Source: an uncultured Lachnospiraceae bacterium (GTDB lineage Bacteria; Bacillota; Clostridia; Lachnospirales; Lachnospiraceae). Taken from it: a stretch of 64,000 nucleotides of DNA. Positions 1 to 64,000 of this stretch are shown piece after piece (position 1 is the stretch's first letter; every line of letters starts with the position of its first letter). Both the position numbers and the translations under genes were made by a program. Under the pieces are notes generated by a model. That model saw only the letters and a list, made by a program, of their open reading frames with translations, made no database searches and had not been told where the DNA came from. The stretch is taken from positions 1 to 64,000 of the forward strand of contig CANOVJ010000012.1 of the NCBI GenBank assembly GCA_947570615.1, read 5' to 3'.

Positions 1-1
1 A

Positions 2-40
2 GAAATTCGGCAGAGGCTTTAATACCTCTTGTCGAATTTC
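2..40. other. Imperfect inverted repeat at window edge
   Basis: The outer arms GAAATTCG and CGAATTTC are perfectly complementary, and the inner GCAGAGG/CCTCTTG parts pair partly. The hairpin lies about 60 bases downstream of the minus-strand YihY gene and could end its transcript. No T-run is visible because the window stops here. I see nothing else in positions 1-102. Confidence 0.4.
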
Positions 41-102
41 ATTCTAAAACTTATCTCTCTGAAATCCCCCGAAATCACATTTCCCTATATTATCCTTCCT
101 CC

Positions 103-951
103 TTACTTCCCGCCGCGGCCTTTCTTCTTCCCGATAAAGAACTGGAATGCGGGCTTAAAGTAGCGGTTAATATATGCGCCCGCCAGAATAATATGCATGG
201 CGGCATAGAGCCACAGCATCAGGATAATGATGGTGGTCAGATTGCCGTAGGTATTGAAGCCGTTGAACTCATCCACATAGATGGAAAAGGCCCAGGTCAT
301 GACACTCCACCCGACGGCGGCGAAAACCGCCCCCGGAAGCTGTATCTTAAAGCCCTGCCTGGCTCCCGGCACATAGGCATACATCAGCGCGATCACCACG
401 GTCAGAACCGCCCACACAAACAGCGTCCTGAAATGGATCAGCCCGTCAAAGAGCAGGGCCGTCTGAGGAATAAATCCTTCGATCAGCCGGATCAGAGAAT
501 TGCCGAACACCATGATCAGCAGGGAGAGGATCACCGCCACCAGCATCAGCACCGTATACAGACAGGCCACCAGCCGCAGCACCACATAATTCCTGCTCTC
601 CTCCACGTCGTTGATGGCGTTCAGCCCCCGCATCAGCGCCAGGATCCCCTTCCCGGCCGACCAGAGCGTACCGATGGCCGTTATGGAAATGATCCCGATG
701 GACTTGTCGTAGACATCCGATATAATACTCACCACCAGGGCGTCCATGGCATCCGGCGTGATCTCTCTTGCCAGATACATGAGGTTGGCTTTGGTCAGGG
801 GCGTATAGGGCAGAATGGAGCACAGAAGCATCAGCGCCGGTATCAGCGACAGAAACAGGAAAAAGGCCGTACTGGCGGCAAAAACGCTGATATTTCTCCT
901 GCTCATGTGTTTTCCAAAATCATATCCGATAAATAATAATCTTTTCAGCAT
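103..951 (-). CDS. YihY/BrkB family integral membrane protein
   Basis: The 282-residue polytopic membrane protein has about six hydrophobic segments and a basic C-terminus ending in a Lys/Gly-rich tail. The family signature regions YVPGARQGFKIQLPGA and YGNLTTIIILMLWLY near residues 192-250 fit the YihY/virulence factor BrkB family. Most members are of unknown function; despite the older label RNase BN they are not nucleases. The start codon overlaps the stop of the upstream SpoIID-domain gene by seven bases, so the two are probably translationally coupled. The family call is firm; its role in this organism is not known. Confidence 0.9.
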   Translation of the reverse strand: MLKRLLFIGYDFGKHMSRRNISVFAASTAFFLFLSLIPALMLLCSILPYTPLTKANLMYLAREITPDAMDALVVSIISDVYDKSIGIISITAIGTLWSAGKGILALMRGLNAINDVEESRNYVVLRLVACLYTVLMLVAVILSLLIMVFGNSLIRLIEGFIPQTALLFDGLIHFRTLFVWAVLTVVIALMYAYVPGARQGFKIQLPGAVFAAVGWSVMTWAFSIYVDEFNGFNTYGNLTTIIILMLWLYAAMHIILAGAYINRYFKPAFQFFIGKKKGRGGK

Positions 952-3365
952 GTGTCGTCCTCAGTCTGATCAATTGTTCCCAGCCGGCAGTCCCGGTAGT
1001 AGAAGGAAAGAATCCGGTCACAGGTAAGGCCTTCCAGCCCCATGGCCTTCGCCCCGTTCTGGGACAGACCCACCCCGTGTCCAAAACCGCCTCCCATAAT
1101 GGTATATCCTATCACATTTTTCCCTGATTTAACAGTATCTATTATCAGATACGCGCTGGGAAGCAGGGAAGAGGCGCGGCTTACGTCTCCCTGCCCCATG
1201 GCCTCGCCGTCCTGGCTTAAGACATATCTGATATTGTATTCGCTGACCACCTTATAGCTTCCCTGATCCGTCTCGATCAGAAGTTCATCCAGAACGCCGC
1301 CGTCCTTCCTTTTCAGGCAGCGGATCTCATACACCTTCTTAAATTTCTCCAGCGGAAGAGCTTCATAGACGCCGTCCGGCTCTGACGGGTCGCCTTCCCC
1401 GGTAAAGGTGAGGACTTTGGAGGAAGCCGCTCCATATCTCTCCTTCAGCTTTTCGTACAAAAGGCCCGTATCCAGCTCCTCCACCTGAACGCTCCAGCGA
1501 AACCAGGTCTCATCCTTTTCGTAAGCGTTCTCATCTGTCCGGGAAATATACTCTCTGAAATTTTCCTCCAGGGCCAGCTCTGACGGCGAATATCGGATCG
1601 CCTCATCATCGGCGTCCCCCTCCGCCCCGGCCTGCGTCTCCTGCATCCTGCCGATATATCCGGAGCTCAGATAGGGAAACTCATCCCTTTTCTCCTCATC
1701 CCATATGCCTGCGTCCGCGCCGTAGCCGCAGGAGGTGGAATAATAGTAGGTGCTGACCGGATTATCTCCATACAGGAGTAATACTCCCGCCGTCTCCTTC
1801 ACCGCTTTGGTGGAGTTTACATTCTCCGCCTTATTGTTATAGACCTGATAGCCCTCGCTGTCATCCACATGGGCGCCCAGGCTTCCGTAGCCGGGATGCT
1901 GCAGATAGCGGTAGCCGTAGGTTCTGGCACAGACCGCCTGGGCCTTCAAAGCCTCCAGGGGATAATGGGCGGGCATCTCGCTGGCCACCACCGAATAAAG
2001 GTATTCCTCCAGAAGCACCTCATTGATCAGCGCCAGCCCCTCCCCGGTCTGGACGATCTCCATCTTTCCCCGGTACTGCGGAATTCCCTGACTGCGCGTG
2101 TGAGAAAGCACCCGGATTTTGCCGGAGCCGGTCGCCGGCGCCAGCAGAACTCTGCCTCCGGAAAGGTACTGCCCTCCCGCCTCCAGATTAAGCTCCTCGC
2201 CCGCCGCCACAGTCTCCTGCCTTCGGTCCTCGTAGTCTCCATAGGTCAGAATCATATCGTCCTCACAGACAAAGGTGAGCTTATCATGATAAAGGCCCTT
2301 AAAACCGTCGTTTTTGATGGCGACACGGATGCTTTCCATGGACTCTTTGCGGGTAAGTAAAAACGCGCATACCTTCCCCTCATCCAGCACAAAATCCGTA
2401 AAATCATAGCCGATGGCCATCTCCTGCGGCCCTGCCAGCTCCAGCTCCCCATAGAGCCGATATCCCGGACAGTCCTCAGAAAGCGGAATACTTCCATACC
2501 CCTCCACCTCGATCAGGGATTCAGAGACCCCGAGGAGCTTTCCGCCGATCCGGTCCTTTTTCACAGCGATATCCGATACGGCCCCCTGTCCAAACCGGAT
2601 ATCCCCCACCTGCTCCCGCATCTGTGCAGGATCGTCACAGACGCCCCCCTGTGCCAGAATCTCATAGCCCTCATAAAAAAACTGAACGCCCTCCTGCCCG
2701 GCCTCCATAATCCAGACATTGGAAATCTCCTTCTCATCGGGCAGGGCTTCAATCAGGGTAAGAAGCCGGCTCTCTCTGGCATACGCTCTCACAGTGGTGA
2801 ACTTCAGGTCTTCAAAAGCCTTCGAGACGCCAGTGTAGACCTTTCCGTTTAAGGCGAGCAGACACCCTTCTCCCAGGCTCTCCTGCCCCACGAGGTTCTG
2901 ATTGCCGCACAGGATGGACGCCGTCGTCTCTTCTATCACGTCTGTAATTCCATAAAACGTAAGAATCCTTTCAAAGCTCTGATACCAGTCCGACTGAAGC
3001 AGAAAGAAGTCGTCCTCATATTTATTTTCATATGTAAGCGCCTTAAAAGCCGCGTCCGCCTCCTCATCCTTCGCCAGCGCCGACAACAGCCTCCTGTAGT
3101 CGCCGCAGGTAAAATGTCGGTCAGGATCCTCCCCTGCCGCATCCCGGCAAAACTCCGAAAGCGCCGCTTTATCAACAGCCTCCCCCGCCGCGTCCGCAAG
3201 CTCGCCGACCAGAATCTGAACATCCTGCACACTGATCAGCTCGCCCTGGGGCTGCGTGAGCCGCTCTTTTATCACCTTTTCGTCCGTGTGGATCAGCCAG
3301 ATAAACAGAACCGACAGCAGAACCGTAAGAATCAGCTTGAAATATATTTTTGCTCTTTTTTCCAT
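945..3365 (-). CDS. Large SpoIID/LytB-domain membrane-anchored protein
   Basis: The 806-residue protein has an N-terminal signal anchor (about residues 9-25), a long low-similarity extracytoplasmic region, and a C-terminal SpoIID domain from about residue 430. The SpoIID hallmark VVASEMPAHYPLEALKAQAV contains the Glu known as catalytic in SpoIID lytic transglycosylases. STYYYSTSCGYGADA and the terminal GGGFGHGVGLSQNGA also fit the family. Canonical SpoIID is about 340 residues, so this is a much larger relative and probably not the engulfment SpoIID itself. It likely cuts or remodels denuded peptidoglycan outside the membrane. It is coupled to the downstream YihY gene. Confidence 0.85.
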   Translation of the reverse strand: MEKRAKIYFKLILTVLLSVLFIWLIHTDEKVIKERLTQPQGELISVQDVQILVGELADAAGEAVDKAALSEFCRDAAGEDPDRHFTCGDYRRLLSALAKDEEADAAFKALTYENKYEDDFFLLQSDWYQSFERILTFYGITDVIEETTASILCGNQNLVGQESLGEGCLLALNGKVYTGVSKAFEDLKFTTVRAYARESRLLTLIEALPDEKEISNVWIMEAGQEGVQFFYEGYEILAQGGVCDDPAQMREQVGDIRFGQGAVSDIAVKKDRIGGKLLGVSESLIEVEGYGSIPLSEDCPGYRLYGELELAGPQEMAIGYDFTDFVLDEGKVCAFLLTRKESMESIRVAIKNDGFKGLYHDKLTFVCEDDMILTYGDYEDRRQETVAAGEELNLEAGGQYLSGGRVLLAPATGSGKIRVLSHTRSQGIPQYRGKMEIVQTGEGLALINEVLLEEYLYSVVASEMPAHYPLEALKAQAVCARTYGYRYLQHPGYGSLGAHVDDSEGYQVYNNKAENVNSTKAVKETAGVLLLYGDNPVSTYYYSTSCGYGADAGIWDEEKRDEFPYLSSGYIGRMQETQAGAEGDADDEAIRYSPSELALEENFREYISRTDENAYEKDETWFRWSVQVEELDTGLLYEKLKERYGAASSKVLTFTGEGDPSEPDGVYEALPLEKFKKVYEIRCLKRKDGGVLDELLIETDQGSYKVVSEYNIRYVLSQDGEAMGQGDVSRASSLLPSAYLIIDTVKSGKNVIGYTIMGGGFGHGVGLSQNGAKAMGLEGLTCDRILSFYYRDCRLGTIDQTEDDTC

Positions 3366-3397
3366 GAAAACCCCTTCGTCAAAAAGCAGTCGTCCGG

Positions 3398-3439
3398 CAG
3401 AAGAAAAAGCAGCCCAGAGTCAGGCTGCTTTTTCTTCTG
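3398..3439 (-). terminator. Strong rho-independent terminator after 6S RNA
   Basis: A perfect inverted repeat with 17-bp arms (3398-3414 and 3423-3439) surrounds an 8-base loop. The arms contain a GCAGCC core and A/T-rich ends, so it can terminate in both directions. It lies between the 6S RNA and the SpoIID-domain gene and would end the minus-strand 6S transcript. Confidence 0.85.
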
Positions 3440-3457
3440 TTGGCCCAAAATGCCGGT

Positions 3458-3610
3458 TCCTGTCTTTTGACTCCTAGCCCAGGGCCAGGTGGGTAACCGC
3501 AATCAAAACTTTTGCCTTCCCCTGCAATCCTCTTTCGAGTGGAGGCCTGGCAGCCGTCTGACAATATAGGAATCCCGTTTAAAGTAACTGTAGGTTCAAA
3601 ACGACAGGAG
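3458..3610 (-). ncRNA. ssrS: 6S RNA (RNA polymerase regulator)
   Basis: Read on the minus strand, this gene-free stretch starts with CTCCTGTCGTTTTGA and ends with TCAAAAGACAGGA, which pair to form the long closing stem. Inside are a second stem (GATTCCTA with CTAGGAGTC) and CCAGG/CCTGG helices. The block GCGGTTACCCACCTGG matches what I recall of clostridial 6S RNAs. A large central bubble flanked by such stems mimics an open promoter and sequesters sigma-A RNA polymerase. A strong terminator lies immediately downstream. Exact ends are estimates; a covariance-model search would settle the call. Confidence 0.75.
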
Positions 3611-3667
3611 TTATCGCACATTTCAGGTTAATCATATTATATCCAATCTTCTGTAAAATTACAACTA

Positions 3668-3698
3668 AAAAATGCGGGTAATACTTACCCGCATTTTT
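3668..3698 (-). terminator. Terminator of pckA
   Basis: The arms AAAAATGCGGGTAA and TTACCCGCATTTTT (14 bp, perfect) flank a 3-base loop. The hairpin lies 38 bases past the PEP carboxykinase stop and ends in a T-run on the minus strand. The flanking A/T runs would also let it act on the other strand. Confidence 0.85.
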
Positions 3699-3735
3699 CA
3701 GCTGCGGCAGTGCGCCGCGTTTTAATTTCTGTTTT

Positions 3736-5442
3736 TTATGCCAGAGCGTCAACCAGCTTCTGAACGGCTGCGAGCGCCTCATCGGGAAGCTTATCATAGC
3801 CTTCCTTCTTCTCGGCAAAGCCCTTAACAGCATCCACACGGTTCTGCATGGCGTTCTTAAGTGCAGCCTTGTACTCGGGATCGTTTAAGTCAGGCTTAAA
3901 GTCGGCCGTCTTCCCGTCCCAGTCATACATGATCTCTACATCGTCAAAGTCGCCCCACTTCTCGAATTTGGCCTTCCCTTCAACGATGGTCTCCAGAATG
4001 CCAAGCGTATCGGCGGGTTTCACCTTTGTGCCCATGAAATCACCGGTATTTACAATATAACATGCAACATTCTTCTCTTCCACCAGCTTTTTGAACTTCT
4101 CATAGTCGTTTACCAGAGGATAGGTTCTGAAAGGGTTGGCGTAAGGCACGATGCGAAGTGCGTTTAAGTCGGTGCCCGCCGCAACACGCTCCGCCGTGGA
4201 GGTCTTGGTTGCAAGGGTAGCGCCCATAACGGAAGCCAGAGCCGCACCGTCCAGCTTCACTACAGGAGGAATGGTGGGATCCTTCATGATCCAGAAGATC
4301 GCGTTAACAGGGGCGTCGATCTTATCCACACGGTTGGGAGACCAGAGCTTGGATTTGATGGCACGGCCGTTACCGTTTCTGATATCCTCGGTTACAAGCT
4401 GGATCTTTCCGTTCTCGTCAAGAGTAGCGGAGCAGTTCTGAGCAGATAACAGATATTCATTGTCAGCACATCCCGTAGGATAGTCAGCCGTTTTATCAAA
4501 ATAAGTGGGCTCAAGAGCTACGGAAGCGCAGGTATCGGTGTTGATGATAAAAGCGTCGTCATGCAGTACGGTGATAGGATATTTTCCGCCGTGCTTTGCA
4601 TGGGTCAGGGTGGACTTACCGGAGCCTGACAGACCATAAACGGACGCTACGAACTTGCTTCCATCGGGAAGCGTGTATTCCTTCTGTCCGCCGTGACATG
4701 CCGCATAGCCGTTTCTGTTGGCAAGAGCCCATGCCATGGTCAGAGTACCCTTCTTATGCTCGCCGAAATACTTCATGCCGAGGATGGCGGCGCAGTTCTC
4801 GTTGGTGTCGAAGTAGCACAGAGTCAGAGGATCGCTCAGGCAGCTGAAATCAACGTCGGGCGCTTCCTCGGGAGCCCACTGGGGATCGGAGAAGATATAA
4901 ATGTCAGGCTCTTTTCCATCGCCAACGGGTTTGGATTTTTTGTACATCTTAACGTACTCGTCAGACATATACTGGAAATTGATCATCCAGTTGTAGAGCA
5001 GGTTCTCCTCCCCTTCAGGAATCAGGAGGTGAGCCTTGGCCATAAATTCGGGATCAAGGCCGACGAAGCACTCTGCATGATACAGGGTTTTCCAGCGGGT
5101 CTTGTAAACGGCGTCCATCACCACCTTGTCAAGCTTCGTCTCGTCAACGCCGGGCTCGCCCTTGATGCGGCGGGCTGCGGCGTAACGTCCTGTTACCGCG
5201 CCGTCGTTAAACAGAAGAACCTTTGCGTCCTTCTCAAGACCGAAGGTATCGCCATCCTTAACGGGCATGTCCGTCACGATGGTTCCGGGTGAATTCTTGG
5301 CTAACTCATACGCTTCCTTTAAGGTGTTAACCTTAACTACGTTATTTCCGTAAAAAGCGGCTTCGATAATGGAACGGGTCTTGGAAAAGCCCACCTTACC
5401 CTTGCCGATCTCGGAAATAGGATAATACGCTTTTGTTGACAT
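3736..5442 (-). CDS. pckA: Phosphoenolpyruvate carboxykinase (ATP)
   Basis: The 568-residue cytosolic enzyme interconverts oxaloacetate + ATP and PEP + CO2 + ADP. In fermentative gut Clostridia it often runs in the CO2-fixing direction. The kinase-1a loop GLSGSGKSTLT, the DDAFIINTD metal/phosphate site and conserved ATP-family C-terminal motifs (IVPYANPFRTYPL, CYIVNTGDF) are present. I chose the ATG at 5442 (MSTKAYYP) because AAGGAGG lies about nine bases upstream; an upstream in-frame codon at 5487 lacks a good site. It is divergent from citrate synthase, so two enzymes acting on oxaloacetate share one intergenic region. It has its own terminator. Confidence 0.96.
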   Translation of the reverse strand: MSTKAYYPISEIGKGKVGFSKTRSIIEAAFYGNNVVKVNTLKEAYELAKNSPGTIVTDMPVKDGDTFGLEKDAKVLLFNDGAVTGRYAAARRIKGEPGVDETKLDKVVMDAVYKTRWKTLYHAECFVGLDPEFMAKAHLLIPEGEENLLYNWMINFQYMSDEYVKMYKKSKPVGDGKEPDIYIFSDPQWAPEEAPDVDFSCLSDPLTLCYFDTNENCAAILGMKYFGEHKKGTLTMAWALANRNGYAACHGGQKEYTLPDGSKFVASVYGLSGSGKSTLTHAKHGGKYPITVLHDDAFIINTDTCASVALEPTYFDKTADYPTGCADNEYLLSAQNCSATLDENGKIQLVTEDIRNGNGRAIKSKLWSPNRVDKIDAPVNAIFWIMKDPTIPPVVKLDGAALASVMGATLATKTSTAERVAAGTDLNALRIVPYANPFRTYPLVNDYEKFKKLVEEKNVACYIVNTGDFMGTKVKPADTLGILETIVEGKAKFEKWGDFDDVEIMYDWDGKTADFKPDLNDPEYKAALKNAMQNRVDAVKGFAEKKEGYDKLPDEALAAVQKLVDALA

Positions 5443-5616
5443 ATTATTCGTCCTCCTTAAGATTGTTGTATATTTTCCAGAAGCCATCCCGCCGAAAAAC
5501 GGGAGCGTCTGTAAAAGCCGCGGTCAAATCCTCCCTCCGGGCTCTCCCCGCTCCTTTTATTCTGCGAAACAACTTCTTTCCATACCTGGAATGGACATCT
5601 CTGCCATATCTTCTGT

Positions 5617-5645
5617 ATTATCTCAGACCTGGTTTTAAAAGTCAA
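5617..5645 (-). promoter_or_regulatory. Sigma-A-type promoter of pckA
   Basis: On the minus strand, TTGACT (5640-5645) and GATAAT (5617-5622) are separated by exactly 17 bases. The expected start lies about 165-170 bases upstream of the pckA ATG. Confidence 0.7.
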
Positions 5646-5758
5646 TATTTACCGGGTGCATTTTTTCGAACTTCTTATATTTCATTTTTTAATATTCTGT
5701 CTGTCGGCAAATTGTATCTTTTTTCTAAATAATTTGTAAACAGTTTATTTTTTACTTG

Positions 5759-5787
5759 TTGAAAAAGTGTTTTCATGCTAATATAAT
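5759..5787 (+). promoter_or_regulatory. Sigma-A-type promoter of citrate synthase
   Basis: TTGAAA (5759-5764) and a perfect TATAAT (5782-5787) are separated by 17 bases. The predicted start leaves an untranslated leader of about 200 bases before the ATG at 5992, long enough for post-initiation control, although no known element is recognised. Confidence 0.8.
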
Positions 5788-5991
5788 CGTGTTAACGATT
5801 TTTCTGAAATGTCTGTTCATTTCCTGGTATTAACTGACAATATATCTGTATTGTTCCTGTTAGAAAACACCGCCTGTTAACAAATCACAAACTGTGGATG
5901 ACGTTTTCCGGACCATTCCTGCGTTTAACCTGACATTGGACAGTGCCTTTTTGGACTGACCTGTTTTCATGATACAGAAAGGAGCTTTTAT

Positions 5992-7359
5992 ATGGATTAC
6001 AATGTATTTTCCGAGATCACACCCGATATTGTCCGCCTTGCGAAGATGAGCGAAAGGGCTGATATCATTGATTCCGAGCTGTTTACCAGATACGATGTAA
6101 AAAGAGGCCTGCGCGACTTAAACGGCAAGGGCGTCCTGGCAGGCCTGACCAATGTGTCGGATGTGCGCGCCAAGAAAATCGTGGACGGTGTGGAGGTGCC
6201 GGAGCATGGACGCCTCTTTTACCGCGGGTATGACATAAAGGATCTGGTGAACGGCTTCACCCGGGGAAACCGCTTCGGCTTTGAGGAAATCACCTATCTT
6301 CTTCTGTTCGACCAGCTTCCCGACGCTGCCGAGCTCGAAAAGTTCCGTTCCCTGCTCTCCGGCTACCGTTCGCTGCCCACCAGCTTTGTGCGGGATATTA
6401 TCATGAAGGCGCCCAGCAGCGATATGATGAATACCCTTGCCCGGAGCGTTCTGACGCTGTATTCCTACGATGAGCGGGCCGACGACGTATCCCTGCCCAA
6501 TGTGCTCCGCCAGTGTCTGCAGCTGATCAGCCTGTTCCCACTTCTGTCCATCTACGGTTATCAGGCTTACTGCCATTACCACGACGGAAAGAGCCTGTTC
6601 ATCCACCAGTCCAAACCGGAGCTCTCTGCGGCGGAAAATATCCTGCGTATCCTGCGGCCGGATAAGTCCTACACGCCGCTGGAGGCGAAGCTTCTGGACG
6701 TGGCGCTGGTATTACATATGGAGCACGGCGGCGGTAACAACTCCACCTTCACCACCCACGTCGTCACCTCGTCCCTGACGGATACCTATTCTGTCATTGC
6801 AGCCGCCATCGGTTCCCTCAAGGGCCCCCGCCACGGCGGCGCCAACATCAAGGTGGTTCAGATGTTCGAGGAAATGAAACAGGAGGTCAGGGACTGGGCC
6901 GACGAGGAGGAGGTAGCCGTTTATCTGCGCAGGCTCCTTCACAGAGAGGCCTTCGACCACGCAGGACTGATCTACGGCGTGGGCCACGCCATATACTCCA
7001 AGTCCGACCCCCGTGCCGTGATCTTCAAAACCTTCGTGGAAAAGCTTTCCGTGGAGAAGGGGCTGGAAAAGGAATTCGCCCTCTACTCTCTGGTAGAGCG
7101 CCTTGCACCGGAGGTGATCGCCAGCGAACGGCAGATGTATAAGGGCGTCAGCATCAACGTGGACTTTTATTCCGGATTTGTGTATCACATGCTGGGACTT
7201 CCCATGGAGCTCTACACTCCGATCTTTGCCATGGCGCGTATCTCCGGCTGGAGCGCGCACCGCATGGAGGAGCTGGCCAACAACGGAAAGATCATCCGTC
7301 CCGCCTACAAGCCCATCTGCCCCGACCGGGAGTATGTGGAGATGGAGAACCGGAAGTAA
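5992..7359 (+). CDS. gltA: Citrate synthase
   Basis: The 455-residue enzyme condenses acetyl-CoA with oxaloacetate. The citrate synthase signatures are clear: GRLFYRGYDIKDL near residue 75, LHMEHGGGNNSTFTTH near 240 with a catalytic-type His, GPRHGGAN near 277, and GVGHAIYSKSDPRA with the second active-site His near 330. A GAAAGGAG site precedes the ATG. The length and N-terminal extension resemble the clostridial form. In an anaerobe it most likely feeds an incomplete oxidative branch towards glutamate. It is divergent from pckA and monocistronic. Confidence 0.96.
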   Translation: MDYNVFSEITPDIVRLAKMSERADIIDSELFTRYDVKRGLRDLNGKGVLAGLTNVSDVRAKKIVDGVEVPEHGRLFYRGYDIKDLVNGFTRGNRFGFEEITYLLLFDQLPDAAELEKFRSLLSGYRSLPTSFVRDIIMKAPSSDMMNTLARSVLTLYSYDERADDVSLPNVLRQCLQLISLFPLLSIYGYQAYCHYHDGKSLFIHQSKPELSAAENILRILRPDKSYTPLEAKLLDVALVLHMEHGGGNNSTFTTHVVTSSLTDTYSVIAAAIGSLKGPRHGGANIKVVQMFEEMKQEVRDWADEEEVAVYLRRLLHREAFDHAGLIYGVGHAIYSKSDPRAVIFKTFVEKLSVEKGLEKEFALYSLVERLAPEVIASERQMYKGVSINVDFYSGFVYHMLGLPMELYTPIFAMARISGWSAHRMEELANNGKIIRPAYKPICPDREYVEMENRK

Positions 7360-7363
7360 ACCA

Positions 7364-7406
7364 CGGAGAGTACGCTTCGCGAACTGTCATTACGTTAATG
7401 TCAACG
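7364..7406 (-). repeat. Dispersed 40-bp hairpin repeat, copy 1
   Basis: This stretch directly after the citrate synthase stop aligns, on the minus strand, with the tandem repeat near 19.0 kb. Shared blocks are CGCGAACTGTC, then a TTAYGTTAA block, then CAACGG. It partly precedes the hairpin at 7405-7429. Confidence 0.6.
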
Positions 7407-7429
7407 GGCAGGGATATCATCCCTGCCCG
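7405..7429 (+). terminator. Hairpin downstream of citrate synthase
   Basis: The 10-bp perfect arms CGGGCAGGGA and TCCCTGCCCG flank a 5-base loop. No T-run follows directly, so termination efficiency is uncertain. The same arms recur in the hairpin at 21701-21725, so this is a recurrent element of the genome. Confidence 0.55.
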
Positions 7430-7495
7430 ATCAGTTGCAATAAGCCGGCCCGCAAAGCGTGACTGCATCTTTTTTCCGTTTTAAAGCTCCATCTC

Positions 7496-8983
7496 CTATA
7501 TCCCAAGTATCTCCTTAACCGTCTTTTTCATGTCCTCTTTTCCACACACGCGGGTGTGAAGAACCGGCGCCGTGCGGATTTCCTCGATGGCTTCCGGAAT
7601 CTCCACCCCTGAAAGAGCACAGAGTCTCTCCGCCAGAGACAGATCCGCCGGGTCTTCATACTCCTCTCCCAGCGCGCTCATAACGCTTCCTGTAAACTTA
7701 TAGGGGCTTGCTGTGGAAACGATCACCGAAGGGGTATTGTCCCCTGTCTTTTCCCGGTATTTTTCGTAGACGCAGGCCGCTACCGCCGTATGGGGATCGA
7801 TCACATACCCTTCCTTCTCATAGAGGCTTCGTATGGTCCCGGCAGTCTCCTCCTCGCTGGCAAAATTCCCGTAAAAATCTCCCAGACGCGCCCTCATATC
7901 CTCCGTAATCGTGTAGGCGCCATTCCCGGAAAGGGATTCCATCAGCTCCCTGTTTTTGTCCGCGTCCTCTCCTGCAATCAGATAGATCAGTCTTTCCAGG
8001 TTACTGGAAATCAGGATATCCATGGACGGCGAGGAGGTCAGCACAAATTCCCGGTTCCTGTCATAGATGCCCGAACGGAAGAAATCATAGAGCACCTTAT
8101 TTTCGTTGGAGGCACAGATCAGCTTATTGATGGGAAGTCCCATCTGTTTCGCGTAGAAGGCCGCCAGGATATTCCCGAAATTCCCGGTGGGTACCGCCAC
8201 ATTGATCTTTTCCCAGCTCTGGATGCTTCCCTTTTTCAGAAGACGGCTGTATGCGTACACATAGTACACGATCTGCGGCACCAGGCGGCCGATATTGATG
8301 GAATTGGCGGAGGAAAACTGAAACCCTTTTTCCCTCATCTCTCCGGCCAGCTCTCTGTCCGCAAACATCCTCTTTACGCCGCTCTGTGCGTCGTCAAAAT
8401 TGCCGTGGATACCGACGACATATGTATTTTGGCCCTTCTGGGTCACCATCTGCCTTTCCTGCACAGGGCTTACGCCGTTTTTGGGATAGAACACGATGAT
8501 TCTTGCCCCCTCCACATCGGCAAACCCGGAAAGCGCCGCCTTCCCCGTATCCCCGGAGGTGGCAGCCAGGATCACGATCTCATTGGTCACATGATTTTTC
8601 TTGGCAGAGACAGTGAGCAGGTGGGGCAGAATGGACAGGGCCATATCCTTAAAGGCGATGGTGGCCCCGTGAAAAAGCTCCAGATAATGCGCTCCCCCTG
8701 CCTTTCGCATGGGGGCGATCTCCGGCGTGTCGAATTTATCGTCATAGGCTTTTGCGATACAGTCCCTGAGCTCCTGCTCCGTAAAGTCGGTGAGATACAG
8801 CTTCATAACCTCGTAGGCGACCTGGGAATAGGTCATCTCCTTTAACTGCTCAGGGGATTTGTCCAGGACAGGGATCCTCTCCGGCACGAAGAGTCCTCCC
8901 TCCTGTGACAGTCCTCTCAGTATCGCCTCCGATGCCCTCACCGGTTTTCCTTTTTCCCTCGTACTGTTATATAAAATTTCCAT
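7496..8983 (-). CDS. thrC: Threonine synthase
   Basis: The 495-residue PLP enzyme converts O-phosphohomoserine to threonine and phosphate. The N-terminal MEILYNSTREKG, the PLP-lysine region FKDMALS (about residue 110) and the phosphate-binding AATSGDTGKAAL fit the bacterial ThrC family at its usual length. I chose ATG at 8983 because an AGGAGG box sits seven bases upstream; an in-frame upstream start at 9022 has none. No other threonine-pathway gene is adjacent, and a SleB-type hydrolase gene lies 75 bases upstream on the same strand. Confidence 0.95.
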   Translation of the reverse strand: MEILYNSTREKGKPVRASEAILRGLSQEGGLFVPERIPVLDKSPEQLKEMTYSQVAYEVMKLYLTDFTEQELRDCIAKAYDDKFDTPEIAPMRKAGGAHYLELFHGATIAFKDMALSILPHLLTVSAKKNHVTNEIVILAATSGDTGKAALSGFADVEGARIIVFYPKNGVSPVQERQMVTQKGQNTYVVGIHGNFDDAQSGVKRMFADRELAGEMREKGFQFSSANSINIGRLVPQIVYYVYAYSRLLKKGSIQSWEKINVAVPTGNFGNILAAFYAKQMGLPINKLICASNENKVLYDFFRSGIYDRNREFVLTSSPSMDILISSNLERLIYLIAGEDADKNRELMESLSGNGAYTITEDMRARLGDFYGNFASEEETAGTIRSLYEKEGYVIDPHTAVAACVYEKYREKTGDNTPSVIVSTASPYKFTGSVMSALGEEYEDPADLSLAERLCALSGVEIPEAIEEIRTAPVLHTRVCGKEDMKKTVKEILGI

Positions 8984-9058
8984 CGCTTTATCCTCCTGCA
9001 TTTTCCATTCAGCGCTCTTCATTTTAGCACAAAAGCCGGTCCATTACAACGAAAAGCA

Positions 9059-9685
9059 TCAGCGGTTTGTAAAGAATTCGTGTCCTCCATGTTCAAAAAG
9101 CTTCTTAAGGGAGGTGTCAAACCATCTCATCTTCTCCGGATCCGCGCTTTTTCTGGAGACAAAGTAAAGCGCTCCCTCCGTACAGTCCTCTCCCTTCAGA
9201 ACCTTTTCCACTGCGTCGATGGTCTCCTGGCTGGCTTTCGCCCCCTGATAAGTACCGATCGCCACCGGTGAAAACTGATAGACACCGCCCTTGTGCTGCA
9301 TCACCACCTCCGTGACCGAATTGGGGAATCTTCGGCTGTCCACCCGGTTAAGCACCACACCCGCCACAAGCATCTTTCCCTTTTCATCCTCGTTCCCGGC
9401 CTCTGCCTGTACAATTTTCAGCAAAGCTTCATAGTCCGCCTGGGACAGGTCATACCTGTACTCCTTTTCGATAACGGCATAATCCACAATCCGCTGACCG
9501 GAGGCGGCCCTTCTGGGAATTCCGAAAACCCTGTCCACCTGTGGGACCTGACAGCTCTGTGATAAACTTGTCTTAAAGGCAGGCGTCGCAGAGAGCCTGG
9601 CCAGCTGTGTCTCCTTCACACACAGCCACCCGGTGACCAACATCATATTACACAGAAACAACTGCAAAATAAACTTCTTATACAT
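9059..9685 (-). CDS. Secreted cell wall hydrolase (SleB/Hydrolase_2 domain)
   Basis: The 208-residue protein has an N-terminal hydrophobic signal or anchor (about residues 3-20) and a C-terminal Hydrolase_2 domain from about residue 85. Its motif is VQAEAGNEDEKGKMLVAGVV, with the Glu expected to be catalytic in the SleB spore-cortex lytic transglycosylase family. Substrate is probably peptidoglycan, possibly spore cortex. There is no SleB-like peptidoglycan-binding repeat, as in CwlJ-type proteins. The start at 9685 has AAAGGA upstream; a TTG start at 9724 is possible but less likely. Confidence 0.82.
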   Translation of the reverse strand: MYKKFILQLFLCNMMLVTGWLCVKETQLARLSATPAFKTSLSQSCQVPQVDRVFGIPRRAASGQRIVDYAVIEKEYRYDLSQADYEALLKIVQAEAGNEDEKGKMLVAGVVLNRVDSRRFPNSVTEVVMQHKGGVYQFSPVAIGTYQGAKASQETIDAVEKVLKGEDCTEGALYFVSRKSADPEKMRWFDTSLKKLFEHGGHEFFTNR

Positions 9686-9975
9686 GCTCACAACACGTCC
9701 TTTCTTTACAGAAAAGTGGAACAATTTTGTAATAGTTCTTTAATATTTTATACAGTTACTGCCAGAAATATTTCTAAAATTTACATTTTGGGGGAATTTA
9801 TTTCATTATTTTATTTTTCTGGTAATCAGAAACGGTGAAATGATAGCGCTCTGTTCCGCGTTATGTTAGAATAAAAACACAGAAAAATTTTGATTATGAA
9901 TGAATCGGGGACAGGTTCAGACGCTCTCTCCCTTATACAAAGACGCAGGAAAACGAAGAAAAAGGAAAGGGAAAA

Positions 9976-10440
9976 ATGAAACCGGAATACAGAAAAGCAA
10001 CGCTCAGAGAGACAGAGCTGTTAACCGAGACAAGAATCGAAGTGCTCCGGGCCGCCAACCGTCTGTCCGTGGATACCGACATGAGTGAGGTTAAAAAGCG
10101 GTCTCTTGATTACTACCGCAGGGCCCTGCGCGACGGCTCGCATACCGCATATCTGGTCTTCGACGGGGAACGCTTTGTGGGGGCCGGCGGCGTCAGCTTT
10201 TTTCAGGTGATGCCCACATACCATAACCCGTCCGGATACAGGGCTTACATCATGAACATGTACACACACCCCGAATACCGCAGAAGGGGAATCGCCCTGC
10301 GGACGCTGGATCTGCTGGTTGAGGAAGCCAGAAGCAGGGGCATCACCTCCATCTCTCTGGAAGCAACGGACATGGGGCGTCCTCTGTATGAAAAATACGG
10401 GTTTGTGAAGATGGAGAACGAAATGGAGCTGCCGGGGTAA
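9976..10440 (+). CDS. GNAT family N-acetyltransferase
   Basis: The 154-residue protein has a complete GNAT fold. The acetyl-CoA pyrophosphate-binding motif A is MNMYTHPEYRRRGIALRTLD (about residues 94-113), followed by SLEATDMGRPLYEKYGFVKM. The N-terminal part resembles uncharacterised clostridial acetyltransferases, and the substrate cannot be told from sequence. AAGGAAAGGG precedes the ATG. It stands alone between divergent and convergent neighbours. Confidence 0.88.
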   Translation: MKPEYRKATLRETELLTETRIEVLRAANRLSVDTDMSEVKKRSLDYYRRALRDGSHTAYLVFDGERFVGAGGVSFFQVMPTYHNPSGYRAYIMNMYTHPEYRRRGIALRTLDLLVEEARSRGITSISLEATDMGRPLYEKYGFVKMENEMELPG

Positions 10441-10464
10441 GCGATTTGCGTTTCACTCCCCCGG

Positions 10465-10503
10465 CGTCTGTTTAACATAAGGATCATTCGCAGCGCATGT
10501 CAT
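10465..10503 (+). repeat. Dispersed 40-bp hairpin repeat, copy 2
   Basis: This copy shares TGTTTAACATAAGGA and TTCGC with the copies at 18981-19053 and ends in a short palindrome GGAT...ATCC. It sits in the 74-bp space between the convergent GNAT and GH25 genes. Confidence 0.6.
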
Positions 10504-10514
10504 CCCCTGCGGCC

Positions 10515-11645
10515 TCATCTGCGCGTATAATCCACAAAGCTGATCACATACGCCGTCTCATTCTGCACCCCGTTCACCTTCTGCCGCACGGCGTATTTCC
10601 ACATCCTGAACCGGTAAGGATAATCCGGGATGGGCGACTGGTCATTGAGCCACACGTCATATCTGGTGAGGATTTTTTCCGGCTCAAGCTCTCCAAGCAG
10701 CCAGTCTCCGGTTCCGTAGAGAATGGTCTCGTAGCCCTCCTTCGCCACGGCGGATAAAAAGGCGTCCGCAACCTCTGTCTTTTCCTTTTCGCCCAGAATC
10801 TCGATTCTGGATTCGTCGTTGACGATATATTCCATGTCGTAGGCCACCGGATAACTGATCTCATAAGGCCTGATATTGTTGATCACAAATTCCGCCTCCT
10901 CCTGGGCCTCCTTCTCAGTCACCGCCTGGGAAAAGAACAAAACGCCTACCTCCAGTCCCGCCTCCCGGGCTTTCGTGACGTTGGATTCGAACGTTTCATC
11001 CAGCGCAATAACGCCGCTCTCATACCCTCTGCTTCCCAGCCTGAGCATGACGAAATCCACCCCGCCGCTTTTCAGCGCCGCAAAATCCACATTGCCGCTC
11101 TCCTTCGAGAGCTCCACCCCCAGACGGGAGCTTTTTTCCCCGTCCTTATAATATTCCATCTTCCCCGCCGTGATCTTGATATTGGTAAAGTCGTAATCAT
11201 AGAGCGGAATCTTCCGGGAAATCTCCTGCCATACCTCCGTCCCGTCCTTAAGAGTCACCTTCACATGCTCCCCGTCCGCCGCAAGCTCCTCATCCGTAGG
11301 CTCGTGGGACGGCGTGGGAGTGGGCTCCGGGGTGGGGGTAGCCTCCACCAGGGGGGTGTCGTTCTGATACATATTCCAGAAATCCAGATCCTCCGACCGG
11401 AGCCTGTGCTCCTTGTAAAGGGTCTCGATATCCTCCTGTCCCTCGGCAAACTCCATCTCCGGCTCCGGCGTGGCTGTGGGGGTTGCCTGCGCAGTTCTGT
11501 TTCCGGTTCGATTTCGCCCCTTATGTCTGGTGTTGCTCATGAAAACCACCGCCAGAATCACCAATATCAGAACGGACACCACAACGATGGTATAAACCAC
11601 CGGTGTCCCCATCCCTCTCTCCTCGTGTTCATCCGGTAAACGCAT
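10515..11645 (-). CDS. Membrane-anchored GH25-like (lysozyme M1-type) protein
   Basis: The 376-residue protein has a transmembrane segment at about residues 16-37, a Thr/Pro/Glu-rich linker (TPTPEPTPTPSHEPT near 110) and a C-terminal GH25 domain. Recognisable elements are GVELSKESGNVDFAALK, VGVLFFSQA, the DXE pair in YPVAYDMEY, and VWLND...MWKYA. In most GH25 muramidases the first motif carries Asp (GIDVS type), and here that position is Glu. The DXE pair is intact, so activity is plausible but altered. A second in-frame ATG twelve codons in has a good GAGGAG site, so the start may be there. Confidence 0.8.
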   Translation of the reverse strand: MRLPDEHEERGMGTPVVYTIVVVSVLILVILAVVFMSNTRHKGRNRTGNRTAQATPTATPEPEMEFAEGQEDIETLYKEHRLRSEDLDFWNMYQNDTPLVEATPTPEPTPTPSHEPTDEELAADGEHVKVTLKDGTEVWQEISRKIPLYDYDFTNIKITAGKMEYYKDGEKSSRLGVELSKESGNVDFAALKSGGVDFVMLRLGSRGYESGVIALDETFESNVTKAREAGLEVGVLFFSQAVTEKEAQEEAEFVINNIRPYEISYPVAYDMEYIVNDESRIEILGEKEKTEVADAFLSAVAKEGYETILYGTGDWLLGELEPEKILTRYDVWLNDQSPIPDYPYRFRMWKYAVRQKVNGVQNETAYVISFVDYTRR

Positions 11646-11830
11646 AAAATTCCCCGCTTTCTCTTTTCTTTTCAGATATAAAACGCTATAATAACGGATG
11701 TGGCTGATGCTTTAACCGGCCGCGTCCTGCTGAATCTGTCTGCATTTGTGCAGACCACACTCTGTTTATTATACACGAAACCCCATTCTATTACAACCTG
11801 GAACCTGACTTACAAAAAGGAGCGTCCGCA

Positions 11831-12832
11831 ATGAACTCTGCCTTATTGTTCAGAAAAAGATTAATCGTCCTCCTGCTTCACTGCGTCCTCTGCGCTCCTT
11901 TCATGGCGGGATGCGCCGGTTCATCCGCCGCCGGCGCTTCCGCTCAGGCCACCGGGTTTTACTTTGACACTGTAATCTCCGTGCGTCTCTATGGGGAAAA
12001 CACCAGGGAGCTTACCCGAAAATGCATGTCCCTTGCGGCGGATTACGAGGCGCTTTTCAGCGCCACCTGCGAAGGGAGCGATATCTGGAACATCAATCAC
12101 AGCGGCGGCGCATGGGTAAGCGTTTCGGACGATACTCTGGCCCTGTTAAACGCCTCCCTTGCATTCGCAGAAATTTCAGACGGAGCAGTGGATCCCACCA
12201 TAGGCGGCCTCTCCGCCCTGTGGAATTTCGGCTCCGACAATGAGGGAATCGTTCCCTCCATGGAACAGATTGATGCGGAGCTCTCCCACATCGACTATCA
12301 TGCCATCGTGATCGATCAGAACCAGGTGAGACTCGCCGACCCGCAGGCCCGGATCGATCCCGGCTTTATCGCCAAGGGATTTATCGGGGATAAAATGAAG
12401 GAATATCTCCTCTCAGAGGGCGTGGAGAGCGGCCTTATCAACCTGGGAGGAAATGTAGTCACGCTGGGCGGCAGACCGGATCACACGCCCTTTCGCATCG
12501 GCATACGGGATCCCTTTGATCCGGACGGCTCTCCCATCCTCACCCTGGATTTGTCTGACAAAAGCGTGGTTTCCTCCGGGAATTATGAACGGTTCTTTGA
12601 AAAGGACGGGACCCTCTATCACCACATTTTATCCACCGAAACCGGATATCCCGTCCGCGGCTCTCTGGCCCAGGTCTCCATCGTCTGTCCCGATTCCACC
12701 CGCGCAGACGCCCTCTCCACCCTGTGCTTTGTCCTGGGAGAAGAAAAAGCCGTCTCCCTTCTGGAAGATTACCCGGATGTACAGGCAATCTTCGTGTCGG
12801 AAGACGGCAATATTTCTTATGTGAATTTTTAG
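11831..12832 (+). CDS. apbE: FAD:protein FMN transferase lipoprotein (ApbE)
   Basis: The 333-residue protein starts with a lipoprotein signal whose lipobox is MAGC, so it should sit on the outer face of the membrane. The ApbE core is present: YFDTVISVRLYG, SDGAVDPTIGGLSALWNFG, the Mg/FAD site IDPGFIAKGF, and NLGGNVVTLGG. ApbE enzymes transfer FMN from FAD onto a Thr of the S/T-G-A-T motif. Both RnfD and RnfG, encoded just beyond the convergent neighbour, carry such motifs and are likely targets. AAAGGAG precedes the ATG. It is convergent with the rnf operon, whose last gene ends 10 bases away. Confidence 0.93.
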   Translation: MNSALLFRKRLIVLLLHCVLCAPFMAGCAGSSAAGASAQATGFYFDTVISVRLYGENTRELTRKCMSLAADYEALFSATCEGSDIWNINHSGGAWVSVSDDTLALLNASLAFAEISDGAVDPTIGGLSALWNFGSDNEGIVPSMEQIDAELSHIDYHAIVIDQNQVRLADPQARIDPGFIAKGFIGDKMKEYLLSEGVESGLINLGGNVVTLGGRPDHTPFRIGIRDPFDPDGSPILTLDLSDKSVVSSGNYERFFEKDGTLYHHILSTETGYPVRGSLAQVSIVCPDSTRADALSTLCFVLGEEKAVSLLEDYPDVQAIFVSEDGNISYVNF

Positions 12833-12842
12833 AATGCTTCTC

Positions 12843-13886
12843 TCACCCCACGCTCACATTTCCTGCGAGCACATTCCTGTAATCCTCCAGGTTTTTCTCC
12901 AGCAGGGCAGGCGTATCCAGTCCGTAAGGACATTTGCTCTTACACTGATTGCAGTGCAGACAGTCCTCGATCTTCTTCATCCGTTCCTGCCACTCCTCCC
13001 CCAGCCATCCGGCGGAGGGTGACCTGCGAAGGAGCAGACTCATCCTGGCGCAGTTATTGATCACGATCCCTGCCGGACAGGGCATACAGTAGCCGCATCC
13101 CCGGCAGAACTCTCCCGAGAGCTCCGCTCTGTCCTTTTCGATGATTTCCCTGATCTTTGAAGACATAACGGGCGGCTTCCCGATATAGGACAAAAACTCG
13201 TCCAGCTCCGATTCCCGCTGCACGCCCCAGATGGGCAGTACATTCTCAAATTGCGCCGCATGGGCATAAGCCGCCGCGGAATTGGTGATCAGCCCTCCCG
13301 AGAGCGCCTTCATGGCGATAAAACCCATATCCGCCTTCTGACAGGCTCTCACCAGCTCCTCGTCCTTTTCTGTGGAAAGATAGCTGAAGGGGAACTGGAG
13401 GGTTTCATACAGTCCGCTTTCGATGGCCTCCATCGCAATTCCAAGCCGGTGGTTGGTGATTCCAATGTGGCGGATCTTTCCCGCCTTTCTGGCCGCAAGC
13501 GCCGCCTCATAGAGCCCGCTTCCATCCCCGGGTCTGGGACAGAAGGAAGGGTTATGGAACTGATAAATATCGATATAATCCGTTCGCAGCAGAGAAAGGC
13601 TCTTCTCCAGATCCTTTTCCAGATCCTGTCCGGTTTTCGCCCCCGACTTGGTGGCGATAAAGAGCTTTTCACGGATCCCCTCAAAGGCCGCACCCAGCTT
13701 CTCCTCGCTGTCGCTGTAGGCCCTTGCGGTATCAAAAAAACGGATTCCTCCATCGAACGCCTTCTGAAGCAGTCTGACCGCCTCCTTTTTGCCGACCCTC
13801 TGCACCGGCAGAGCGCCGAATCCGTTTTTATTCACAACAATCTCTGTCCTGCCCAGCCTTACCTGCGCATTATTCTCTCCTGTCAT
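12843..13886 (-). CDS. Aldo/keto reductase with C-terminal 4Fe-4S domain
   Basis: The 347-residue protein combines an aldo-keto reductase barrel (residues 1-270) with a C-terminal ferredoxin-like segment. GGIRFFDTARAYSDSEE carries catalytic-type Asp and Tyr, TKSG the Lys, and QFHNP the His. The C-terminal motifs are CRGCGYCMPCPAG and CLHCNQCKSKCPYG. This architecture is common in anaerobic Clostridia; substrates are mostly unknown and electron supply is probably via ferredoxin. It starts 12 bases after rnfB, so it is most likely the last gene of the rnf operon. Confidence 0.88.
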   Translation of the reverse strand: MTGENNAQVRLGRTEIVVNKNGFGALPVQRVGKKEAVRLLQKAFDGGIRFFDTARAYSDSEEKLGAAFEGIREKLFIATKSGAKTGQDLEKDLEKSLSLLRTDYIDIYQFHNPSFCPRPGDGSGLYEAALAARKAGKIRHIGITNHRLGIAMEAIESGLYETLQFPFSYLSTEKDEELVRACQKADMGFIAMKALSGGLITNSAAAYAHAAQFENVLPIWGVQRESELDEFLSYIGKPPVMSSKIREIIEKDRAELSGEFCRGCGYCMPCPAGIVINNCARMSLLLRRSPSAGWLGEEWQERMKKIEDCLHCNQCKSKCPYGLDTPALLEKNLEDYRNVLAGNVSVG

Positions 13887-13898
13887 ATAGTCCCCTTT

Positions 13899-14696
13899 CT
13901 AATGCCTTACAATCGACTTCCTCGGACACTTATCTGCGCATGCGCCGCACCCCTCGCACTTATCCTGATCGATGGTGGCGTTGAAATCCGCAACGGTCAC
14001 CGCATCTGCAGGACAGTTCTTCTTACAGAGCTGGCACCCGATACAGCCAACGGTGCAGTCCTTCATCACCACAGGCCCCCTGTCCTTTGAGCTGCAGGCC
14101 ACCACATATTTCGCGTCATAGGGAATCAGGGAGATCAGATGCTTGGGGCAGACCTCCACGCACTTTCCGCAGGCCTTACACCGCTCCTTATCCACCACCG
14201 CCACGCCGTTCACCACATGGATGGCGTCAAAAGGGCAGACAGCTACACAGCTCCCGAATCCCAGACAACCATAGTTACAGCTCTTCGCTCCGCCGTTTGG
14301 CACAAAGGAGAGCATCCGGCAGTCCTCAATCCCGTGATAGTCATAATCCAGAGTGGTCTTATCACAGTCCCCCTGGCACTGCACGAAAGCGGTCATTCTC
14401 ACTGTCTCCCCGGCTTCCACCCCGCAAATCCCGGCGATCACCTTTCCCACCGGTTCCCCGCCCACAGGACAGGCATTTACCGCAGCCTCCCCCCTGGCGA
14501 TGGCCGCCGCCAGGCCGCTGCATCCCGGAAAGCCGCAGCCTCCGCAGTTATTGCCAGGAAGAGCCGCCAGAATCGCCTCCTCCTTTTCATCCACCTGCAC
14601 CTTAAAGCAGATGGATGCAATTCCAAGAAAAACTCCGATAAACAGCCCCACGCCGCCGACCACGGCCACGGAGAGCAGAACTCCTGTCATTTCCAT
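13899..14696 (-). CDS. rnfB: Rnf complex subunit RnfB
   Basis: The 265-residue iron-sulfur subunit receives electrons from reduced ferredoxin. It has an N-terminal membrane anchor (residues 6-30), the CGGCGFPGC cluster motif near residue 51, and several ferredoxin-type clusters (CVAVCP, CKACGKCVEVCP, CIGCQLCKKNCP, CEGCGACADKCP). The GGAGG box lies seven bases before the ATG. It follows rnfA by 11 bases, giving the usual clostridial order C-D-G-E-A-B. Confidence 0.97.
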   Translation of the reverse strand: MEMTGVLLSVAVVGGVGLFIGVFLGIASICFKVQVDEKEEAILAALPGNNCGGCGFPGCSGLAAAIARGEAAVNACPVGGEPVGKVIAGICGVEAGETVRMTAFVQCQGDCDKTTLDYDYHGIEDCRMLSFVPNGGAKSCNYGCLGFGSCVAVCPFDAIHVVNGVAVVDKERCKACGKCVEVCPKHLISLIPYDAKYVVACSSKDRGPVVMKDCTVGCIGCQLCKKNCPADAVTVADFNATIDQDKCEGCGACADKCPRKSIVRH

Positions 14697-14707
14697 CTCC
14701 TCACCTC

Positions 14708-15286
14708 CTACAAAAGTCCTGAAAATCCGCAGAAGGCAATGGCCATAAGCCCTGCGGTCACCAGCACGATGGGCATCCCCTTAAAGGATTCCGGAATATC
14801 ATTGTATGCCATTTTCTCCCTGATCCCGGCCAGGATGATAATGGAAATGGTAAAGCCCACAGCCGTGGCAAAGCCGTTGACAATGCCTGTCAGGATCCCG
14901 TAATTTTTCTGTACGTTGGTGAGCGCCACCCCCAGCACCGCGCAGTTGGTGGTGATCAGAGGAAGATAAACCCCCAGCGCCTGATAGAGGGATTTCATAA
15001 ACTTCTTTAAGAACATCTCCACAAACTGCACCAGCGCCGCGATCACCAGAATGAACACGATGGTCTGTAAATAAGTCAGATCAAAGGGTGCCAGGATAAA
15101 CCGGTAAATGGCCCCCGCCACCGCGGAAGCGAGCGTGATCACGAAGATAACCGCCGTTCCCATTCCCGCCGCCGTCTGTGTCTTTTTGGACACGCCCAGG
15201 AAGGGACACAGCCCCAGAAACTGGCTTAAAACCACGTTGCTTACCAGGGAAGATGAAATGAGTATGATCAGTAAATCCTTAACCAT
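14708..15286 (-). CDS. rnfA: Rnf complex subunit RnfA
   Basis: The 192-residue integral membrane subunit has about six transmembrane helices. VVLSQFLGLCPFLGVSKK and the second inverted half with TNCAVLGVAL each supply Cys residues thought to hold the intramembrane iron-sulfur centre between RnfA and RnfE. Its start overlaps the rnfE stop by eight bases, and an AAGGAGG site lies inside rnfE. Confidence 0.97.
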   Translation of the reverse strand: MVKDLLIILISSSLVSNVVLSQFLGLCPFLGVSKKTQTAAGMGTAVIFVITLASAVAGAIYRFILAPFDLTYLQTIVFILVIAALVQFVEMFLKKFMKSLYQALGVYLPLITTNCAVLGVALTNVQKNYGILTGIVNGFATAVGFTISIIILAGIREKMAYNDIPESFKGMPIVLVTAGLMAIAFCGFSGLL

Positions 15287-16007
15287 TGCGCGCCTCCTTC
15301 TCGCTTACGGATTCCGGCACAAGCCGTCTGCTGCATCCCGATTCGCCGCAGCCTGCGCAGTCCATGTTGCAGCCGGACTGTATTTTCGACATGTCCTTCC
15401 CCCTGCGCTCTCCGGCAAGCTTCACCTTATTCTGTATGGCGGTCAGAGCCGCCAGAACAAAGAACGCTCCCGGCGCAAGGATGAAGATACTGCAGGGCAC
15501 ATAGCTTTGGGGCATCACGCGAAACCCGAAAACCTCACCCGCTCCGAACAGCTCGCGCACGGCCCCGATGACGGTCAGGGCCAGAGTAAAGCCCAGTCCC
15601 ATACCGATCCCGTCGAAAAGGGAGGATATCACTCCGTTTTTGGACGCATAAGCCTCCGCGCGGCCCAGAATGATACAGTTCACCACGATCAGAGGGATAT
15701 AAAGTCCCAGCGCCCCATAGAGAAACGGGATAAACGCTTTGAGAAGAAGCTCCACCACCGTGACAAAGGACGCTATGATCACGATAAAGGCGGGAATCCG
15801 CACCTTATCCGGGATAATTTTGCGAAGAAGAGAGATAAACATATTACTCAGCGCAAGCACCACCATGGTGGTCAGGCCCATGCCGAGACCGTTTATGGCT
15901 GATGTGGTGACGGCCAGCGTGGGACACATGCCCAGCATCAGCACAAAAGTCGGGTTTTCCTTTACCAGTCCGTTAACCAGCCGTTCCGCCGGGCTATTTT
16001 GCTTCAT
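15279..16007 (-). CDS. rnfE: Rnf complex subunit RnfE with Cys-rich C-terminal tail
   Basis: The 242-residue RnfA-like membrane subunit has the expected NPTFVLMLGMCPTLAVTT and VNCIILGRAEAYA motifs. It carries a cytoplasmic C-terminal extension with four cysteines at residues 213, 217, 220 and 225 (CX3CX2CX4C), not found in classical RnfE. This spacing could bind metal or an iron-sulfur cluster. I chose ATG at 16007 because AGGAGG is eight bases upstream; a GTG two codons earlier is too close to that site. The gene overlaps rnfG and rnfA. Confidence 0.95.
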   Translation of the reverse strand: MKQNSPAERLVNGLVKENPTFVLMLGMCPTLAVTTSAINGLGMGLTTMVVLALSNMFISLLRKIIPDKVRIPAFIVIIASFVTVVELLLKAFIPFLYGALGLYIPLIVVNCIILGRAEAYASKNGVISSLFDGIGMGLGFTLALTVIGAVRELFGAGEVFGFRVMPQSYVPCSIFILAPGAFFVLAALTAIQNKVKLAGERRGKDMSKIQSGCNMDCAGCGESGCSRRLVPESVSEKEARNG

Positions 16008-16617
16008 TGTCACCGCCTCCTAACTGTGTCTGAAAATAGGTAAGGCCTCCATTGACTGCCGTAGTTAAGGCCTTTGTGGTGATTGTGGCGCCGCTGATGG
16101 CGTCGATCTGATCCTCTGAGACCGCTCCCGTCTTCGTATAGGTGAATACCGGAACGTTCTTCTCTGCGAACTGAGGCTTTAATACCTCCTCCGCCTTCAT
16201 GCCAAGTCCCGCCGTCTCCGATATGTCCAGGATCGAAATGCCGTTCAGGGTTCCGTCATTGGCGATTCCCATGGTAAAGGTGATATCACCGCCGTATCCC
16301 TCATGGGAGGTCACCGTGAGCACATATCCCAGGAGCGTCCCGTCCTTATCCAGCGCCCGCAGAACATGGTCGATGGAAACGCCGTCGAAACCTCCTTCCA
16401 CCCAGAGCGCATCCTGCGCCAGATTCTGTGTCTGCGCGTTTTCCTCCGGCTCAAACGAAAGCGCACAGGGAAATACCTCCGAGTACGCCTCCCTGGCGGC
16501 CTTTTCCTCCGCAAGGGCTATGGGCTCCTTTGTGATCTGAAATACAAATCCCAGGATCAGACCGGAGAACAGGGTGATTATCAGAAGGATTGCCGCATCC
16601 TTTATCAGATTTTTCAT
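15994..16617 (-). CDS. rnfG: Rnf complex subunit RnfG (covalent FMN)
   Basis: The 207-residue protein has an N-terminal transmembrane helix (about 9-28) and an extracytoplasmic FMN-binding domain. The FMN-attachment motif AISGATITTKAL near residue 180 holds the Thr expected to be modified by ApbE. GYGGDITFTMGI and DISETAGLGMKA are typical of the family. Its ATG overlaps the rnfD stop by four bases. Confidence 0.96.
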   Translation of the reverse strand: MKNLIKDAAILLIITLFSGLILGFVFQITKEPIALAEEKAAREAYSEVFPCALSFEPEENAQTQNLAQDALWVEGGFDGVSIDHVLRALDKDGTLLGYVLTVTSHEGYGGDITFTMGIANDGTLNGISILDISETAGLGMKAEEVLKPQFAEKNVPVFTYTKTGAVSEDQIDAISGATITTKALTTAVNGGLTYFQTQLGGGDNEAK

Positions 16618-17546
16618 GCTTTCTCTCCTCCCTTCCCAAAGGGTCTGGGCATGGTCGCCTTTTCGATCAGAGGAACCAGCAGATTACCCAGAATGATGGC
16701 ATAGGAAACGCCCTCCGCGGAAGGCCCGAACAGACGGAAAATTCCCGTCAGAATGCCGAGAATCACGCCGTATACGTACTGTCCCTTTTTCGTCACAGGC
16801 CGGGTCACATAATCGGTGGCCATAAAGAAGGCTCCCAGCATCAGTCCGCCTCCGGCCAGATGCGCGCTGAGAAAGACCGGGTCAAACCCGTGTCCCCCAA
16901 ACAGAATCAGAAAGACTGCGAATGCAACCAGATAACTTCCTGAAATTTTCAGATCGATGATCCCTAAAAGGATCAGGAAGCACGCGCCGATGACGATGGC
17001 GATCATGGAGGTCTCGCCGATGGTGCCGCCGGTCTTTCCGATCACCATATTCAGAAGGTTCACGCTCTCCCCCGCCTTAAGGCTGGCAAGAGGAGTCGCT
17101 CCCGTGTAAGCGTCGCAGTCAAAATTACACATGATGGAGGTGTAGGAGATCAGGAGAAAACACCTGGCTCCCAGCGCCGGATTCATAAAGTTCTGTCCCA
17201 GCCCCCCGAAAAGCATCTTCACCACTAAAATGGCGAAAACGCCGCCGATTACCCCGATCCACCAGGGCGCGGAGGAGGGAAGATTTAAAGCCAGCAGAAG
17301 TCCTGTCACCACCGCCGAGAAATCGCCGACGGTCACCTTTTTGTGCATGGCCAGTTCATAGAGATATTCCGTAAGAACGGTGGTCGCCACCGTGATCAGT
17401 ATCAGAATAAGCGCATCCAGCCCGAAATTATAGATTCCAAAGCCGGCCGCAGGAAGCAGCGCGATCACCACCGCCAGCATGATATTACTGGTGGTGACTC
17501 TGGATCTGATATGGGGATTGGATGAGACCTTCATCAAATCGCTCAT
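16614..17546 (-). CDS. rnfD: Rnf complex subunit RnfD (covalent FMN, ion channel)
   Basis: The 310-residue polytopic subunit belongs to the NqrB/RnfD family. The covalent FMN motif is YTGATPLASL near residue 153, and FGGLGQNFMNPALGAR and FFMATDYVTRPVT are conserved. It is the main ion-translocating candidate of the complex. GGAGG precedes the ATG, and it follows rnfC after 53 bases. Confidence 0.97.
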   Translation of the reverse strand: MSDLMKVSSNPHIRSRVTTSNIMLAVVIALLPAAGFGIYNFGLDALILILITVATTVLTEYLYELAMHKKVTVGDFSAVVTGLLLALNLPSSAPWWIGVIGGVFAILVVKMLFGGLGQNFMNPALGARCFLLISYTSIMCNFDCDAYTGATPLASLKAGESVNLLNMVIGKTGGTIGETSMIAIVIGACFLILLGIIDLKISGSYLVAFAVFLILFGGHGFDPVFLSAHLAGGGLMLGAFFMATDYVTRPVTKKGQYVYGVILGILTGIFRLFGPSAEGVSYAIILGNLLVPLIEKATMPRPFGKGGEKA

Positions 17547-17599
17547 TATTATGTATTCCTCCTGTATTAAAGTTCCGCGGCACCCCTGCAGCGGCTAAA

Positions 17600-18916
17600 T
17601 TATTTCTTTTTCTTCGCAAGCTGCATTTTGCGCATGGATTTGATGACCTGGGTGAGCGGGCGTTTTGCCGGACAGACGAAGCTGCAGCAGCCGCACTCGC
17701 AGCATTCCATGCCGTTGTTTTTCAGGAAAGCCTCCTCGTCATAATGCTCCGCATAGTCCGCCAGCTTCCTGGGCACCACTCTCCCCGGACAGGCCTCCAC
17801 ACACTTGCCGCAGTTGATGCAGGGGCCGGGCTCCATGGCGGAGACCTCATCCCTGGTCAGGCACAGAAGGGCCGAGGAGGTTTTGGTGGTGGGCACATCC
17901 AGGTCAAAGATCCCGAATCCCATCATGGGGCCTCCTGATACGATCTTCACCGGCGGCTGCTTAAAGCCCCCCGCCTCCTCGATCAGCTCATGATAGTTGG
18001 TACCGATCCGCACCCTGAAATTCCGGGGATCCGCAACCGCGTCCCCGGTCACCGTCACGATCCTGTACAGCAGCGGGCGTCCGCAGATCACCGCGTTGTA
18101 GATGGCGATCACCGTATCCACATTGTTGACCACGCACCCCGCGTCCGCCGGAAGCATGGCAGAATGGATGGCGCGCCCCGTGGTGGCATAAATGAGCTGC
18201 CGCTCCGATCCCTGGGGATATTTGGTCTTAAGAGCCTTGACCGTGATCCTGCTCTCATCCTGAGTGAGCTTTTTCAGCTTCTCGATACAGTCCGGCTTGT
18301 TATCCTCCACGGCCAGAATCCCTCTGGCATTTTCGAACAGACTTAAGGAGACCTTAAGTCCGCCGATGAGCTTTTCCGGCTCCTCAAGCATCTTGCGGTA
18401 ATCGGAGGTGAGATACGGCTCACATTCCGCGCAGTTTACAATCACATATTCTATTTTCTCCGGTTTCCTGGGCGAGAGCTTCACCGCGGTGGGAAAGCCG
18501 GCTCCTCCCATTCCCACGATTCCCGCCTCCCTGATCAGAGAAATCTTCTCCTCCCGGGTGAGCGTCTCAAAGGGCGGAACCTTCTTCCATTCCACCTCCT
18601 GATAGAGTCCGTCGTTTTCGATGACAATGCTCATCACATTATCACCCGTGACCACTCTTCTCGGCTCTATGGCCTTCACCGTCCCTGAGACAGAAGCATA
18701 GATCGGCGCGGACACAAATCCGCCCGCCTCCGCAATCTTCTGTCCCGTCAGCACCTTATCGCCCTTTTTTACAATGGGCTGGGCCGGGGCCCCGATATGC
18801 TGGGACAGAGGATAGATCAGATCGCCTTTGGGCAAAACCTCCTTAATCGGCTTGTCTTTGGACAGATCCTTTCCATCATAGGGATGAATCCCTCCCGCAA
18901 ATGTCAACTTTGCCAC
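17600..18916 (-). CDS. rnfC: Rnf complex subunit RnfC (NAD-side electron exit)
   Basis: The 438-residue soluble subunit passes electrons to NAD+. It has an N-terminal barrel-sandwich region, an FMN/NADH-binding NuoF-like core (GIVGMGGAGFPTAVKL near 143), and two 4Fe-4S motifs (CINCGKCVEACP, CCECGCCSFVCP). The start is a GTG preceded by GAAGGGA; the first residues (M)AKLTFAGGIHPYDG match the family N-terminus. As first gene of rnfCDGEAB plus the aldo-keto reductase, its leader contains the tandem hairpin repeat at 18981-19053. Confidence 0.96.
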   Translation of the reverse strand: MAKLTFAGGIHPYDGKDLSKDKPIKEVLPKGDLIYPLSQHIGAPAQPIVKKGDKVLTGQKIAEAGGFVSAPIYASVSGTVKAIEPRRVVTGDNVMSIVIENDGLYQEVEWKKVPPFETLTREEKISLIREAGIVGMGGAGFPTAVKLSPRKPEKIEYVIVNCAECEPYLTSDYRKMLEEPEKLIGGLKVSLSLFENARGILAVEDNKPDCIEKLKKLTQDESRITVKALKTKYPQGSERQLIYATTGRAIHSAMLPADAGCVVNNVDTVIAIYNAVICGRPLLYRIVTVTGDAVADPRNFRVRIGTNYHELIEEAGGFKQPPVKIVSGGPMMGFGIFDLDVPTTKTSSALLCLTRDEVSAMEPGPCINCGKCVEACPGRVVPRKLADYAEHYDEEAFLKNNGMECCECGCCSFVCPAKRPLTQVIKSMRKMQLAKKKK

Positions 18917-18980
18917 TTGATTCCCTTCTTTCCTTACTGTATTTTAACCCGTCCGCCGGGCAGTAAATTTTCTTTTTAAC

Positions 18981-19053
18981 AACGGACAGTTCGCGGAACG
19001 TGCTGTCCGTTGTTTAACATAAGGACAGTTCGCGGAGCGTGCTGTCCGTTGTT
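18981..19053. repeat. Tandem pair of dispersed hairpin repeats, copies 3 and 4
   Basis: Two near-identical units with a 39-base period each contain GGACAGTTCGCGGA...CGTGCTGTCC. GGACAG pairs with CTGTCC, and the inner GTTC/GAAC also pair. The spacer TGTTTAACATAA links them. Related single copies lie at 7364-7406 and 10465-10503. The pair is in the rnf leader and upstream of the LytM-like gene. Confidence 0.75.
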
Positions 19054-19208
19054 ATGGTCACTGTAATTCCTGTTGCAACACATTCTATGAGCGAAACGGC
19101 GTCTTTATTAAATATACTATTTTTTTGTCAGATTTACAACAACACTTTGTCTGTTTTTATCTGTTTTCTTCTTTTCCTGTCATCCGGCTTTTTGCAGAAA
19201 ATAATCAT

Positions 19209-19237
19209 TTGCTCACTTTTTATGAATATGGTATACT
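19209..19237 (+). promoter_or_regulatory. Sigma-A-type promoter of the LytM/bactofilin unit
   Basis: TTGCTC (19209-19214) and TATACT (19232-19237) are spaced by 17 bases. The start of transcription is expected about 60 bases before the ATG at 19304. Confidence 0.65.
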
Positions 19238-19303
19238 GGTAAGGCAAAGAGATTTGTACCTGCGTACCGGACTTGCAGGTTACGGAAAGACACAGGGATT
19301 TTT

Positions 19304-20089
19304 ATGAAACGTCAGCGACATAAGCATAAGGACTCCTTTTCCATCCTTTTCATTTCACATATGGGAAAAAGCAGCAGACAGCTTCATGTTACTACCTTTG
19401 CATTCCGTCTGCTTCTTTTTGCGTTATTCCTGTTTTGCAGCGCTGTGATCTGGCTTATTTTACAGGTTCCCTTCGCCGCCCGGCAGAAACAGGCCTTAAA
19501 TGCCCGGATCTGTGAACAGGAAAATAAGATAGAGCAACTCAGGGCCGAAAAGGAAGCCCTCGAGCAGGAAAAACATACGCTGGAACGGGAAAAGGAATTT
19601 TTACAGCTGGCAGGCAGAACCGGAGAAGAACAGGAGGCGTCCGGGTTCGCTCAGCCTTTGCAGGAAGGTCTTTCTTCAGAGGAAGGACAGTATACGCAGG
19701 ATGAAGCCGGGAGGCAGGATCCCTCCTTCCCGGGTCTCTCCCCTTCTTCACAGATGGGAATGCTTGTATCTCTTTACAGTCAGGAACAGCCTTATCTTTC
19801 CATCAACACGCACAGGGAGGATCATCTCATTGCGGCGGGCGACGGCGTTATAACCGCAGTCGGTTCCGACGACATATGGCCTCTCATCATCGAGGTGGAG
19901 CATGAAAACGGCTATCAGACACGTTATATGTGCCGGCAGATGGCGGAATTGCAGGTTGAGGAGGCAAAACGGGTGAAAGCCGGAGATATTCTGGCCGTAA
20001 TCACCTCCGACGACACGCAGTTGGACTATCAGGTCATCCTTGAGGGTGAACCGATTGATCCGCTTAACGTCATAGATGCGAAAGGATAA
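19304..20089 (+). CDS. Membrane protein with degenerate LytM/M23-like domain
   Basis: The 261-residue protein has a transmembrane helix at about residues 31-53, a coiled coil at about 65-102 (EKEALEQEKHTLEREKEF), a polar linker, and a C-terminal beta domain of M23 type (AAGDGVITAVGSDD, EVEHENGYQTRY, VKAGDILAVI). The zinc-binding HXXXD and HXH residues are not where active M23 enzymes have them, and the HXH position reads DYQ. It is probably a non-catalytic scaffold or activator, like EnvC- or SpoIIQ-type LytM factors. It precedes a bactofilin gene by 16 bases; such pairs act together in cell shape or wall growth. Confidence 0.75.
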   Translation: MKRQRHKHKDSFSILFISHMGKSSRQLHVTTFAFRLLLFALFLFCSAVIWLILQVPFAARQKQALNARICEQENKIEQLRAEKEALEQEKHTLEREKEFLQLAGRTGEEQEASGFAQPLQEGLSSEEGQYTQDEAGRQDPSFPGLSPSSQMGMLVSLYSQEQPYLSINTHREDHLIAAGDGVITAVGSDDIWPLIIEVEHENGYQTRYMCRQMAELQVEEAKRVKAGDILAVITSDDTQLDYQVILEGEPIDPLNVIDAKG

Positions 20090-20105
20090 AAGGAGGAATA
20101 CTATA

Positions 20106-20540
20106 ATGATAGGAAAAAGTAAAACCACTGTCTCTTCCGTAGAATCACGGACAAAGGTCGGAACGCTGATCGGCGAGGGGGCCGTCTTTGACGGCGACCT
20201 GAACGCCCCTGAATCAGTCAGGGTGGACGGAACCGTAAACGGAAACTGCACCTGTGAAAAAGAGCTGATCATCGGTCCCCAGGGCGCAATCCGGGGAAAT
20301 GTCTCCGCACAGAACATCGTCATCTCCGGTCAGGTGACAGGAGATCTGACGGTTCACGGGAAGTTGGAGCTGCTCTCCACCGGGAAAATCGTAGGCGATA
20401 TTGTGGCCAGGTCACTCGTAATCGACGAAAATGCATACTTCGACGGTCGCTGTACCATGACCACAGGCTCGGGCGACGCTCCCGTCAGGGAGCCCGTAAA
20501 CAGGCTTACAGACAAATCCGCAGAGTCTGACGAGAGTTAG
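20106..20540 (+). CDS. Bactofilin (polymer-forming cytoskeletal protein)
   Basis: The 144-residue protein has the repetitive beta-helix pattern of bactofilins: TLIGEGAVFDGDLNAPESVRVDG, then LIIGPQGAIRGNVSAQNIVI, then LLSTGKIVGDIVARSLVIDE. Flexible polar ends flank the core. The real start is ATG 20106, with AAAGGAGG nine bases upstream; an earlier in-frame ATG lies inside the preceding gene. Bactofilins polymerise without nucleotide and recruit wall enzymes, fitting the LytM-like neighbour. Confidence 0.9.
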   Translation: MIGKSKTTVSSVESRTKVGTLIGEGAVFDGDLNAPESVRVDGTVNGNCTCEKELIIGPQGAIRGNVSAQNIVISGQVTGDLTVHGKLELLSTGKIVGDIVARSLVIDENAYFDGRCTMTTGSGDAPVREPVNRLTDKSAESDES

Positions 20541-20560
20541 AGTAAGAACAGGAGGTACAA

Positions 20561-21664
20561 ATGAAAACAGAAGAGATTATTCTCGGTAATTTTCAGTTGA
20601 AATACCCGTTAGAACAACTGGCTCCTCTGGATCAGATCCTCTTTCTGGACATTGAGACCACCGGCTTTCTTTCTTCCGAGTCCGCCATCTATCTGATCGG
20701 CAGCGCCTTTTACTCGGGGGGAAACTGGATCATCCGCCAGTGGTTCGCTCAGTCGCCCGACGAGGAACCGGAGCTGATCAGATCCTTTCTGGCCTTTGCC
20801 GGAGATTTCAGTTATCTGATCCATTATAATGGAAACAGCTTCGATCTCCCCTTCATCAAACGCAAGGCCAGCCAGTATGGCCTGTCCTGCCGTTTCAATG
20901 AAATGGAAGGTCTGGATATTTATCGCCGTATCGCGCCCTACAAAAACTTCCTGAAGCTCTCCGACTGTAAGCTTAAGACGGTGGAAAGCTTTCTGGGAAT
21001 TAAGCGCGAGGACAGCTTCAGCGGCGGAGAGCTGATACGGGTGTACCGGGAATATATCTTTTCTCACGATTACAATCTGTACCACACGTTGCTTCTGCAC
21101 AACTCTGACGATATGAAGGGGATGCTGGAGATTCTGCCGGTTCTGGCCTTTTATGACCTGTTCAACAACAGCATCAGGGCCCGTAAGGTTCAGGCCAACT
21201 ATTACAATGATATACACGGCGTTCCCAGAAAGGAGCTCATGCTGCAGCTCGTTTTCTCCTCCCCGCTTCCGGTTCCCGTCTCCTATATGAGAAAGGGCTG
21301 CCATTTCAAGGGGGAAGGACACGAGGGCATCCTGATTGTTCCCATCTACGAGGAAGAGCTTAAATATTTCTATGCCAACTATAAGGATTACTACTATCTT
21401 CCCACAGAGGATATGGCCCTTCACAAGGCAATATCTTCCTTTGTTGACAGGGATTACCGGGAACAGGCCACCGCGGCCAACTGCTATACCAGGAAATTTT
21501 CCTGCTATCTTCCTCAGTGGAAAATACTTGTAGAACCCTTTTTTAAGAGGGAATACGAGGGAAAAGAACTGTTCTTCGAACTGACAGACGATATCAAAAA
21601 AAACCGGCAGCTCTTTTCAGATTATGCCAGCCATGTCCTGTGCTCTATGGCCGCGCAGGAATGA
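20561..21664 (+). CDS. YprB-like RNase H-fold exonuclease domain protein
   Basis: The 367-residue protein has an N-terminal DEDD-type nuclease fold. FLDIETTGF near residue 29 supplies the Asp and Glu, LIHYNGNSFDLPFIKRKA near 87 the second Asp, and LLLHNSDDMKGMLEI near 182 the last acidic position. This matches the RNase_H_2/YprB family of Firmicutes, whose target is not established. The C-terminal half (residues 210-367) has no assigned domain. AGGAGG precedes the ATG, and it follows the bactofilin gene by 20 bases. Confidence 0.82.
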   Translation: MKTEEIILGNFQLKYPLEQLAPLDQILFLDIETTGFLSSESAIYLIGSAFYSGGNWIIRQWFAQSPDEEPELIRSFLAFAGDFSYLIHYNGNSFDLPFIKRKASQYGLSCRFNEMEGLDIYRRIAPYKNFLKLSDCKLKTVESFLGIKREDSFSGGELIRVYREYIFSHDYNLYHTLLLHNSDDMKGMLEILPVLAFYDLFNNSIRARKVQANYYNDIHGVPRKELMLQLVFSSPLPVPVSYMRKGCHFKGEGHEGILIVPIYEEELKYFYANYKDYYYLPTEDMALHKAISSFVDRDYREQATAANCYTRKFSCYLPQWKILVEPFFKREYEGKELFFELTDDIKKNRQLFSDYASHVLCSMAAQE

Positions 21665-21700
21665 TACACGCCGGGGTTTATGCACTTCCCGACGACACAA

Positions 21701-21725
21701 CGGGCAGGGAACATCTCCCTGCCCG
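21701..21725. terminator. Bidirectional hairpin between YprB-like and cheR
   Basis: Arms CGGGCAGGGA and TCCCTGCCCG flank a 5-base loop, followed on the plus strand by GTTATTTTGTG. It separates two convergent genes. The arms are identical to those of the hairpin after citrate synthase. Confidence 0.65.
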
Positions 21726-21726
21726 G

Positions 21727-22509
21727 TTATTTTGTGCGTTCATAATAATATGGATTCTTGCGGGTATATCCAATCTCCCTGTAATTGAGGATCTGCTCGG
21801 AATTCCCGATAAAGAGCATCCCCCCCCGAACAAGGGACCGGTAAAACTTTCGAAATACCAGATCCTTCGCTTCCTCCGTGAAATAAATCAGCACATTCCT
21901 GCACACGATCATGTCATAGTAATCCTTCGGGAAATCATTCCCCAGAAGATTATGCTCTCTGAATTCCACCCTGGATCTGATATCATGGGAAATCTGCCAG
22001 GAAAGACCTGTTTTGGTAAAATATTTTTTCTTAAGGTCCGCGGGAACCCCCGCAATGCTCTTCTCGCTGTACAGTCCCGTTTTCGCCTTGGCGATCACCT
22101 GCTTATCCAGATCCGTCGCCATAATATGGATCATATACAGAGGAATATATCTGGATAAAGCCATAACAAGGGAGTACGGCTCGTCCCCTGTAGAACAGGC
22201 CGCACTCCATATTTTCAGATTCTGACCAAATTTGCCGATCAGCTCCGGTATAACGGTTCTCTCCATAATCTGCCACTGGTCGGTATCTCTGTAAAACTCC
22301 GACACGTTGATCGTCAGATAATTTACAAACTCCTCAAAGACAGCCCTGTCCGTCCGCAACACCTGCATGTAATTCTCATAGCCATTAATGCCGTGTTTCG
22401 CAATCAGCGCATCAATCCTGCGCTTCATCTGCTGTTCCTTGTAGGCATTTAAATCTATTCTGGTAAGACCCAACACAGCGCTTTTAAACTGTTCGTAACC
22501 ATAAGCCAT
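21727..22509 (-). CDS. cheR: CheR-type chemotaxis protein methyltransferase
   Basis: The 260-residue protein has the CheR N-terminal helical domain and a SAM-binding domain with IWSAACSTGDEPYSLVMAL near residue 90. The family motif ITDLDK appears here as IMATDLDKQVIAKA, and YDMIVCRNVLIYF lies near 183. It should methylate glutamates of chemoreceptors. No other chemotaxis gene is in the window. A run of eight G on the coding strand (21820-21827) encodes the Gly-Gly before MLFIGN; a one-base slip would replace about the last 32 residues. It ends convergent with the YprB-like gene. Confidence 0.93.
   Translation of the reverse strand: MAYGYEQFKSAVLGLTRIDLNAYKEQQMKRRIDALIAKHGINGYENYMQVLRTDRAVFEEFVNYLTINVSEFYRDTDQWQIMERTVIPELIGKFGQNLKIWSAACSTGDEPYSLVMALSRYIPLYMIHIMATDLDKQVIAKAKTGLYSEKSIAGVPADLKKKYFTKTGLSWQISHDIRSRVEFREHNLLGNDFPKDYYDMIVCRNVLIYFTEEAKDLVFRKFYRSLVRGGMLFIGNSEQILNYREIGYTRKNPYYYERTK
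21820..21827 (-). repeat. G(8) tract inside cheR
   Basis: Eight consecutive C on the plus strand are eight G in the cheR coding strand. The present length keeps the frame open. It is the only run of eight or more outside the glycan locus. Confidence 0.9.
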
Positions 22510-22532
22510 CGCTAATCCGCCCTGCTCTTTAA

Positions 22533-23675
22533 TTATGCTTCCTGAGAATCTTCCGCATCCTCGTAAACCGAAACTGCCTCCGCATCCTCCGACGCTGTCC
22601 TTACCTCTTCCCTCTCGGCATTGGAAGCCTGCAGAGCCTTGATGCTTAAGCTGATCTTTCGATCCTCGCTCTTGAAGTCAACCACCCTGGCGGTAACCTC
22701 CTCGCCGACTCTGAGAATATCCGACGGCTTCTCGATATGATCTCTGGAAATCTGTGAAACATGTAAAAGGGCGTCCACGCCGGGCTCAAGCTCAATAAAT
22801 GCGCCAAAGTCCGTCATCCTTGCGACCTTTCCTGTAACAACATTGCCGATGGCGTATTTCTCGTCAGCGCCCTTCCAGGGATTGTTCTCTTCGAATTTAA
22901 GGCTTAACGCAATCTTGGTGCCGGAAATATCCTTGATGAAGGTGGTAACCTTCTCGCCAACCTTAAATACCTTTTTGGGATTTTCAACACGCCCCCAGGA
23001 CATCTCGGAAATATGGAGAAGCCCGTCCGCTCCGCCGATATCGATAAAAGCGCCAAAATCGGTCACATTCTTTACGACACCTTCCATCACATCCCCGATC
23101 CGGATGCTCTCAAGAAGCTTTCTCTGCATCTCAGCCTTCTCCGCAACCAGAAGCTGCTTGCGGTCGCCGATATATCTTCTCCTTCTGGGATTGTACTCGC
23201 TGATCACAAACTGAATCTCCTGTCCGGCATATTTGCCAAGATCCTTCTCGTACACATCCGACACCAGACTTGCAGGGATAAAAATCCTGATCTCGTCTAT
23301 GATTACACTCAGACCGCCCTCAAGCACTCTTGCCACTTTGGCGGTGAGAACCTCCTTATTGTTAAAGGCCTCCTCAATTCTCTTGTTTCCACGGTCAGCC
23401 GCCAGTCTCTTGTAGGTTAAAATAACCTGTCCATCGCCATCATTTACCTTGAGAACCTTCACCTCCATGGTGTCTCCCGGCTTCGCTATGCCCGTAAGAT
23501 CCACACCGGGCTCATTGGTATACTCGCTTCTGGTCAGGACGCCATCAGACTTATACCCGATGTTAAGAATGATCTCTTCCGGTTTCACATCGATAACCGT
23601 ACCTTCCACCACATCACCCGTATGTATGGTTTTTAATGATTCTTCCAACATTTGTTCAAAAGTTAATTCTGACAT
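22533..23675 (-). CDS. rpsA: S1-domain RNA-binding protein (ribosomal protein S1-like)
   Basis: The 380-residue protein has four S1 domains (about residues 18-90, 105-170, 190-260 and 275-345), seen from GDVVEGTVIDVKPEEIILNIG, GDVMEGVVKNVTDFGAFIDI and GKVARMTDFGAFIELEPG. An acidic tail follows. The ATG at 23675 has AGGAGG upstream and lies within the end of ispH, so the genes overlap by 20 bases. In many Clostridia the same pair is fused into one IspH-S1 protein; here they are separate but coupled. It likely helps mRNA binding at the ribosome. Confidence 0.92.
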   Translation of the reverse strand: MSELTFEQMLEESLKTIHTGDVVEGTVIDVKPEEIILNIGYKSDGVLTRSEYTNEPGVDLTGIAKPGDTMEVKVLKVNDGDGQVILTYKRLAADRGNKRIEEAFNNKEVLTAKVARVLEGGLSVIIDEIRIFIPASLVSDVYEKDLGKYAGQEIQFVISEYNPRRRRYIGDRKQLLVAEKAEMQRKLLESIRIGDVMEGVVKNVTDFGAFIDIGGADGLLHISEMSWGRVENPKKVFKVGEKVTTFIKDISGTKIALSLKFEENNPWKGADEKYAIGNVVTGKVARMTDFGAFIELEPGVDALLHVSQISRDHIEKPSDILRVGEEVTARVVDFKSEDRKISLSIKALQASNAEREEVRTASEDAEAVSVYEDAEDSQEA

Positions 23676-24504
23676 GATTTTGAACCTCCTCAATAATATT
23701 GTCAGGGGTGGAAGCCCCCGCGGTAATACCCACCAAAGCAGCAGTTTTAGGCAGTTCTAAATGCAAGTCATCCAGTGTCTGTATAAAACAGGTAGCGGCG
23801 CACTTTTCCTTACAGATTTCATACAGCTTCTGCGTGTTGGAACTGTGCCTGCCACCGATCACGATCATCGCATCAACTCCGGCCGCAATTTGCGCGGCTT
23901 CTTTTTGCCGAACTTCTGTTGCGTTACAGATAGTATTTACAACAGTAACATTGTAACCTAACTTTTGAAAAATTTCAACCAGTTCTTTAAATTTGTTGTA
24001 GTTAAATGTCGTTTGGGAGACCACACACAGGGGAACAGCCCTGTCTCTTGCAAAATTTTCGGCCTCACTGCGGGTCTCCACCACCTCCGCGGGGGTATGG
24101 GACCATCCCATGGTCCCCTCCACCTCGGGATGCCCGGCGTTCCCGATGATGACGATCTGCTTTCCCTCCCTGCTCTCCTTCTCCACGATGGTGTGGATTC
24201 GTTTTACAAAGGGACAGGTAGCGTCGATACACTCCAGCCCATTTCGCTCGATCAGCTCCTGGATGCGCCTGGGCACGCCATGGGAGCGGATCACCACCGT
24301 TCCCTCGTGTATCTGTGAGAGCTCCGTCTCATCCCTGATCACGCAGACCCCCTTTTTTTCCAGATCCCGCACGACCTCCTCGTTGTGTATGATTGATCCA
24401 TAGGTATAGATCCTTTTTCCGGCGCGGAGCTGTTCATAGACCGTATCCACCGCCCGCTTTACCCCGAAACAAAAGCCCGCGCTCCTGGCAAGTTTCACTT
24501 CCAT
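23656..24504 (-). CDS. ispH: 4-hydroxy-3-methylbut-2-enyl diphosphate reductase
   Basis: The 282-residue iron-sulfur enzyme catalyses the last step of the MEP isoprenoid pathway. The cluster cysteines sit in SAGFCFGVKRAVD, DATCPFVKR and NTICNATEVRQ, and GSIIHNEEVV and SHGVPRR are conserved. It lies five bases downstream of cmk and overlaps the S1 gene, the usual clostridial arrangement. Confidence 0.96.
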   Translation of the reverse strand: MEVKLARSAGFCFGVKRAVDTVYEQLRAGKRIYTYGSIIHNEEVVRDLEKKGVCVIRDETELSQIHEGTVVIRSHGVPRRIQELIERNGLECIDATCPFVKRIHTIVEKESREGKQIVIIGNAGHPEVEGTMGWSHTPAEVVETRSEAENFARDRAVPLCVVSQTTFNYNKFKELVEIFQKLGYNVTVVNTICNATEVRQKEAAQIAAGVDAMIVIGGRHSSNTQKLYEICKEKCAATCFIQTLDDLHLELPKTAALVGITAGASTPDNIIEEVQNHVRINF

Positions 24505-24509
24505 AGTTA

Positions 24510-25181
24510 TTACTGTACTCCTTCTTTACACAGATTCAGAATGGCCTGGACAACCTCCTCGATATCCATATGGGAGGAGTCGATAAGCACCGCGTCCTCT
24601 GCCTGCTTTAAGGGGGCGATCTCACGATTCATGTCCTGTCTGTCCCTGATGATGATATCCTCCTCAATCTTCGAAAGGTCGCATTCCTCCCCCTTCGCCC
24701 GCAGCTCCTCGCAGCGCCTTGCGGCTCTGACCTTGGCGCTGGCCGTCAGATACACCTTCACATCCGCGTCCGGCAGCACGCAGGTACCGATATCCCGTCC
24801 GTCCATCACCACATCGTTTGTGCTGGCCAGCTCCTTCTGCAGGGCAGTGAGACGTTCTCTCACCCTGGGATTGGGGCTGGTGTGGCGGGACGCCATGTTT
24901 CCCACCTCCTCTGTGCGGATCAGGCCGTTTACGTTTTCCCCGTTCAGGAGCACTACCTGCTCCCCGTCCTCATAGCGGATGGAGATATCTGCCTCCACGC
25001 ATTTTTCTTCTATGGCGGCGGTGTCCCCCGGCTTTACGCCCTGATTCAGCAGAAAAAGCGCCATCGCCCGGTACATGGCCCCTGTATCCACATAAATATA
25101 TCCTCTCTTCTGCGCCACCTTTCTGGCAACAGTGCTCTTACCGGCCCCTGCCGGGCCGTCTATCGCAATCTGGTAACTCAC
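24510..25181 (-). CDS. cmk: Cytidylate kinase
   Basis: The 223-residue kinase phosphorylates CMP and dCMP. The P-loop IDGPAGAGKSTVARKVA lies at residues 6-22, then YVDTGAMYRAMAL, and DGRDIGTCVLPDADVKVYLTA near 127. Length and motifs match bacterial Cmk. It is the first gene of cmk-ispH-S1. Confidence 0.96.
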   Translation of the reverse strand: MSYQIAIDGPAGAGKSTVARKVAQKRGYIYVDTGAMYRAMALFLLNQGVKPGDTAAIEEKCVEADISIRYEDGEQVVLLNGENVNGLIRTEEVGNMASRHTSPNPRVRERLTALQKELASTNDVVMDGRDIGTCVLPDADVKVYLTASAKVRAARRCEELRAKGEECDLSKIEEDIIIRDRQDMNREIAPLKQAEDAVLIDSSHMDIEEVVQAILNLCKEGVQ

Positions 25182-25274
25182 GTTGTTTCCCCTTTCTGAA
25201 AAAAATCAATTAACTGGTCAATTAACTGGACTGCTTTGCTCAGCCGACCTTAAGCCCGCCGGCAGTCAGAGCAA

Positions 25275-26522
25275 TTATTCTTCTTTTGCCGCGCTCACTC
25301 CGGCCAGATATCCGGTGGACCAGGCGATCTGCAAATTGAAGCCTCCGGTCACGGCGTCCAGGTCCAGAAGCTCCCCCGCGAAATACAGCCCCCGAATCAG
25401 TCGGGACTCCATGGTGGAGGGATTTACTTCCTTTACACGGACTCCTCCCTGGGTCACAATGGCCTCCGAAAATCCCCTGGTTCCCGTCACCGTCAGCGTA
25501 AGATTTTTCAGAAGCTCCTCCAGTCCTGCGCGCTGTGAGCGGGTGATCCCGTTGACCTTTGTTTCCGGACAGATGCAGGAGAGCGAAACGATCACAGGAA
25601 TCATTTTGGATGGCAGAAGCTCCTCCAGAGCATTTTTAAACAGACGGTTTTTATTCTTCTCAAAATCCCGCAGAATCCGGGTATCGAGCTGCTCCCTGGA
25701 GAGGGCCGGTTTCAGATCAATGTGAAGCTGTGCCTTCTGTCCGTAAAACCTCTTATTATAATAACTGCCGGCGCTTAAAATCAGAGGGCCGCTGACCCCG
25801 AAATGGGTAAACAGCATCTCTCCAAAGCCCTGATAAATTTTTTTCTTATCCTTTTCCAGCCGAACAGCCACATTCTTAAGGGAAAGTCCCTGCATCTGAG
25901 CGCACCAGCCCTCCTTCACCACAAAGGGGACCAGCGCAGGCCTGGGCTCCGTGAGCGTGTGCCCCATCTCCCTGGCCAGACGATAACCATCCCCGGTGGA
26001 GCCTGTGGCCTCATAGGATCTTCCGCCAGTGGCAAGGATCACCGCATCCGCCTTCAGGACCTCCCCGCCCGTCAGCCTCACGCCCGTCACATGCCGGGCC
26101 GGAGAATCTTCTCTCAGAACCTGCGTCATCTGCGTATGGAGCCGGATCTTAACCCCCAGCCTGTCCATCTCTCTGTTCAGCGCCGCGATCACATCAGAGG
26201 AGTGATCGGACAAAGGAAAAACTCTGCCGCCGCGTTCCTCTTTCAGTCTGCACCCCGCCCGACTGAAAAACTCCATGACAGCCTGATTGTCCAGCCTGTT
26301 AAAAGCGCTGTAAAAAAATTTTTCATTGCTTACAATACTTTTAAAAAAATCCTCTCTGTCACAGGAATTGGTCAGGTTACATCTGCCCTTTCCGGTGATA
26401 TAGATTTTTTTGCCGGTTTTCTCATTTTTTTCCAGCAGAGTAACCCGCGCGCCCTCCCCGGCCGCGCCGATGGCCGCCATCATTCCCGCCGCGCCGCCGC
26501 CTGCTACGATCACATGTCTCAT
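25275..26522 (-). CDS. HI0933/YhiN-family FAD flavoprotein
   Basis: The 415-residue flavoprotein starts with the FAD dinucleotide motif IVAGGGAAGMMAAIGAA and has the family signature TGKGRCNLTNSCD near residue 42. It ends in GGFNLQIAWSTGYLAG, binding FAD. One relative, BaiN of bile-acid 7-dehydroxylating Clostridium, was described as a bile-acid reductase, but most members have no known substrate and no other bai gene is here. I chose the ATG at 26522, which places the Rossmann motif at the N-terminus; a start at 26555 is possible. It follows the RpiR regulator by about 40 bases on the same strand. Confidence 0.87.
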   Translation of the reverse strand: MRHVIVAGGGAAGMMAAIGAAGEGARVTLLEKNEKTGKKIYITGKGRCNLTNSCDREDFFKSIVSNEKFFYSAFNRLDNQAVMEFFSRAGCRLKEERGGRVFPLSDHSSDVIAALNREMDRLGVKIRLHTQMTQVLREDSPARHVTGVRLTGGEVLKADAVILATGGRSYEATGSTGDGYRLAREMGHTLTEPRPALVPFVVKEGWCAQMQGLSLKNVAVRLEKDKKKIYQGFGEMLFTHFGVSGPLILSAGSYYNKRFYGQKAQLHIDLKPALSREQLDTRILRDFEKNKNRLFKNALEELLPSKMIPVIVSLSCICPETKVNGITRSQRAGLEELLKNLTLTVTGTRGFSEAIVTQGGVRVKEVNPSTMESRLIRGLYFAGELLDLDAVTGGFNLQIAWSTGYLAGVSAAKEE

Positions 26523-26561
26523 ACTAACCGCCGTTCTGCCACACAAAGACGCCATATGGCC

Positions 26562-27491
26562 CTATCCCGCGTTTTCATTCTGGAGGGGATAATGCAGCAT
26601 GGGCTCCCCGTCTATAAAATTGATCTCGTCGTTGAGATATACCTGGTAGTTATTCCACACATCCTCCAGTGTTTCCAGATTTCTTCTGACCACCTCGGGC
26701 TGCTTCATACAAAGCGCGACCACCAGCGCATTGATCACGCTTAAGGGCGCTACCAGCGAATCCACAATGGAAACCATATCGCTTCTGGCCAGAAGATTGC
26801 AGGAGGAATACAGATTCATGGGGGAATGGATGGTGTCCGTGATGGTGATCACCCTGGCATTGCGATCATTCGCAAACTCCATGGCCTTAAGGGTGCGCAT
26901 GGAGTATCTGGGGAAGCTGATCCCGATGACGGCGTCCTCCTCGTCGATACGGATCATCTGCTCGAATATTTCCGTAACACTTGTTGTTTTTACAAGGATG
27001 ATATTTCCCCTTATCATATTCAGATAAAAATGCAGAAAATCAGCCAGCGGCTCGCAGCTTCTCACGCCCACTATATAGACGTTCCTCGCTTCAAGGATCA
27101 TATCCACCGCCGCGTCAAAGGCAGCCGCATCCAGATTCACAATGGTATCTCTGAGCTTCTCTATATCCGACTCCAGCACGGAATGAAGGATTTCCGACTG
27201 GGTGCTCTTCCCATACCTGGCCCCCATCTTCTGAACCGAATTGAGCTTGTTCCTCACCCACTCCTCCAGCGCCTTCTGAAACTCGGGATATCCCCCATAG
27301 CCCAGGGCGGAGGCAAAACGAACCACCGTGGACTCGCTGACTCCCACGGTTTCTCCCAGCCTGGCCGCCGTCATGAATACCGCCTGCTCGTAATGATCAG
27401 AAATGTAAGCCGCCACCGCTTTGTGCCCCTTACTCATCTTCATATATCTGTCATTCATTCTGGTAATGATATCATGCTCCTGCTGTTCCAT
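26562..27491 (-). CDS. MurR/RpiR family transcriptional regulator
   Basis: The 309-residue regulator has an N-terminal HTH_6 domain (residues 12-85, with LGETVGVSESTVVRFASALG) and a C-terminal SIS sugar-phosphate-binding domain (about 130-260, with YIVGVRSCEPLADF and GISFPRYSMRTL). The family senses phosphosugars. No sugar-catabolic gene is adjacent, so the target is unclear. It may share a transcript with the flavoprotein downstream. Confidence 0.9.
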   Translation of the reverse strand: MEQQEHDIITRMNDRYMKMSKGHKAVAAYISDHYEQAVFMTAARLGETVGVSESTVVRFASALGYGGYPEFQKALEEWVRNKLNSVQKMGARYGKSTQSEILHSVLESDIEKLRDTIVNLDAAAFDAAVDMILEARNVYIVGVRSCEPLADFLHFYLNMIRGNIILVKTTSVTEIFEQMIRIDEEDAVIGISFPRYSMRTLKAMEFANDRNARVITITDTIHSPMNLYSSCNLLARSDMVSIVDSLVAPLSVINALVVALCMKQPEVVRRNLETLEDVWNNYQVYLNDEINFIDGEPMLHYPLQNENAG

Positions 27492-27522
27492 CCCCGCTTC
27501 TTCTCCTTACGTAAAAGTGATT

Positions 27523-27545
27523 CCTTTAAGGCCCGCCCTTAAAGG
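27523..27545 (-). terminator. Hairpin downstream of tetR
   Basis: The 9-bp arms CCTTTAAGG and CCTTAAAGG flank a 5-base loop. It lies 22 bases past the TetR stop and is followed on the minus strand by AATCACTTTTACG. A classical T-run is poor, so it may be only a weak terminator. Confidence 0.45.
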
Positions 27546-27566
27546 GTGCCGGTCCTGCCGCACTCT

Positions 27567-28112
27567 CTACCTGAATGAATGATAACAGTCCCTTAAAAGC
27601 TGCATGGTTTCACTGTCCGAGAGATCATAATCCCCGGTAAGAGACATGCAGGCGGCCCCATGGATAAAAATCCACATTCTGGTAAACAGCTCTCCGGCAT
27701 TACGACTGCCCTGGGCCGTCGCGGACTGGATCTCCCTGCTCACGTTTCCGCTCTCCCCGTTGAGAATATCGTACATGCTCATTCCGCCCCGCTCAGGAGT
27801 CAGGAAGATAAACTTAAACAGCTCCTTATGCTCCCCGGCAAATTTGATATAGGCCTGTCCGAGATTCACAAACGGAGTGACCGTCTGTCTCTGGAACTTC
27901 CTGTAATAATCCTGAAAAAAGGCGCAGGCCATCCCGCACAGCTCCTGCGTCACTTCCTCCATGCTCTTATAAAACCGGAAAATGGGCTGCGTGGAACAGT
28001 TCGCCCTCGCAGCCAGCTTTCTGGCCGTAACCTGTTCGATTCCTTCCTCCTGCAAAAGCGAAAAAGCCGCCTTAAGGATTGCATCCTTCGTAATCGTTTC
28101 TTTTCTTGCCAT
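27567..28112 (-). CDS. TetR family transcriptional regulator
   Basis: The 181-residue protein has an N-terminal TetR HTH (residues 8-55, AILKAAFSLLQEEGIEQVTARKLA then STQPIFRFYKSMEE) and a ligand-binding C-terminal half with a WHG-type region (MWIFIHGAACM). The ATG follows a GAAGGGG site. Its promoter and a palindromic operator directly overlap the transcription start, so it is probably autoregulated. Its wider target is unknown. Confidence 0.88.
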   Translation of the reverse strand: MARKETITKDAILKAAFSLLQEEGIEQVTARKLAARANCSTQPIFRFYKSMEEVTQELCGMACAFFQDYYRKFQRQTVTPFVNLGQAYIKFAGEHKELFKFIFLTPERGGMSMYDILNGESGNVSREIQSATAQGSRNAGELFTRMWIFIHGAACMSLTGDYDLSDSETMQLLRDCYHSFR

Positions 28113-28133
28113 GTGATTAACCCCTTCTTTTGT

Positions 28134-28147
28134 ATAACATCTGTTAT
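28134..28147. promoter_or_regulatory. Candidate TetR operator
   Basis: The arms ATAACA and TGTTAT are separated by 2 bases. The site lies immediately downstream of the tetR -10 box, at the expected start of transcription, the position from which an autorepressor would act. Confidence 0.55.
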
Positions 28148-28148
28148 T

Positions 28149-28177
28149 ATCCTACAATATATTTCATAAACTGTCAA
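28149..28177 (-). promoter_or_regulatory. Promoter of tetR
   Basis: On the minus strand, a consensus TTGACA (28172-28177) and TAGGAT (28149-28154) are separated by 17 bases. Confidence 0.7.
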
Positions 28178-28180
28178 TGG

Positions 28181-28220
28181 AAAAACAGCGGACAGGAAAA
28201 ATCTTCTTTCCTGTCCGCCA
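28181..28220 (-). terminator. Terminator of the amidase gene
   Basis: The arms GCGGACAGGAAA and TTTCCTGTCCGC surround a short loop. On the minus strand the stem is followed by TGTTTTTCC. It lies 15 bases past the amidase stop. Confidence 0.75.
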
Positions 28221-28234
28221 TGTATCCTCCTTAT

Positions 28235-29371
28235 TCAGACGCTGTCCTGCTCCGCCATATATTTGTCCAGATCCTGCTTAAACCGCTCCCATTCCTCCAC
28301 ATGCTCCGTAAAATACAGCGGACACTTCTTCCCGCCCTCGTCGTAATGCCTGCGCATATCCTGCGGCGTCAGCCCGTACTCCTTTAACAGCCATCCGCAG
28401 AGCCTGATCAGGGACTGGTAGGTCCTGTCCGTAAAGCTGCCGTCCTCCTGGAGATAACAGCATTCTATGGAAATCGAATCATAGTTCCGCCCCATCACCG
28501 CATAGGCAATCTCATCAAGCGGAACACACTGTATGATTTCTCCGTCATATCCAATAATAAAATGGGCGCTGGCCGAGGTCTCTCCGGTGGTCGCCAGATT
28601 TTCAAAATAACTCCTGTTCTGTGCGGCGCTTGTCCCGCGGTTGGCTGTATAGTGGACAAAAATATTGTTGACCGCCTCCAGCGCCTCTCCCGGCCTTGAG
28701 TATTCATTCACTGTCAGAAAGTCCTCTGTGATAAAGGGCTTTCCGGTATTTTCATCCTCCTTTGACGTCTCGCCTGTCTTCGGCATCTCGCGAAAGGCGT
28801 TCACCGTCCTCTGCGGCTCCTCCCTTCCGGTAAACAGCCTGACCAGAAAAAAGAGCGAGAGTCCGATCACTCCCACCAGGCATATCAGAACCGTGAACCT
28901 GGCCGCCATCTGCTTTCTGCGCCGTATTCTCTTTCTGCGAAGCCGCTCCTGCCGCGCCCTGACCTGTGCCGCCCGGGAACGTCTGGATGCCGGACGTTCA
29001 TATGGATCCGGCTCTGCGGCCCTGACAGGCCTGGAACGCCTGGCCGCCGAATTTCTCTGCGGCGCAGGGGCCGGGCGCCGTCCGGACATCTGTCCTCTCT
29101 GCGGTGCAGGACGAACCCCCGAAACAGGCCCTCTTCCAGGCGCCGTTACCGGACGTCTCCCGGATGGCATATTGGGCGGCGATACCGACACCCGACGCCG
29201 TGCAGAGGGCACATCACGCTGCCCTGCGTGTGTTCCTGCTCCTGTGCCAGAACCCGTATTTACAGTGACCTCAGACCACATCCTTATGTTCTCCCCGGAT
29301 GCTTTTCTGGCCCTGACGCGCTCCTGCCTTTCCTCTCTGTCCCCTGATAAGTCAATCACATTCAGCTCCAT
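28235..29371 (-). CDS. Membrane-anchored N-acetylmuramoyl-L-alanine amidase
   Basis: The 378-residue protein has a long Arg/Pro/Gly-rich cytoplasmic N-terminus (residues 1-155), one transmembrane helix (about 158-180), and an extracytoplasmic Amidase_2/PGRP-type domain (about 230-375). Zinc and catalytic positions are suggested by FVHYTANRGTSA, SASAHFIIGYDGEIIQCVP and HYDEGGKKCPLYF. It should cut the MurNAc-L-Ala bond in peptidoglycan. The basic low-complexity N-terminus is unusually long for this family and may localise the enzyme. It has its own terminator. Confidence 0.87.
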   Translation of the reverse strand: MELNVIDLSGDREERQERVRARKASGENIRMWSEVTVNTGSGTGAGTHAGQRDVPSARRRVSVSPPNMPSGRRPVTAPGRGPVSGVRPAPQRGQMSGRRPAPAPQRNSAARRSRPVRAAEPDPYERPASRRSRAAQVRARQERLRRKRIRRRKQMAARFTVLICLVGVIGLSLFFLVRLFTGREEPQRTVNAFREMPKTGETSKEDENTGKPFITEDFLTVNEYSRPGEALEAVNNIFVHYTANRGTSAAQNRSYFENLATTGETSASAHFIIGYDGEIIQCVPLDEIAYAVMGRNYDSISIECCYLQEDGSFTDRTYQSLIRLCGWLLKEYGLTPQDMRRHYDEGGKKCPLYFTEHVEEWERFKQDLDKYMAEQDSV

Positions 29372-29591
29372 ACCACTTCATCCTCTGTATCCCCCAATAT
29401 GAAAAACAGTATAGCAATAAAGAAAAGAAACTTTTTTAACAGAAAATAAATTTTTTCTTAATCTTTTCTCCAAATTGGCGGTTGAAAAACCTTTTGAGGA
29501 GTAGTAAGGTAATATTATTATCACATCAGATAACCAAAGCGGCAGGCATTACGGTGATTCGATTCTGTCTGCCATGGAAGGATGACGAAAA

Positions 29592-30488
29592 ATGAGCGAT
29601 ACATTTCATATAATCAGCGACGGCTCCTGCGATCTGCCGCCCCGGCTGACAGAAGAAAAAAACATAACGGTCGTACCCTTTTATGTATCCTTTGACGGGG
29701 AGCATTATCAAAAGGAAATCGTTGAAATCGATATCCGCGACTTTTACCGGAGAATGGCGACACAGACCGGGGTATATCCCAGATCCTCCATGCCCTCCGT
29801 GCAGGATTATATTGACGCTTTTCTGCCTGTTGTGGAGCAGAAGATTCCCATCATCTGTATCTGTATCACAACCAAATTCAGCGGTTCCATGCAGTCTGCC
29901 CTGAATGCCAGAAACATGATCCTGGACGATTATCCGCACGCCCGTATCACTGTGATCGACGCTACCGTCAACACAGTTTTGCAGGGCCTGTATGTGCTGG
30001 AAGCCGTGCGCCTTAAGGAGAGCGGCGCAGACTATGAACAGGCCGTCAGAAGACTGGAGGAGATCCGCTCCTCCGGGCGCATCTTTTTTACGGTGGGCGA
30101 CATGGAATATCTGCAGCACGGCGGCCGGATCGGTAAGGTGGCCGGTATCGCCGGAAGCGTACTGAAAATCAGACCCATTATCACTCTGAAGGAAGGCGAA
30201 ATCTTCCCCTCCGGCATCGCCAGAAGCCGGAACAAATCCATGGAAAAGACCATCAGCCTGATCACTGAATATCTGGATCAGCAAAAGGAGCCCGCAGACC
30301 GCTTCAGTATCGCTGTGGGTTTCGGCTACGACTATGAGGAGGCTCTCTCCTACCGCGATATGGTTCTGAACGTGCTGCGGGAAAAATACGGAGTGCAGGA
30401 GCTTCCGATTTATCAGATCGGGGCGACCATCGGCGTTCATACCGGCCCTTATCCCCTGGGACTTGGAATTATTCACAGGGCGGTGTGA
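29592..30488 (+). CDS. DegV family fatty-acid-binding protein
   Basis: The 298-residue protein has the DegV fold: N-terminal IISDGSCDLPP, YPRSSMPSVQDYIDAF near residue 75, the STKFSG-like TTKFSGSMQSA near 96, and the C-terminal ATIGVHTGPYPLG. Family members (FakB type) present fatty acids to the FakA kinase for phosphorylation; no fakA is adjacent. The spacing to the next gene is 21 bases on the same strand, suggesting co-transcription with a glycosyltransferase. Confidence 0.9.
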   Translation: MSDTFHIISDGSCDLPPRLTEEKNITVVPFYVSFDGEHYQKEIVEIDIRDFYRRMATQTGVYPRSSMPSVQDYIDAFLPVVEQKIPIICICITTKFSGSMQSALNARNMILDDYPHARITVIDATVNTVLQGLYVLEAVRLKESGADYEQAVRRLEEIRSSGRIFFTVGDMEYLQHGGRIGKVAGIAGSVLKIRPIITLKEGEIFPSGIARSRNKSMEKTISLITEYLDQQKEPADRFSIAVGFGYDYEEALSYRDMVLNVLREKYGVQELPIYQIGATIGVHTGPYPLGLGIIHRAV

Positions 30489-30509
30489 GGGGTTTGGGGG
30501 AGGATCTGT

Positions 30510-31505
30510 ATGACAGGCGATATTTCAGGGAAAAGGGTGCTGTTTGTTACCACTAAAAATCTGGATTACATCCGTAACGCGCAGGAGCTTTCCCTGATCC
30601 GTAAAATGGCCGTCTGCTGTGATGTAATCGGCTCATATAACAGTCATTATCCCCTGCGCATCCTGATCGTTATATGGGGACTGATCACCAGATCCGCCGG
30701 CAGATATGACACCGTGTTCATCGGCTTTGCCCCGCAGCTGGTCCTTCCCCTTTTCCGAAAAAAATTTCTACGTCAAAGGGTGCTTATTGATTTTTTTATT
30801 TCTCTCTTCGATACCTTCTGTCTGGATCGAAAGCTTTTTAAACCCGCTGGTATTGTGGGACGTTTTCTCCATCGTCTGGACCGCGTTACCCTTTCTCTGG
30901 CGGATCTGGTCATCTGTGACACCCTTGCCCATGGAAGATTTTTTACAGAAGAGTTTCACGTCGCACCTTCCAGGCTCCATCCTCTGTACCTGGAGGCAGA
31001 CCGCCGCGTCTACCATCCTGTATCTGTTCAAAGACCGGAGCATCTGAAGGATAAACGCATCGTTCTCTATTTCGGCAGCATCCTCCCCCTGCAGGGCGCT
31101 GATGTTGTTCTGAAGGCAATATCCCTTGTGCTGAAAAATCAGAGCGGGCGTAAAAATATCTTTTTTTATTTTATCGGCCCCATAAAGGGAAAGGCTTTAC
31201 GCTCCCTTTGTCCCCATTCTGCGCTCGTACAGTACATTCCATGGCTTTCCCAGAAGGAGCTGGCCCGACTGATCGCATCGTCGGATCTGTGCCTCGCCGG
31301 GCATTTCAGCAAAACCATCGCCAAGGCCAGCCGTACCATTCCCGGAAAGGCCTTCATCTATCAGGCGATGGAAAAGCCCATGATCCTGGGCGATAATCCC
31401 GCCAATCATGAGCTGTTTGTCTCTGACAGGGATACTGTTTTTGTGGAGATGGGGAATTCCCGTGCGCTGGCGGATGCGATTCTTACCTTTTTTGAATACG
31501 ACTGA
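30510..31505 (+). CDS. GT-B fold (GT4-like) glycosyltransferase
   Basis: The 331-residue protein has a two-domain GT-B layout. The N-terminal domain includes KRVLFVTTKN; the C-terminal domain holds the nucleotide-sugar region IVLYFGSILPLQGADVVLKA and the family-4-like element GKAFIYQAMEKPMILGD with a downstream acidic residue. It probably adds a sugar to a surface or lipid acceptor. Its last 23 bases overlap the convergent GT2 gene at the end of the glycan operon, unusual in this window. Confidence 0.75.
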   Translation: MTGDISGKRVLFVTTKNLDYIRNAQELSLIRKMAVCCDVIGSYNSHYPLRILIVIWGLITRSAGRYDTVFIGFAPQLVLPLFRKKFLRQRVLIDFFISLFDTFCLDRKLFKPAGIVGRFLHRLDRVTLSLADLVICDTLAHGRFFTEEFHVAPSRLHPLYLEADRRVYHPVSVQRPEHLKDKRIVLYFGSILPLQGADVVLKAISLVLKNQSGRKNIFFYFIGPIKGKALRSLCPHSALVQYIPWLSQKELARLIASSDLCLAGHFSKTIAKASRTIPGKAFIYQAMEKPMILGDNPANHELFVSDRDTVFVEMGNSRALADAILTFFEYD

Positions 31506-32580
31506 GGATACACTGTGCTCTGTGAAGCAGATAAATCCCTGCCCCCGCTCTTGTTCGTCCCATAAATACCACAGCCTTCAGCCGCCATTCTGTTTTTTTC
31601 CATTCTACATTCCAAAACGCTGTGCGATAAGGCTCCATCCTCAGAACAGCTTCGAGCTCCTCTATCCTGGTACGGAGTTTTTGGGGATTACGGGGATGAA
31701 AAAAGGTCAGCCTGCAGCAGATACTGAACGATTTGATAATCCTGCAATAGTAAGCCTGTCGAAACTCCTCCCTCTCCTCTCCATCCCAGGCAGTGTCTCC
31801 ATGACATTTGTCCTGAAAGCTCCCCGTCATATAATCGTTCAGATAAGACCACACCCTGCAATCCTGCGCCACCCGGTCCGGCCTGTAGCTGTTGGTAATG
31901 GATGCGGGAACATATCGGTAATGATAGATCTTTTCCTTACAATATACCACCCTCCGGGCTTTTCCAAAGGCGGCCACATTAAAGACCATATCGTCAAGCA
32001 CCTTAAGCTCCGGCCTGAAGCAGAGCTCCTTTTCCAGCAGGAAATTTCTTCGGTAAAGCTTGTCCCAGGGAGCGGCCAGCGGAACCCCGGTTTTCGGATC
32101 GGCTGCCGGAAAGTACAGAACGCCTCTCTGCAGCTTCCGAATCGCTTTCGTTTCTGTCCAGACTGCCTCATGCGGGAAATGCTCCCATGCGCTCTCATGA
32201 TGACCTGTATTTTTCCACGCGTCAAAAAGGAGAATATCAGCGTCGGTATTCTTCTCAGACCTCTTTAGCAGAATGTCAATTGCCCCTTCCGCCAGCCAGT
32301 CGTCCGAATCCACAAAATAAATCCATTCTCCCTTCGCCAGATGAAGGCCAGTATTTCGCGCCGCCGCAACGCCCTCGTTCCTTTTATGGACCACCCGGAT
32401 GAAAGAGTGCCTGCGGGCGAAGGCATCGGCCAGCTCGCCGGAGCTGTCGGGTGAGCCGTCGTCAATTATGAGGATTTCGATCTGTTCACCGTCCGTCTGG
32501 TTCAGGATGCTGGCAAGACACTCCGGCAGGTATTGCTCTACCCGGTAGACAGGGATAATAAGGGATAATTGCGGGGGCAT
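31483..32580 (-). CDS. Family 2 glycosyltransferase
   Basis: The 365-residue GT-A enzyme has the GT2 start LSLIIPVYRVEQYLPECLAS, LIIDDGSPDSS, the chain RNTGLHLAKGEWIYFVDSDD with its DXD-like metal site, and a helical C-terminal part. I chose ATG at 32580 because GGAGG lies just upstream; the earlier in-frame ATGs lack sites. It is the last gene of the large minus-strand glycan operon and overlaps the convergent glycosyltransferase by 23 bases. Confidence 0.85.
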   Translation of the reverse strand: MPPQLSLIIPVYRVEQYLPECLASILNQTDGEQIEILIIDDGSPDSSGELADAFARRHSFIRVVHKRNEGVAAARNTGLHLAKGEWIYFVDSDDWLAEGAIDILLKRSEKNTDADILLFDAWKNTGHHESAWEHFPHEAVWTETKAIRKLQRGVLYFPAADPKTGVPLAAPWDKLYRRNFLLEKELCFRPELKVLDDMVFNVAAFGKARRVVYCKEKIYHYRYVPASITNSYRPDRVAQDCRVWSYLNDYMTGSFQDKCHGDTAWDGEEREEFRQAYYCRIIKSFSICCRLTFFHPRNPQKLRTRIEELEAVLRMEPYRTAFWNVEWKKTEWRLKAVVFMGRTRAGAGIYLLHRAQCILSRIQKR

Positions 32581-32614
32581 GTTTCCTCCATTGACATCAT
32601 AAGCCTCTGCTCTT

Positions 32615-32998
32615 TCAGGCATTTGCACACAACAGGGCTTTTACTTCTGCAACATCCTTCTCGAGATGTTCTACCCTCATCCTTAATCCGGACACCTGCA
32701 CTTCGAATAAAAGTGATTTATCCTGCACTCTTATTGCCTGGTTAAGCTTATCGACCAAATTAATATGATTCTCTGCCAGCAGCTGAATATTATGATTCGT
32801 CTCATTTTCCAGCGTCAGCTCCAGATTGGTTACTTTTTGCTTCACAACCTGCATATCATCCTGCAGTGCATGTACATCGTCCTTCAGCGTATGTACATCT
32901 TCCTTCAGTCCATGCACATCTTCCTTCAGCCCATGCACATCGTCATAAATTGCCCGCATATTCTCATAAAGCGCCTGTAATATATCCCTGTCTGTCAT
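32615..32998 (-). CDS. Small heptad-repeat coiled-coil protein
   Basis: The 127-residue protein is nearly all coiled coil. Residues 20-54 repeat the heptad D-D-V-H-x-L-K (DDVHGLKEDVHGLKEDVHTL and on), encoded by 21-bp tandem DNA repeats. No signal or membrane segment is seen and no enzymatic domain is recognised. It sits inside the glycan operon between two glycosyltransferases and could scaffold them. Repeat-number change would stretch the coil without breaking frame. Confidence 0.7.
   Translation of the reverse strand: MTDRDILQALYENMRAIYDDVHGLKEDVHGLKEDVHTLKDDVHALQDDMQVVKQKVTNLELTLENETNHNIQLLAENHINLVDKLNQAIRVQDKSLLFEVQVSGLRMRVEHLEKDVAEVKALLCANA
32869..32943 (-). repeat. 21-bp tandem repeats (heptad-coding)
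   Basis: Three full units of 21 bases begin at 32869, 32890 and 32911, with a partial fourth at 32932. They differ at only a few positions and share the core ATGNACATCNTCCTTCAG. Each encodes one heptad. Confidence 0.85.
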
Positions 32999-33226
32999 TC
33001 TCTCTCCTCCTCCTGACTGTTTTGAGTAAATGGCGAAAAGCCCGAACTGCAGATTTTCATACTTTTTTCGTCTGACATGAAAAACAGATACATCAGTGAA
33101 TCAGAAATAACTGATGTGGCGAATTGCTTTGTGATGGCATTTACTATAACACAATTTACAGGAAGATGCAATACTTTTTATGTTTTTTCGCAAAGATATT
33201 GTATACGTTTTCCCCATTTGAAACGC

Positions 33227-35041
33227 TTAATGGAATGAATCTGTAAACAGCGCCTTCTCCCAATACCCGGCCGCCTTTAATCTTCCATACTCCCTTCTGT
33301 ACTCCCGACAGCTTTTTCTGTATCCGGTATCGATCACCCAAAGCAGTCTTCCAAAGATTCTGGCCATCTCAAACACCTGTCCCATGCGACGCCGCGTAAG
33401 GATCCCCTTTCCATTGGCATCATCGAAGAGAAGAAGCCTTCCGGCCCGGAAAAGAGTAACCGGATGAGCGTTCATGTAGTGGGCCTGCACCTTCCTTTTC
33501 GCCGGCAGAAAATATCCGTTAAAGGTAAGGAGCTGAACCAGTAACCGGCAAATGGAATAAGGAGAGGCGTCCTGACGGATTCTGTACTTAAAGCCATCCA
33601 TGGGCCTGTCCTGCGCGCACATCTCCGTTGACGCTTCCGCCAAAAGGGAGGTCATATCCTGAAAAGAATATCCTCTCTGCTGAATCATCTGATGATATTT
33701 CGCGGCATTCACCCGCAAAAGCCAGTGGGGACCCTTGCAGAAATCCGTCACCGCCTGCGCGATCAGATACATATCTTTATAACGGAAACGGAACACCGCA
33801 ACCAGCAGGGCTGTCAATACCTGCCGCTTCGCCTTTCCTGCAGAATAATGCGGACAGTGCAGGGCATTCACGATTAACATATTCCTCAGATTATAATACT
33901 CATTGGCGGAAATTCGTCTGTGCCCGTTGGCTTCATGCCAGATTGCAATTCCGTTCATGGTTATGATCTGCCTGGCATTGCGCAGGCTGTACTCCACATC
34001 GTCCTCATGGATAAAAAGCGGTACGGGAAGATTATCCCTTCGCAGGATTTCTGACGGCACACAGCAATACCACCAGGCCGCATAATCTCTCTCATATACT
34101 TCCTCATTGAGAACCACATTGGAAAAACTCCGCAGGTCAAGGCCACGCCCATAGAACCGACATTTTCCTTCCCTCCAGAGGGCTCCGTTTTCGTGCTGAA
34201 TATATTTCTGATCCAGCCGGAGCATGGCTCCCGCAATGAAAGCCCCGTCGTATTTCCGCTTCAACAGGCGGAGCAGGGCGTAAGTGCGGGCAATACTTTC
34301 CGGCTCAATCTCCACGTCGTCGTCCATAAAAATTACATGGGTGATGCCCGTTTTCTCCTTTACCTCCATGATCTCCATCAGCCCTCTGGCAAAGCCGCCG
34401 GTTCCTCCAAGATTGGGATTATGGACAATACGAATCCCCGGCCGGGACAGCCTGTCAATGTCAAGGGTTCTTCCATTGTCTGTAACGAACACCTCCAGAC
34501 GTCCATAAAGAGGGGATGGCGGATTACAGAGAAAACTCTGCTCCAGCACCGCCAGATTTCTGAGCAGATATTGTTCTCTCTTAAAGGTACAGATGTTCAG
34601 AGCGATCTTCACATCCCTGGCACCGCCTCTTTCCGTTTCATACCGCGCGCTCCTGAAACAGGAACCCTCCTCAAGCGCTTCCAATTTGAAGTAGATCACT
34701 CCATTTTTACAGTCCGGAAAATCAATCCTTTCCTCAGCGAAGGCCTCGGACTGTAGTTTCGCTTCCAGAAGAATATCGTCGGTGAGCTCTGCGCCGTCAC
34801 GCCTGGTATGGATAATCCAAAGCAGAAAGGCTCCTTTAAATGTAATTGTAAGGGAAATCCGGGATAGATCGCAATATTTCTTCCATTTACCCATAGAAAA
34901 CGCGTTGAAATAAGTATTGGTGGCCAGCCCGGAGCCTTCGGAGAAAAGCAGCCCCTCCGGCGTCTGTGTGATCCGGCCGGTTTGTCTGGTATACAACAGT
35001 GCGTTTTCGGTGTACGGGGTCAGGATGGTCTGTAGGGTCAT
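33227..35041 (-). CDS. GlfT2-like galactofuranosyl-type glycosyltransferase
   Basis: The 604-residue enzyme has an N-terminal beta-rich domain (1-145), a GT2/GT-A catalytic core from LNICTFKREQYLLRNLAVLE with the metal motif FMDDDVEIEPE near residue 237, and NPNLGGTGGFARGL. The conserved FIHEDDVEYSLR and WHEAN near 340-370 follow, and then a helical C-terminus. This order matches GlfT2-type polymerising galactofuranosyltransferases. No UDP-galactopyranose mutase gene is in the window, so the donor is inferred. It follows the nitroreductase gene by 12 bases. Confidence 0.85.
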   Translation of the reverse strand: MTLQTILTPYTENALLYTRQTGRITQTPEGLLFSEGSGLATNTYFNAFSMGKWKKYCDLSRISLTITFKGAFLLWIIHTRRDGAELTDDILLEAKLQSEAFAEERIDFPDCKNGVIYFKLEALEEGSCFRSARYETERGGARDVKIALNICTFKREQYLLRNLAVLEQSFLCNPPSPLYGRLEVFVTDNGRTLDIDRLSRPGIRIVHNPNLGGTGGFARGLMEIMEVKEKTGITHVIFMDDDVEIEPESIARTYALLRLLKRKYDGAFIAGAMLRLDQKYIQHENGALWREGKCRFYGRGLDLRSFSNVVLNEEVYERDYAAWWYCCVPSEILRRDNLPVPLFIHEDDVEYSLRNARQIITMNGIAIWHEANGHRRISANEYYNLRNMLIVNALHCPHYSAGKAKRQVLTALLVAVFRFRYKDMYLIAQAVTDFCKGPHWLLRVNAAKYHQMIQQRGYSFQDMTSLLAEASTEMCAQDRPMDGFKYRIRQDASPYSICRLLVQLLTFNGYFLPAKRKVQAHYMNAHPVTLFRAGRLLLFDDANGKGILTRRRMGQVFEMARIFGRLLWVIDTGYRKSCREYRREYGRLKAAGYWEKALFTDSFH

Positions 35042-35053
35042 TGGGGCTCCTGT

Positions 35054-35650
35054 CTATCTGATATGAATCACTGCATTTTCTTTTCTGCAATACGAACCTT
35101 TCGTTTCTTCTGCATACCCCAGAGCAACACAAATCCACACAATGTGTTCCCTGGGTACGCCATAGGAATCCAGTCTGCTTCTGATTTTTGTCTCGTCGCT
35201 GATATCCTTTAATGGATTCGTCAGCAGCGAGGCGATCCCATAGGAGCCCGCCGCAAGCATCATATTCTGGGCGGCACAGGAAACGTCCTGAATCCCATAA
35301 GGATTTCTTCTGTCATTGCTCAAAAGAATCAATGCCCCGGGAGACCGGAATCCGTCAAATTTAATTTCTTTTTCCGCTGTTACTTTCTGTACAATATTTT
35401 CCAGCGCTTCTATTTCAGAGCCCCTGCGGATGACCGTAAATTTCCACGTCTGACAGTTATGCCCGCTTGGCGCGTAGATTCCCGCCCGGGCAATCATCTG
35501 CAACTCTTCCCGCGGGATGTCCGCATCAGAAAACGCCTCAGGAGTAGAAAGCTCCAAAATATTTTTTATAAAAGGGGTGATTATCTCTGTTTCCGAAACA
35601 GGAACCTCTGTTTGCCCCCCCCCGGTTATGCCCGCTGAATATCCTTTCAT
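35054..35650 (-). CDS. Second nitroreductase-fold protein, phase-variable candidate
   Basis: The 198-residue nitroreductase-family protein is paralogous to the C-terminal domain of the ligase upstream. They share RAGIYAPSGHN, LSNDRRNP (LVSNDRRNP in the fusion), SCAAQN and HIVW. The usual FMN-phosphate-binding RRSIRKF is missing: here the matching place reads LELSTPEAF. It may therefore work as a heterodimer partner or need another cofactor mode. Residues 10-12 are Gly-Gly-Gly encoded by a G(9) tract; a slip of one base would abolish the protein almost from its start. At nine G it is in frame. GGGGGAG precedes the ATG. Confidence 0.8.
   Translation of the reverse strand: MKGYSAGITGGGQTEVPVSETEIITPFIKNILELSTPEAFSDADIPREELQMIARAGIYAPSGHNCQTWKFTVIRRGSEIEALENIVQKVTAEKEIKFDGFRSPGALILLSNDRRNPYGIQDVSCAAQNMMLAAGSYGIASLLTNPLKDISDETKIRSRLDSYGVPREHIVWICVALGYAEETKGSYCRKENAVIHIR
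35615..35623 (-). repeat. G(9) tract at the 5' end of the nitroreductase gene
   Basis: Nine C on the plus strand are three GGG codons in the gene, 27 bases after the start codon. Nine keeps the frame open; eight or ten would close it. Confidence 0.92.
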
Positions 35651-35665
35651 ATCTTTCTCCCCCAG

Positions 35666-37728
35666 TCACTCAACATAATTTACCACATCCATCTTTTTGG
35701 CAAGTACACTCCCCGATTCCACCGGATAGCCCAACGCAATCATCGCCCACACGATATGCTCCCCGGGAATACCATAAGAATTCAGAACCTCTCTGATCTC
35801 AGGTTCATCACAGAGCCTCATCAGCGGATTGAGCCATACGGATCCGATCCCGTAAGAATGGGCCGCCAGCATTATGTTCTGGGCCGCGCAGGAGGCGTCC
35901 TGTATCCCGTCGGGATTACGCCTGTCATTGCTCACCAGTATCAGACATCTGGGCGACTCGAAGCCGTAAAAATAAACCTTTTTGGACAATGCCGCTTTTC
36001 GTGTGACCTCTTTCAGCTCCATTATCCTGTCCCGGCTTTCAATCACTGTAAAACGCCAGGTTTGAAGATTATGTCCACTGGGCGCATAGATCCCGGCCCG
36101 GCAGATCATATCCAGGATTTCTGCCGGAACTTCTCTGTCCGTAAACTTTCTGATGCTTCTTCTGGTCAGAATGGTCTGCATAATCGGATTCATCAAATAC
36201 AGTCTGTCACGATTCTCCCACATGGACAGAAGCTCTTTCCTGTCAATCTTCTGCATCCGGTTGCGCGGGATTGCATCCGTTACGATAAATCTTTTCGGGA
36301 TCTTGTACCGCTCCAGCTTATCCGAGAGAAACTTTATCAGCCCTTCCTCCGTATAAGTATTTTTTGTCGTCAAAAACAATACCGGTATCTGTCCCAGAAT
36401 TCCATCCGGGTCCTCCACACCAATGCAGGCGCACTCACGGACAGAGTCATATTGTCCGGCGGTCTCCTCCACCTCAATGGGCGAAATCTTTTCTCCTCCC
36501 ACATTGATGATGTCATCCGCACGGCCCAGCATATATATGTAATTATCCTCATCAATATACGCCATATCCCCTGTCAGAAGCCATCCGTCAACAAGAGTCT
36601 GCGCTGTCAGCTCCGGTCTGTTCCAGTAACCTGCCATCTGCATGTCGCCTTTCAGCGCCATTCTGCCAGGGTGAGCGGCATCGCTCTTTATGGTATTTCC
36701 TTCCGCGTCAATAATCTTAACCTGTACCTGCGGAAGCGTTCTGCCGAGCGAACCAATTTTCACAGGATCGTCCGCCACATCGGATACAACACAAAAAATA
36801 CCCCCCCCGACTCCGAACTCCCCCATGTATTGTGGATCCGTACCTTTGGCAGTAACTCTGTAATCTCTTTTCTCTGGCGGATACTCAGGGAACCGGCGCT
36901 GAACTCTATAAAGCGCATCCCGCCCAGCACCCTCACGAACGCATCCTGCATCTGGGATTTCATGACCTCATAGGAGGCCGGCACCGCCGCCAGCGCATTA
37001 CATCCAAATCCGGTCACATTATTTTCTACTTCCTTCGCAAAGGTGAAACCATTTTGAAGGACTACTGTTGCTCCCTGATAGAGCACGGCCCGCAGAACCC
37101 GAAGGGCAAAGGAATGGTTCAGCGGAAGGGGCAGCAGCAGACAGTCGTCCCGGTCAATTCCTATCCCTTCAATCGTATTGGAAAGAATATGAAAGACTGA
37201 TCTGTAAGTCAGAATAACCCCTTTGGGCTTACCGGTTGTTCCTGTGGTAAAGAGCAGCTCCGCGACATCCTCTGCCGCCGGTTCTATCCGGATTTCCTGC
37301 AGAGCGGAATCCTTATCTGTGATAATATCCTGCCTCCAGGTATCCGCCTGTCTGTACATTTCCCGCAGGGACCGTATCCGGCATCGTCCGGCATATTCTT
37401 TCATGGGCTTGTCCGTCAACAGCAGCTTCGCCCCGGCATCCTCATAGACGGCTGCAATATTTTCCGGCGTTCCATTCTTGTCAATAAACACCGCGATTGC
37501 ACCGCAGGCCTGAATCGCCATATAGGCAACTACCATCTCCGGTTTTGACACCGCGGAAAAGCACACCCGATCCCGCGCCGCTATGCCCTCCTCCCTCAAA
37601 AGACTGGCCATTCCGGCAATCTTTTCGCACAGCTCCAGGTAGGTTAACTGTTCCTTCTTAAATATCACTGCCTGTTTGTCAGGACAGAGCTGTGAAAGGT
37701 CGATCAGACGGTTTAACAGATTTTTCAT
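35666..37728 (-). CDS. Adenylating ligase-nitroreductase fusion, frameshifted at a G(8) tract (OFF)
   Basis: Two overlapping frames (36760-37728 and 35666-36826) join into one 687-residue protein if the G(8) tract at 36801-36808 gains one G. The N-terminal half is an AMP-forming acyl/aminoacyl ligase: LLFTTGTTGKPKGVILTYR (A3), NTWGSSESGG (A5), then past the tract YIYMLGRADDIINVGGEKIS (A7-A8) and RNRMQKIDR (A10 Lys). From about residue 513 a complete nitroreductase domain follows with LTRRSIRKF and RAGIYAPSGHN. As read, translation stops after 322 residues and loses A7-A10. It is DltA-like in context, loading the nearby carrier protein, but the substrate is unknown. Either phase-OFF, a fresh mutation, or a homopolymer error. 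Confidence 0.85.
36801..36808 (-). repeat. G(8) tract breaking the ligase-nitroreductase frame
   Basis: Eight G on the coding strand follow GAGTC. The upstream frame then hits a stop at 36760. Nine G (or six) would read Glu-Ser-Gly-Gly-Gly-Ile-Phe (Glu-Ser-Gly-Gly-Ile-Phe with six) and continue into the C-terminal frame. Confidence 0.92.
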
Positions 37729-37742
37729 GGTAAATATCCTCG

Positions 37743-39340
37743 TTATTTTTTGCCTAATACCAGACAGGCATCGATGGGCAGTTTTTTCTCTGCCGCCTGT
37801 TCAGTTGAAACTCCATTTGCAACAATATATTCTTCCTTCACAATCTCAAAACCTGCCTCTGATACCATTTCTTTCACATGGGCTATACTGTGAAAAAGAA
37901 AAATATGGGCAGGCGAGGGGGCGTTGATGGGAAAAAGCGCATATACTTTTCCCTCCGGAGTCAGCATGCGGTGAATACTCTTAAGCATCCCCTCCGGATC
38001 TTCAATGTGCTCTAAAACTTCCTGAACGACAATAAAGTCATATTTCTCATCCTCAGAAAGACGAGTTGCATCCTGACACCTTAACTGATATTCCCCCCCC
38101 GACACCTATAACGGTTCATATAATCCTGTGTCATTGCAATGGATGTCTCGGATACGTCAACGGCGTCATACTGATGAAAATGTTGATGGTTGTATGCCTC
38201 CAGAAAATACTTGCCATGTCCGGGACCTATTTCGAGATAACGGTCTCCACTCACATTTTGAATCAATTCTGCATAAAAACGATGGATTTTTAAAACTGTC
38301 ATCCAGAGATATTCCGCCACCGACAGCCCCAGCATATACAGTTTCATTCGCTCCGGATCTGCATAAATGTAGCGGTCTACTTCCTCAAAGCTATGGCATC
38401 TGTAATCCTCGTGCTCCTTAAAATACCTGGTTTCCTCCATTACACTGTTCGTATAAAAAATATATCCCTTTACGATCTCATCCATCGAATACTTTTCTGT
38501 AAAATACTGCAGTTCCTGTTCGAACCGCTGTTTCTCCTCATCTGTCCACTCCTTCCTGACCCTTTTCACGGAAAAGACCTGTCCGGGAAGCTCATGCAAA
38601 ATTTTATCTACAAGTAATTCGGTCAGAGTCTGCTCATTCACCTTATCCCTCCTCGTTCTGTAAATATATTCATCTACTGCGCTGACAAACCTTGCCCCCA
38701 GACGCTGATGCAGATTGAGAGAAGCCATATTAGCAGAAGAAATATAACCGCAATATTTCGTATAGCCTCCGTTCTCCGGCAAAGCCATTGCGTTCAGCAG
38801 GCCGTTATACAGTGGATATGCCGCCATTTTCCCTTTTATCCCAGGCCGGGTAACGCCAAGCATAATCTGAAAAATACCCACCCCCGAATCCGGGTTTATG
38901 ATTATGTATCCCAACAGATCATTTTCCTTACGCGCTGTAAAGACTGGCATATTCTGATCTCTGCACCAGTCAATATAGGCCTTCTTTACTTCTGCGGCTC
39001 TGTTCTGGTCAAATTGCTGTTCAAGATGAAAACGTCTGTCGGCTTCAAAGGATTCACAGGCCAGCTCGTATAAATCATTCGTATATTCATGGCTGAACCC
39101 CAGGAGAATATCCGGCAGAGCATTTTTTATCTGATTACGCGCTTTCGCAGTGGCTTTCAGATTGATCTCAACGAAAATAAAGCGTTCATGGAATCCCGGC
39201 CCCGCCTCAGACAACCCGGTAAGTTTTTCCGCCTTATTGGCCTCAATCTGCTGAATGATATATTCCGTATCATCAGGCACGTAAGTCTCCCGCACAGAAT
39301 ATCTCTTCAGTGTGCCTCCATGAAACGACAGAATTTCCAT
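37743..39340 (-). CDS. GNAT-methyltransferase fusion, frameshifted at a G(8) tract (OFF)
   Basis: Frames 38081-39340 and 37743-38105 combine into one 532-residue protein if the tract at 38093-38100 had nine G. Residues 60-230 are a GNAT-like acetyltransferase (KMAAYPLYNGLLNAMAL, SSANMASLNLHQRLGARFV). After a helical linker, a class I SAM methyltransferase follows (YLEIGPGHGKYFLEAY, DAVDVSETSIA, then beyond the tract YDFIVVQEVLEHIEDPEGML). As read, the protein stops after 419 residues with the methyltransferase cut after its second strand. Position between the carrier protein and the ligase suggests it acts on the carrier-bound group or on the sugar. Confidence 0.83.
38093..38100 (-). repeat. 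G(8) tract breaking the GNAT-methyltransferase frame
   Basis: Eight G follow TGTC on the coding strand. The upstream frame reads Arg-Gly-Gly-Asn-Ile-Ser and stops. One extra G gives Arg-Gly-Gly-Glu-Tyr-Gln and continues to the end of the methyltransferase. Confidence 0.92.
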
Positions 39341-39352
39341 ATATTGACCTCT

Positions 39353-39580
39353 TTATCCCTGTAGTCTCTCAACCATTCTGGCCATTCCTGCGATGGAATT
39401 GAAATTCTCTTCGATGATTTCTTCATAAGGAATGATAATCCCAAATTCCATAATCAGAGCCGCAATAATCCCTGTGATCGTCAGCGAATCCAGAATACCA
39501 TCATCCACCAGCGCATCCGATGCTGAAAAATCAATCTCCGGAAATTCTTCTGATAAAAGTGTTAAAATTTTTTCTTCCAT
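39353..39580 (-). CDS. Acyl/peptidyl carrier protein (DltC-like context)
   Basis: The 75-residue acidic protein has the phosphopantetheine attachment motif DDGILDSLTITGII with Ser32. Length and helix pattern match stand-alone carriers such as DltC. It lies between an MBOAT gene (23 bases upstream) and the GNAT-methyltransferase gene (12 bases downstream), and close to an adenylating ligase. This is the order of parts of a Dlt-like transfer system. A 4'-phosphopantetheinyl transferase would have to come from elsewhere in the genome. Confidence 0.88.
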   Translation of the reverse strand: MEEKILTLLSEEFPEIDFSASDALVDDGILDSLTITGIIAALIMEFGIIIPYEEIIEENFNSIAGMARMVERLQG

Positions 39581-39603
39581 AATTCTGTCTCCTTTGGTAA
39601 AAT

Positions 39604-41202
39604 TTAAAATTGCATATACACAAAATTGCTGGCATCATATCCCGGCCCATACATTCCAAAAATGATAATGCTGAAAATGGCCGCATAATAAACTGCCCAT
39701 CTGAATACGATATTCTTCCTGGCAATACTTTCCCGTATCTGAATCCCTTTCTCCTTCATCAGTGACACACAAAATACAATGAAAATCGAAATCATGGACA
39801 GCCAGAAATCCTGTCTGTCCAATCCATATGTATAGAGCGACTGATCAAAAAACACCCACACATTAAACTCTGAAAACATATTTCTGATCATTCCCCACGC
39901 AGATGATACGGAGTCTGTCAGAGTAAACACCTTAGGAATAAATGCAGCTAAAATGAATGTCCTCATAACCTGGAAAAGCTGCCACTCCCTCTTCTTTTCC
40001 TTAATGCATAATCTCTTCCTCAAATCCACATATCTGTTCTTCAACAGTGTACTGCTGATGATGATTCCTCCATTCCAGATTCCCCAGATCACATGTCCCC
40101 ATCCGGTTCCATGCCAGACTCCTGTTGCAATCCACACGACAATCAGAGGAACCACAGCAGCAACATTCCTCCCCGCTTTATTTCCATACTTTCCTTTCGC
40201 CTTTTTAATCAGATTTGCAACAAATTTTGATGCAAAGACCGGCATATACAGATAGTCCTTAAACCAGTTTCCCAATGATATATGCCATCTTCTCCAATAT
40301 TCCTCCACGGATCTCGAAAAATATGGTTGCCGGAAATTCATATCCAGTTCAATCCCCAGAATCTGCGACATTCCTCTTGCCATATCGACACATCCCGAAA
40401 AATCCGTATAAATCTGGATTGCCGCGAAGAATGTTGCTATTACAATAACAAAACCTGCCTGATTCTCCCAGTCACCATACACAGAATTTACAAACACTGC
40501 CAGTCTGTCCGCAACCACCAGCTTTTTGAAATATCCCCACAGCATCAGCTGAATCCCAAAGCATGCACGCTCATAACTGAATCTGTGTCCTTCTGTCAAC
40601 TGATGCGCCAGTCGGTTATACCGGGCAAACGGCCCCTGAAGAATATGAGGGAAGTACAACACAAACAGCAGATATTTGAAGAAGTTTCTTTCCGCTCTGT
40701 ATTTCTTCCAGTACACATCGAGTATGTAGCCCACTGTAGAAAATGTGTAGTAGCTTATTCCCAAAGGAATAATGACTGAGATTTCAGATAACTGAACTGT
40801 CCGTACTCCCAGACTGGTCATTGCTCTCTGCAGTAAATCAATAATTATATGGGTAAACTTGGTATAGCTTAAGAGCCCCAGGACAATGAGCAGTGTTATA
40901 ACCAGTATTCTTTTGCAGATTTTTCCACACTTTTCTTTTGCTTCCTTCTCCTGCTCTTCATCCAGTTCGCCGCCGGCTGTCATATCATTGAGTTTGCCGT
41001 GTCTTCTGTCGATCAGCAGTGCCGAATAATAAGTAGCAAATGATGTGATCAAAACAAAAGGGATGAATTTTAAACCGGCCATGCAATAGAATATACCACT
41101 GGCAATCAGCAGGATAATCCATCTTTTGTTCAGTGGGAAAATGAAGTATAAGGTTATTGTAATAGTTAGAAAAATGATGAATTGGATGGTGGTGAATAAC
41201 AT
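39604..41202 (-). CDS. MBOAT family O-acyltransferase (AlgI/DltB-like)
   Basis: The 532-residue polytopic protein has about ten to twelve membrane segments. The MBOAT signature QPYFSRSVEEYWRRWHISLG...YLYMP lies near residue 300, and the catalytic-type His in WIATGVWHGTGWGHVIWG near 365. LQGPFARYNRLAHQL fits too. It is the candidate membrane enzyme that moves the carrier-bound group across the membrane towards an extracellular glycan hydroxyl. Base composition becomes AT-richer from here towards higher coordinates. Confidence 0.92.
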   Translation of the reverse strand: MLFTTIQFIIFLTITITLYFIFPLNKRWIILLIASGIFYCMAGLKFIPFVLITSFATYYSALLIDRRHGKLNDMTAGGELDEEQEKEAKEKCGKICKRILVITLLIVLGLLSYTKFTHIIIDLLQRAMTSLGVRTVQLSEISVIIPLGISYYTFSTVGYILDVYWKKYRAERNFFKYLLFVLYFPHILQGPFARYNRLAHQLTEGHRFSYERACFGIQLMLWGYFKKLVVADRLAVFVNSVYGDWENQAGFVIVIATFFAAIQIYTDFSGCVDMARGMSQILGIELDMNFRQPYFSRSVEEYWRRWHISLGNWFKDYLYMPVFASKFVANLIKKAKGKYGNKAGRNVAAVVPLIVVWIATGVWHGTGWGHVIWGIWNGGIIISSTLLKNRYVDLRKRLCIKEKKREWQLFQVMRTFILAAFIPKVFTLTDSVSSAWGMIRNMFSEFNVWVFFDQSLYTYGLDRQDFWLSMISIFIVFCVSLMKEKGIQIRESIARKNIVFRWAVYYAAIFSIIIFGMYGPGYDASNFVYMQF

Positions 41203-41278
41203 TATTTTCGTCTCCCACGATTATTTTCTATTATATCTCTCAGCATATATTTAATACTTTTTTAATACCATTTATTTT

Positions 41279-42310
41279 TTATAAACTCATAGAATTTATT
41301 TTTCTTAAGATATGCCCTGAAAAACTCGTACACATTCTCATGCATAAAGACAATATTATAACTAACAAAATATAACTAAAAGGATCTATCTGAATGAATT
41401 TTATAATTTTATTGTTATTCAATACAACAATTACGACTGTATGCAAAAAATAAATTGGAAGACTTAATGAACAAAGCCAATGCAATTTCAGACCAACATA
41501 ATCTAAAACCCATCCAATCCCGTCCAAATAATGAAACAAGAATATTAATAATCCTAAAATAAATATAAATATGAAATCGCCTTCTACTGTAACATCACAT
41601 AACAGTATATATGTTCCCCCTATAAAGCACAGTATCTGTAATATTAAGGAAATCTTAAGTAGTGGGTTAATTATATACTGCTGGCATATTAACCCTACGA
41701 TAATTCCGATCCCAGTATCCATAAATCCTCTTATTATCCCAAATGGAATAATTCCTACCATAATTTCCAAAGTGTAATTTAATGAATGTATTTCTGATGC
41801 ATTGTATAGTGTAGCCCCTAAAAAAACTGTTAACCAAAGGATTACATAATAAACCTCTTTCTTGTTCCATTTAAGTAATGAAATATAAAATACGGAAGCC
41901 ACCAGCCAAACCGGTATATACCAAACCTGTGCCCATGGTAACCATAGTGAATATTGATCTCCAAATAAATATGGAAAAAAGAGTAACGATTTCATTATAT
42001 GCCATACGGATATGAATTGCCTATTTTCCCCCCCCCAATAAATAATTCCTCCCAAAATTAATATCAGGTAATATCCATAAACCTTTTTTAATTTTAAAAG
42101 AGCAATTCTACACAAAGAATAAGTATAGTACCTTTTTCTATTACAGCAAATCAGGTATCCACTCAAGATAAAAAACATCTCCACACACAAGTAACCCTGT
42201 GGTACCAGTTTCCATTCATAATGCAATAAGGCTATTACAATTGCTCCTACAAATTTTAAAACATCAAAAGCATAGTTATGTTTCATATTAATGATATTCC
42301 TTATCCTCAT
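41279..42310 (-). CDS. Acyltransferase 3 family membrane protein, phase-variable candidate
   Basis: The 343-residue protein with about ten membrane helices fits the acyltransferase 3 (OafA/WecH-like) family: FDVLKFVGAIVIALLHYEW at the start, with a His of the usual type, and GYLCVEMFFILSGYLI. It should O-acetylate or O-acylate sugars. A G(9) tract (42028-42036) encodes Trp-Gly-Gly in an otherwise AT-rich gene; at nine G the frame is open. Its ATG overlaps the stop of the SGNH gene by one base (TAATG). An internal ATG eight codons in is an alternative start. Confidence 0.85.
   Translation of the reverse strand: MRIRNIINMKHNYAFDVLKFVGAIVIALLHYEWKLVPQGYLCVEMFFILSGYLICCNRKRYYTYSLCRIALLKLKKVYGYYLILILGGIIYWGGENRQFISVWHIMKSLLFFPYLFGDQYSLWLPWAQVWYIPVWLVASVFYISLLKWNKKEVYYVILWLTVFLGATLYNASEIHSLNYTLEIMVGIIPFGIIRGFMDTGIGIIVGLICQQYIINPLLKISLILQILCFIGGTYILLCDVTVEGDFIFIFILGLLIFLFHYLDGIGWVLDYVGLKLHWLCSLSLPIYFLHTVVIVVLNNNKIIKFIQIDPFSYILLVIILSLCMRMCTSFSGHILRKINSMSL
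42028..42036 (-). repeat. G(9) tract inside the acyltransferase 3 gene
   Basis: Nine C on the plus strand give Tyr-Trp-Gly-Gly-Glu in the protein. The run stands out because the gene around it is AT-rich. A one-base slip would truncate the protein to roughly its first third. Confidence 0.92.
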
Positions 42311-43971
42311 TACCTTGCTTCATGATCAATAAGATAATTTTCAAATTCTCTTAAACTTTTTGATATTAATGCTTTATTCCGTTTTGCTATATGCTCTGTA
42401 CTACATGTATCGAAGCATACACTATCTAATACGAGCCGTTTCCTATTATCGTAAACGACAATGTTCATTCCCCGCTTTCCTACTGAATAATCCTTGTTCC
42501 CTATCTTTATCTCCGCCTTTGACCCAAAATAACAGCCAGAACTGGAAACTGAATAAGATACTTGACAATTCCTTATTTCATTCTCGTAAATGATTGTTTC
42601 ATTAGACAGTCCTTCGTATTTCACTTTTCCATCTTCTATAACTGCCACATATGAATATCTAAATACATCATCAAAGATTGTTTTTAGTCCTAATTTATGA
42701 AGCAAAAACTTATCCTCTTCACTTAATCCTGCATACATATCATCCGCCGCCGCGATAAATACTGATATCCCGTTCCCCAATTTTGATATACTCGCTATGT
42801 AGGAGCCAAAACTATTCTCTAATTCTAATAATGCTACACTTCGCAATAACATATAAATATTTAAATCTTTGTCCCAATTATCTGACCCTCCTGATGGTAA
42901 TTGAAATCTATCCGCCAAATATTTTCCTAAACAATTGGTCACTTTTTCTGTTCCTAATAAATTTAAATGAACTCCTCCATCACATGTATCCGTTGACCAA
43001 TCTATTTCGGCATTTACATCATATTGCATATCAAAAAAATCAATATTATATCTATTACAGATATGCGATGCAATTGAATGTTTTTCTTCTGTCCATGACC
43101 CCCAAGTAACACTGGGTAATGCTGATACTGGTATCTTAACCATTACTAACTTAATATTTCTTTCCAGACACAATTCTTTGATTTTAAGTAACCACATCAG
43201 AGAATCTGCCGAAATCTGGTTATTGATATATTTTGACGTCTTTGTCCTCTCTATATTATATATACCATTGTTATATTCAGACAATTCAACCTCTGCAAAT
43301 GCAGTATTATAAAAATCAGCTCTTTCATTACGTTCAGCTTCTGTCGCTCCTCCCCCAACCTGTGCTGTTAACATATAATAACCTTTAGGGAAAAAATTGT
43401 TGTTTCTGACTAACGCGGAAAAATCTGCTTTAGATAACTTTTTCCAACGCTCATGATACTTGATTAATGGCACCAACGCATCTCCCAGAGAATGATTATC
43501 TTCTGATTGCGAAGCATAAGCTTTGGCAAAATCAATTTTATTTTTACTTATAGGCATTGTATCCAGCATATATCGCCATAACCCATCCGAAACCTTATCA
43601 TAAAATAACGACGAAATCTCCAGCGTAACTACTTTAGGACTCTGGCTTTTTAATGCCTCCTTTAGAACAAAAAAACTTACTGCAAAAGGTTGCTGATTTG
43701 TAGACAGGTTATACCCTTTAATTCCTTGGTTTCTATACATTTCCATCGGCGAGATACCAAAACGACTTGTACTGGCACCTAAACTGATTACATCTAACGT
43801 ATTCTTTTCCTCTGCATAAAATCCTGTTAGTATTCCCTGCATAGGATCTAGAATACCTGAATTTGTATAATCCCACTTTGGTATAAATATCTGCTGTAAA
43901 AGATTAAAGCAAATAAAAAATCCTGATATAAAAAGAAATATTTTTAAGACTCCGGCAAATTTTGTTTTCAT
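42310..43971 (-). CDS. DltD/AlgJ-like SGNH protein with C-terminal ILEI/FAM3-like domain
   Basis: The 553-residue protein has an N-terminal membrane anchor (about 9-27) and an extracytoplasmic SGNH-type domain. ISLGASTSRFGISPMEMYR near residue 62 supplies the nucleophile Ser, and CDGGVHLNLLGTEKV near 335 the Asp/His pair. This resembles DltD and AlgJ/AlgX partners of MBOAT enzymes. From about residue 385 a second domain reads GISVFIAAADDMYAGLSEED, LGLKTIFDDVFRYSYVAVI, then KRGMNIVVYDNRKRLVLDSV. These are the pieces of the ILEI/FAM3 fold in swapped order. It follows the WavE-like gene after a 92-base gap with no gene. Confidence 0.75.
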   Translation of the reverse strand: MKTKFAGVLKIFLFISGFFICFNLLQQIFIPKWDYTNSGILDPMQGILTGFYAEEKNTLDVISLGASTSRFGISPMEMYRNQGIKGYNLSTNQQPFAVSFFVLKEALKSQSPKVVTLEISSLFYDKVSDGLWRYMLDTMPISKNKIDFAKAYASQSEDNHSLGDALVPLIKYHERWKKLSKADFSALVRNNNFFPKGYYMLTAQVGGGATEAERNERADFYNTAFAEVELSEYNNGIYNIERTKTSKYINNQISADSLMWLLKIKELCLERNIKLVMVKIPVSALPSVTWGSWTEEKHSIASHICNRYNIDFFDMQYDVNAEIDWSTDTCDGGVHLNLLGTEKVTNCLGKYLADRFQLPSGGSDNWDKDLNIYMLLRSVALLELENSFGSYIASISKLGNGISVFIAAADDMYAGLSEEDKFLLHKLGLKTIFDDVFRYSYVAVIEDGKVKYEGLSNETIIYENEIRNCQVSYSVSSSGCYFGSKAEIKIGNKDYSVGKRGMNIVVYDNRKRLVLDSVCFDTCSTEHIAKRNKALISKSLREFENYLIDHEAR

Positions 43972-44063
43972 GTTTTTCCTTTCACTCAGGGCAGGGACAA
44001 GAAACTACACACTTATTTGCAAACTCCAATTAATTATTCTAATCTGAAAAATATTTTGAGATT

Positions 44064-45089
44064 CTAGCAATTTATAAATTCTTTCAGTGCCTTTCCCATA
44101 CTACTGTTTAGCATTTTTTTTCGTATTTTACGAGGGATAAATAATATTACAAATCGATTAAGCGATCTCCTGAATCCGGCAAATGAAGCGCTATATCTCA
44201 AGTCAAAAACTAATGCTGACCATTTGATAAAAAGCCAATCTCTAAAGGACTCTTTTCCTTCAAAATCATGTCTGGAATAGCATCGCGCCCTTTCCTTTGG
44301 AGCCCCCTTGAATGGTTCAAGGTGAAATTTATACGGTAAAATAATAGTTCCGCTCGGTAAAAAAGCATTTCTTTGTTTGTTCCATCTTAAGTTTATATCC
44401 CATGTATTAACTAAATACATATATTTTTTTAATGCATTAAAACTATCCTGTTCGGTATTCTTTAACTGCCATCCTTGTTTCACCAGGTAATGCTTAAATA
44501 ACTCGCTTTCCGGAGAAATAAGATAATTCCGAAAATCTTCCTTACTTTGATTTAATTTCTTCAGCATCCATAATTGGCTATCTGTGTGGGTAAGATCCTG
44601 CAAAGGCATACTATAATAATTTTTCAATATTTCTTTCCAACCACAAAGAAACATATCCGATGGATGATAAAATCGATCTGCTCGTGTAAAACAATTTGTA
44701 GTCAGGATTCTGATTGAATTGTTTCTTTTGAAGTAGCGGCTATTTATAATTTTATAAAGCCTTTTTGTATTACACCATTGATCATTTCTTATTTTTACTA
44801 CGAAAATATCTTTAGATTTTATGCACTCCAACCCATTCTTTACCGTATATATTTGTCGGTTTAAATTAAAATAGCCTGGATTAATAACATCCTTATTATA
44901 TATACACTCTATATTATATATCTCTCTATACCCACTAATCAGAGCTTCGGTTTTCTTTTTATCGCTGATATATGTTGAAATTATTACCTGTTCTATTTTA
45001 TTTTTTATAGCATTCAGGCTCCTGAAAATTTTTGCATACGCATTACCGGCATAAGGCCCATGTAATAGAACAACTACCTTATTCTGCAT
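44064..45089 (-). CDS. WavE-like glycosyltransferase
   Basis: The 341-residue protein matches the pattern of the WavE lipopolysaccharide-synthesis family: VVVLLHGPYAG at the start, IYTVKNGLECIKSKDIFVVK near 90, KIRNDQW with a DXD-like acidic residue, and DMFLCGWKEIL with DSQLWML later. It probably transfers a sugar to the surface glycan. The gene is clearly AT-rich compared with the housekeeping genes. Its start overlaps the preceding glycosyltransferase by eleven bases. Confidence 0.75.
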   Translation of the reverse strand: MQNKVVVLLHGPYAGNAYAKIFRSLNAIKNKIEQVIISTYISDKKKTEALISGYREIYNIECIYNKDVINPGYFNLNRQIYTVKNGLECIKSKDIFVVKIRNDQWCNTKRLYKIINSRYFKRNNSIRILTTNCFTRADRFYHPSDMFLCGWKEILKNYYSMPLQDLTHTDSQLWMLKKLNQSKEDFRNYLISPESELFKHYLVKQGWQLKNTEQDSFNALKKYMYLVNTWDINLRWNKQRNAFLPSGTIILPYKFHLEPFKGAPKERARCYSRHDFEGKESFRDWLFIKWSALVFDLRYSASFAGFRRSLNRFVILFIPRKIRKKMLNSSMGKALKEFINC

Positions 45090-46788
45090 ATTTTTCCTCC
45101 ATATTTATCAGGTTTTCTTTATAAAAATAATTTGCCAACATATTTCTTCTGAATTTCTCTTTTTTAATATTTCTCGCATTTACACAGTGACCACATTCGG
45201 TATTTCTTTCTGTTTTGTTTCTAAATGGCAAATTATATATTTGGGCCTTAATTCCATAATTAACAACAATATCTGCAAAAGTCATACCTATGGAATCCCG
45301 TTCAATATAAATACCTTTTATAAAAAAAGGAACTTCATTCTCGATAATATTAACAAATTCAAATTGTACATTTTTTTCTGCAAAGCAAATTACTGCTCCA
45401 TCTTCGAATTTATGTAAAATACTTCCTGCAATACTTTGCATCTTATTTATATTTTGAGGACTTGTCTTGAAATTCACTAATATAACATTATTCCTCCGGT
45501 CAATTATACTTTCATCAATTAATCCATAATAGTTATTTTCATCCACTATCAAACAATTATAATTATTAGATTCGCATACTACTTTACAACTATTATATAT
45601 TGCTAACCGTTTATCAACTGTCTCCGAATAATTTGCTTTTTGCAATAAACCATTATATTGGTAATCAAGGATTCTCACCCTCTCATCAGAATCTGATCTG
45701 TAAAAATAAAGAAGCTTTTTCAGCAAATCATCTTCTCTAAAAGGATCAAATGTCATTATGTTAACAACTTCTTCCATATAATCTGAAAATCCACAATATT
45801 TAGATGTTATTACGGGTACCCCATGGCAGACAGATTCCACCACAGACAGGGAAAGACATTCATATGTAGACGCCAGTATTCCTAAATCACTTATTGCATA
45901 TATCTTAACTTTTTCCTCATATGTCATAAAATCAAAAAAATGTATATTAAAAATATACTTTTCCGGAATTAAATCATAAATTTCCTCTCTAAAATCAATA
46001 CCCGTTACTGAATTTACAGCACTATTACCCCCCAAAAACAATATTGCATCTTCTCCAGTAATATCTAAAAATCTAACAAACTGTTTTACAAGTAACTCCT
46101 GATTTTTTCTCCCTTCAATTCGGCTAATACAACAAATTATAAATTTATTTCCAAAGCAGCTTATATCATATCTCCGGCTCACATCCTTAACAAGCTCTTC
46201 TCTGCTCTTCATCATAATACTAAGTGGATGCAATATAGTTATTACATCATTTAACTTATAATTTTGAATTACATATCCACGCATAAAGCTTGAGGGTGCC
46301 ACATTCAAATCAGAAAGTTTCATTTGTGACTTTTCTCTGGCAAAGCACTCTCTGATAAATTCCGGAGAGAATCTTACCGGAACTTTATCATTCCATTCAT
46401 AACATTCTCTGGAAGCGGTATGATGAACTGTGATAAATCGGGTATTACTCAATTCATTTGACGGCGTTTCATATCTGTAAAATAATGCTTCCAATCCTAA
46501 CGACATATAATCAGTACATTCCACAATATCAGGTTTTATTTCTTTTAAATAATTTAATACTTCATTCCCTATTTCATGCGGTTTTCCCGGCTTTAACAGG
46601 TATAGCACAACATGCTTATTTCTTAATAATCTACTTTCTTTATCGCATACAATAGTTAAAATATAGATTTCATAGTCATTAGTCCTTTTTAGAATTTGCG
46701 TCACCAATATATTTAAATACTCCGCGACTCCACCATGCCCCCAAAAAAGACCAAACTCATGTGTTACGAAGACAATTCGTTTTTTCAT
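45079..46788 (-). CDS. Long GT4-type glycosyltransferase
   Basis: The 569-residue protein has a GT-B core in its first 400 residues: HEFGLFWGHGGVAEYLNIL near the start, FIICCISRIEGRKNQELLVKQF near 220, and the GT4 signature LGILASTYECLSLSVVESVCHG near 305 with the usual acidic residues. The last 150 residues form an extra domain I do not recognise, ending in a Cys-containing ECGHCVNARNIKK stretch. The ATG at 46788 is preceded by GGAGGA and directly follows the stop of the nucleotidyltransferase. AT-rich like its neighbours. Confidence 0.82.
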   Translation of the reverse strand: MKKRIVFVTHEFGLFWGHGGVAEYLNILVTQILKRTNDYEIYILTIVCDKESRLLRNKHVVLYLLKPGKPHEIGNEVLNYLKEIKPDIVECTDYMSLGLEALFYRYETPSNELSNTRFITVHHTASRECYEWNDKVPVRFSPEFIRECFAREKSQMKLSDLNVAPSSFMRGYVIQNYKLNDVITILHPLSIMMKSREELVKDVSRRYDISCFGNKFIICCISRIEGRKNQELLVKQFVRFLDITGEDAILFLGGNSAVNSVTGIDFREEIYDLIPEKYIFNIHFFDFMTYEEKVKIYAISDLGILASTYECLSLSVVESVCHGVPVITSKYCGFSDYMEEVVNIMTFDPFREDDLLKKLLYFYRSDSDERVRILDYQYNGLLQKANYSETVDKRLAIYNSCKVVCESNNYNCLIVDENNYYGLIDESIIDRRNNVILVNFKTSPQNINKMQSIAGSILHKFEDGAVICFAEKNVQFEFVNIIENEVPFFIKGIYIERDSIGMTFADIVVNYGIKAQIYNLPFRNKTERNTECGHCVNARNIKKEKFRRNMLANYFYKENLINMEEKYAE

Positions 46789-46789
46789 A

Positions 46790-47536
46790 TCATCCTCCGA
46801 TGTAATTATCAAATCTCCATTTCAATAAAAACTTCTCCAAATCACCCGGAATCCCCAGCCCATACATTCCATTATCTTCACTTCCGATATTATAAAACCC
46901 AACCCTTTTCCCATCGCATATCATCTCGTTGTACACTGGCGCGACATAAAACTCCCCGTTAGACCTGATCCCCTTATCGATCATCTGATACGCGTACTTC
47001 ACAAAATCAGATCCCTTTCTGAAATTATAAATTCCCACCGTCGCCTCGTTGGAAATCACTTCTTTTTCACGGACCAAAGTCACAAGCCCGTCCTTATCAA
47101 ACTGAATAAAAGACCATTTGGGATCGTCCGCATACATCGTCATAATCAGACCGTCCTTTTCGCCCATCGATACTAAGTATTCATTGATATCAATATCCAC
47201 ATACTGGTCTGAATTGGCAATCATCAGGCTGTCATCGTTATCTATGTATTTTTCCGCCAGAAGAACGGTACAGGCCGCTCCCTCCGTTACCTGATCGACA
47301 GAAACTACTGCACATCCGGGAGCAATTTCTTCCAGTCTCTTTTTCAAATCATACTTCTCCAGATGCTCCTGCAGACACAGATAAATAAACCTGTGTTCAC
47401 ATTTCGGAGTAATATTCTGTGTCACTCGTGCAATCATGGGCTCCCCATGAACATCAATCAACGGTTTGGGCATTACATACCCTTCCTTGGCAAAACGGCT
47501 CCCTCTGCCTGCCATAGGTATTACAATATTCAGCAT
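46790..47536 (-). CDS. Nucleotidyltransferase family protein (sugar/polyol-phosphate type)
   Basis: The 248-residue protein has the nucleotidyltransferase signature IPMAGRGSRFAKEGYVMPKPLIDVHG at its start, the ANSDQYVD metal site near residue 108, and a Lys-Trp-Ser (PKWSFIQ) later. It should activate a sugar- or polyol-phosphate with a nucleotide. Its paralog at 47847-48593 lies one gene upstream, with a cupin between them, suggesting a linked short pathway. The exact substrate cannot be given. Confidence 0.83.
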   Translation of the reverse strand: MLNIVIPMAGRGSRFAKEGYVMPKPLIDVHGEPMIARVTQNITPKCEHRFIYLCLQEHLEKYDLKKRLEEIAPGCAVVSVDQVTEGAACTVLLAEKYIDNDDSLMIANSDQYVDIDINEYLVSMGEKDGLIMTMYADDPKWSFIQFDKDGLVTLVREKEVISNEATVGIYNFRKGSDFVKYAYQMIDKGIRSNGEFYVAPVYNEMICDGKRVGFYNIGSEDNGMYGLGIPGDLEKFLLKWRFDNYIGG

Positions 47537-47539
47537 TAC

Positions 47540-47866
47540 TTATTCCTCCACCAGATATTTATCATCATTTGCTCCGGGAATTTTAACCACCACATTTACG
47601 GAATCCTCAAGGGCTGTAAACGCCGTAGCATCCCCCGGCTCTGCTACCACGATATCTCCACTGTTCCATTCTTTATCAAACATCCGAACCTTACCGCTGA
47701 TAATCACGGTAATTTCCGTTGCAATTTTGTGAAAATGCGCCTTATCGCTCTCCCCCTTCTGATAACGTTTCACCGCGACCTCCACATCATTGGTCGGGTA
47801 TAAACTGGGGCTGAAATTCCCCACAAACCACCCTTTCACCATTGTATCAAGCTTTGCACTGTACAT
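47540..47866 (-). CDS. Small cupin-domain protein
   Basis: The 108-residue protein has a single cupin barrel: KAHFHKIATEITVIISGKVRMF gives the HXH(X)nE metal-type residues, and WNSGDIVVAEPGDATAF the second motif. It is too short for a classic RmlC epimerase. Possible roles are isomerisation of a sugar phosphate or metabolite binding. It overlaps the upstream nucleotidyltransferase paralog by 20 bases and ends three bases before the next gene. Confidence 0.8.
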   Translation of the reverse strand: MYSAKLDTMVKGWFVGNFSPSLYPTNDVEVAVKRYQKGESDKAHFHKIATEITVIISGKVRMFDKEWNSGDIVVAEPGDATAFTALEDSVNVVVKIPGANDDKYLVEE

Positions 47867-48593
47867 GAGCTCCCCCTTCTTTCAGATACCTTTCATAGTC
47901 ATCCATATCCTGTTGATGATTAAAATTGAAATATTCCATTTTGGAAATACGATATGCGCCTATTCTTTTATATTCCAACACCATTTCATTGAAACAGGGA
48001 CAGACATAGTACCGGCCATGCACGCTGGCATCCTTCCGAATCATCTCCTGCGCCGCATGAATAAAGTCTCCCGCCTTTTTAAAATAATAAAACCCTGTTG
48101 TGGCATTCCTGCTGATCGGTCTCTTTTCCGCCGCCTCAATCACCAGCCCATCCTCATTCAGTTTGACAAAGGACCATCTGGGATGGATATCATTGAATAC
48201 GACAACTCCGCCGTCATAATCATTGCTCTGAAATTCTGAAACGACATCCTGTGGATTTTTCAGCATCAGCTGATTGCCTCCGGCGATGATCAGCGGCTCT
48301 TCTTCGTCAATCACATCCACAGCCAGAAGACAGCTGCATGCCGATCCACAGGTTACGCCATCCGCTATGATAACGTTACAGCCAGGGATCAGTAATTTCA
48401 CCATATCGTCCAGATGATATTTTCGTGTATCCTCTCTCCTGACAATCACAATAAAATGTGCATCCTCAATCTGACTCAGAGATTCATATACATACTGCAA
48501 AACGGTCTTTTTCTGAATCTCATAAAGATTTCTGATATATTGATTGTCATATTTTTCATCTTCACCGCCAACGATCGGCATCAGTATATTCAT
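47847..48593 (-). CDS. Divergent nucleotidyltransferase-fold protein
   Basis: The 248-residue protein is a paralog of the nucleotidyltransferase two genes downstream: AGGNQLMLKNPQDVVSEF lines up with the IANSDQYVD region and PRWSFVKLNEDGLV with PKWSFIQFDKDGLV. The N-terminal nucleotide-binding GXGXR motif is missing and reads MPIVGGEDEKYDNQY. The protein may be catalytically altered or regulatory. It lies between the HAD gene and the cupin gene. Confidence 0.72.
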   Translation of the reverse strand: MNILMPIVGGEDEKYDNQYIRNLYEIQKKTVLQYVYESLSQIEDAHFIVIVRREDTRKYHLDDMVKLLIPGCNVIIADGVTCGSACSCLLAVDVIDEEEPLIIAGGNQLMLKNPQDVVSEFQSNDYDGGVVVFNDIHPRWSFVKLNEDGLVIEAAEKRPISRNATTGFYYFKKAGDFIHAAQEMIRKDASVHGRYYVCPCFNEMVLEYKRIGAYRISKMEYFNFNHQQDMDDYERYLKEGGAHVQCKA

Positions 48594-48604
48594 TGTATTA
48601 TCCT

Positions 48605-49234
48605 CTAAATACGATTTTCGCCTGCCATCTCGATATGCTTTTGAATGTTCTCCAGGTTCACATCATATACCGTATTTACTTCCATTACATGGGAGCCCGC
48701 GCTTTTTCCCGCCTGAATCCCATTCTTATTATCTTCGACCACCAGACATTCTTCCGGAGACAGCCCAAGCCTGCTAATCGCAATATTATAGATTTCCGGA
48801 TCCGGCTTCGCCTTTTTCACATCCTGATTACTTAAGAAAAACTCAAGATAGGGAAGCAGATTACTTTTCTCCATCATCAGTTCTACGGTCTTTCTGACAG
48901 AATTTGATGCCACGGCGATACGATAGCCCTCCTGCCTGAGTTTAGATAACGCATACTCATGATGGAACATGGGATGGCAGTCTGTAAATATTCTGTCAAT
49001 AGTATATTGCTGCTTTAGCTCATTGATAAATCTATGGAGTTTTTTGGGCATCCCTTTTTCCATAGAAAGCATTTCCAGTTTCTGAGAGGTGGGCAACCCA
49101 TCATAAGTAACCAGATGGTCATATCTGCTTATCTCATATCCAAATAGCCCCAGAGCTTTATTCAGGGCCTCATAATGCCACTCTTTCGCATCGATCAGAA
49201 CTCCATCCATATCAAAAATAATTGCCTTTATCAT
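48605..49234 (-). CDS. HAD-superfamily phosphatase/phosphomutase
   Basis: The 209-residue protein has all HAD motifs: IFDMDGVLIDAKEWHYEALN (motif I, with the nucleophile Asp), VASNSVRKT (motif II), KKAKPDPEIYN (motif III Lys) and CLVVEDNKNGIQAGKSAG (motif IV). It resembles beta-phosphoglucomutase-like members with a helical cap. With the adjacent nucleotidyltransferases it probably prepares a phosphorylated building block for the surface glycan. Confidence 0.87.
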   Translation of the reverse strand: MIKAIIFDMDGVLIDAKEWHYEALNKALGLFGYEISRYDHLVTYDGLPTSQKLEMLSMEKGMPKKLHRFINELKQQYTIDRIFTDCHPMFHHEYALSKLRQEGYRIAVASNSVRKTVELMMEKSNLLPYLEFFLSNQDVKKAKPDPEIYNIAISRLGLSPEECLVVEDNKNGIQAGKSAGSHVMEVNTVYDVNLENIQKHIEMAGENRI

Positions 49235-49245
49235 AAGTGCAACCT

Positions 49246-49881
49246 CTAAATCACTTCACTGAAAAATTCATTTGCCTCGTCGGGAAAATCTGTACATAAG
49301 AAAACTGTATTCCAGTCAGGCCGGAATCCCCGCAGCCTGTCCCAAAATTCCTTAAAGGGTCTCCGGTGCAGATCAGGCGAGACAATACATACCTTCTTGC
49401 CATTTCTCTGGTGGTTGAGAATCAATTCCTCTGTAATCCATCTGTCATCCTCAAAAGCATCAATCCATACCCCATCCGCATCCTCATACAATACCGGTTC
49501 CTTCTCAAATTCGCTCTGCCTTGTAAAGAATCTGATTCCCGCCTGCCAGTATTCAATCATCTGCGGAACCGACATATCGAATACAAAATAATTATCAATC
49601 TCATACCTTTGGAGCTGGCTGATCAGCATTTCCTTCAGACCATCTGCTTTTATGTTTATTGCGAAGCAATATCTGTCCTGACAGGCCTGCATCAGCCGGA
49701 ATACATCTTCTGCCAATACAGAATCTTTATCTGCCGGATTATGCGATATCACCAGCTTACCGTCAAAATCTCTGATATCGCTTTCCATTCCCCTGCCGCT
49801 TTCAAAAGCATCTTTAATCGCTGCCAACGTATTTTTATCAGCTTCCTTCTTCCAGTATCCTCTGTGACATAATATCTTCAT
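49246..49881 (-). CDS. Glycerophosphodiester phosphodiesterase-like protein
   Basis: The 211-residue protein begins like GDPD enzymes: LCHRGYWKKEADKNTLAAIK (His-Arg), then GRGMESDIRDFDGKLVISHNP (Glu, Asp, His). The rest of the TIM-barrel fold is short and diverged. It has no signal peptide, so it would act in the cytosol. It could hydrolyse or form a glycerophospho-linked intermediate of the capsule. It overlaps the preceding gene by 44 bases. Confidence 0.72.
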   Translation of the reverse strand: MKILCHRGYWKKEADKNTLAAIKDAFESGRGMESDIRDFDGKLVISHNPADKDSVLAEDVFRLMQACQDRYCFAINIKADGLKEMLISQLQRYEIDNYFVFDMSVPQMIEYWQAGIRFFTRQSEFEKEPVLYEDADGVWIDAFEDDRWITEELILNHQRNGKKVCIVSPDLHRRPFKEFWDRLRGFRPDWNTVFLCTDFPDEANEFFSEVI

Positions 49882-50851
49882 TCATCATTCTCCTTATGTA
49901 TTTTCTCACGGGGTCATCCATGTCTCTCGTCACTCGCTTGACAGAGAAAAGATTTCCGTCATACAATTGATATTCGCCCGGATAGTCCTTCATATTATTC
50001 CTGTGCAAGCGCATTTTTCTACCGCTTCTGATTTTTTTAATATCCTGGACACAGATTGCATAGCAAGCCTTCTCCCTGTATTTTTCTACCATTGCCCTGT
50101 GTATTTGTTCATATGTGCAATCCGAGATAATCTGTCTGATAACTGGCAAAGTACAGAAGCTGTATAACAGCCTTTCCCGTCTCCATAGTCCACTGTCGTA
50201 TCTGTGTACTTCCGAAAAGGTCGTAGGATATCCCAGCTTATCTTCTGCCGTCATGCCATAGACAACGGTAGAAAAATAGATTTCCTCACGAGTATATCCT
50301 GCCTCCGCCCAGGAATCGTAATCCTCCATATACTTTACCGCTTTATCAAAAACCTCTTTTCTGAAAAAGCATCCTTCTATCTGTGTCCCCACAGGGAATT
50401 CGACATGACACTTTTGCATAATCTCTTTCAACTTTTTATCCTTCCAGGAATATTCACAGGGCCACCACATGGATTTGGGATATCGCAAGATCCGCCTCTG
50501 AGTCCCTGCGTCATATTTCCGGATATAACGCTCAATCCCCTTTTTTACATACATATCATTTGAAGCATGTATGAGAAAATAATCAAATTCCCCAACGAGT
50601 TCTTTAATAAACACAAAATTGGAAATATGCACATGCGCTATATCTCCCCATTTAACAGGATAATGAACCGGATTAATATAAACGTCTTTCATTTCCTGCA
50701 GATCCTCAAAATGTCCTTTTTCACTCTTCTGAAAACCTTCCGATACATGGAGAACGATAATCGGATTCTCTATATAGAACTGAATATTTCTGACCTGATC
50801 CTTTATTACTTCCTTTTTTTCATGTACCGGAATTGATACAACAATTCTCAT
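49838..50851 (-). CDS. Putative glycosyltransferase of the capsule locus
   Basis: The 337-residue soluble protein begins with the glycosyltransferase-like MRIVVSIPVHEKKEVIKDQV and has FDYFLIHASNDMYVKKGIE, an acidic metal-site-like stretch, near residue 95. IEGCFFRKEVFDKAVKYM and WAEAGYTREEIYF lie where acceptor-side acidic residues occur in core-2-type (GT14-like) enzymes. The family is not certain. Location between the exporter genes and sugar-phosphate genes supports a role in building the glycan. Confidence 0.55.
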   Translation of the reverse strand: MRIVVSIPVHEKKEVIKDQVRNIQFYIENPIIVLHVSEGFQKSEKGHFEDLQEMKDVYINPVHYPVKWGDIAHVHISNFVFIKELVGEFDYFLIHASNDMYVKKGIERYIRKYDAGTQRRILRYPKSMWWPCEYSWKDKKLKEIMQKCHVEFPVGTQIEGCFFRKEVFDKAVKYMEDYDSWAEAGYTREEIYFSTVVYGMTAEDKLGYPTTFSEVHRYDSGLWRRERLLYSFCTLPVIRQIISDCTYEQIHRAMVEKYREKACYAICVQDIKKIRSGRKMRLHRNNMKDYPGEYQLYDGNLFSVKRVTRDMDDPVRKYIRRMMNEDIMSQRILEEGS

Positions 50852-50858
50852 TGCTCCA

Positions 50859-51596
50859 TCATCCCGCTTTCAATGCAAACTTCTGATACTCCCCCAGCAC
50901 CTTCCCCGGCTCCCCAATCTCAACTATTTCCCCTTCATTGATCCACATCACCCGATCGCACAATTCCTCCAGCGTCTCGATGCTGTGCGACACTATGATC
51001 ACCGTGCGGTCCTTATCCTGAATCAGCGATTCCATTTTAGCCAGGCTCTTCTTCTGAAATCCTTCATCCCCCACGCTGAGCACCTCATCCACCAGAATAA
51101 TATCCGTCTCCAGATTACAGGTGATGGAAAAAGCCAGCTTGGAATACATACCGCTGGAGTAGGTCTTTACCGGCCTGTCGATAAACTCTCCCAGCTCGGC
51201 GAATTCTACGATTTCCTTCTCCTTCTCTCTGATCTGCTTTTCCGAAAATCCGAGTAGCATCCCGGATAGATAAATATTTCTTCTTCCCGTCAGCGTATCC
51301 TTAAACCCTACCCCCAGCGAGAGCAGGGAGACTGTATTCCCCTTCAGATCAATGGTTCCCACATTGGGACAGAATACTCCGGCAATAGCCCGCAGAAGAG
51401 TGGACTTTCCGCTTCCGTTTTTACCGATGATTCCCAGAATCTCCCCCTTTTCCACCTGAAAGGAAATTCCCCTTACCGCCTCAAATTCCTCTGCCTTTTC
51501 CGCGTCCCTGTGAAGAAGATTCTTCTGTATGGAAAAGTTCTTCATCAATTTATATGTAATCTTAACGTCACGGACGTCAATCGCCGTTTCCTTCAT
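50859..51596 (-). CDS. Polysaccharide ABC exporter, ATP-binding subunit
   Basis: The 245-residue ATPase has Walker A GIIGKNGSGKSTLLRAI near residue 80, signature YSSGMYSKLAFSI and Walker B DIILVDEVLSVGD. It is of the TagH/Wzt type, without a C-terminal carbohydrate-binding domain. The start is taken as the second ATG of a tandem ATGATG, five bases after GGGAG; a start at 51626 is possible. It pairs with the permease gene immediately upstream and energises export of a lipid-linked glycan. Confidence 0.9.
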   Translation of the reverse strand: MKETAIDVRDVKITYKLMKNFSIQKNLLHRDAEKAEEFEAVRGISFQVEKGEILGIIGKNGSGKSTLLRAIAGVFCPNVGTIDLKGNTVSLLSLGVGFKDTLTGRRNIYLSGMLLGFSEKQIREKEKEIVEFAELGEFIDRPVKTYSSGMYSKLAFSITCNLETDIILVDEVLSVGDEGFQKKSLAKMESLIQDKDRTVIIVSHSIETLEELCDRVMWINEGEIVEIGEPGKVLGEYQKFALKAG

Positions 51597-51627
51597 CATG
51601 ACTCCCTGTCGAACTCTGTCCCTCATA

Positions 51628-52407
51628 TCAGATCATTTTTACATAACTGTTTTCATTTTTGTTGATAAGGCAGATCCCCCCTGCCGCAAGCAGGACAGAG
51701 ATCCCGAACCATACCCCCAACATAATCCCCGATGGCATTTCATTATAGAGAAGCGATTTACGCATACAGAAAATCAGATGCGCCACCGGATTGATCCTCT
51801 GGAGCAGATATCCAAAGGGTTCCGGAAAGCTTTTCTGGATATTATAAAAAATCCCCGTCATATAAAACATCAGATTCAGGACAATGGCGATCAGTCTGGA
51901 GAGATCGCTTACATATACCCCGAAATGTACAAAATACAGACTGCAGGCGAAGCAAAACACGAAAAAGACGATAAGATTCGGAATCATATAAATCAGATTG
52001 ATTCCCACCGGCACCTTATAGGCCATCAGCATCACAACGACAATCACCCAGCAGATCAGCATTTTAAATCCCAGAACCAGCATTCTCTGCACCAGCAGGA
52101 TATACTTGGGAATATACACTCTGGAAATAATATGCTGGTTATTTCTGATCAGATCCACACTGGAGGTGATACATCTGTTAAAATAGTCCCACACCGTAAT
52201 CCCTATAAAGACAAAGGCCGGAAAATACATTTCATCTGTCCGGAAGACAATCCCGAATATCATCACAAAAATCAGCATGGAACTGAGCGGCTCCAGAATC
52301 CACCACAGCCAGTTCAGATAGGAGTTTGCCACTTCCTCCTGCAAATCCGATTTGGCGGCATACACCGCAAACTTCCAGTATTTTTTTATTTCCAGGAAAA
52401 ATCTCAT
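51628..52407 (-). CDS. Polysaccharide ABC exporter, permease subunit
   Basis: The 259-residue ABC-2 type membrane protein has six hydrophobic segments: LNWLWWILEPLSSMLIFVMI, VWDYFNRCITSSVDLIRNNQ, and the typical ending FNIQ-like stretch NIQKSFPEPFGYLLQRINP. It matches the TagG/Wzm family. It carries the finished or lipid-linked polymer across the membrane, showing that this locus uses the ABC-dependent route rather than Wzx/Wzy. Confidence 0.9.
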   Translation of the reverse strand: MRFFLEIKKYWKFAVYAAKSDLQEEVANSYLNWLWWILEPLSSMLIFVMIFGIVFRTDEMYFPAFVFIGITVWDYFNRCITSSVDLIRNNQHIISRVYIPKYILLVQRMLVLGFKMLICWVIVVVMLMAYKVPVGINLIYMIPNLIVFFVFCFACSLYFVHFGVYVSDLSRLIAIVLNLMFYMTGIFYNIQKSFPEPFGYLLQRINPVAHLIFCMRKSLLYNEMPSGIMLGVWFGISVLLAAGGICLINKNENSYVKMI

Positions 52408-52423
52408 CTGTCAAATCCTTTTA

Positions 52424-53482
52424 TCAGCACATATTGTAAACCTTACGTCTTTTCTTTTCCTCTCCCGGAACCCCATTTTCCACAACCACACAGGGCTCCC
52501 ACCCGGTCTCCGGCATATCTCGTCCAGACTGCTTCTCAGAGAGAGAATCATATTCCATTCTCCTGATATGGTACTGGGTATCGGAGAGAATCCTGCGGTT
52601 TGCCGCCATCAGATCAGACACCAGCCCAATCATAAAGGTCAGAAATCCCACAACAATCAGAGTACATCCCAGAATCAATGACTGTATATGTCCGTATCCC
52701 TCTCCCTTCGCAATCAGATACAGGAAACGACACCCTGTTCCCAGCCCGCTCAGCAACGGAATGCAGGCCAGATAGGTAAAACATTTCAGCGGCTGGTACA
52801 TCATATAGGCCCGCAGTATGATTACAATGGATTTCTTTACATAAGACCAGATTCCTTCTAACAGTCTCGACGGCCGCAGATCCGGATTGGTATGCACCGG
52901 TACGCTGGTAACCGCGATTTTATCCCTCCCGGCCTGCACAATCGTCTCCAGGGTGTAGGTATAGTCATTGATCACATTAATGTGCATGGCCGCTTCCCTG
53001 GTCATTGCGCGAAAGCCGCTGGGAGCGTCCGGAATATCCGTATTGGAGGCCTGTCTCACCGCCCAGCTCCCAAAGTGCTGGAGCTTCTTTTTTAAAAAGG
53101 AAAAATGCTCTGTCTCATCTATGGGCCTTGCCCCGATCACCATATCCGCATCTCCATCCAGAATCGGCTGAATCAGCCTCTGAATATCCTCCGCGCAATA
53201 CTGGTTATCTGCATCCGTATTGACGATAATATCTGCTCCGTTGCGCAGACACCCGTCCAGTCCCGCCATAAATCCTCTTGCCAGTCCCTTATTCTGGTTA
53301 AAATTCACAATATGATGAACGCCCCAGTTTTCCGCCACCTCCACGGTAGCATCCTTGCTTCCGTCATTGATGATCAGATATTCGATCTCATCGATGCCGT
53401 CCAGTCTTCGTGGAAGATCGTTCAGCGCTACCTCCAACGTATTCGCCTCGTTGTAGCAGGGAATCTGAATAATCAGCTTCAT
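52424..53482 (-). CDS. DPM-like family 2 glycosyltransferase with membrane domain
   Basis: The 352-residue protein has a GT2 core (IIQIPCYNEANTLEVALNDL, LIINDGSKDAT, IIVNTDADNQYCAEDIQRLI with the DXD site near residue 90) and two C-terminal transmembrane helices (about 238-260 and 270-295). This is the layout of enzymes that make polyprenyl-phosphate sugars. It may supply the lipid-bound sugar for the polytopic transferase encoded two genes upstream. It follows the SH3-domain gene after three bases. Confidence 0.87.
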   Translation of the reverse strand: MKLIIQIPCYNEANTLEVALNDLPRRLDGIDEIEYLIINDGSKDATVEVAENWGVHHIVNFNQNKGLARGFMAGLDGCLRNGADIIVNTDADNQYCAEDIQRLIQPILDGDADMVIGARPIDETEHFSFLKKKLQHFGSWAVRQASNTDIPDAPSGFRAMTREAAMHINVINDYTYTLETIVQAGRDKIAVTSVPVHTNPDLRPSRLLEGIWSYVKKSIVIILRAYMMYQPLKCFTYLACIPLLSGLGTGCRFLYLIAKGEGYGHIQSLILGCTLIVVGFLTFMIGLVSDLMAANRRILSDTQYHIRRMEYDSLSEKQSGRDMPETGWEPCVVVENGVPGEEKKRRKVYNMC

Positions 53483-53485
53483 ACA

Positions 53486-54097
53486 TCATTCCTCATCCGC
53501 GTCCAGATCGACCACTTCCATATTGCCTGCATCAGACCTTTCAGCAGCCTTTCTCCCCGGCGCAGAACCAGCCCTTTTCTTCTTCGTCTGCATGGTTGAT
53601 ATAATACCTGTTGCGAAAATACCGACCACCAGAAGCCCAATCACCGTTTTCCATATCTGCGAGCGTTTTTCTTCCCCCCGCAGTCTCTCCACTTCCTCCA
53701 CAATCATCTCATTCTCGGCCTCCAGAGCGGCCATCTCTGTATCCAGTCCCGCCTCGGTAAGGGTAACCGGTTCCTCCTGCTCAGCTTCCGTCTGCAGCTG
53801 CAGATCCGTTACCGCCGCCACAGGGATATATCCGTCCTTCCCCTGATAGGACACCTTATACCATCCGTCCTGCGTCTCCCCGATCACCCACACAGAGGAA
53901 CCGGCGCTATAGCTCATCACAACCTCCGCGTTCTCGTCCGGCGTCTGCCTGGCCTCACAGTCGCTCTGCACGGTCATGACCTGATTCATCTCCGTGACCA
54001 CAGCTTCATCCGCCTCCTGTGCCATGACCGGCAGTTCAGTTAAGCCAGAAAAACAGATCATTGACAGAAGGATCGCCAGTATCCTTATCTTTTTCAT
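53486..54097 (-). CDS. Secreted SH3b-domain membrane protein
   Basis: The 203-residue protein has a signal peptide with a likely AQA-type cut near residue 27 (VMAQEADEA), a bacterial SH3 domain at about 40-100 (CEARQTPDENAEVV, WYKVSYQGKDGYIPVAAV), a short coiled coil at 120-143, a transmembrane helix at about 150-168 and a basic/acidic cytoplasmic tail. SH3b domains bind cell wall. It may tether the glycan machinery to peptidoglycan. Its start lies inside the end of the preceding gene (62-base overlap). Confidence 0.8.
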   Translation of the reverse strand: MKKIRILAILLSMICFSGLTELPVMAQEADEAVVTEMNQVMTVQSDCEARQTPDENAEVVMSYSAGSSVWVIGETQDGWYKVSYQGKDGYIPVAAVTDLQLQTEAEQEEPVTLTEAGLDTEMAALEAENEMIVEEVERLRGEEKRSQIWKTVIGLLVVGIFATGIISTMQTKKKRAGSAPGRKAAERSDAGNMEVVDLDADEE

Positions 54098-55919
54098 CGC
54101 TCACATCTCCCTTATGATGATAGTACAAAATAAAAGTGCTCGTCTTAATATATCTGTTATAAATCTGTTCCAGAGTCTCCCTCTGCGGGGTATCAGTCCC
54201 TGCAATCAGGAAATCTCCCAGACGTTCTTTCTGATTCTTTACGTCGCCTTCTATCACACGAATCGGTATATCCGGCATCTGCATCTGCTGAAAATCAATA
54301 AACTCGGGCGCGCCCTCGTCCAGATAAACCACATCCTTATCTCCCTCTTCCTCCTCGAGGATTTTTTCAGCAATTCTCTGATTCTCAAATCCAATTCTGT
54401 TCACTCTGTATGTATATTGCGCGCTGGCCTGCATCCCCGTCATCACTTCCATCAGAATCAGACCTCCCAATATCCACGCTCTGTTTTTCTCTCTCAAAGA
54501 TGGTTCACTGAGTGTTCTGCCTCTTACGCCTCTCACCATAGCGACCTCTACCGCTGTCAGGCTCATCAGAACACATCCCAAAATCCATGCATTTCTTAAA
54601 AATACCTCAGGTTCAAATGCCTCCTCATCAATCAACGCACTCAGGCCGACTACAAAATATCCCCTGATCCCTTCCATTTTCTCCGACCTTATGACAGACA
54701 GAACAGGAAAAATCATCAGACCTGTCAGAACTCCTGCCAGAAACGTCTTCCGGAATAATCCCCTTCCCTTCAGCATTGCCGGAATCCCAACTGCAATGAG
54801 TACAGGCATCAGGAACTCGTTATATCTTCCATAAATAAGGCAATCTATTTTGACAGAGCCGTGCATGTAAACACTGCAAATCAGTACCTCACCGACTACC
54901 GTCAACAGCAAAAACAGGGCTGTCCATCGCCGGACATTACAAGCATCCGCCGGTTTTTCTGAATATTCGCCATCCCTTTTTCCCACCGGTTTTCTGTGCA
55001 GCAGTTCCCTGATCCTGCCTGCGCACCATCCGACAGCCCAATAGAATATTCCAAACCCTGCAATGCCAAGATAAAATATCTTGGCAATAATCTCCTTACA
55101 AAGAATCCGGATCCCCCCCGGCGTCAGAATCTGCCGGATTTTCCAGATCTGGCTGGCATAATCATTCACCGCCAGTGTCTCGCTCTCCGCCCCCGAAAAG
55201 ACAGATAAAATCACATTTCTTTTAATCACAGCAACCGTCAGACCAGCTATAACCACAGCTCCTGCCGACACCAAAATCTGCTTTCTCAGCGCAGGATGAG
55301 CCAGCCCCCACAGAGCCAGCGTGATAAGACACGCGATTGCTACACTGACCGTACGCATATGTACACAGTAAATAAACACAATCAGCAGCGCCAGCGCTAT
55401 TCCTCTGATCGCTCCGGGCTTTTGAACAAATCTGACAAACAGCCAGAAGATCCCCACAAACAAAAACATGAGAAAAGCTTCCGCCAGTGTCATCTGCATA
55501 TAAAAAATCCATGCCGGATACAGAACTGCCGCCCCGCTGATCAGAGTGCGAAGCTCTGCATCAATCTCCGGAAAAAGCCTCCCCGTTACGTCCATCAGAA
55601 ACAGAACGCTCAGACACATCAGTATCATATTCACGGTAAGAGCCGCCCTGTATGCAGCCACACCGCCCTGGAAAATCTTCAGAATCGGCGTAAGTATCAT
55701 ACTGTACCCAAAGGAATAGTAGGACCCCAGGGACGCCACTTCTCTCCAGTCGTATCCCACCGCCTCCCCTGCGCTGGCCCAGTATCCGAACTCATCCGGA
55801 TACATTGTAAATCCACAGATTTTCCGGATACCATACTGAAAAATACAGGTGATAATCAAAATGATAAAAATACAATACAGATGTTTTCGCTTAAATCCCG
55901 GCATAAATCTGATTTCCAT
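54036..55919 (-). CDS. Polytopic GT39/ArnT-like glycosyltransferase
   Basis: The protein, 627 residues from ATG 55919, has about twelve transmembrane helices and an extracytoplasmic C-terminal domain (from about residue 490). The first outer loop has MYPDEFGYWASAGEA with the Asp-Glu pair typical of PMT/ArnT-type GT-C enzymes, which use polyprenyl-phosphate sugars. The start is uncertain: the frame is open to 56036, a TAAGGAGG box lies near 55951-55958, and no ATG in this frame has ideal spacing. A run of seven G at 55113-55119 lies in frame. Confidence 0.78.
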   Translation of the reverse strand: MEIRFMPGFKRKHLYCIFIILIITCIFQYGIRKICGFTMYPDEFGYWASAGEAVGYDWREVASLGSYYSFGYSMILTPILKIFQGGVAAYRAALTVNMILMCLSVLFLMDVTGRLFPEIDAELRTLISGAAVLYPAWIFYMQMTLAEAFLMFLFVGIFWLFVRFVQKPGAIRGIALALLIVFIYCVHMRTVSVAIACLITLALWGLAHPALRKQILVSAGAVVIAGLTVAVIKRNVILSVFSGAESETLAVNDYASQIWKIRQILTPGGIRILCKEIIAKIFYLGIAGFGIFYWAVGWCAGRIRELLHRKPVGKRDGEYSEKPADACNVRRWTALFLLLTVVGEVLICSVYMHGSVKIDCLIYGRYNEFLMPVLIAVGIPAMLKGRGLFRKTFLAGVLTGLMIFPVLSVIRSEKMEGIRGYFVVGLSALIDEEAFEPEVFLRNAWILGCVLMSLTAVEVAMVRGVRGRTLSEPSLREKNRAWILGGLILMEVMTGMQASAQYTYRVNRIGFENQRIAEKILEEEEGDKDVVYLDEGAPEFIDFQQMQMPDIPIRVIEGDVKNQKERLGDFLIAGTDTPQRETLEQIYNRYIKTSTFILYYHHKGDVSDEKDKDTGDPSVNDLFFWLN

Positions 55920-56038
55920 GGCCCGGCATAAGGAAAGCAGCCTCTGTAGCTGCCTCCTTATAGCTTTTGGCCAAAATCGATATTTTTCTATCAGGTGTGG
56001 ACGGCAAAGCCTCTCACTACCGGACGCAGATTCCACAA

Positions 56039-56701
56039 TTAATATCTGATAATTGCGTATGCGCCCGCGCCGCCTGTAGTGTCAAAAGTGATCGTATTGG
56101 GATTGTCATCAACATCAGGCAGAATAGAAACAACGCCGCCTGCGCGAACACATACAACCGCATAGGTTGCATCTCCCTTAACAAAGTTTCTGGGAATCCC
56201 AACTGCAAGTCTGATCGCAGGACCATCGGAAGGAAGAAGGCTGTACTTTCCAGCCGTCATTTTTCCAAGCTCAATGTTGAGCACAGGGCCTACAGTTGCG
56301 CCCTGAGACGCTGCCGCCGCATCAATTGCAGCCTTGGCAAGAGGGCTCTTCCTGGCATCCAGATTGGAAAACTTGCTGTAAGGCTTCTCGCTGCCTGTCA
56401 GACCATATCCTTCTGCGATCGTATTAAGGCCGGTCGTAATGGCCGTCCCGTTCACACTGGTTGCAAGATATACTCCTGCTACCGTCGTCTTAACTCCGGC
56501 TACGGAGCTGGTTGTGGGTACCTCGGCGACTGTTGAACTTTCGCCGGAAGCGGATGATGTACTGGATTCAACGGCTTCTTCCACAGCAGACGGAGTGTCA
56601 GGTGTTACTGTGGTAGCCCCAACGCTCATCACAGGTGCCATCACCAGTGAAACAGCCAGCGCGCCAGTCATCATTTTTTTGATGATACTTGCTTTCATCA
56701 T
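56039..56701 (-). CDS. Secreted protein of unknown function, first gene of the glycan operon
   Basis: The 220-residue protein has a clear signal peptide (MKASIIKKMMTGALAVSLVM, cut near VGA-TT), then a Ser/Thr/Glu-rich stretch (residues 30-70) and a globular C-terminal half with KFSNLDARKSPLAKAAIDAA. I do not recognise the family. GGAGGAG precedes the tandem ATGATG. It faces the divergent XRE regulator across 285 bases, so it is probably the promoter-proximal gene of the run ending at 31483. Confidence 0.7.
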   Translation of the reverse strand: MMKASIIKKMMTGALAVSLVMAPVMSVGATTVTPDTPSAVEEAVESSTSSASGESSTVAEVPTTSSVAGVKTTVAGVYLATSVNGTAITTGLNTIAEGYGLTGSEKPYSKFSNLDARKSPLAKAAIDAAAASQGATVGPVLNIELGKMTAGKYSLLPSDGPAIRLAVGIPRNFVKGDATYAVVCVRAGGVVSILPDVDDNPNTITFDTTGGAGAYAIIRY

Positions 56702-56820
56702 TCTCTCCTCCTATATAAATTGTATTTACGGCCCGGTAAACATCCCCTCTGGTCAATTTCCGGAATAACCGCCAGATATAACAATGGATGCCTCTTTTCT
56801 CCGGACATCCTTATGCTAAA

Positions 56821-56950
56821 GCTATTGTGCGCTATCCATGCTATCATATATGGAAGTAACGCTATTATTAATAGCTCTTAAGAAAGTATATGCTATTTAC
56901 AATATTTTTTCAAGTATTTTTTGTCTTAAAATCTGGAATTATATAATAGC
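56821..56950. promoter_or_regulatory. Cluster of GCTAT/ATAGC half-sites between the XRE gene and the glycan operon
   Basis: GCTAT begins at 56821, 56831, 56840, 56861 and 56892, and AATAGC lies at 56870-56875 and 56945-56950. The stretch 56861-56875 is a perfect palindrome GCTATT-ATT-AATAGC. Spacings of 10, 9 and 21 bases fit sites on one face of the helix. The last half-site overlaps the likely -10 TATAAT (56942-56947) of the XRE gene; a -35-like TTGTCT is at 56921, with a short 15-base spacer. Confidence 0.65.
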
Positions 56951-56986
56951 CGAAACTTTTTACATGCATGATGGAGTACCAACAAC

Positions 56987-57478
56987 ATGGCTAAAACGAC
57001 TTTGGAGCAATATCTCAAGGATTTGCGCAAATCCTGCAATTATTCCCAGGAGTTTGTTGCTTCACATCTGAATATCACCAGACAGACCTATTCCCATTAC
57101 GAAACCGGCAGGATCACCCCACCGGTTAATTCTCTGTACAATCTTTCAAAACTGTATGGCGTTCCTGTGGAAACCTTTCTTGAGCTGGTGGTTACCTACC
57201 ACATAAATACGGACTTTGCGCACAAGCTGCAGACGGAAGATACGGATATGACGGAAGATATTTCGATTTTTTTAGATTTCATCAATGCTCCTGAGAACAG
57301 CAAAAAGTTTAAGTTTCTCAGCAGGAAAGAACGTTTGCTTCTTTTCTATTATCTCCTGCTGGATAACCGCGATCAGGAAGACATCCTGACTTTTATGAAG
57401 GTGAAATATCAGAACCGTAAGAATGACGATAAATTGCCAAAAGACTCGGAGGTCGAAAAGAAATCAGGATCACCTTGA
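56987..57478 (+). CDS. XRE-family helix-turn-helix regulator
   Basis: The 163-residue protein has an N-terminal HTH_3 domain (residues 3-62: YLKDLRKSCNYSQEFVASHL, ITRQTYSHYETGRITPPVNS, LSKLYGVPVETFLEL) and a C-terminal half of charged helices with no recognised fold. Divergent to the glycan operon and next to a half-site cluster, it is a strong candidate for its regulator and an autoregulator. A terminator overlaps its end. Confidence 0.88.
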   Translation: MAKTTLEQYLKDLRKSCNYSQEFVASHLNITRQTYSHYETGRITPPVNSLYNLSKLYGVPVETFLELVVTYHINTDFAHKLQTEDTDMTEDISIFLDFINAPENSKKFKFLSRKERLLLFYYLLLDNRDQEDILTFMKVKYQNRKNDDKLPKDSEVEKKSGSP

Positions 57479-57500
57479 ACGGGTAATCCTGATTATTTCT
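57462..57500 (+). terminator. Terminator of the XRE gene
   Basis: The arms AATCAGGAT (57462-57470) and ATCCTGATT (57485-57493), extended by partly paired ACC/GGT, are followed by ATTTCTT. The left arm lies within the last codons of the gene. Confidence 0.7.
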
Positions 57501-57572
57501 TAGTTATCCATACATACTCTTTCAAAACCTTCGTGTTGAATTACCTTTTGTTTCGGCACTGCCTGGATAAGA

Positions 57573-58502
57573 TCACCTCTCCCGCGCCCTCTTCCTGTCA
57601 CTCTTATCCTGATACACCTCCACTCCTCCAATCCCCTGAACAAACTTGGAGAACTGGCTGTAGCCGAAATCCTTCACATTAAAATTATTATATTTGCTGT
57701 ACACCCGGTTACTGAGCTCGCTGATGCCGATTCCCCGGCTGCCCGCCTTATGGATAATGTCCTTCACAAAGCTGCGGATTTCCTCCTGGGACTGCTCATT
57801 ATCCTTCAGAGAAATGGTAATCACATTCTGTTTCTTTTCCAGAAGAAAAAGCCCCGCATCCTCCACAAATCTGGATAACAGGCTGTATCCATAATTTCGC
57901 ACATCGAAATCCGGATACATATTTACCAGCCGATTTCCCACTGCGGCAAGCTCCACGCTTTTTCCTTTGCTCTCGTTTTCGTTTATGATGTTAGTGATCG
58001 CATTGTAGATAACCTCTCTTCCGATAGAGTTATCCTTATCCTTGAGAAGATCCTGCGACTCCTCATCCTGATTTCCCAGATTCTCAAGATTGACAAATCG
58101 TGTACAGGCTACCCGGAAGGAACGCGGCGTCTTCTCCTCTCCCATACCGATCACCTCCATGCCAGACTCCCGAAGGCGGCTGGCAAGCCGGGTAAAATCA
58201 CTGTCGCTGGATACGATACAGAAGCCCTCCACATTTCCTGTGTAGAGTATATCCATGGCATCAATGATCAGTGTGGAGTCCGTAGCGTTCTTCCCCACCG
58301 TATTACTGAACTGCTGTACCGGAATAACTGAATTTTCCAGAAGCTCTCCCTTCCATTTCGTAGCCTGGGTACTGGTCCAATCGCCATAAATTCTTTTGTA
58401 GGTAGTTATTCCGTAGGTGGAAAGCTCCTCCAAAATATCTCCAATATATCTGGCAGATATATTATCTGCATCTATAAGTAAAGCAAAACGCTTATTTTCC
58501 AT
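57573..58502 (-). CDS. NYN-domain ribonuclease-like protein with two OST-HTH domains
   Basis: The 309-residue protein has an N-terminal NYN (PIN-like) nuclease domain: FALLIDADNISARYIGDILE with its Asp residues, then DSTLIIDAMDILYTG and FCIVSSDSDFTRLASRLRE. Two LOTUS/OST-HTH domains follow (about 155-225 and 232-305, with YPDFDVRNYGYSLLSRFVED and YNNFNVKDFGYSQFSKFVQG). Such proteins probably bind and process RNA. ATG 58502 has GGGGGA upstream; earlier in-frame codons are less likely. Confidence 0.87.
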   Translation of the reverse strand: MENKRFALLIDADNISARYIGDILEELSTYGITTYKRIYGDWTSTQATKWKGELLENSVIPVQQFSNTVGKNATDSTLIIDAMDILYTGNVEGFCIVSSDSDFTRLASRLRESGMEVIGMGEEKTPRSFRVACTRFVNLENLGNQDEESQDLLKDKDNSIGREVIYNAITNIINENESKGKSVELAAVGNRLVNMYPDFDVRNYGYSLLSRFVEDAGLFLLEKKQNVITISLKDNEQSQEEIRSFVKDIIHKAGSRGIGISELSNRVYSKYNNFNVKDFGYSQFSKFVQGIGGVEVYQDKSDRKRARER

Positions 58503-58587
58503 ATCCATCCCCCTGCATACGGCAAGTCTCACCTGCGGTATGCCAAAACAGAGCCTGAAAGTCTGCTTCCAAACTTATCTGTCTCCT

Positions 58588-58650
58588 GTAAAAATCCCCC
58601 TTCTGCCAGACAACAGAAGGTCTGACAAAAGAGGGATTCGTTAGCCTTTA
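58588..58650 (-). terminator. Terminator of the decarboxylase operon
   Basis: A long imperfect hairpin on the minus strand pairs AATCCCTCTTTTGTCAGAC with GTCTGGCAGAAGGGGGATT, ending in a T-run. It lies just past the last gene of the cluster. Confidence 0.7.
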
Positions 58651-58666
58651 GGTTTGTCAGCAGTTA

Positions 58667-60094
58667 TTATACAGGATAAGCCGCATTCTTCGTATCTGCC
58701 TGCGTCATATCCACCTTTTCCTGCTGAGCCTGACGATATTTAAAGAAATCTGTCGCTACCTGAGGGAACAGAGCATAGGACAGAACATCCTCATCCTGCT
58801 GTTTCCATTCCTTCATCTCCGCCTCTAACTTATCCATCTCGTTCTCGATCAGGTCGGCAGGACGGCAGGTAATTCTCTTCTCTCCGGGAATAACCTTGTC
58901 GATGATCTCCTGATTCATGGGCTTAACGGTCTGGCCATATTCGCCGCGGAGCACCGCCTTGGTCTCCTTGGTTGCCATCTTGTATCTCTCACCCATAAGC
59001 ACATTGAACACAGCCTGAGTACCCACAATCTGGGAAGAAGGCGTAACAAGAGGCGGCTCGCCGAGGTCTTTTCTAACCTCAGGAATTTCTCTGAGCACGT
59101 CATAATACTTGTCTTCCGCATTCTGTTCCTTGAGCTGGCTCACCATATTGGAAAGCATGCCGCCGGGAACCTGGTACAGCAGAGTCTTGATATCCACGCC
59201 CATAACCTTGGGATTGAGGAGCCCACTTGCAAGACATTCGTCTCTGTAAGGTCTGAAGTAATCAGCGATCTCTGCCAGAATACTCTGATCATAACCTGTA
59301 TCGTAAGGCGTCCCCTTGAAGGTTTCCACCATAACCTCCGTGGCAGGCTGGGAGGTTCCCAGTGCAAAAGGAGAGATAGCGCAGTCGATCACATCCACAC
59401 CGGCCTCAACCGCCTTGAGATATGTCATACTGGCAACGCCTGATGTGTAATGGGTGTGGAGCTGAATCGGAAGCTTTGTAGCGGATTTCATGGCGGAAAT
59501 CATCTCGGAGGCCTTATAAGGCACCAGAAGTCCTGCCATATCCTTGATACAGATGGAATCAGCACCCATCTCCTCGATCTTTTTGGCCATATCCATCCAG
59601 TATTCCATGGTGTAGGCATCTCCCAGAGTGTAGGAAAGAGCTACCTGCGCATGGCCTCTTCCTTCTCTCGCCTTTACCTTATTGGTAGCGCTTACAGCCT
59701 CCTGGAGGTTGCGCAGATCGTTTAAGCAGTCGAAAATACGGATGATATCAATACCGTTTGCGATAGACTTTTCAACGAAGCTGTCCACCACATCGTCCGC
59801 ATAAGGTCTGTAACCAAGAATATTCTGCCCTCTGAAAAGCATCTGCAGTTTGGTGTTCTTAAAGCCGTCTCTTAATTTTCTCAATCTGTCCCAGGGATCC
59901 TCCTTCAGGAAACGAAGGGAAGCGTCAAAAGTTGCTCCACCCCAGCACTCTACTGCATGATATCCGACTTTATCCATCTTTTCAACGATCGGAAGCATCA
60001 TTTCGGTAGGCATTCTCGTCGCGATCAGAGACTGATGCGCATCACGCAGAACGGTTTCCATGATTCCAACCGGTTTTTTAGCCTGTTCTGACAT
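58667..60094 (-). CDS. Biotin-dependent carboxyltransferase, pyruvate/oxaloacetate (5S/OadA) type
   Basis: The 475-residue protein has the HMGL-like TIM barrel with ETVLRDAHQSLIATRMPTEM (metal and carboxylate residues) near residue 13, DIIRIFDCLNDLRNL, and the metal-binding HTHYTSG near 218. A conserved carboxyltransferase domain follows. It stops before any biotinyl domain, so it must use the separate carrier at 61326-61697. It interconverts pyruvate and oxaloacetate with carboxybiotin. It ends the operon. Confidence 0.92.
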   Translation of the reverse strand: MSEQAKKPVGIMETVLRDAHQSLIATRMPTEMMLPIVEKMDKVGYHAVECWGGATFDASLRFLKEDPWDRLRKLRDGFKNTKLQMLFRGQNILGYRPYADDVVDSFVEKSIANGIDIIRIFDCLNDLRNLQEAVSATNKVKAREGRGHAQVALSYTLGDAYTMEYWMDMAKKIEEMGADSICIKDMAGLLVPYKASEMISAMKSATKLPIQLHTHYTSGVASMTYLKAVEAGVDVIDCAISPFALGTSQPATEVMVETFKGTPYDTGYDQSILAEIADYFRPYRDECLASGLLNPKVMGVDIKTLLYQVPGGMLSNMVSQLKEQNAEDKYYDVLREIPEVRKDLGEPPLVTPSSQIVGTQAVFNVLMGERYKMATKETKAVLRGEYGQTVKPMNQEIIDKVIPGEKRITCRPADLIENEMDKLEAEMKEWKQQDEDVLSYALFPQVATDFFKYRQAQQEKVDMTQADTKNAAYPV

Positions 60095-60122
60095 TTTATT
60101 TTCCTCCTGTTATCAAATTTAT

Positions 60123-61274
60123 TTAGAATACTCCAAACACCGCCATAAATGTTCCGGCAGCCACCGCCGTTCCGATTACACCTGCCACGTTAGGACCCAT
60201 GGCATGCATCAGCAGGAAGTTGGTAGGATCCGCTTCCGCACCCACCTTCTGGGAAACACGGGCAGCCATAGGCACTGCGGATACACCGGCTGAACCGATC
60301 AGCGGGTTTACCTTTCCCTTGGTGGCGATACACATCAGCTTACCAAAGAGAACGCCTGCCGCCGTACCAAATGCAAAGGCGATCAGCCCAAGCGCTACGA
60401 TCTTCAGGGTATCCCAGTTCAGGAACGCCTCCGCGCTTGTGGTCGCACCTACAGAAGTGCCAAGCAGGATAACCACGATATACATAAGAGCGTTGGACGC
60501 CGTGTCCGTGAGCTGTCTCACCACGCCGGACTCTCTGAACAGGTTACCGAGCATCAGCATACCTACCAGGGGTGCGGTAGTGGGGAGAATCATACAAACC
60601 ACGATGGTAACGATAATGGGGAACAGAATCTTCTCCAGCTTGGATACCGGACGAAGCTGGCCCATCTTGATCTTTCTTTCCTTTTCGGTGGTCAGGAGCT
60701 TCATAATCGGAGGCTGGATAATCGGTACCAGCGACATATAGGAATAAGCCGCCACTGCGATAGGGCCAAGCAGAGCTGTCTGTCCCAGCTTTCCGGCCAG
60801 GAAAATAGAGGTCGGGCCATCTGCACCGCCGATGATGGAGATTGCCGCCGCCGCCTTATCGTTAAAGCCCATGGCGATTGCTCCGAAGTACGCTGCAAAA
60901 ATACCAAACTGGGCTGCGGCGCCGAGCAGGAAACTCTTAGGATTGGCAATCAGAGGACCGAAATCCGTCATGGCTCCCACCCCCATGAAGATCAGGGAGG
61001 GAAGGATTGCCCATTCGTCTAAGAGATAAAAATAATACAGTAAGCCGCCGGCTCCGTTCGCTGAGTCCTCAATACTCATCATGATATCCGGATAGATATT
61101 AACCAGAAGCATACCGAATGCGATGGGTGTCAAAAGCAATGGTTCAAAGCCCTTGGCAATCGCAAGATAAAGGAATACACAGGCCACAAGGATCATCAGA
61201 TAGTTGCCGACAGTCAGATTAAAGAAGGCTGTCTGATGAACCAGATTGGACAGTGTAGTTACGATATAATCCAT
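60123..61274 (-). CDS. oadB: Na+-translocating decarboxylase beta subunit
   Basis: The 383-residue polytopic membrane subunit decarboxylates carboxybiotin and exports sodium. The signature stretches [13 protein letters not shown] near residue 163, with the essential Asp, and [14 protein letters not shown] are present, along with [17 protein letters not shown] near the C-terminus. Length is typical for OadB/MmdB/GcdB. Confidence 0.96.
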
Positions 61275-61325
61275 TTCTTTTACCTCCTGTTGTTTTTTGA
61301 ATAACCGGCATTTTACCCGTGCAGA

Positions 61326-61697
61326 TTAATTGAGGGTTGCCAGTAATGCGCCAGCCTCAACAGCATCGCCGACAGCTACGTCGATGCTTGCCACAGTACC
61401 GTCAGAAGGCGCTACAACAGGGATTTCCATCTTCATCGCTTCCACGATCACGACAGGATCGCCGACCTTGAGAGCCTGGCCCACACTTGCCTCGATCTTG
61501 TAAACCTTACCGGCTGCCCCGGCTTCTACTCTGATGCTGCCGGCTCCGGCTGCTTTGGGAGCTGCGGCAGGCGCTGCCTTGGGCGCCGCCTTCGGAGCCG
61601 CTTTGGGCGCTGCGGGCGCAGGTGCTCCGGTGGAAGCGCCTTCTTCTACTACTACGTCGTATACGTTGCCATTCACGGTAATGGTATAGTTCTTCAT
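61326..61697 (-). CDS. Biotin carrier protein of the decarboxylase
   Basis: The 123-residue protein has a short N-terminal strand region, an Ala/Pro/Lys linker (residues 25-50, APKAAPKAAPKAAP), and a biotinyl domain with EAMKME; Lys89 is the biotin site. It resembles the MmdC/GcdC and 1.3S transcarboxylase carriers. The DNA for the linker is mildly repetitive. Confidence 0.95.
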   Translation of the reverse strand: MKNYTITVNGNVYDVVVEEGASTGAPAPAAPKAAPKAAPKAAPAAAPKAAGAGSIRVEAGAAGKVYKIEASVGQALKVGDPVVIVEAMKMEIPVVAPSDGTVASIDVAVGDAVEAGALLATLN

Positions 61698-61744
61698 TTT
61701 GAAATCCTCCTGAATAAATTTGGTCTTATACTTGTTATTTATTT

Positions 61745-62461
61745 TTATGCTCTTTGCAGTTTTCCACTGCGCTTAATACTTCTCACCACAAAGCCGTCTG
61801 TGGAAGACGCTCCCTCGCTTGCCGCAACCGCCGCCGCGATCACAGCAACCAGCTCAAGGTCATCGGTCAGCTCTTCCTCCTCCGGCTGCGAAACAACCGG
61901 TCTTACTTCCGGTTTCACCTCTGCCGCCGCAGGCTTTCGTGTAAACTTATCCTGAAGCTTTGGTATGAATACAAAGAGACTGATGAGGAAGGAAATAAGG
62001 ATCAGCACACAGAACACGGTTCCCATGCCCAGTAACGTATTCAGCGCCGCCTTTTCCATCTTCTCGCCAAAAGTATACTCCACATTGGTGGCAATACTCT
62101 TAAGCGCGCCTCTCTCTATTACAATCTCAACGATTGCATCCCGCACAGAGCCCTTTACTCTCACATCGATCACACCGTTCTCTCCGTCGATCTCTGACTC
62201 AGTGCTGATAATTTCCACATAATCGCCCATATCCTCAGCGGCGGATTCCCAGCTTGCAATAGCGTCCGCGATCATCTGATTTCCAGCCTGATCCTGTGCC
62301 TGCATTACCACATACTGGTTCACATCCTCCACAATCTGCCTGCCGAGCTCCTCAGCTTCGCTCTCCGAAAGGACAGGAGGATCCTCCTCCTTCTGCGCGC
62401 CGCACGCGGTCAGGCCAAGCATACAGGTAATCATACCTAATATCACTAACCATTTTTTCAT
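61745..62461 (-). CDS. OadG-family gamma subunit with lipoprotein-like N-terminus
   Basis: The 238-residue protein has a lipoprotein-like signal (LTAC lipobox near residue 20), an extracytoplasmic domain (25-135), one transmembrane helix (about 148-170) and a charged cytoplasmic tail with ELVAVIAAAVAASEG, the usual OadG ending. Classical OadG is about 80 residues; this has an added outer domain, a form found in other Clostridia. It likely assembles the complex. Confidence 0.88.
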   Translation of the reverse strand: MKKWLVILGMITCMLGLTACGAQKEEDPPVLSESEAEELGRQIVEDVNQYVVMQAQDQAGNQMIADAIASWESAAEDMGDYVEIISTESEIDGENGVIDVRVKGSVRDAIVEIVIERGALKSIATNVEYTFGEKMEKAALNTLLGMGTVFCVLILISFLISLFVFIPKLQDKFTRKPAAAEVKPEVRPVVSQPEEEELTDDLELVAVIAAAVAASEGASSTDGFVVRSIKRSGKLQRA

Positions 62462-62479
62462 ATTAAGTAAGCATCCTTT

Positions 62480-63910
62480 CTAAACTGTGCCGTGTTTCTT
62501 CGCAGGACGGTCTTCCGTTTTGGAAAGCAGCATCTCAAATGCGCCGATCACGTACTTTCTGGTATCTGCCGGTTCAACGATCTGATCAACATAGCCTCTT
62601 CTGGCAGCGCTTGCAGCGCTGGTCTGCAGAGCCTCGTATTCAGCCGCGCATGCGTCGATGGCGTCAGAGCCCTGTCCGTCGCAGATAATCTTAGCCGCAA
62701 GCTTCGCGTCCATGGTTCCGATTTTCGCATCCGGCCAGGCCATGGTGATGTCCGCGCCGATTGCTTTGGAATTCATGGTCACATAAGCGCTTCCAAACGC
62801 CTGTCCGATGATAACATTCACCTTCGCAACGGTAGCATTGGCGAATGCAAAGGTAAGTCTCGCCGCCGCCTTCGCCATTCTCTTCTCCGCGCACTTGTCT
62901 GCCTTAAAGCCTTTTACATTGGTGAGGGAGAGAACCGGAATGTTGAACGCATCACAGAAGCTGATAAAATCTGCAGCCTTCTCACAGCCTGCGGGCGTCA
63001 GGACGGGGTCAAACTTATCTGTTACCGTACCCTCGTCTCCGTAGACCTCGCTTCGGTTTGCCACACAACCGACAGTCACACCGTTTAAGCGGATAAAGGC
63101 GGTCACCATTTCTTTTGCGAAGCCGGCCTTTGTCTCGAATACCACACCGTCGTCCGCAATCTGAGACAGCGCAATGGAGGTATCTCCCACACAGCCTGCA
63201 ATCTGCTCACAGACACGGTTTAAATCATCTGTGCAGTCCTCAAAATAAGGACCGTCCTCACTGCATGCAGGAAGCATCCCAACCAGCTCTCTGATCTGTG
63301 AAAGGACAGAAGCCTCGTCCCCTGTTACATCCACGATCCCTGCCTCCTCACTCTGGAATGCGGCAGCGGACGTATCGCATTTGCCGATTTCATTTCCATC
63401 CAGGGTATTGGGCGCGTTGACAAACAGTCGGGCCTTTTTATCCTCCATAAAGGTAAAGTCTGTCAGACCGGGAATCAGCGCAAGACCGCCGCCACAGGAA
63501 CCGAAAACTGCCGTGATCTGAGGAATTACGCCTGAGCTTAATACCTGCTTTTTGTAGATCTCGCCAAATCCGTTGAGCGCGTCCGTCGCCTCCTGGAGCC
63601 TGAGTCCGGCGGACTCAATCAGCCCGATCACAGGCGCCTTGGTCTTAAGCGCCAGATCATAGAGACCGGCAATTTTTCTGGCATGCATTTCACCGACGCT
63701 GCCGTTTAAAACGGAAGCATCCTGGCTGTATACATACACAAGACTGCCGCCTATCACTCCATAGCCGGTGATCACGCCGTCAGAAGGAGTTTCTGTCTGT
63801 TTCAGATTGAAATCAGTGCTTCTTGCACACACCTGCGCACCAATTTCAACGAAACTGTTTTCATCGAGTAAAGCTGTTATTCTTTGACTCGCCTGTGAAT
63901 TAGTACTCAT
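62480..63910 (-). CDS. Acyl-CoA carboxyltransferase subunit (MmdA/PccB/12S-like)
   Basis: The 476-residue protein has two crotonase-like halves with oxyanion Gly-Gly stretches: AVFGSCGGGLALIPGLTDF near residue 135 and IIGQAFGSAYVTMNSKAIGA near 370. This fits the acyl-CoA carboxyltransferase family (methylmalonyl-, glutaconyl- or propionyl-CoA type); the exact CoA ester is not given by the sequence. GGAGG precedes the ATG. It is the first gene of the cluster. Its promoter is cut by the window edge, though a TATACT on the minus strand at 63990-63995 may be its -10. Confidence 0.92.
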   Translation of the reverse strand: MSTNSQASQRITALLDENSFVEIGAQVCARSTDFNLKQTETPSDGVITGYGVIGGSLVYVYSQDASVLNGSVGEMHARKIAGLYDLALKTKAPVIGLIESAGLRLQEATDALNGFGEIYKKQVLSSGVIPQITAVFGSCGGGLALIPGLTDFTFMEDKKARLFVNAPNTLDGNEIGKCDTSAAAFQSEEAGIVDVTGDEASVLSQIRELVGMLPACSEDGPYFEDCTDDLNRVCEQIAGCVGDTSIALSQIADDGVVFETKAGFAKEMVTAFIRLNGVTVGCVANRSEVYGDEGTVTDKFDPVLTPAGCEKAADFISFCDAFNIPVLSLTNVKGFKADKCAEKRMAKAAARLTFAFANATVAKVNVIIGQAFGSAYVTMNSKAIGADITMAWPDAKIGTMDAKLAAKIICDGQGSDAIDACAAEYEALQTSAASAARRGYVDQIVEPADTRKYVIGAFEMLLSKTEDRPAKKHGTV

Positions 63911-64000
63911 GTTTCAGCCCTCCATTTTATATTAAATAAATCTTAACTTTATTCACGGGGACATAGTATCCCCATAATTTGTCTATAGAAGTATACCACA

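Follow-up and report, generated by a model that had tools for sequence, protein, structure and literature searches.

The DNA analysed is a 64,000-nucleotide stretch of an uncultured Lachnospiraceae genome (the window), which contains a gene cluster resembling a surface-polysaccharide locus that includes an acylation module. The module genes lie on the minus strand and encode a 198-amino-acid nitroreductase, the second of the module (35054..35650; PF00881, E 1.9e-17), an acyl/AMP ligase fused to a nitroreductase (35666..37728), a GNAT-methyltransferase (37743..39340), a 75-amino-acid acyl-carrier-like protein (39353..39580), an MBOAT membrane O-acyltransferase (39604..41202; PF03062, E 2.5e-12) and an acyltransferase-3 membrane protein (41279..42310; PF01757, E 2.4e-8). 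The ligase and methyltransferase genes are each present as two pieces. Both ligase pieces (36760-37728 and 35666-36826) match PF00501, and the downstream piece also matches PF13193 and PF00881. The upstream methyltransferase piece (38081-39340) matches PF00583 and PF13489 slightly below their cut-offs, and the downstream piece (37743-38105) matches PF13489 above the cut-off. Matches of the carrier-like protein to NCBIfam carrier-protein families are weak (at most 27.4 bits, all below cut-offs), and it contains a DSL motif that we take to be the acyl-carrier motif.

A 553-amino-acid protein adjoins the acyltransferases (42310..43971, minus strand); it matches PF15711 (ILEI) alone (E 8.9e-7, with no single stretch significant), and an NCBIfam scan of it returned no match. 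Glycosyltransferase genes lie on one flank of the module (30510-31505, plus strand; 31483-32628 and 33227-35041, minus strand), and the other flank, all on the minus strand, contains further glycosyltransferases (45079-46812 and 52424-53482), nucleotidyltransferases (46790-47536 and 47847-48593) and an ABC exporter composed of an ATPase (50859-51626; PF00005) and an ABC-2 membrane protein (51628-52407; PF01061). The ligase, carrier-like protein, MBOAT, glycosyltransferases and exporter support the sequence-only reading's placement of an acylation module within a surface-glycan locus.

The dlt system for D-alanylation is one of the closest known systems. It consists of the DltA ligase, the DltB MBOAT protein and the DltC carrier, and the module described here likewise encodes a ligase, a carrier and an MBOAT protein next to one another. 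However, the MBOAT protein scores 147 bits on the DltB model (cut-off 375), the carrier scores 21.8 bits on the DltC model (cut-off 68), and the module adds a methyltransferase and nitroreductases. In a further difference, an orthologue of the ligase in another genome (G036) matches acyl-CoA ligases: its best match among 113 NCBIfam families is a fatty-acyl-CoA ligase subfamily, below cut-off, and DltA is not among the best 25 of the 113 families matching this orthologue, which was scanned in place of the window ligase. The module is predicted to be dlt-like in its working but lies outside the DltB and DltC families by these cut-offs.

Four genes of the module contain long runs of C on the plus strand, that is, of G on their own coding strand. 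These tracts are nine nucleotides long in the second nitroreductase (35615..35623, preceded by 27 nucleotides of coding sequence) and in acyltransferase-3 (42028..42036), and eight nucleotides long in the ligase (36801..36808) and in the methyltransferase (38093..38100). A run scan of the window confirmed this set and its rarity: the sole other G/C run of at least eight is an eight-nucleotide run within cheR (21820-21827), and there is a single run of seven (55113-55119). Frame arithmetic likewise bears out the earlier claim that nine G open all four genes and that the two genes with eight G are broken. With nine G the frame is open in four of four tract genes; with eight G, just 3 to 12 open codons follow the tract in each of them, so that a one-unit length change toggles every gene between an open and a shut frame. 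As assembled, the nitroreductase and acyltransferase-3 frames are open and the ligase and methyltransferase frames are shut. Pfam matches break at the same places, with the AMP-binding profile divided at the ligase tract into positions 9-334 (upstream piece) and 328-384 (downstream piece) and the methyltransferase profile divided into positions 8-59 (upstream, weak and below cut-off) and 77-119 (downstream).

Runs of this length are scarce in the source genome. Control DNA from the same genome (20 stretches of 20 kb, 400 kb in all) contains 687 runs of five G, 101 of six, five of seven and none of eight or more, and the whole genome (4.05 Mb) contains 25 runs of at least eight (15 of eight, nine of nine and one of ten) and 48 runs of seven followed by A or T, runs of seven followed by C being left out of this count. 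How strong an excess this represents depends on the background model, which in each case was a Markov simulation trained on the control DNA. At order 5, 14 runs of eight and one of nine are expected per 4 Mb, and the excess is confined to runs of at least nine, with the eight-G runs alone close to expectation. Orders 4 and 2 reproduce the control counts for runs of six and seven less well; under them the expectations per 4 Mb rise to 64 and 84 runs of eight and to 9 and 22 runs of nine, respectively, and the excess is absent. Some of the eight-G runs in this genome are probably chance occurrences, because for three interior ones (L003, L004 and L005) the open call falls on the strand that does not carry the G. 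Clustering was assessed separately: at the genome's own density of runs of at least eight, the Poisson probability of four or more within 6422 bases is 1e-7, or 6e-5 after multiplication by the number of such stretches in the genome.

Frame breaks at G runs extend across the genus. Most tracts proved unclear by codon usage (16 of 25 and 118 of 136, with an in-gene verdict for just 7 and 14, of which 5 and 10 were shifted), and we therefore used rules based on open reading frames, requiring an ORF of at least 180 nucleotides on either side of a run. In the genus DNA sampled, 162 runs of at least eight G were examined, of which 72 lacked such ORFs and 52 of the remaining 90 were out of frame. 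Control runs in the same DNA were out of frame in 45 of 441 cases (A/T runs of at least seven; Fisher's test against the G runs, 1.6e-21) and 137 of 1259 cases (runs of five or six G; 2.5e-24), against a background floor of about 10% for this ORF-based caller, which took the wrong strand for at least one gene (L015). For coding-strand tracts with flanking ORFs the count is 36 of 58, about the rate to be expected from free slippage. One of the shifts (L017) may represent two neighbouring glycosyltransferase genes, because each piece holds its own GT2 match. Runs of at least nine G number as many as 17 per genome; of 132 such runs in the genus DNA sampled, 91 are nine long and 32 ten long. The families of tract-containing genes are led by methyl-, acyl- and glycosyltransferases, whereas those of random genes are not. 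Loss of MutS was rejected as a cause, because 35 of the 37 genomes, the source genome among them, encode a MutS1 that scores above its cut-off.

Comparisons between species revealed tracts that differ in length at homologous sites, whereas no variant was seen inside any one species, a point against the switching reading. At one signal-peptide site in five species the tract measures 8 (open), 9, 9, 9 and 10 (shut), part of this comparison having counted forward-strand matches only. A pair of MBOAT genes from different species has tracts of 9 (open) and 11 (shut), and a pair of sequences that are 84% identical has tracts of 9 and 10. At four other shared sites the two species have tracts of the same length, which counts against switching. 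None of the relatives searched yielded a tract at the position of any of the four window tracts, and the G036 ligase orthologue is a single open frame. The ligase tract is judged from this comparison not to be old, because the orthologue lacks it. A CheR scan gave 40 relatives, and the family-level relatives are mostly uncultured Lachnospiraceae, in agreement with the family assignment. A search of genome contigs with the GNAT-methyltransferase piece found no relative; when window positions 33000-50000 were compared with the genome whose CheR is nearest, three matches of about 40 bases and not the cluster were found; and of two scans of viral contigs for the tract-flank patterns, one gave a single chance match (L294, with no blastn similarity to the module) and the other none.

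These observations bear on whether the ligase and methyltransferase are instead young pseudogenes, each broken once at a mutable run and now decaying with no reversible switching. A single genome cannot tell a recent break from a reversible one, and the pN of the ligase is slightly higher behind the tract than before it (0.209 versus 0.162). The methyltransferase nevertheless exhibits the opposite trend (0.126 behind versus 0.159 before), and conservation is about equal on the two sides of the breaks. Shifts at runs of at least eight G are moreover frequent throughout the genus, and tracts at sites shared by diverged species stay pure. We consequently regard decay as improbable. Slightly less probable still is that the genes are intact and fixed and that the breaks reflect consensus errors at long homopolymers. 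The assembly is a draft of 112 contigs, and long G runs might err more often than A/T runs, but A/T runs provide no sign of an excess: 6 of 66 runs of eight A and none of three longer ones are shifted, which is within the caller floor, and codon usage calls none of 18 runs of eight A shifted, although A/T runs of nine or more are few. Transcriptional or ribosomal slippage, by which every allele would yield some full-length protein and expression would be tuned or rescued with no need for the DNA to switch, is the least credible of the three: polymerase slippage on poly-A is described for Buchnera in an extract of PMC2831843, but the ligase of G036 has one open frame and no G tract, and a programmed site would not favour the differing lengths that species show at some homologous sites.

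We thus consider it highly likely that each of the four G runs is a contingency tract, at which slippage turns a gene of a dlt-like acylation module on and off. Poly-G phase variation of a surface glycan, as first proposed for this locus, stands as the best reading of the exact breaks, the genus-wide shifts and the between-species lengths, while switching within a clone, and with it slippage in living cells, the substrate and the phenotype, is what we infer from them. Replication slippage would gain or lose one G at a tract, shifting the frame and reversibly turning each gene off or on. The ligase would activate an acyl group, the carrier protein would hold it, the methyltransferase and nitroreductases would possibly tailor it, and the membrane acyltransferases would transfer it to a polymer for which the ABC-2 transporter is the proposed exporter. 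The four tract genes thereby probably put acyl groups onto a surface sugar polymer, and the assembly would capture one state, with the ligase and methyltransferase off and the second nitroreductase and acyltransferase-3 on. Four independent switches with 16 states, as originally envisaged, are too many if the genes serve one pathway. A single acyl group seems to be what the ligase, the methyltransferase and probably the nitroreductase all act on, and there should be at most about ten outcomes, because a shut ligase should mask the methyltransferase and nitroreductase switches.

Of 20 runs of at least nine G in stretches of six other Lachnospiraceae genera, 4 are shifted, 2 are open, 13 lack ORFs on both sides and 1 lies at an edge, and controls from the same genera are shifted in 10 of 63 (five or six G), 8 of 40 (seven A) and 1 of 1 (eight or more A) cases. 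Because of these counts, the result was kept to the genus and its extension dropped. Eight of the 20 runs lie 10 to 179 bases ahead of an ORF. It is likely, if less firmly so than for the module, that the whole genus runs a Campylobacter-like phasome with MutS1 present and many tracts in surface-glycan genes, giving one strain many surface states, and that the other genera represent a second mode in which runs lie more often in front of genes. Slippage had been called an unusual mode for Lachnospiraceae, with which our literature search weakly agrees, having found no report of poly-G slippage in this family; the mechanism itself is already known, and no report of its occurrence throughout this genus was found in the literature searched.

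Immune cells, phages and neighbouring cells all encounter the surface polysaccharides of gut bacteria. If slippage switching operates as proposed, a single Lachnospiraceae strain would be a mixture of surface types, single-length assemblies would make off-state genes resemble pseudogenes, and poly-G switching would enter a branch in which DNA inversion has drawn the attention of the literature found. The named tract sites can be checked in existing reads.

Neisseria and Helicobacter belong to phyla other than that of Lachnospiraceae. Their systems, as described in extracts of two reports, similarly rely on intragenic homopolymeric tracts whose length changes turn genes on and off, but involve other genes and variation that was measured, where ours is read from sequence (PMC5320596, PMC2823697). 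Campylobacter poly-G loci, as extracted from PMC6321876, resemble those described here in that intragenic G runs are mostly nine or ten long, are numerous in each genome and have homologues with and without a tract. In that extract, 52% of tracts are nine long and 30% ten long, with a cut-off of seven in the paper and nine here, and tracts of at least eight are named as shown to switch (PMC6321876). The present case differs in concerning a Lachnospiraceae genus with MutS1 and in being known from sequence alone. Another parallel is provided by the invertible capsule promoter of Akkermansia, a gut commensal in which, according to the extract of PMC13343947, surface polysaccharide is also switched at random. 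DNA inversion is demonstrated in that case, whereas intragenic tract length is at issue here, though the extracted discussion also raises strand mispairing at mononucleotide repeats in a cps1 acyltransferase gene (PMC13343947).

The acylation module of the window contains four pure G tracts, all on the minus (coding) strand, within the second nitroreductase (nine G, 35615-35623), the acyl ligase-nitroreductase fusion (eight, 36801-36808), the GNAT-methyltransferase (eight, 38093-38100) and the acyltransferase-3 (nine, 42028-42036), the positions and lengths being those that a sequence-only reading had described. The two nine-G genes are open as assembled and the two eight-G genes are shut, with the Pfam domains of the ligase and methyltransferase interrupted exactly at the G run. 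Frame arithmetic agrees with that reading that nine G at every site would leave all four genes open. Replication slippage would alter tract length and hence frame, a mechanism suggested by these lengths and frames.

As the same reading held, one further run of eight, at 21820-21827 in cheR, is the only other G/C run of at least eight in the window. This run lies at a conserved Gly-Gly near the CheR C terminus and is open as assembled; by frame arithmetic, a length change would replace the last 25 to 46 codons. More than five G at this site occurred in none of the 18 relatives (of 40) in which the motif was found; the run may be either an isolated chemotaxis switch or a chance occurrence.

We asked how many such runs chance would produce. 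Control DNA from the source genome (20 stretches, 400 kb) contains 687 runs of five G, 101 of six, 5 of seven and none of eight or more, and the whole genome contains 25 runs of at least eight (15 of eight, nine of nine and one of ten). Per 4 Mb, an order-5 Markov model predicts 14 runs of eight and 1 of nine, an order-4 model 64 and 9, and an order-2 model 84 and 22, the latter two overshooting the control's runs of six and seven. Given the density seen across this genome, four runs of at least eight within 6.4 kb have a probability of 1e-7, or 6e-5 over the ~630 such stretches. Support for a G-run excess thus comes from three features: the clustering, the absence of runs of eight or more from the control and, under order 5, the runs of at least nine.

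Runs of nine or more G, the lengths searched for across the genus, are present in 30 of 37 genomes, including the source genome. We fetched DNA around 136 listed runs from the other 29 genomes (for genome G032, 10 of 12 nine-G positions); genus runs of eight were counted where they fell inside fetched DNA. After removal of five near locus ends, 162 runs of at least eight remained, 90 of which have an ORF of at least 180 nt on both sides. The frame is shifted across 52 of these 90, compared to 137 of 1259 runs of five or six G and 45 of 441 A/T runs of at least seven under the same rule, controls that put the frame caller's floor at ~10%. Shifted fractions by length were 5/13 at eight G, 25/51 at nine, 16/19 at ten and 6/7 at eleven or more; for genus runs of at least nine on the coding strand, the count was 36/58, where free slippage would be expected to shift about two thirds. 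An earlier, looser rule gave 34/136 for runs of at least eight, 56/1532 for five or six G and 4/107 for A/T runs of at least eight, and miscalled as open some shut genes with the tract near the start, such as signal-peptide genes. A codon-usage caller, for which most tracts were unclear, found shifts in 5 of 7 source-genome and 10 of 14 genus tracts. In genome G029, two runs of at least nine start eleven bases apart near the end of contig C58 (21532 and 21543).

Eight shifted tracts were named in the source genome, two of them in the window. The others lie in membrane proteins (L001:5133 and L006), methyltransferases (L007:3661 and L014), a sulfatase-type gene with Pfam matches in both pieces, for which the caller assigned the wrong strand (L015), and L017, which may be two adjoining GT2 genes. 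The tract in a WcbI-like polysaccharide gene (L011) leaves the frame open. On L007 (C9:14500-34000), the genome's sole run of ten lies 12 kb from the nine-G run of the shifted methyltransferase, lacking ORFs on both sides.

Related genes provide instances of different lengths at the same site. A secreted-protein family that matches no Pfam model carries a G tract within the predicted signal peptide in five species (L001:3408, at C1:11407 of the source genome; L103, L134, L201 and L243). The tract is eight and open in the source genome, and shut at nine in G033, G019 and G030 and at ten in G006; in seven further species with a readable gene (G001, G002, G003, G004, G018, G029 and G032), no G run at this site exceeds five. 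At a conserved motif, one member of an MBOAT pair carries nine G (open) and the other eleven (shut); in a pair with 84% identity the lengths are nine and ten. Equal lengths also occur, in pairs of 79% (10/10), 80% (9/9) and 77% (9/9) identity and in a membrane-protein pair at 51% (9/9, both shut). The 13 pairs with tracts at aligned places were selected for a tract in both members and are silent on how often tracts are kept.

Shut genes might alternatively be permanently broken. In the relative G036 (59% complete), the ligase is encoded by a single uninterrupted 687-aa frame that lacks a tract. Amino-acid-changing differences from the window genes are similarly frequent in the two parts of each gene (ligase pN 0.162 upstream of the break and 0.209 downstream; methyltransferase pN 0.159 and 0.126, respectively), with synonymous sites saturated in three of the four before/after comparisons; the similar pN argues that the breaks are young relative to the divergence. 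The G036 GNAT-methyltransferase (L213:10611-12224) is also split, by frame changes away from any G run. From their translations, FabH-, FabG-, FabD- and carboxylase-like genes adjoin the G036 ligase and methyltransferase, an arrangement that would be consistent with a dedicated acyl pathway; one of the FabH-like genes of this related cluster has an open nine-G run (L213:7928). At E 1e-40, the ligase is found in three of 37 genus genomes: the source, G036 and G033 (33% identity).

Gene order and spacing suggest that the module is a single transcript, comprising, in the order of transcription, a 553-aa protein with no assigned function, the acyltransferase-3, an MBOAT, a 75-aa carrier-like protein, the GNAT-methyltransferase, the ligase fusion and the second nitroreductase. 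Although similar to DltB and DltC of the dlt system, the MBOAT and the carrier score below the respective cut-offs. Because glycosyltransferases, nucleotidyltransferases and an ABC-2 exporter flank the module, a surface polysaccharide is its likely target. Up to sixteen states had been proposed, a number that would fall to at most about ten if ligase, methyltransferase and nitroreductase share one acyl group: with the ligase off, the state of the acyltransferase-3 alone would give two outcomes, and an active ligase would allow eight. A MutS1 scoring above cut-off is encoded by 35 of the 37 genus genomes, the source among them, so tract length, not MutS loss, would drive slippage.

We compared Pfam content between 119 pieces (120 minus one dropped) of 96 genus genes called coding-strand and 119 random source-genome genes, a control that samples one genome versus many and in which two pieces of one gene may each count. 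Among the best 25 of 101 families, the tract set contains methyltransferases (8 for each of four overlapping models), acyltransferase-3 (6), FkbM methyltransferase (5), hexapeptide transferases (5), glycosyltransferase 2 (4), AraC-type regulators (4), DUF2142 (3) and MBOAT (3). The best 25 of 249 families in random genes include methyltransferase models (3 and 2) and epimerase (2). AraC and response regulators are common to both lists; the other named tract families are absent from the random best 25 and so number at most two each there.

The mechanism proposed here from lengths and frames is the one at work in Campylobacter poly-G loci (PMC6321876). Poly-G of seven or eight is over-represented in 9 of 99 surveyed genomes (PMC2831843), a recent review cites Clostridioides for DNA inversion (PMC11868660), and an Akkermansia capsule paper suggests that an acyltransferase gene might undergo strand mispairing (PMC13343947). 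Among the papers listed by searches of the open-access literature, none reports poly-G switching in Lachnospiraceae, a weak negative; the tracts would represent a known mechanism in an unexpected branch. Of 200 Lachnospiraceae genera, each sampled by a single genome, 70 have runs of at least ten G, placed unlike those of the source genus. Among 20 such runs fetched from six other genera (L298-L317), 8 lie inside an ORF of at least 120 aa and 8 sit 10 to 179 bases before one, the latter hinting at promoter or leader switches.
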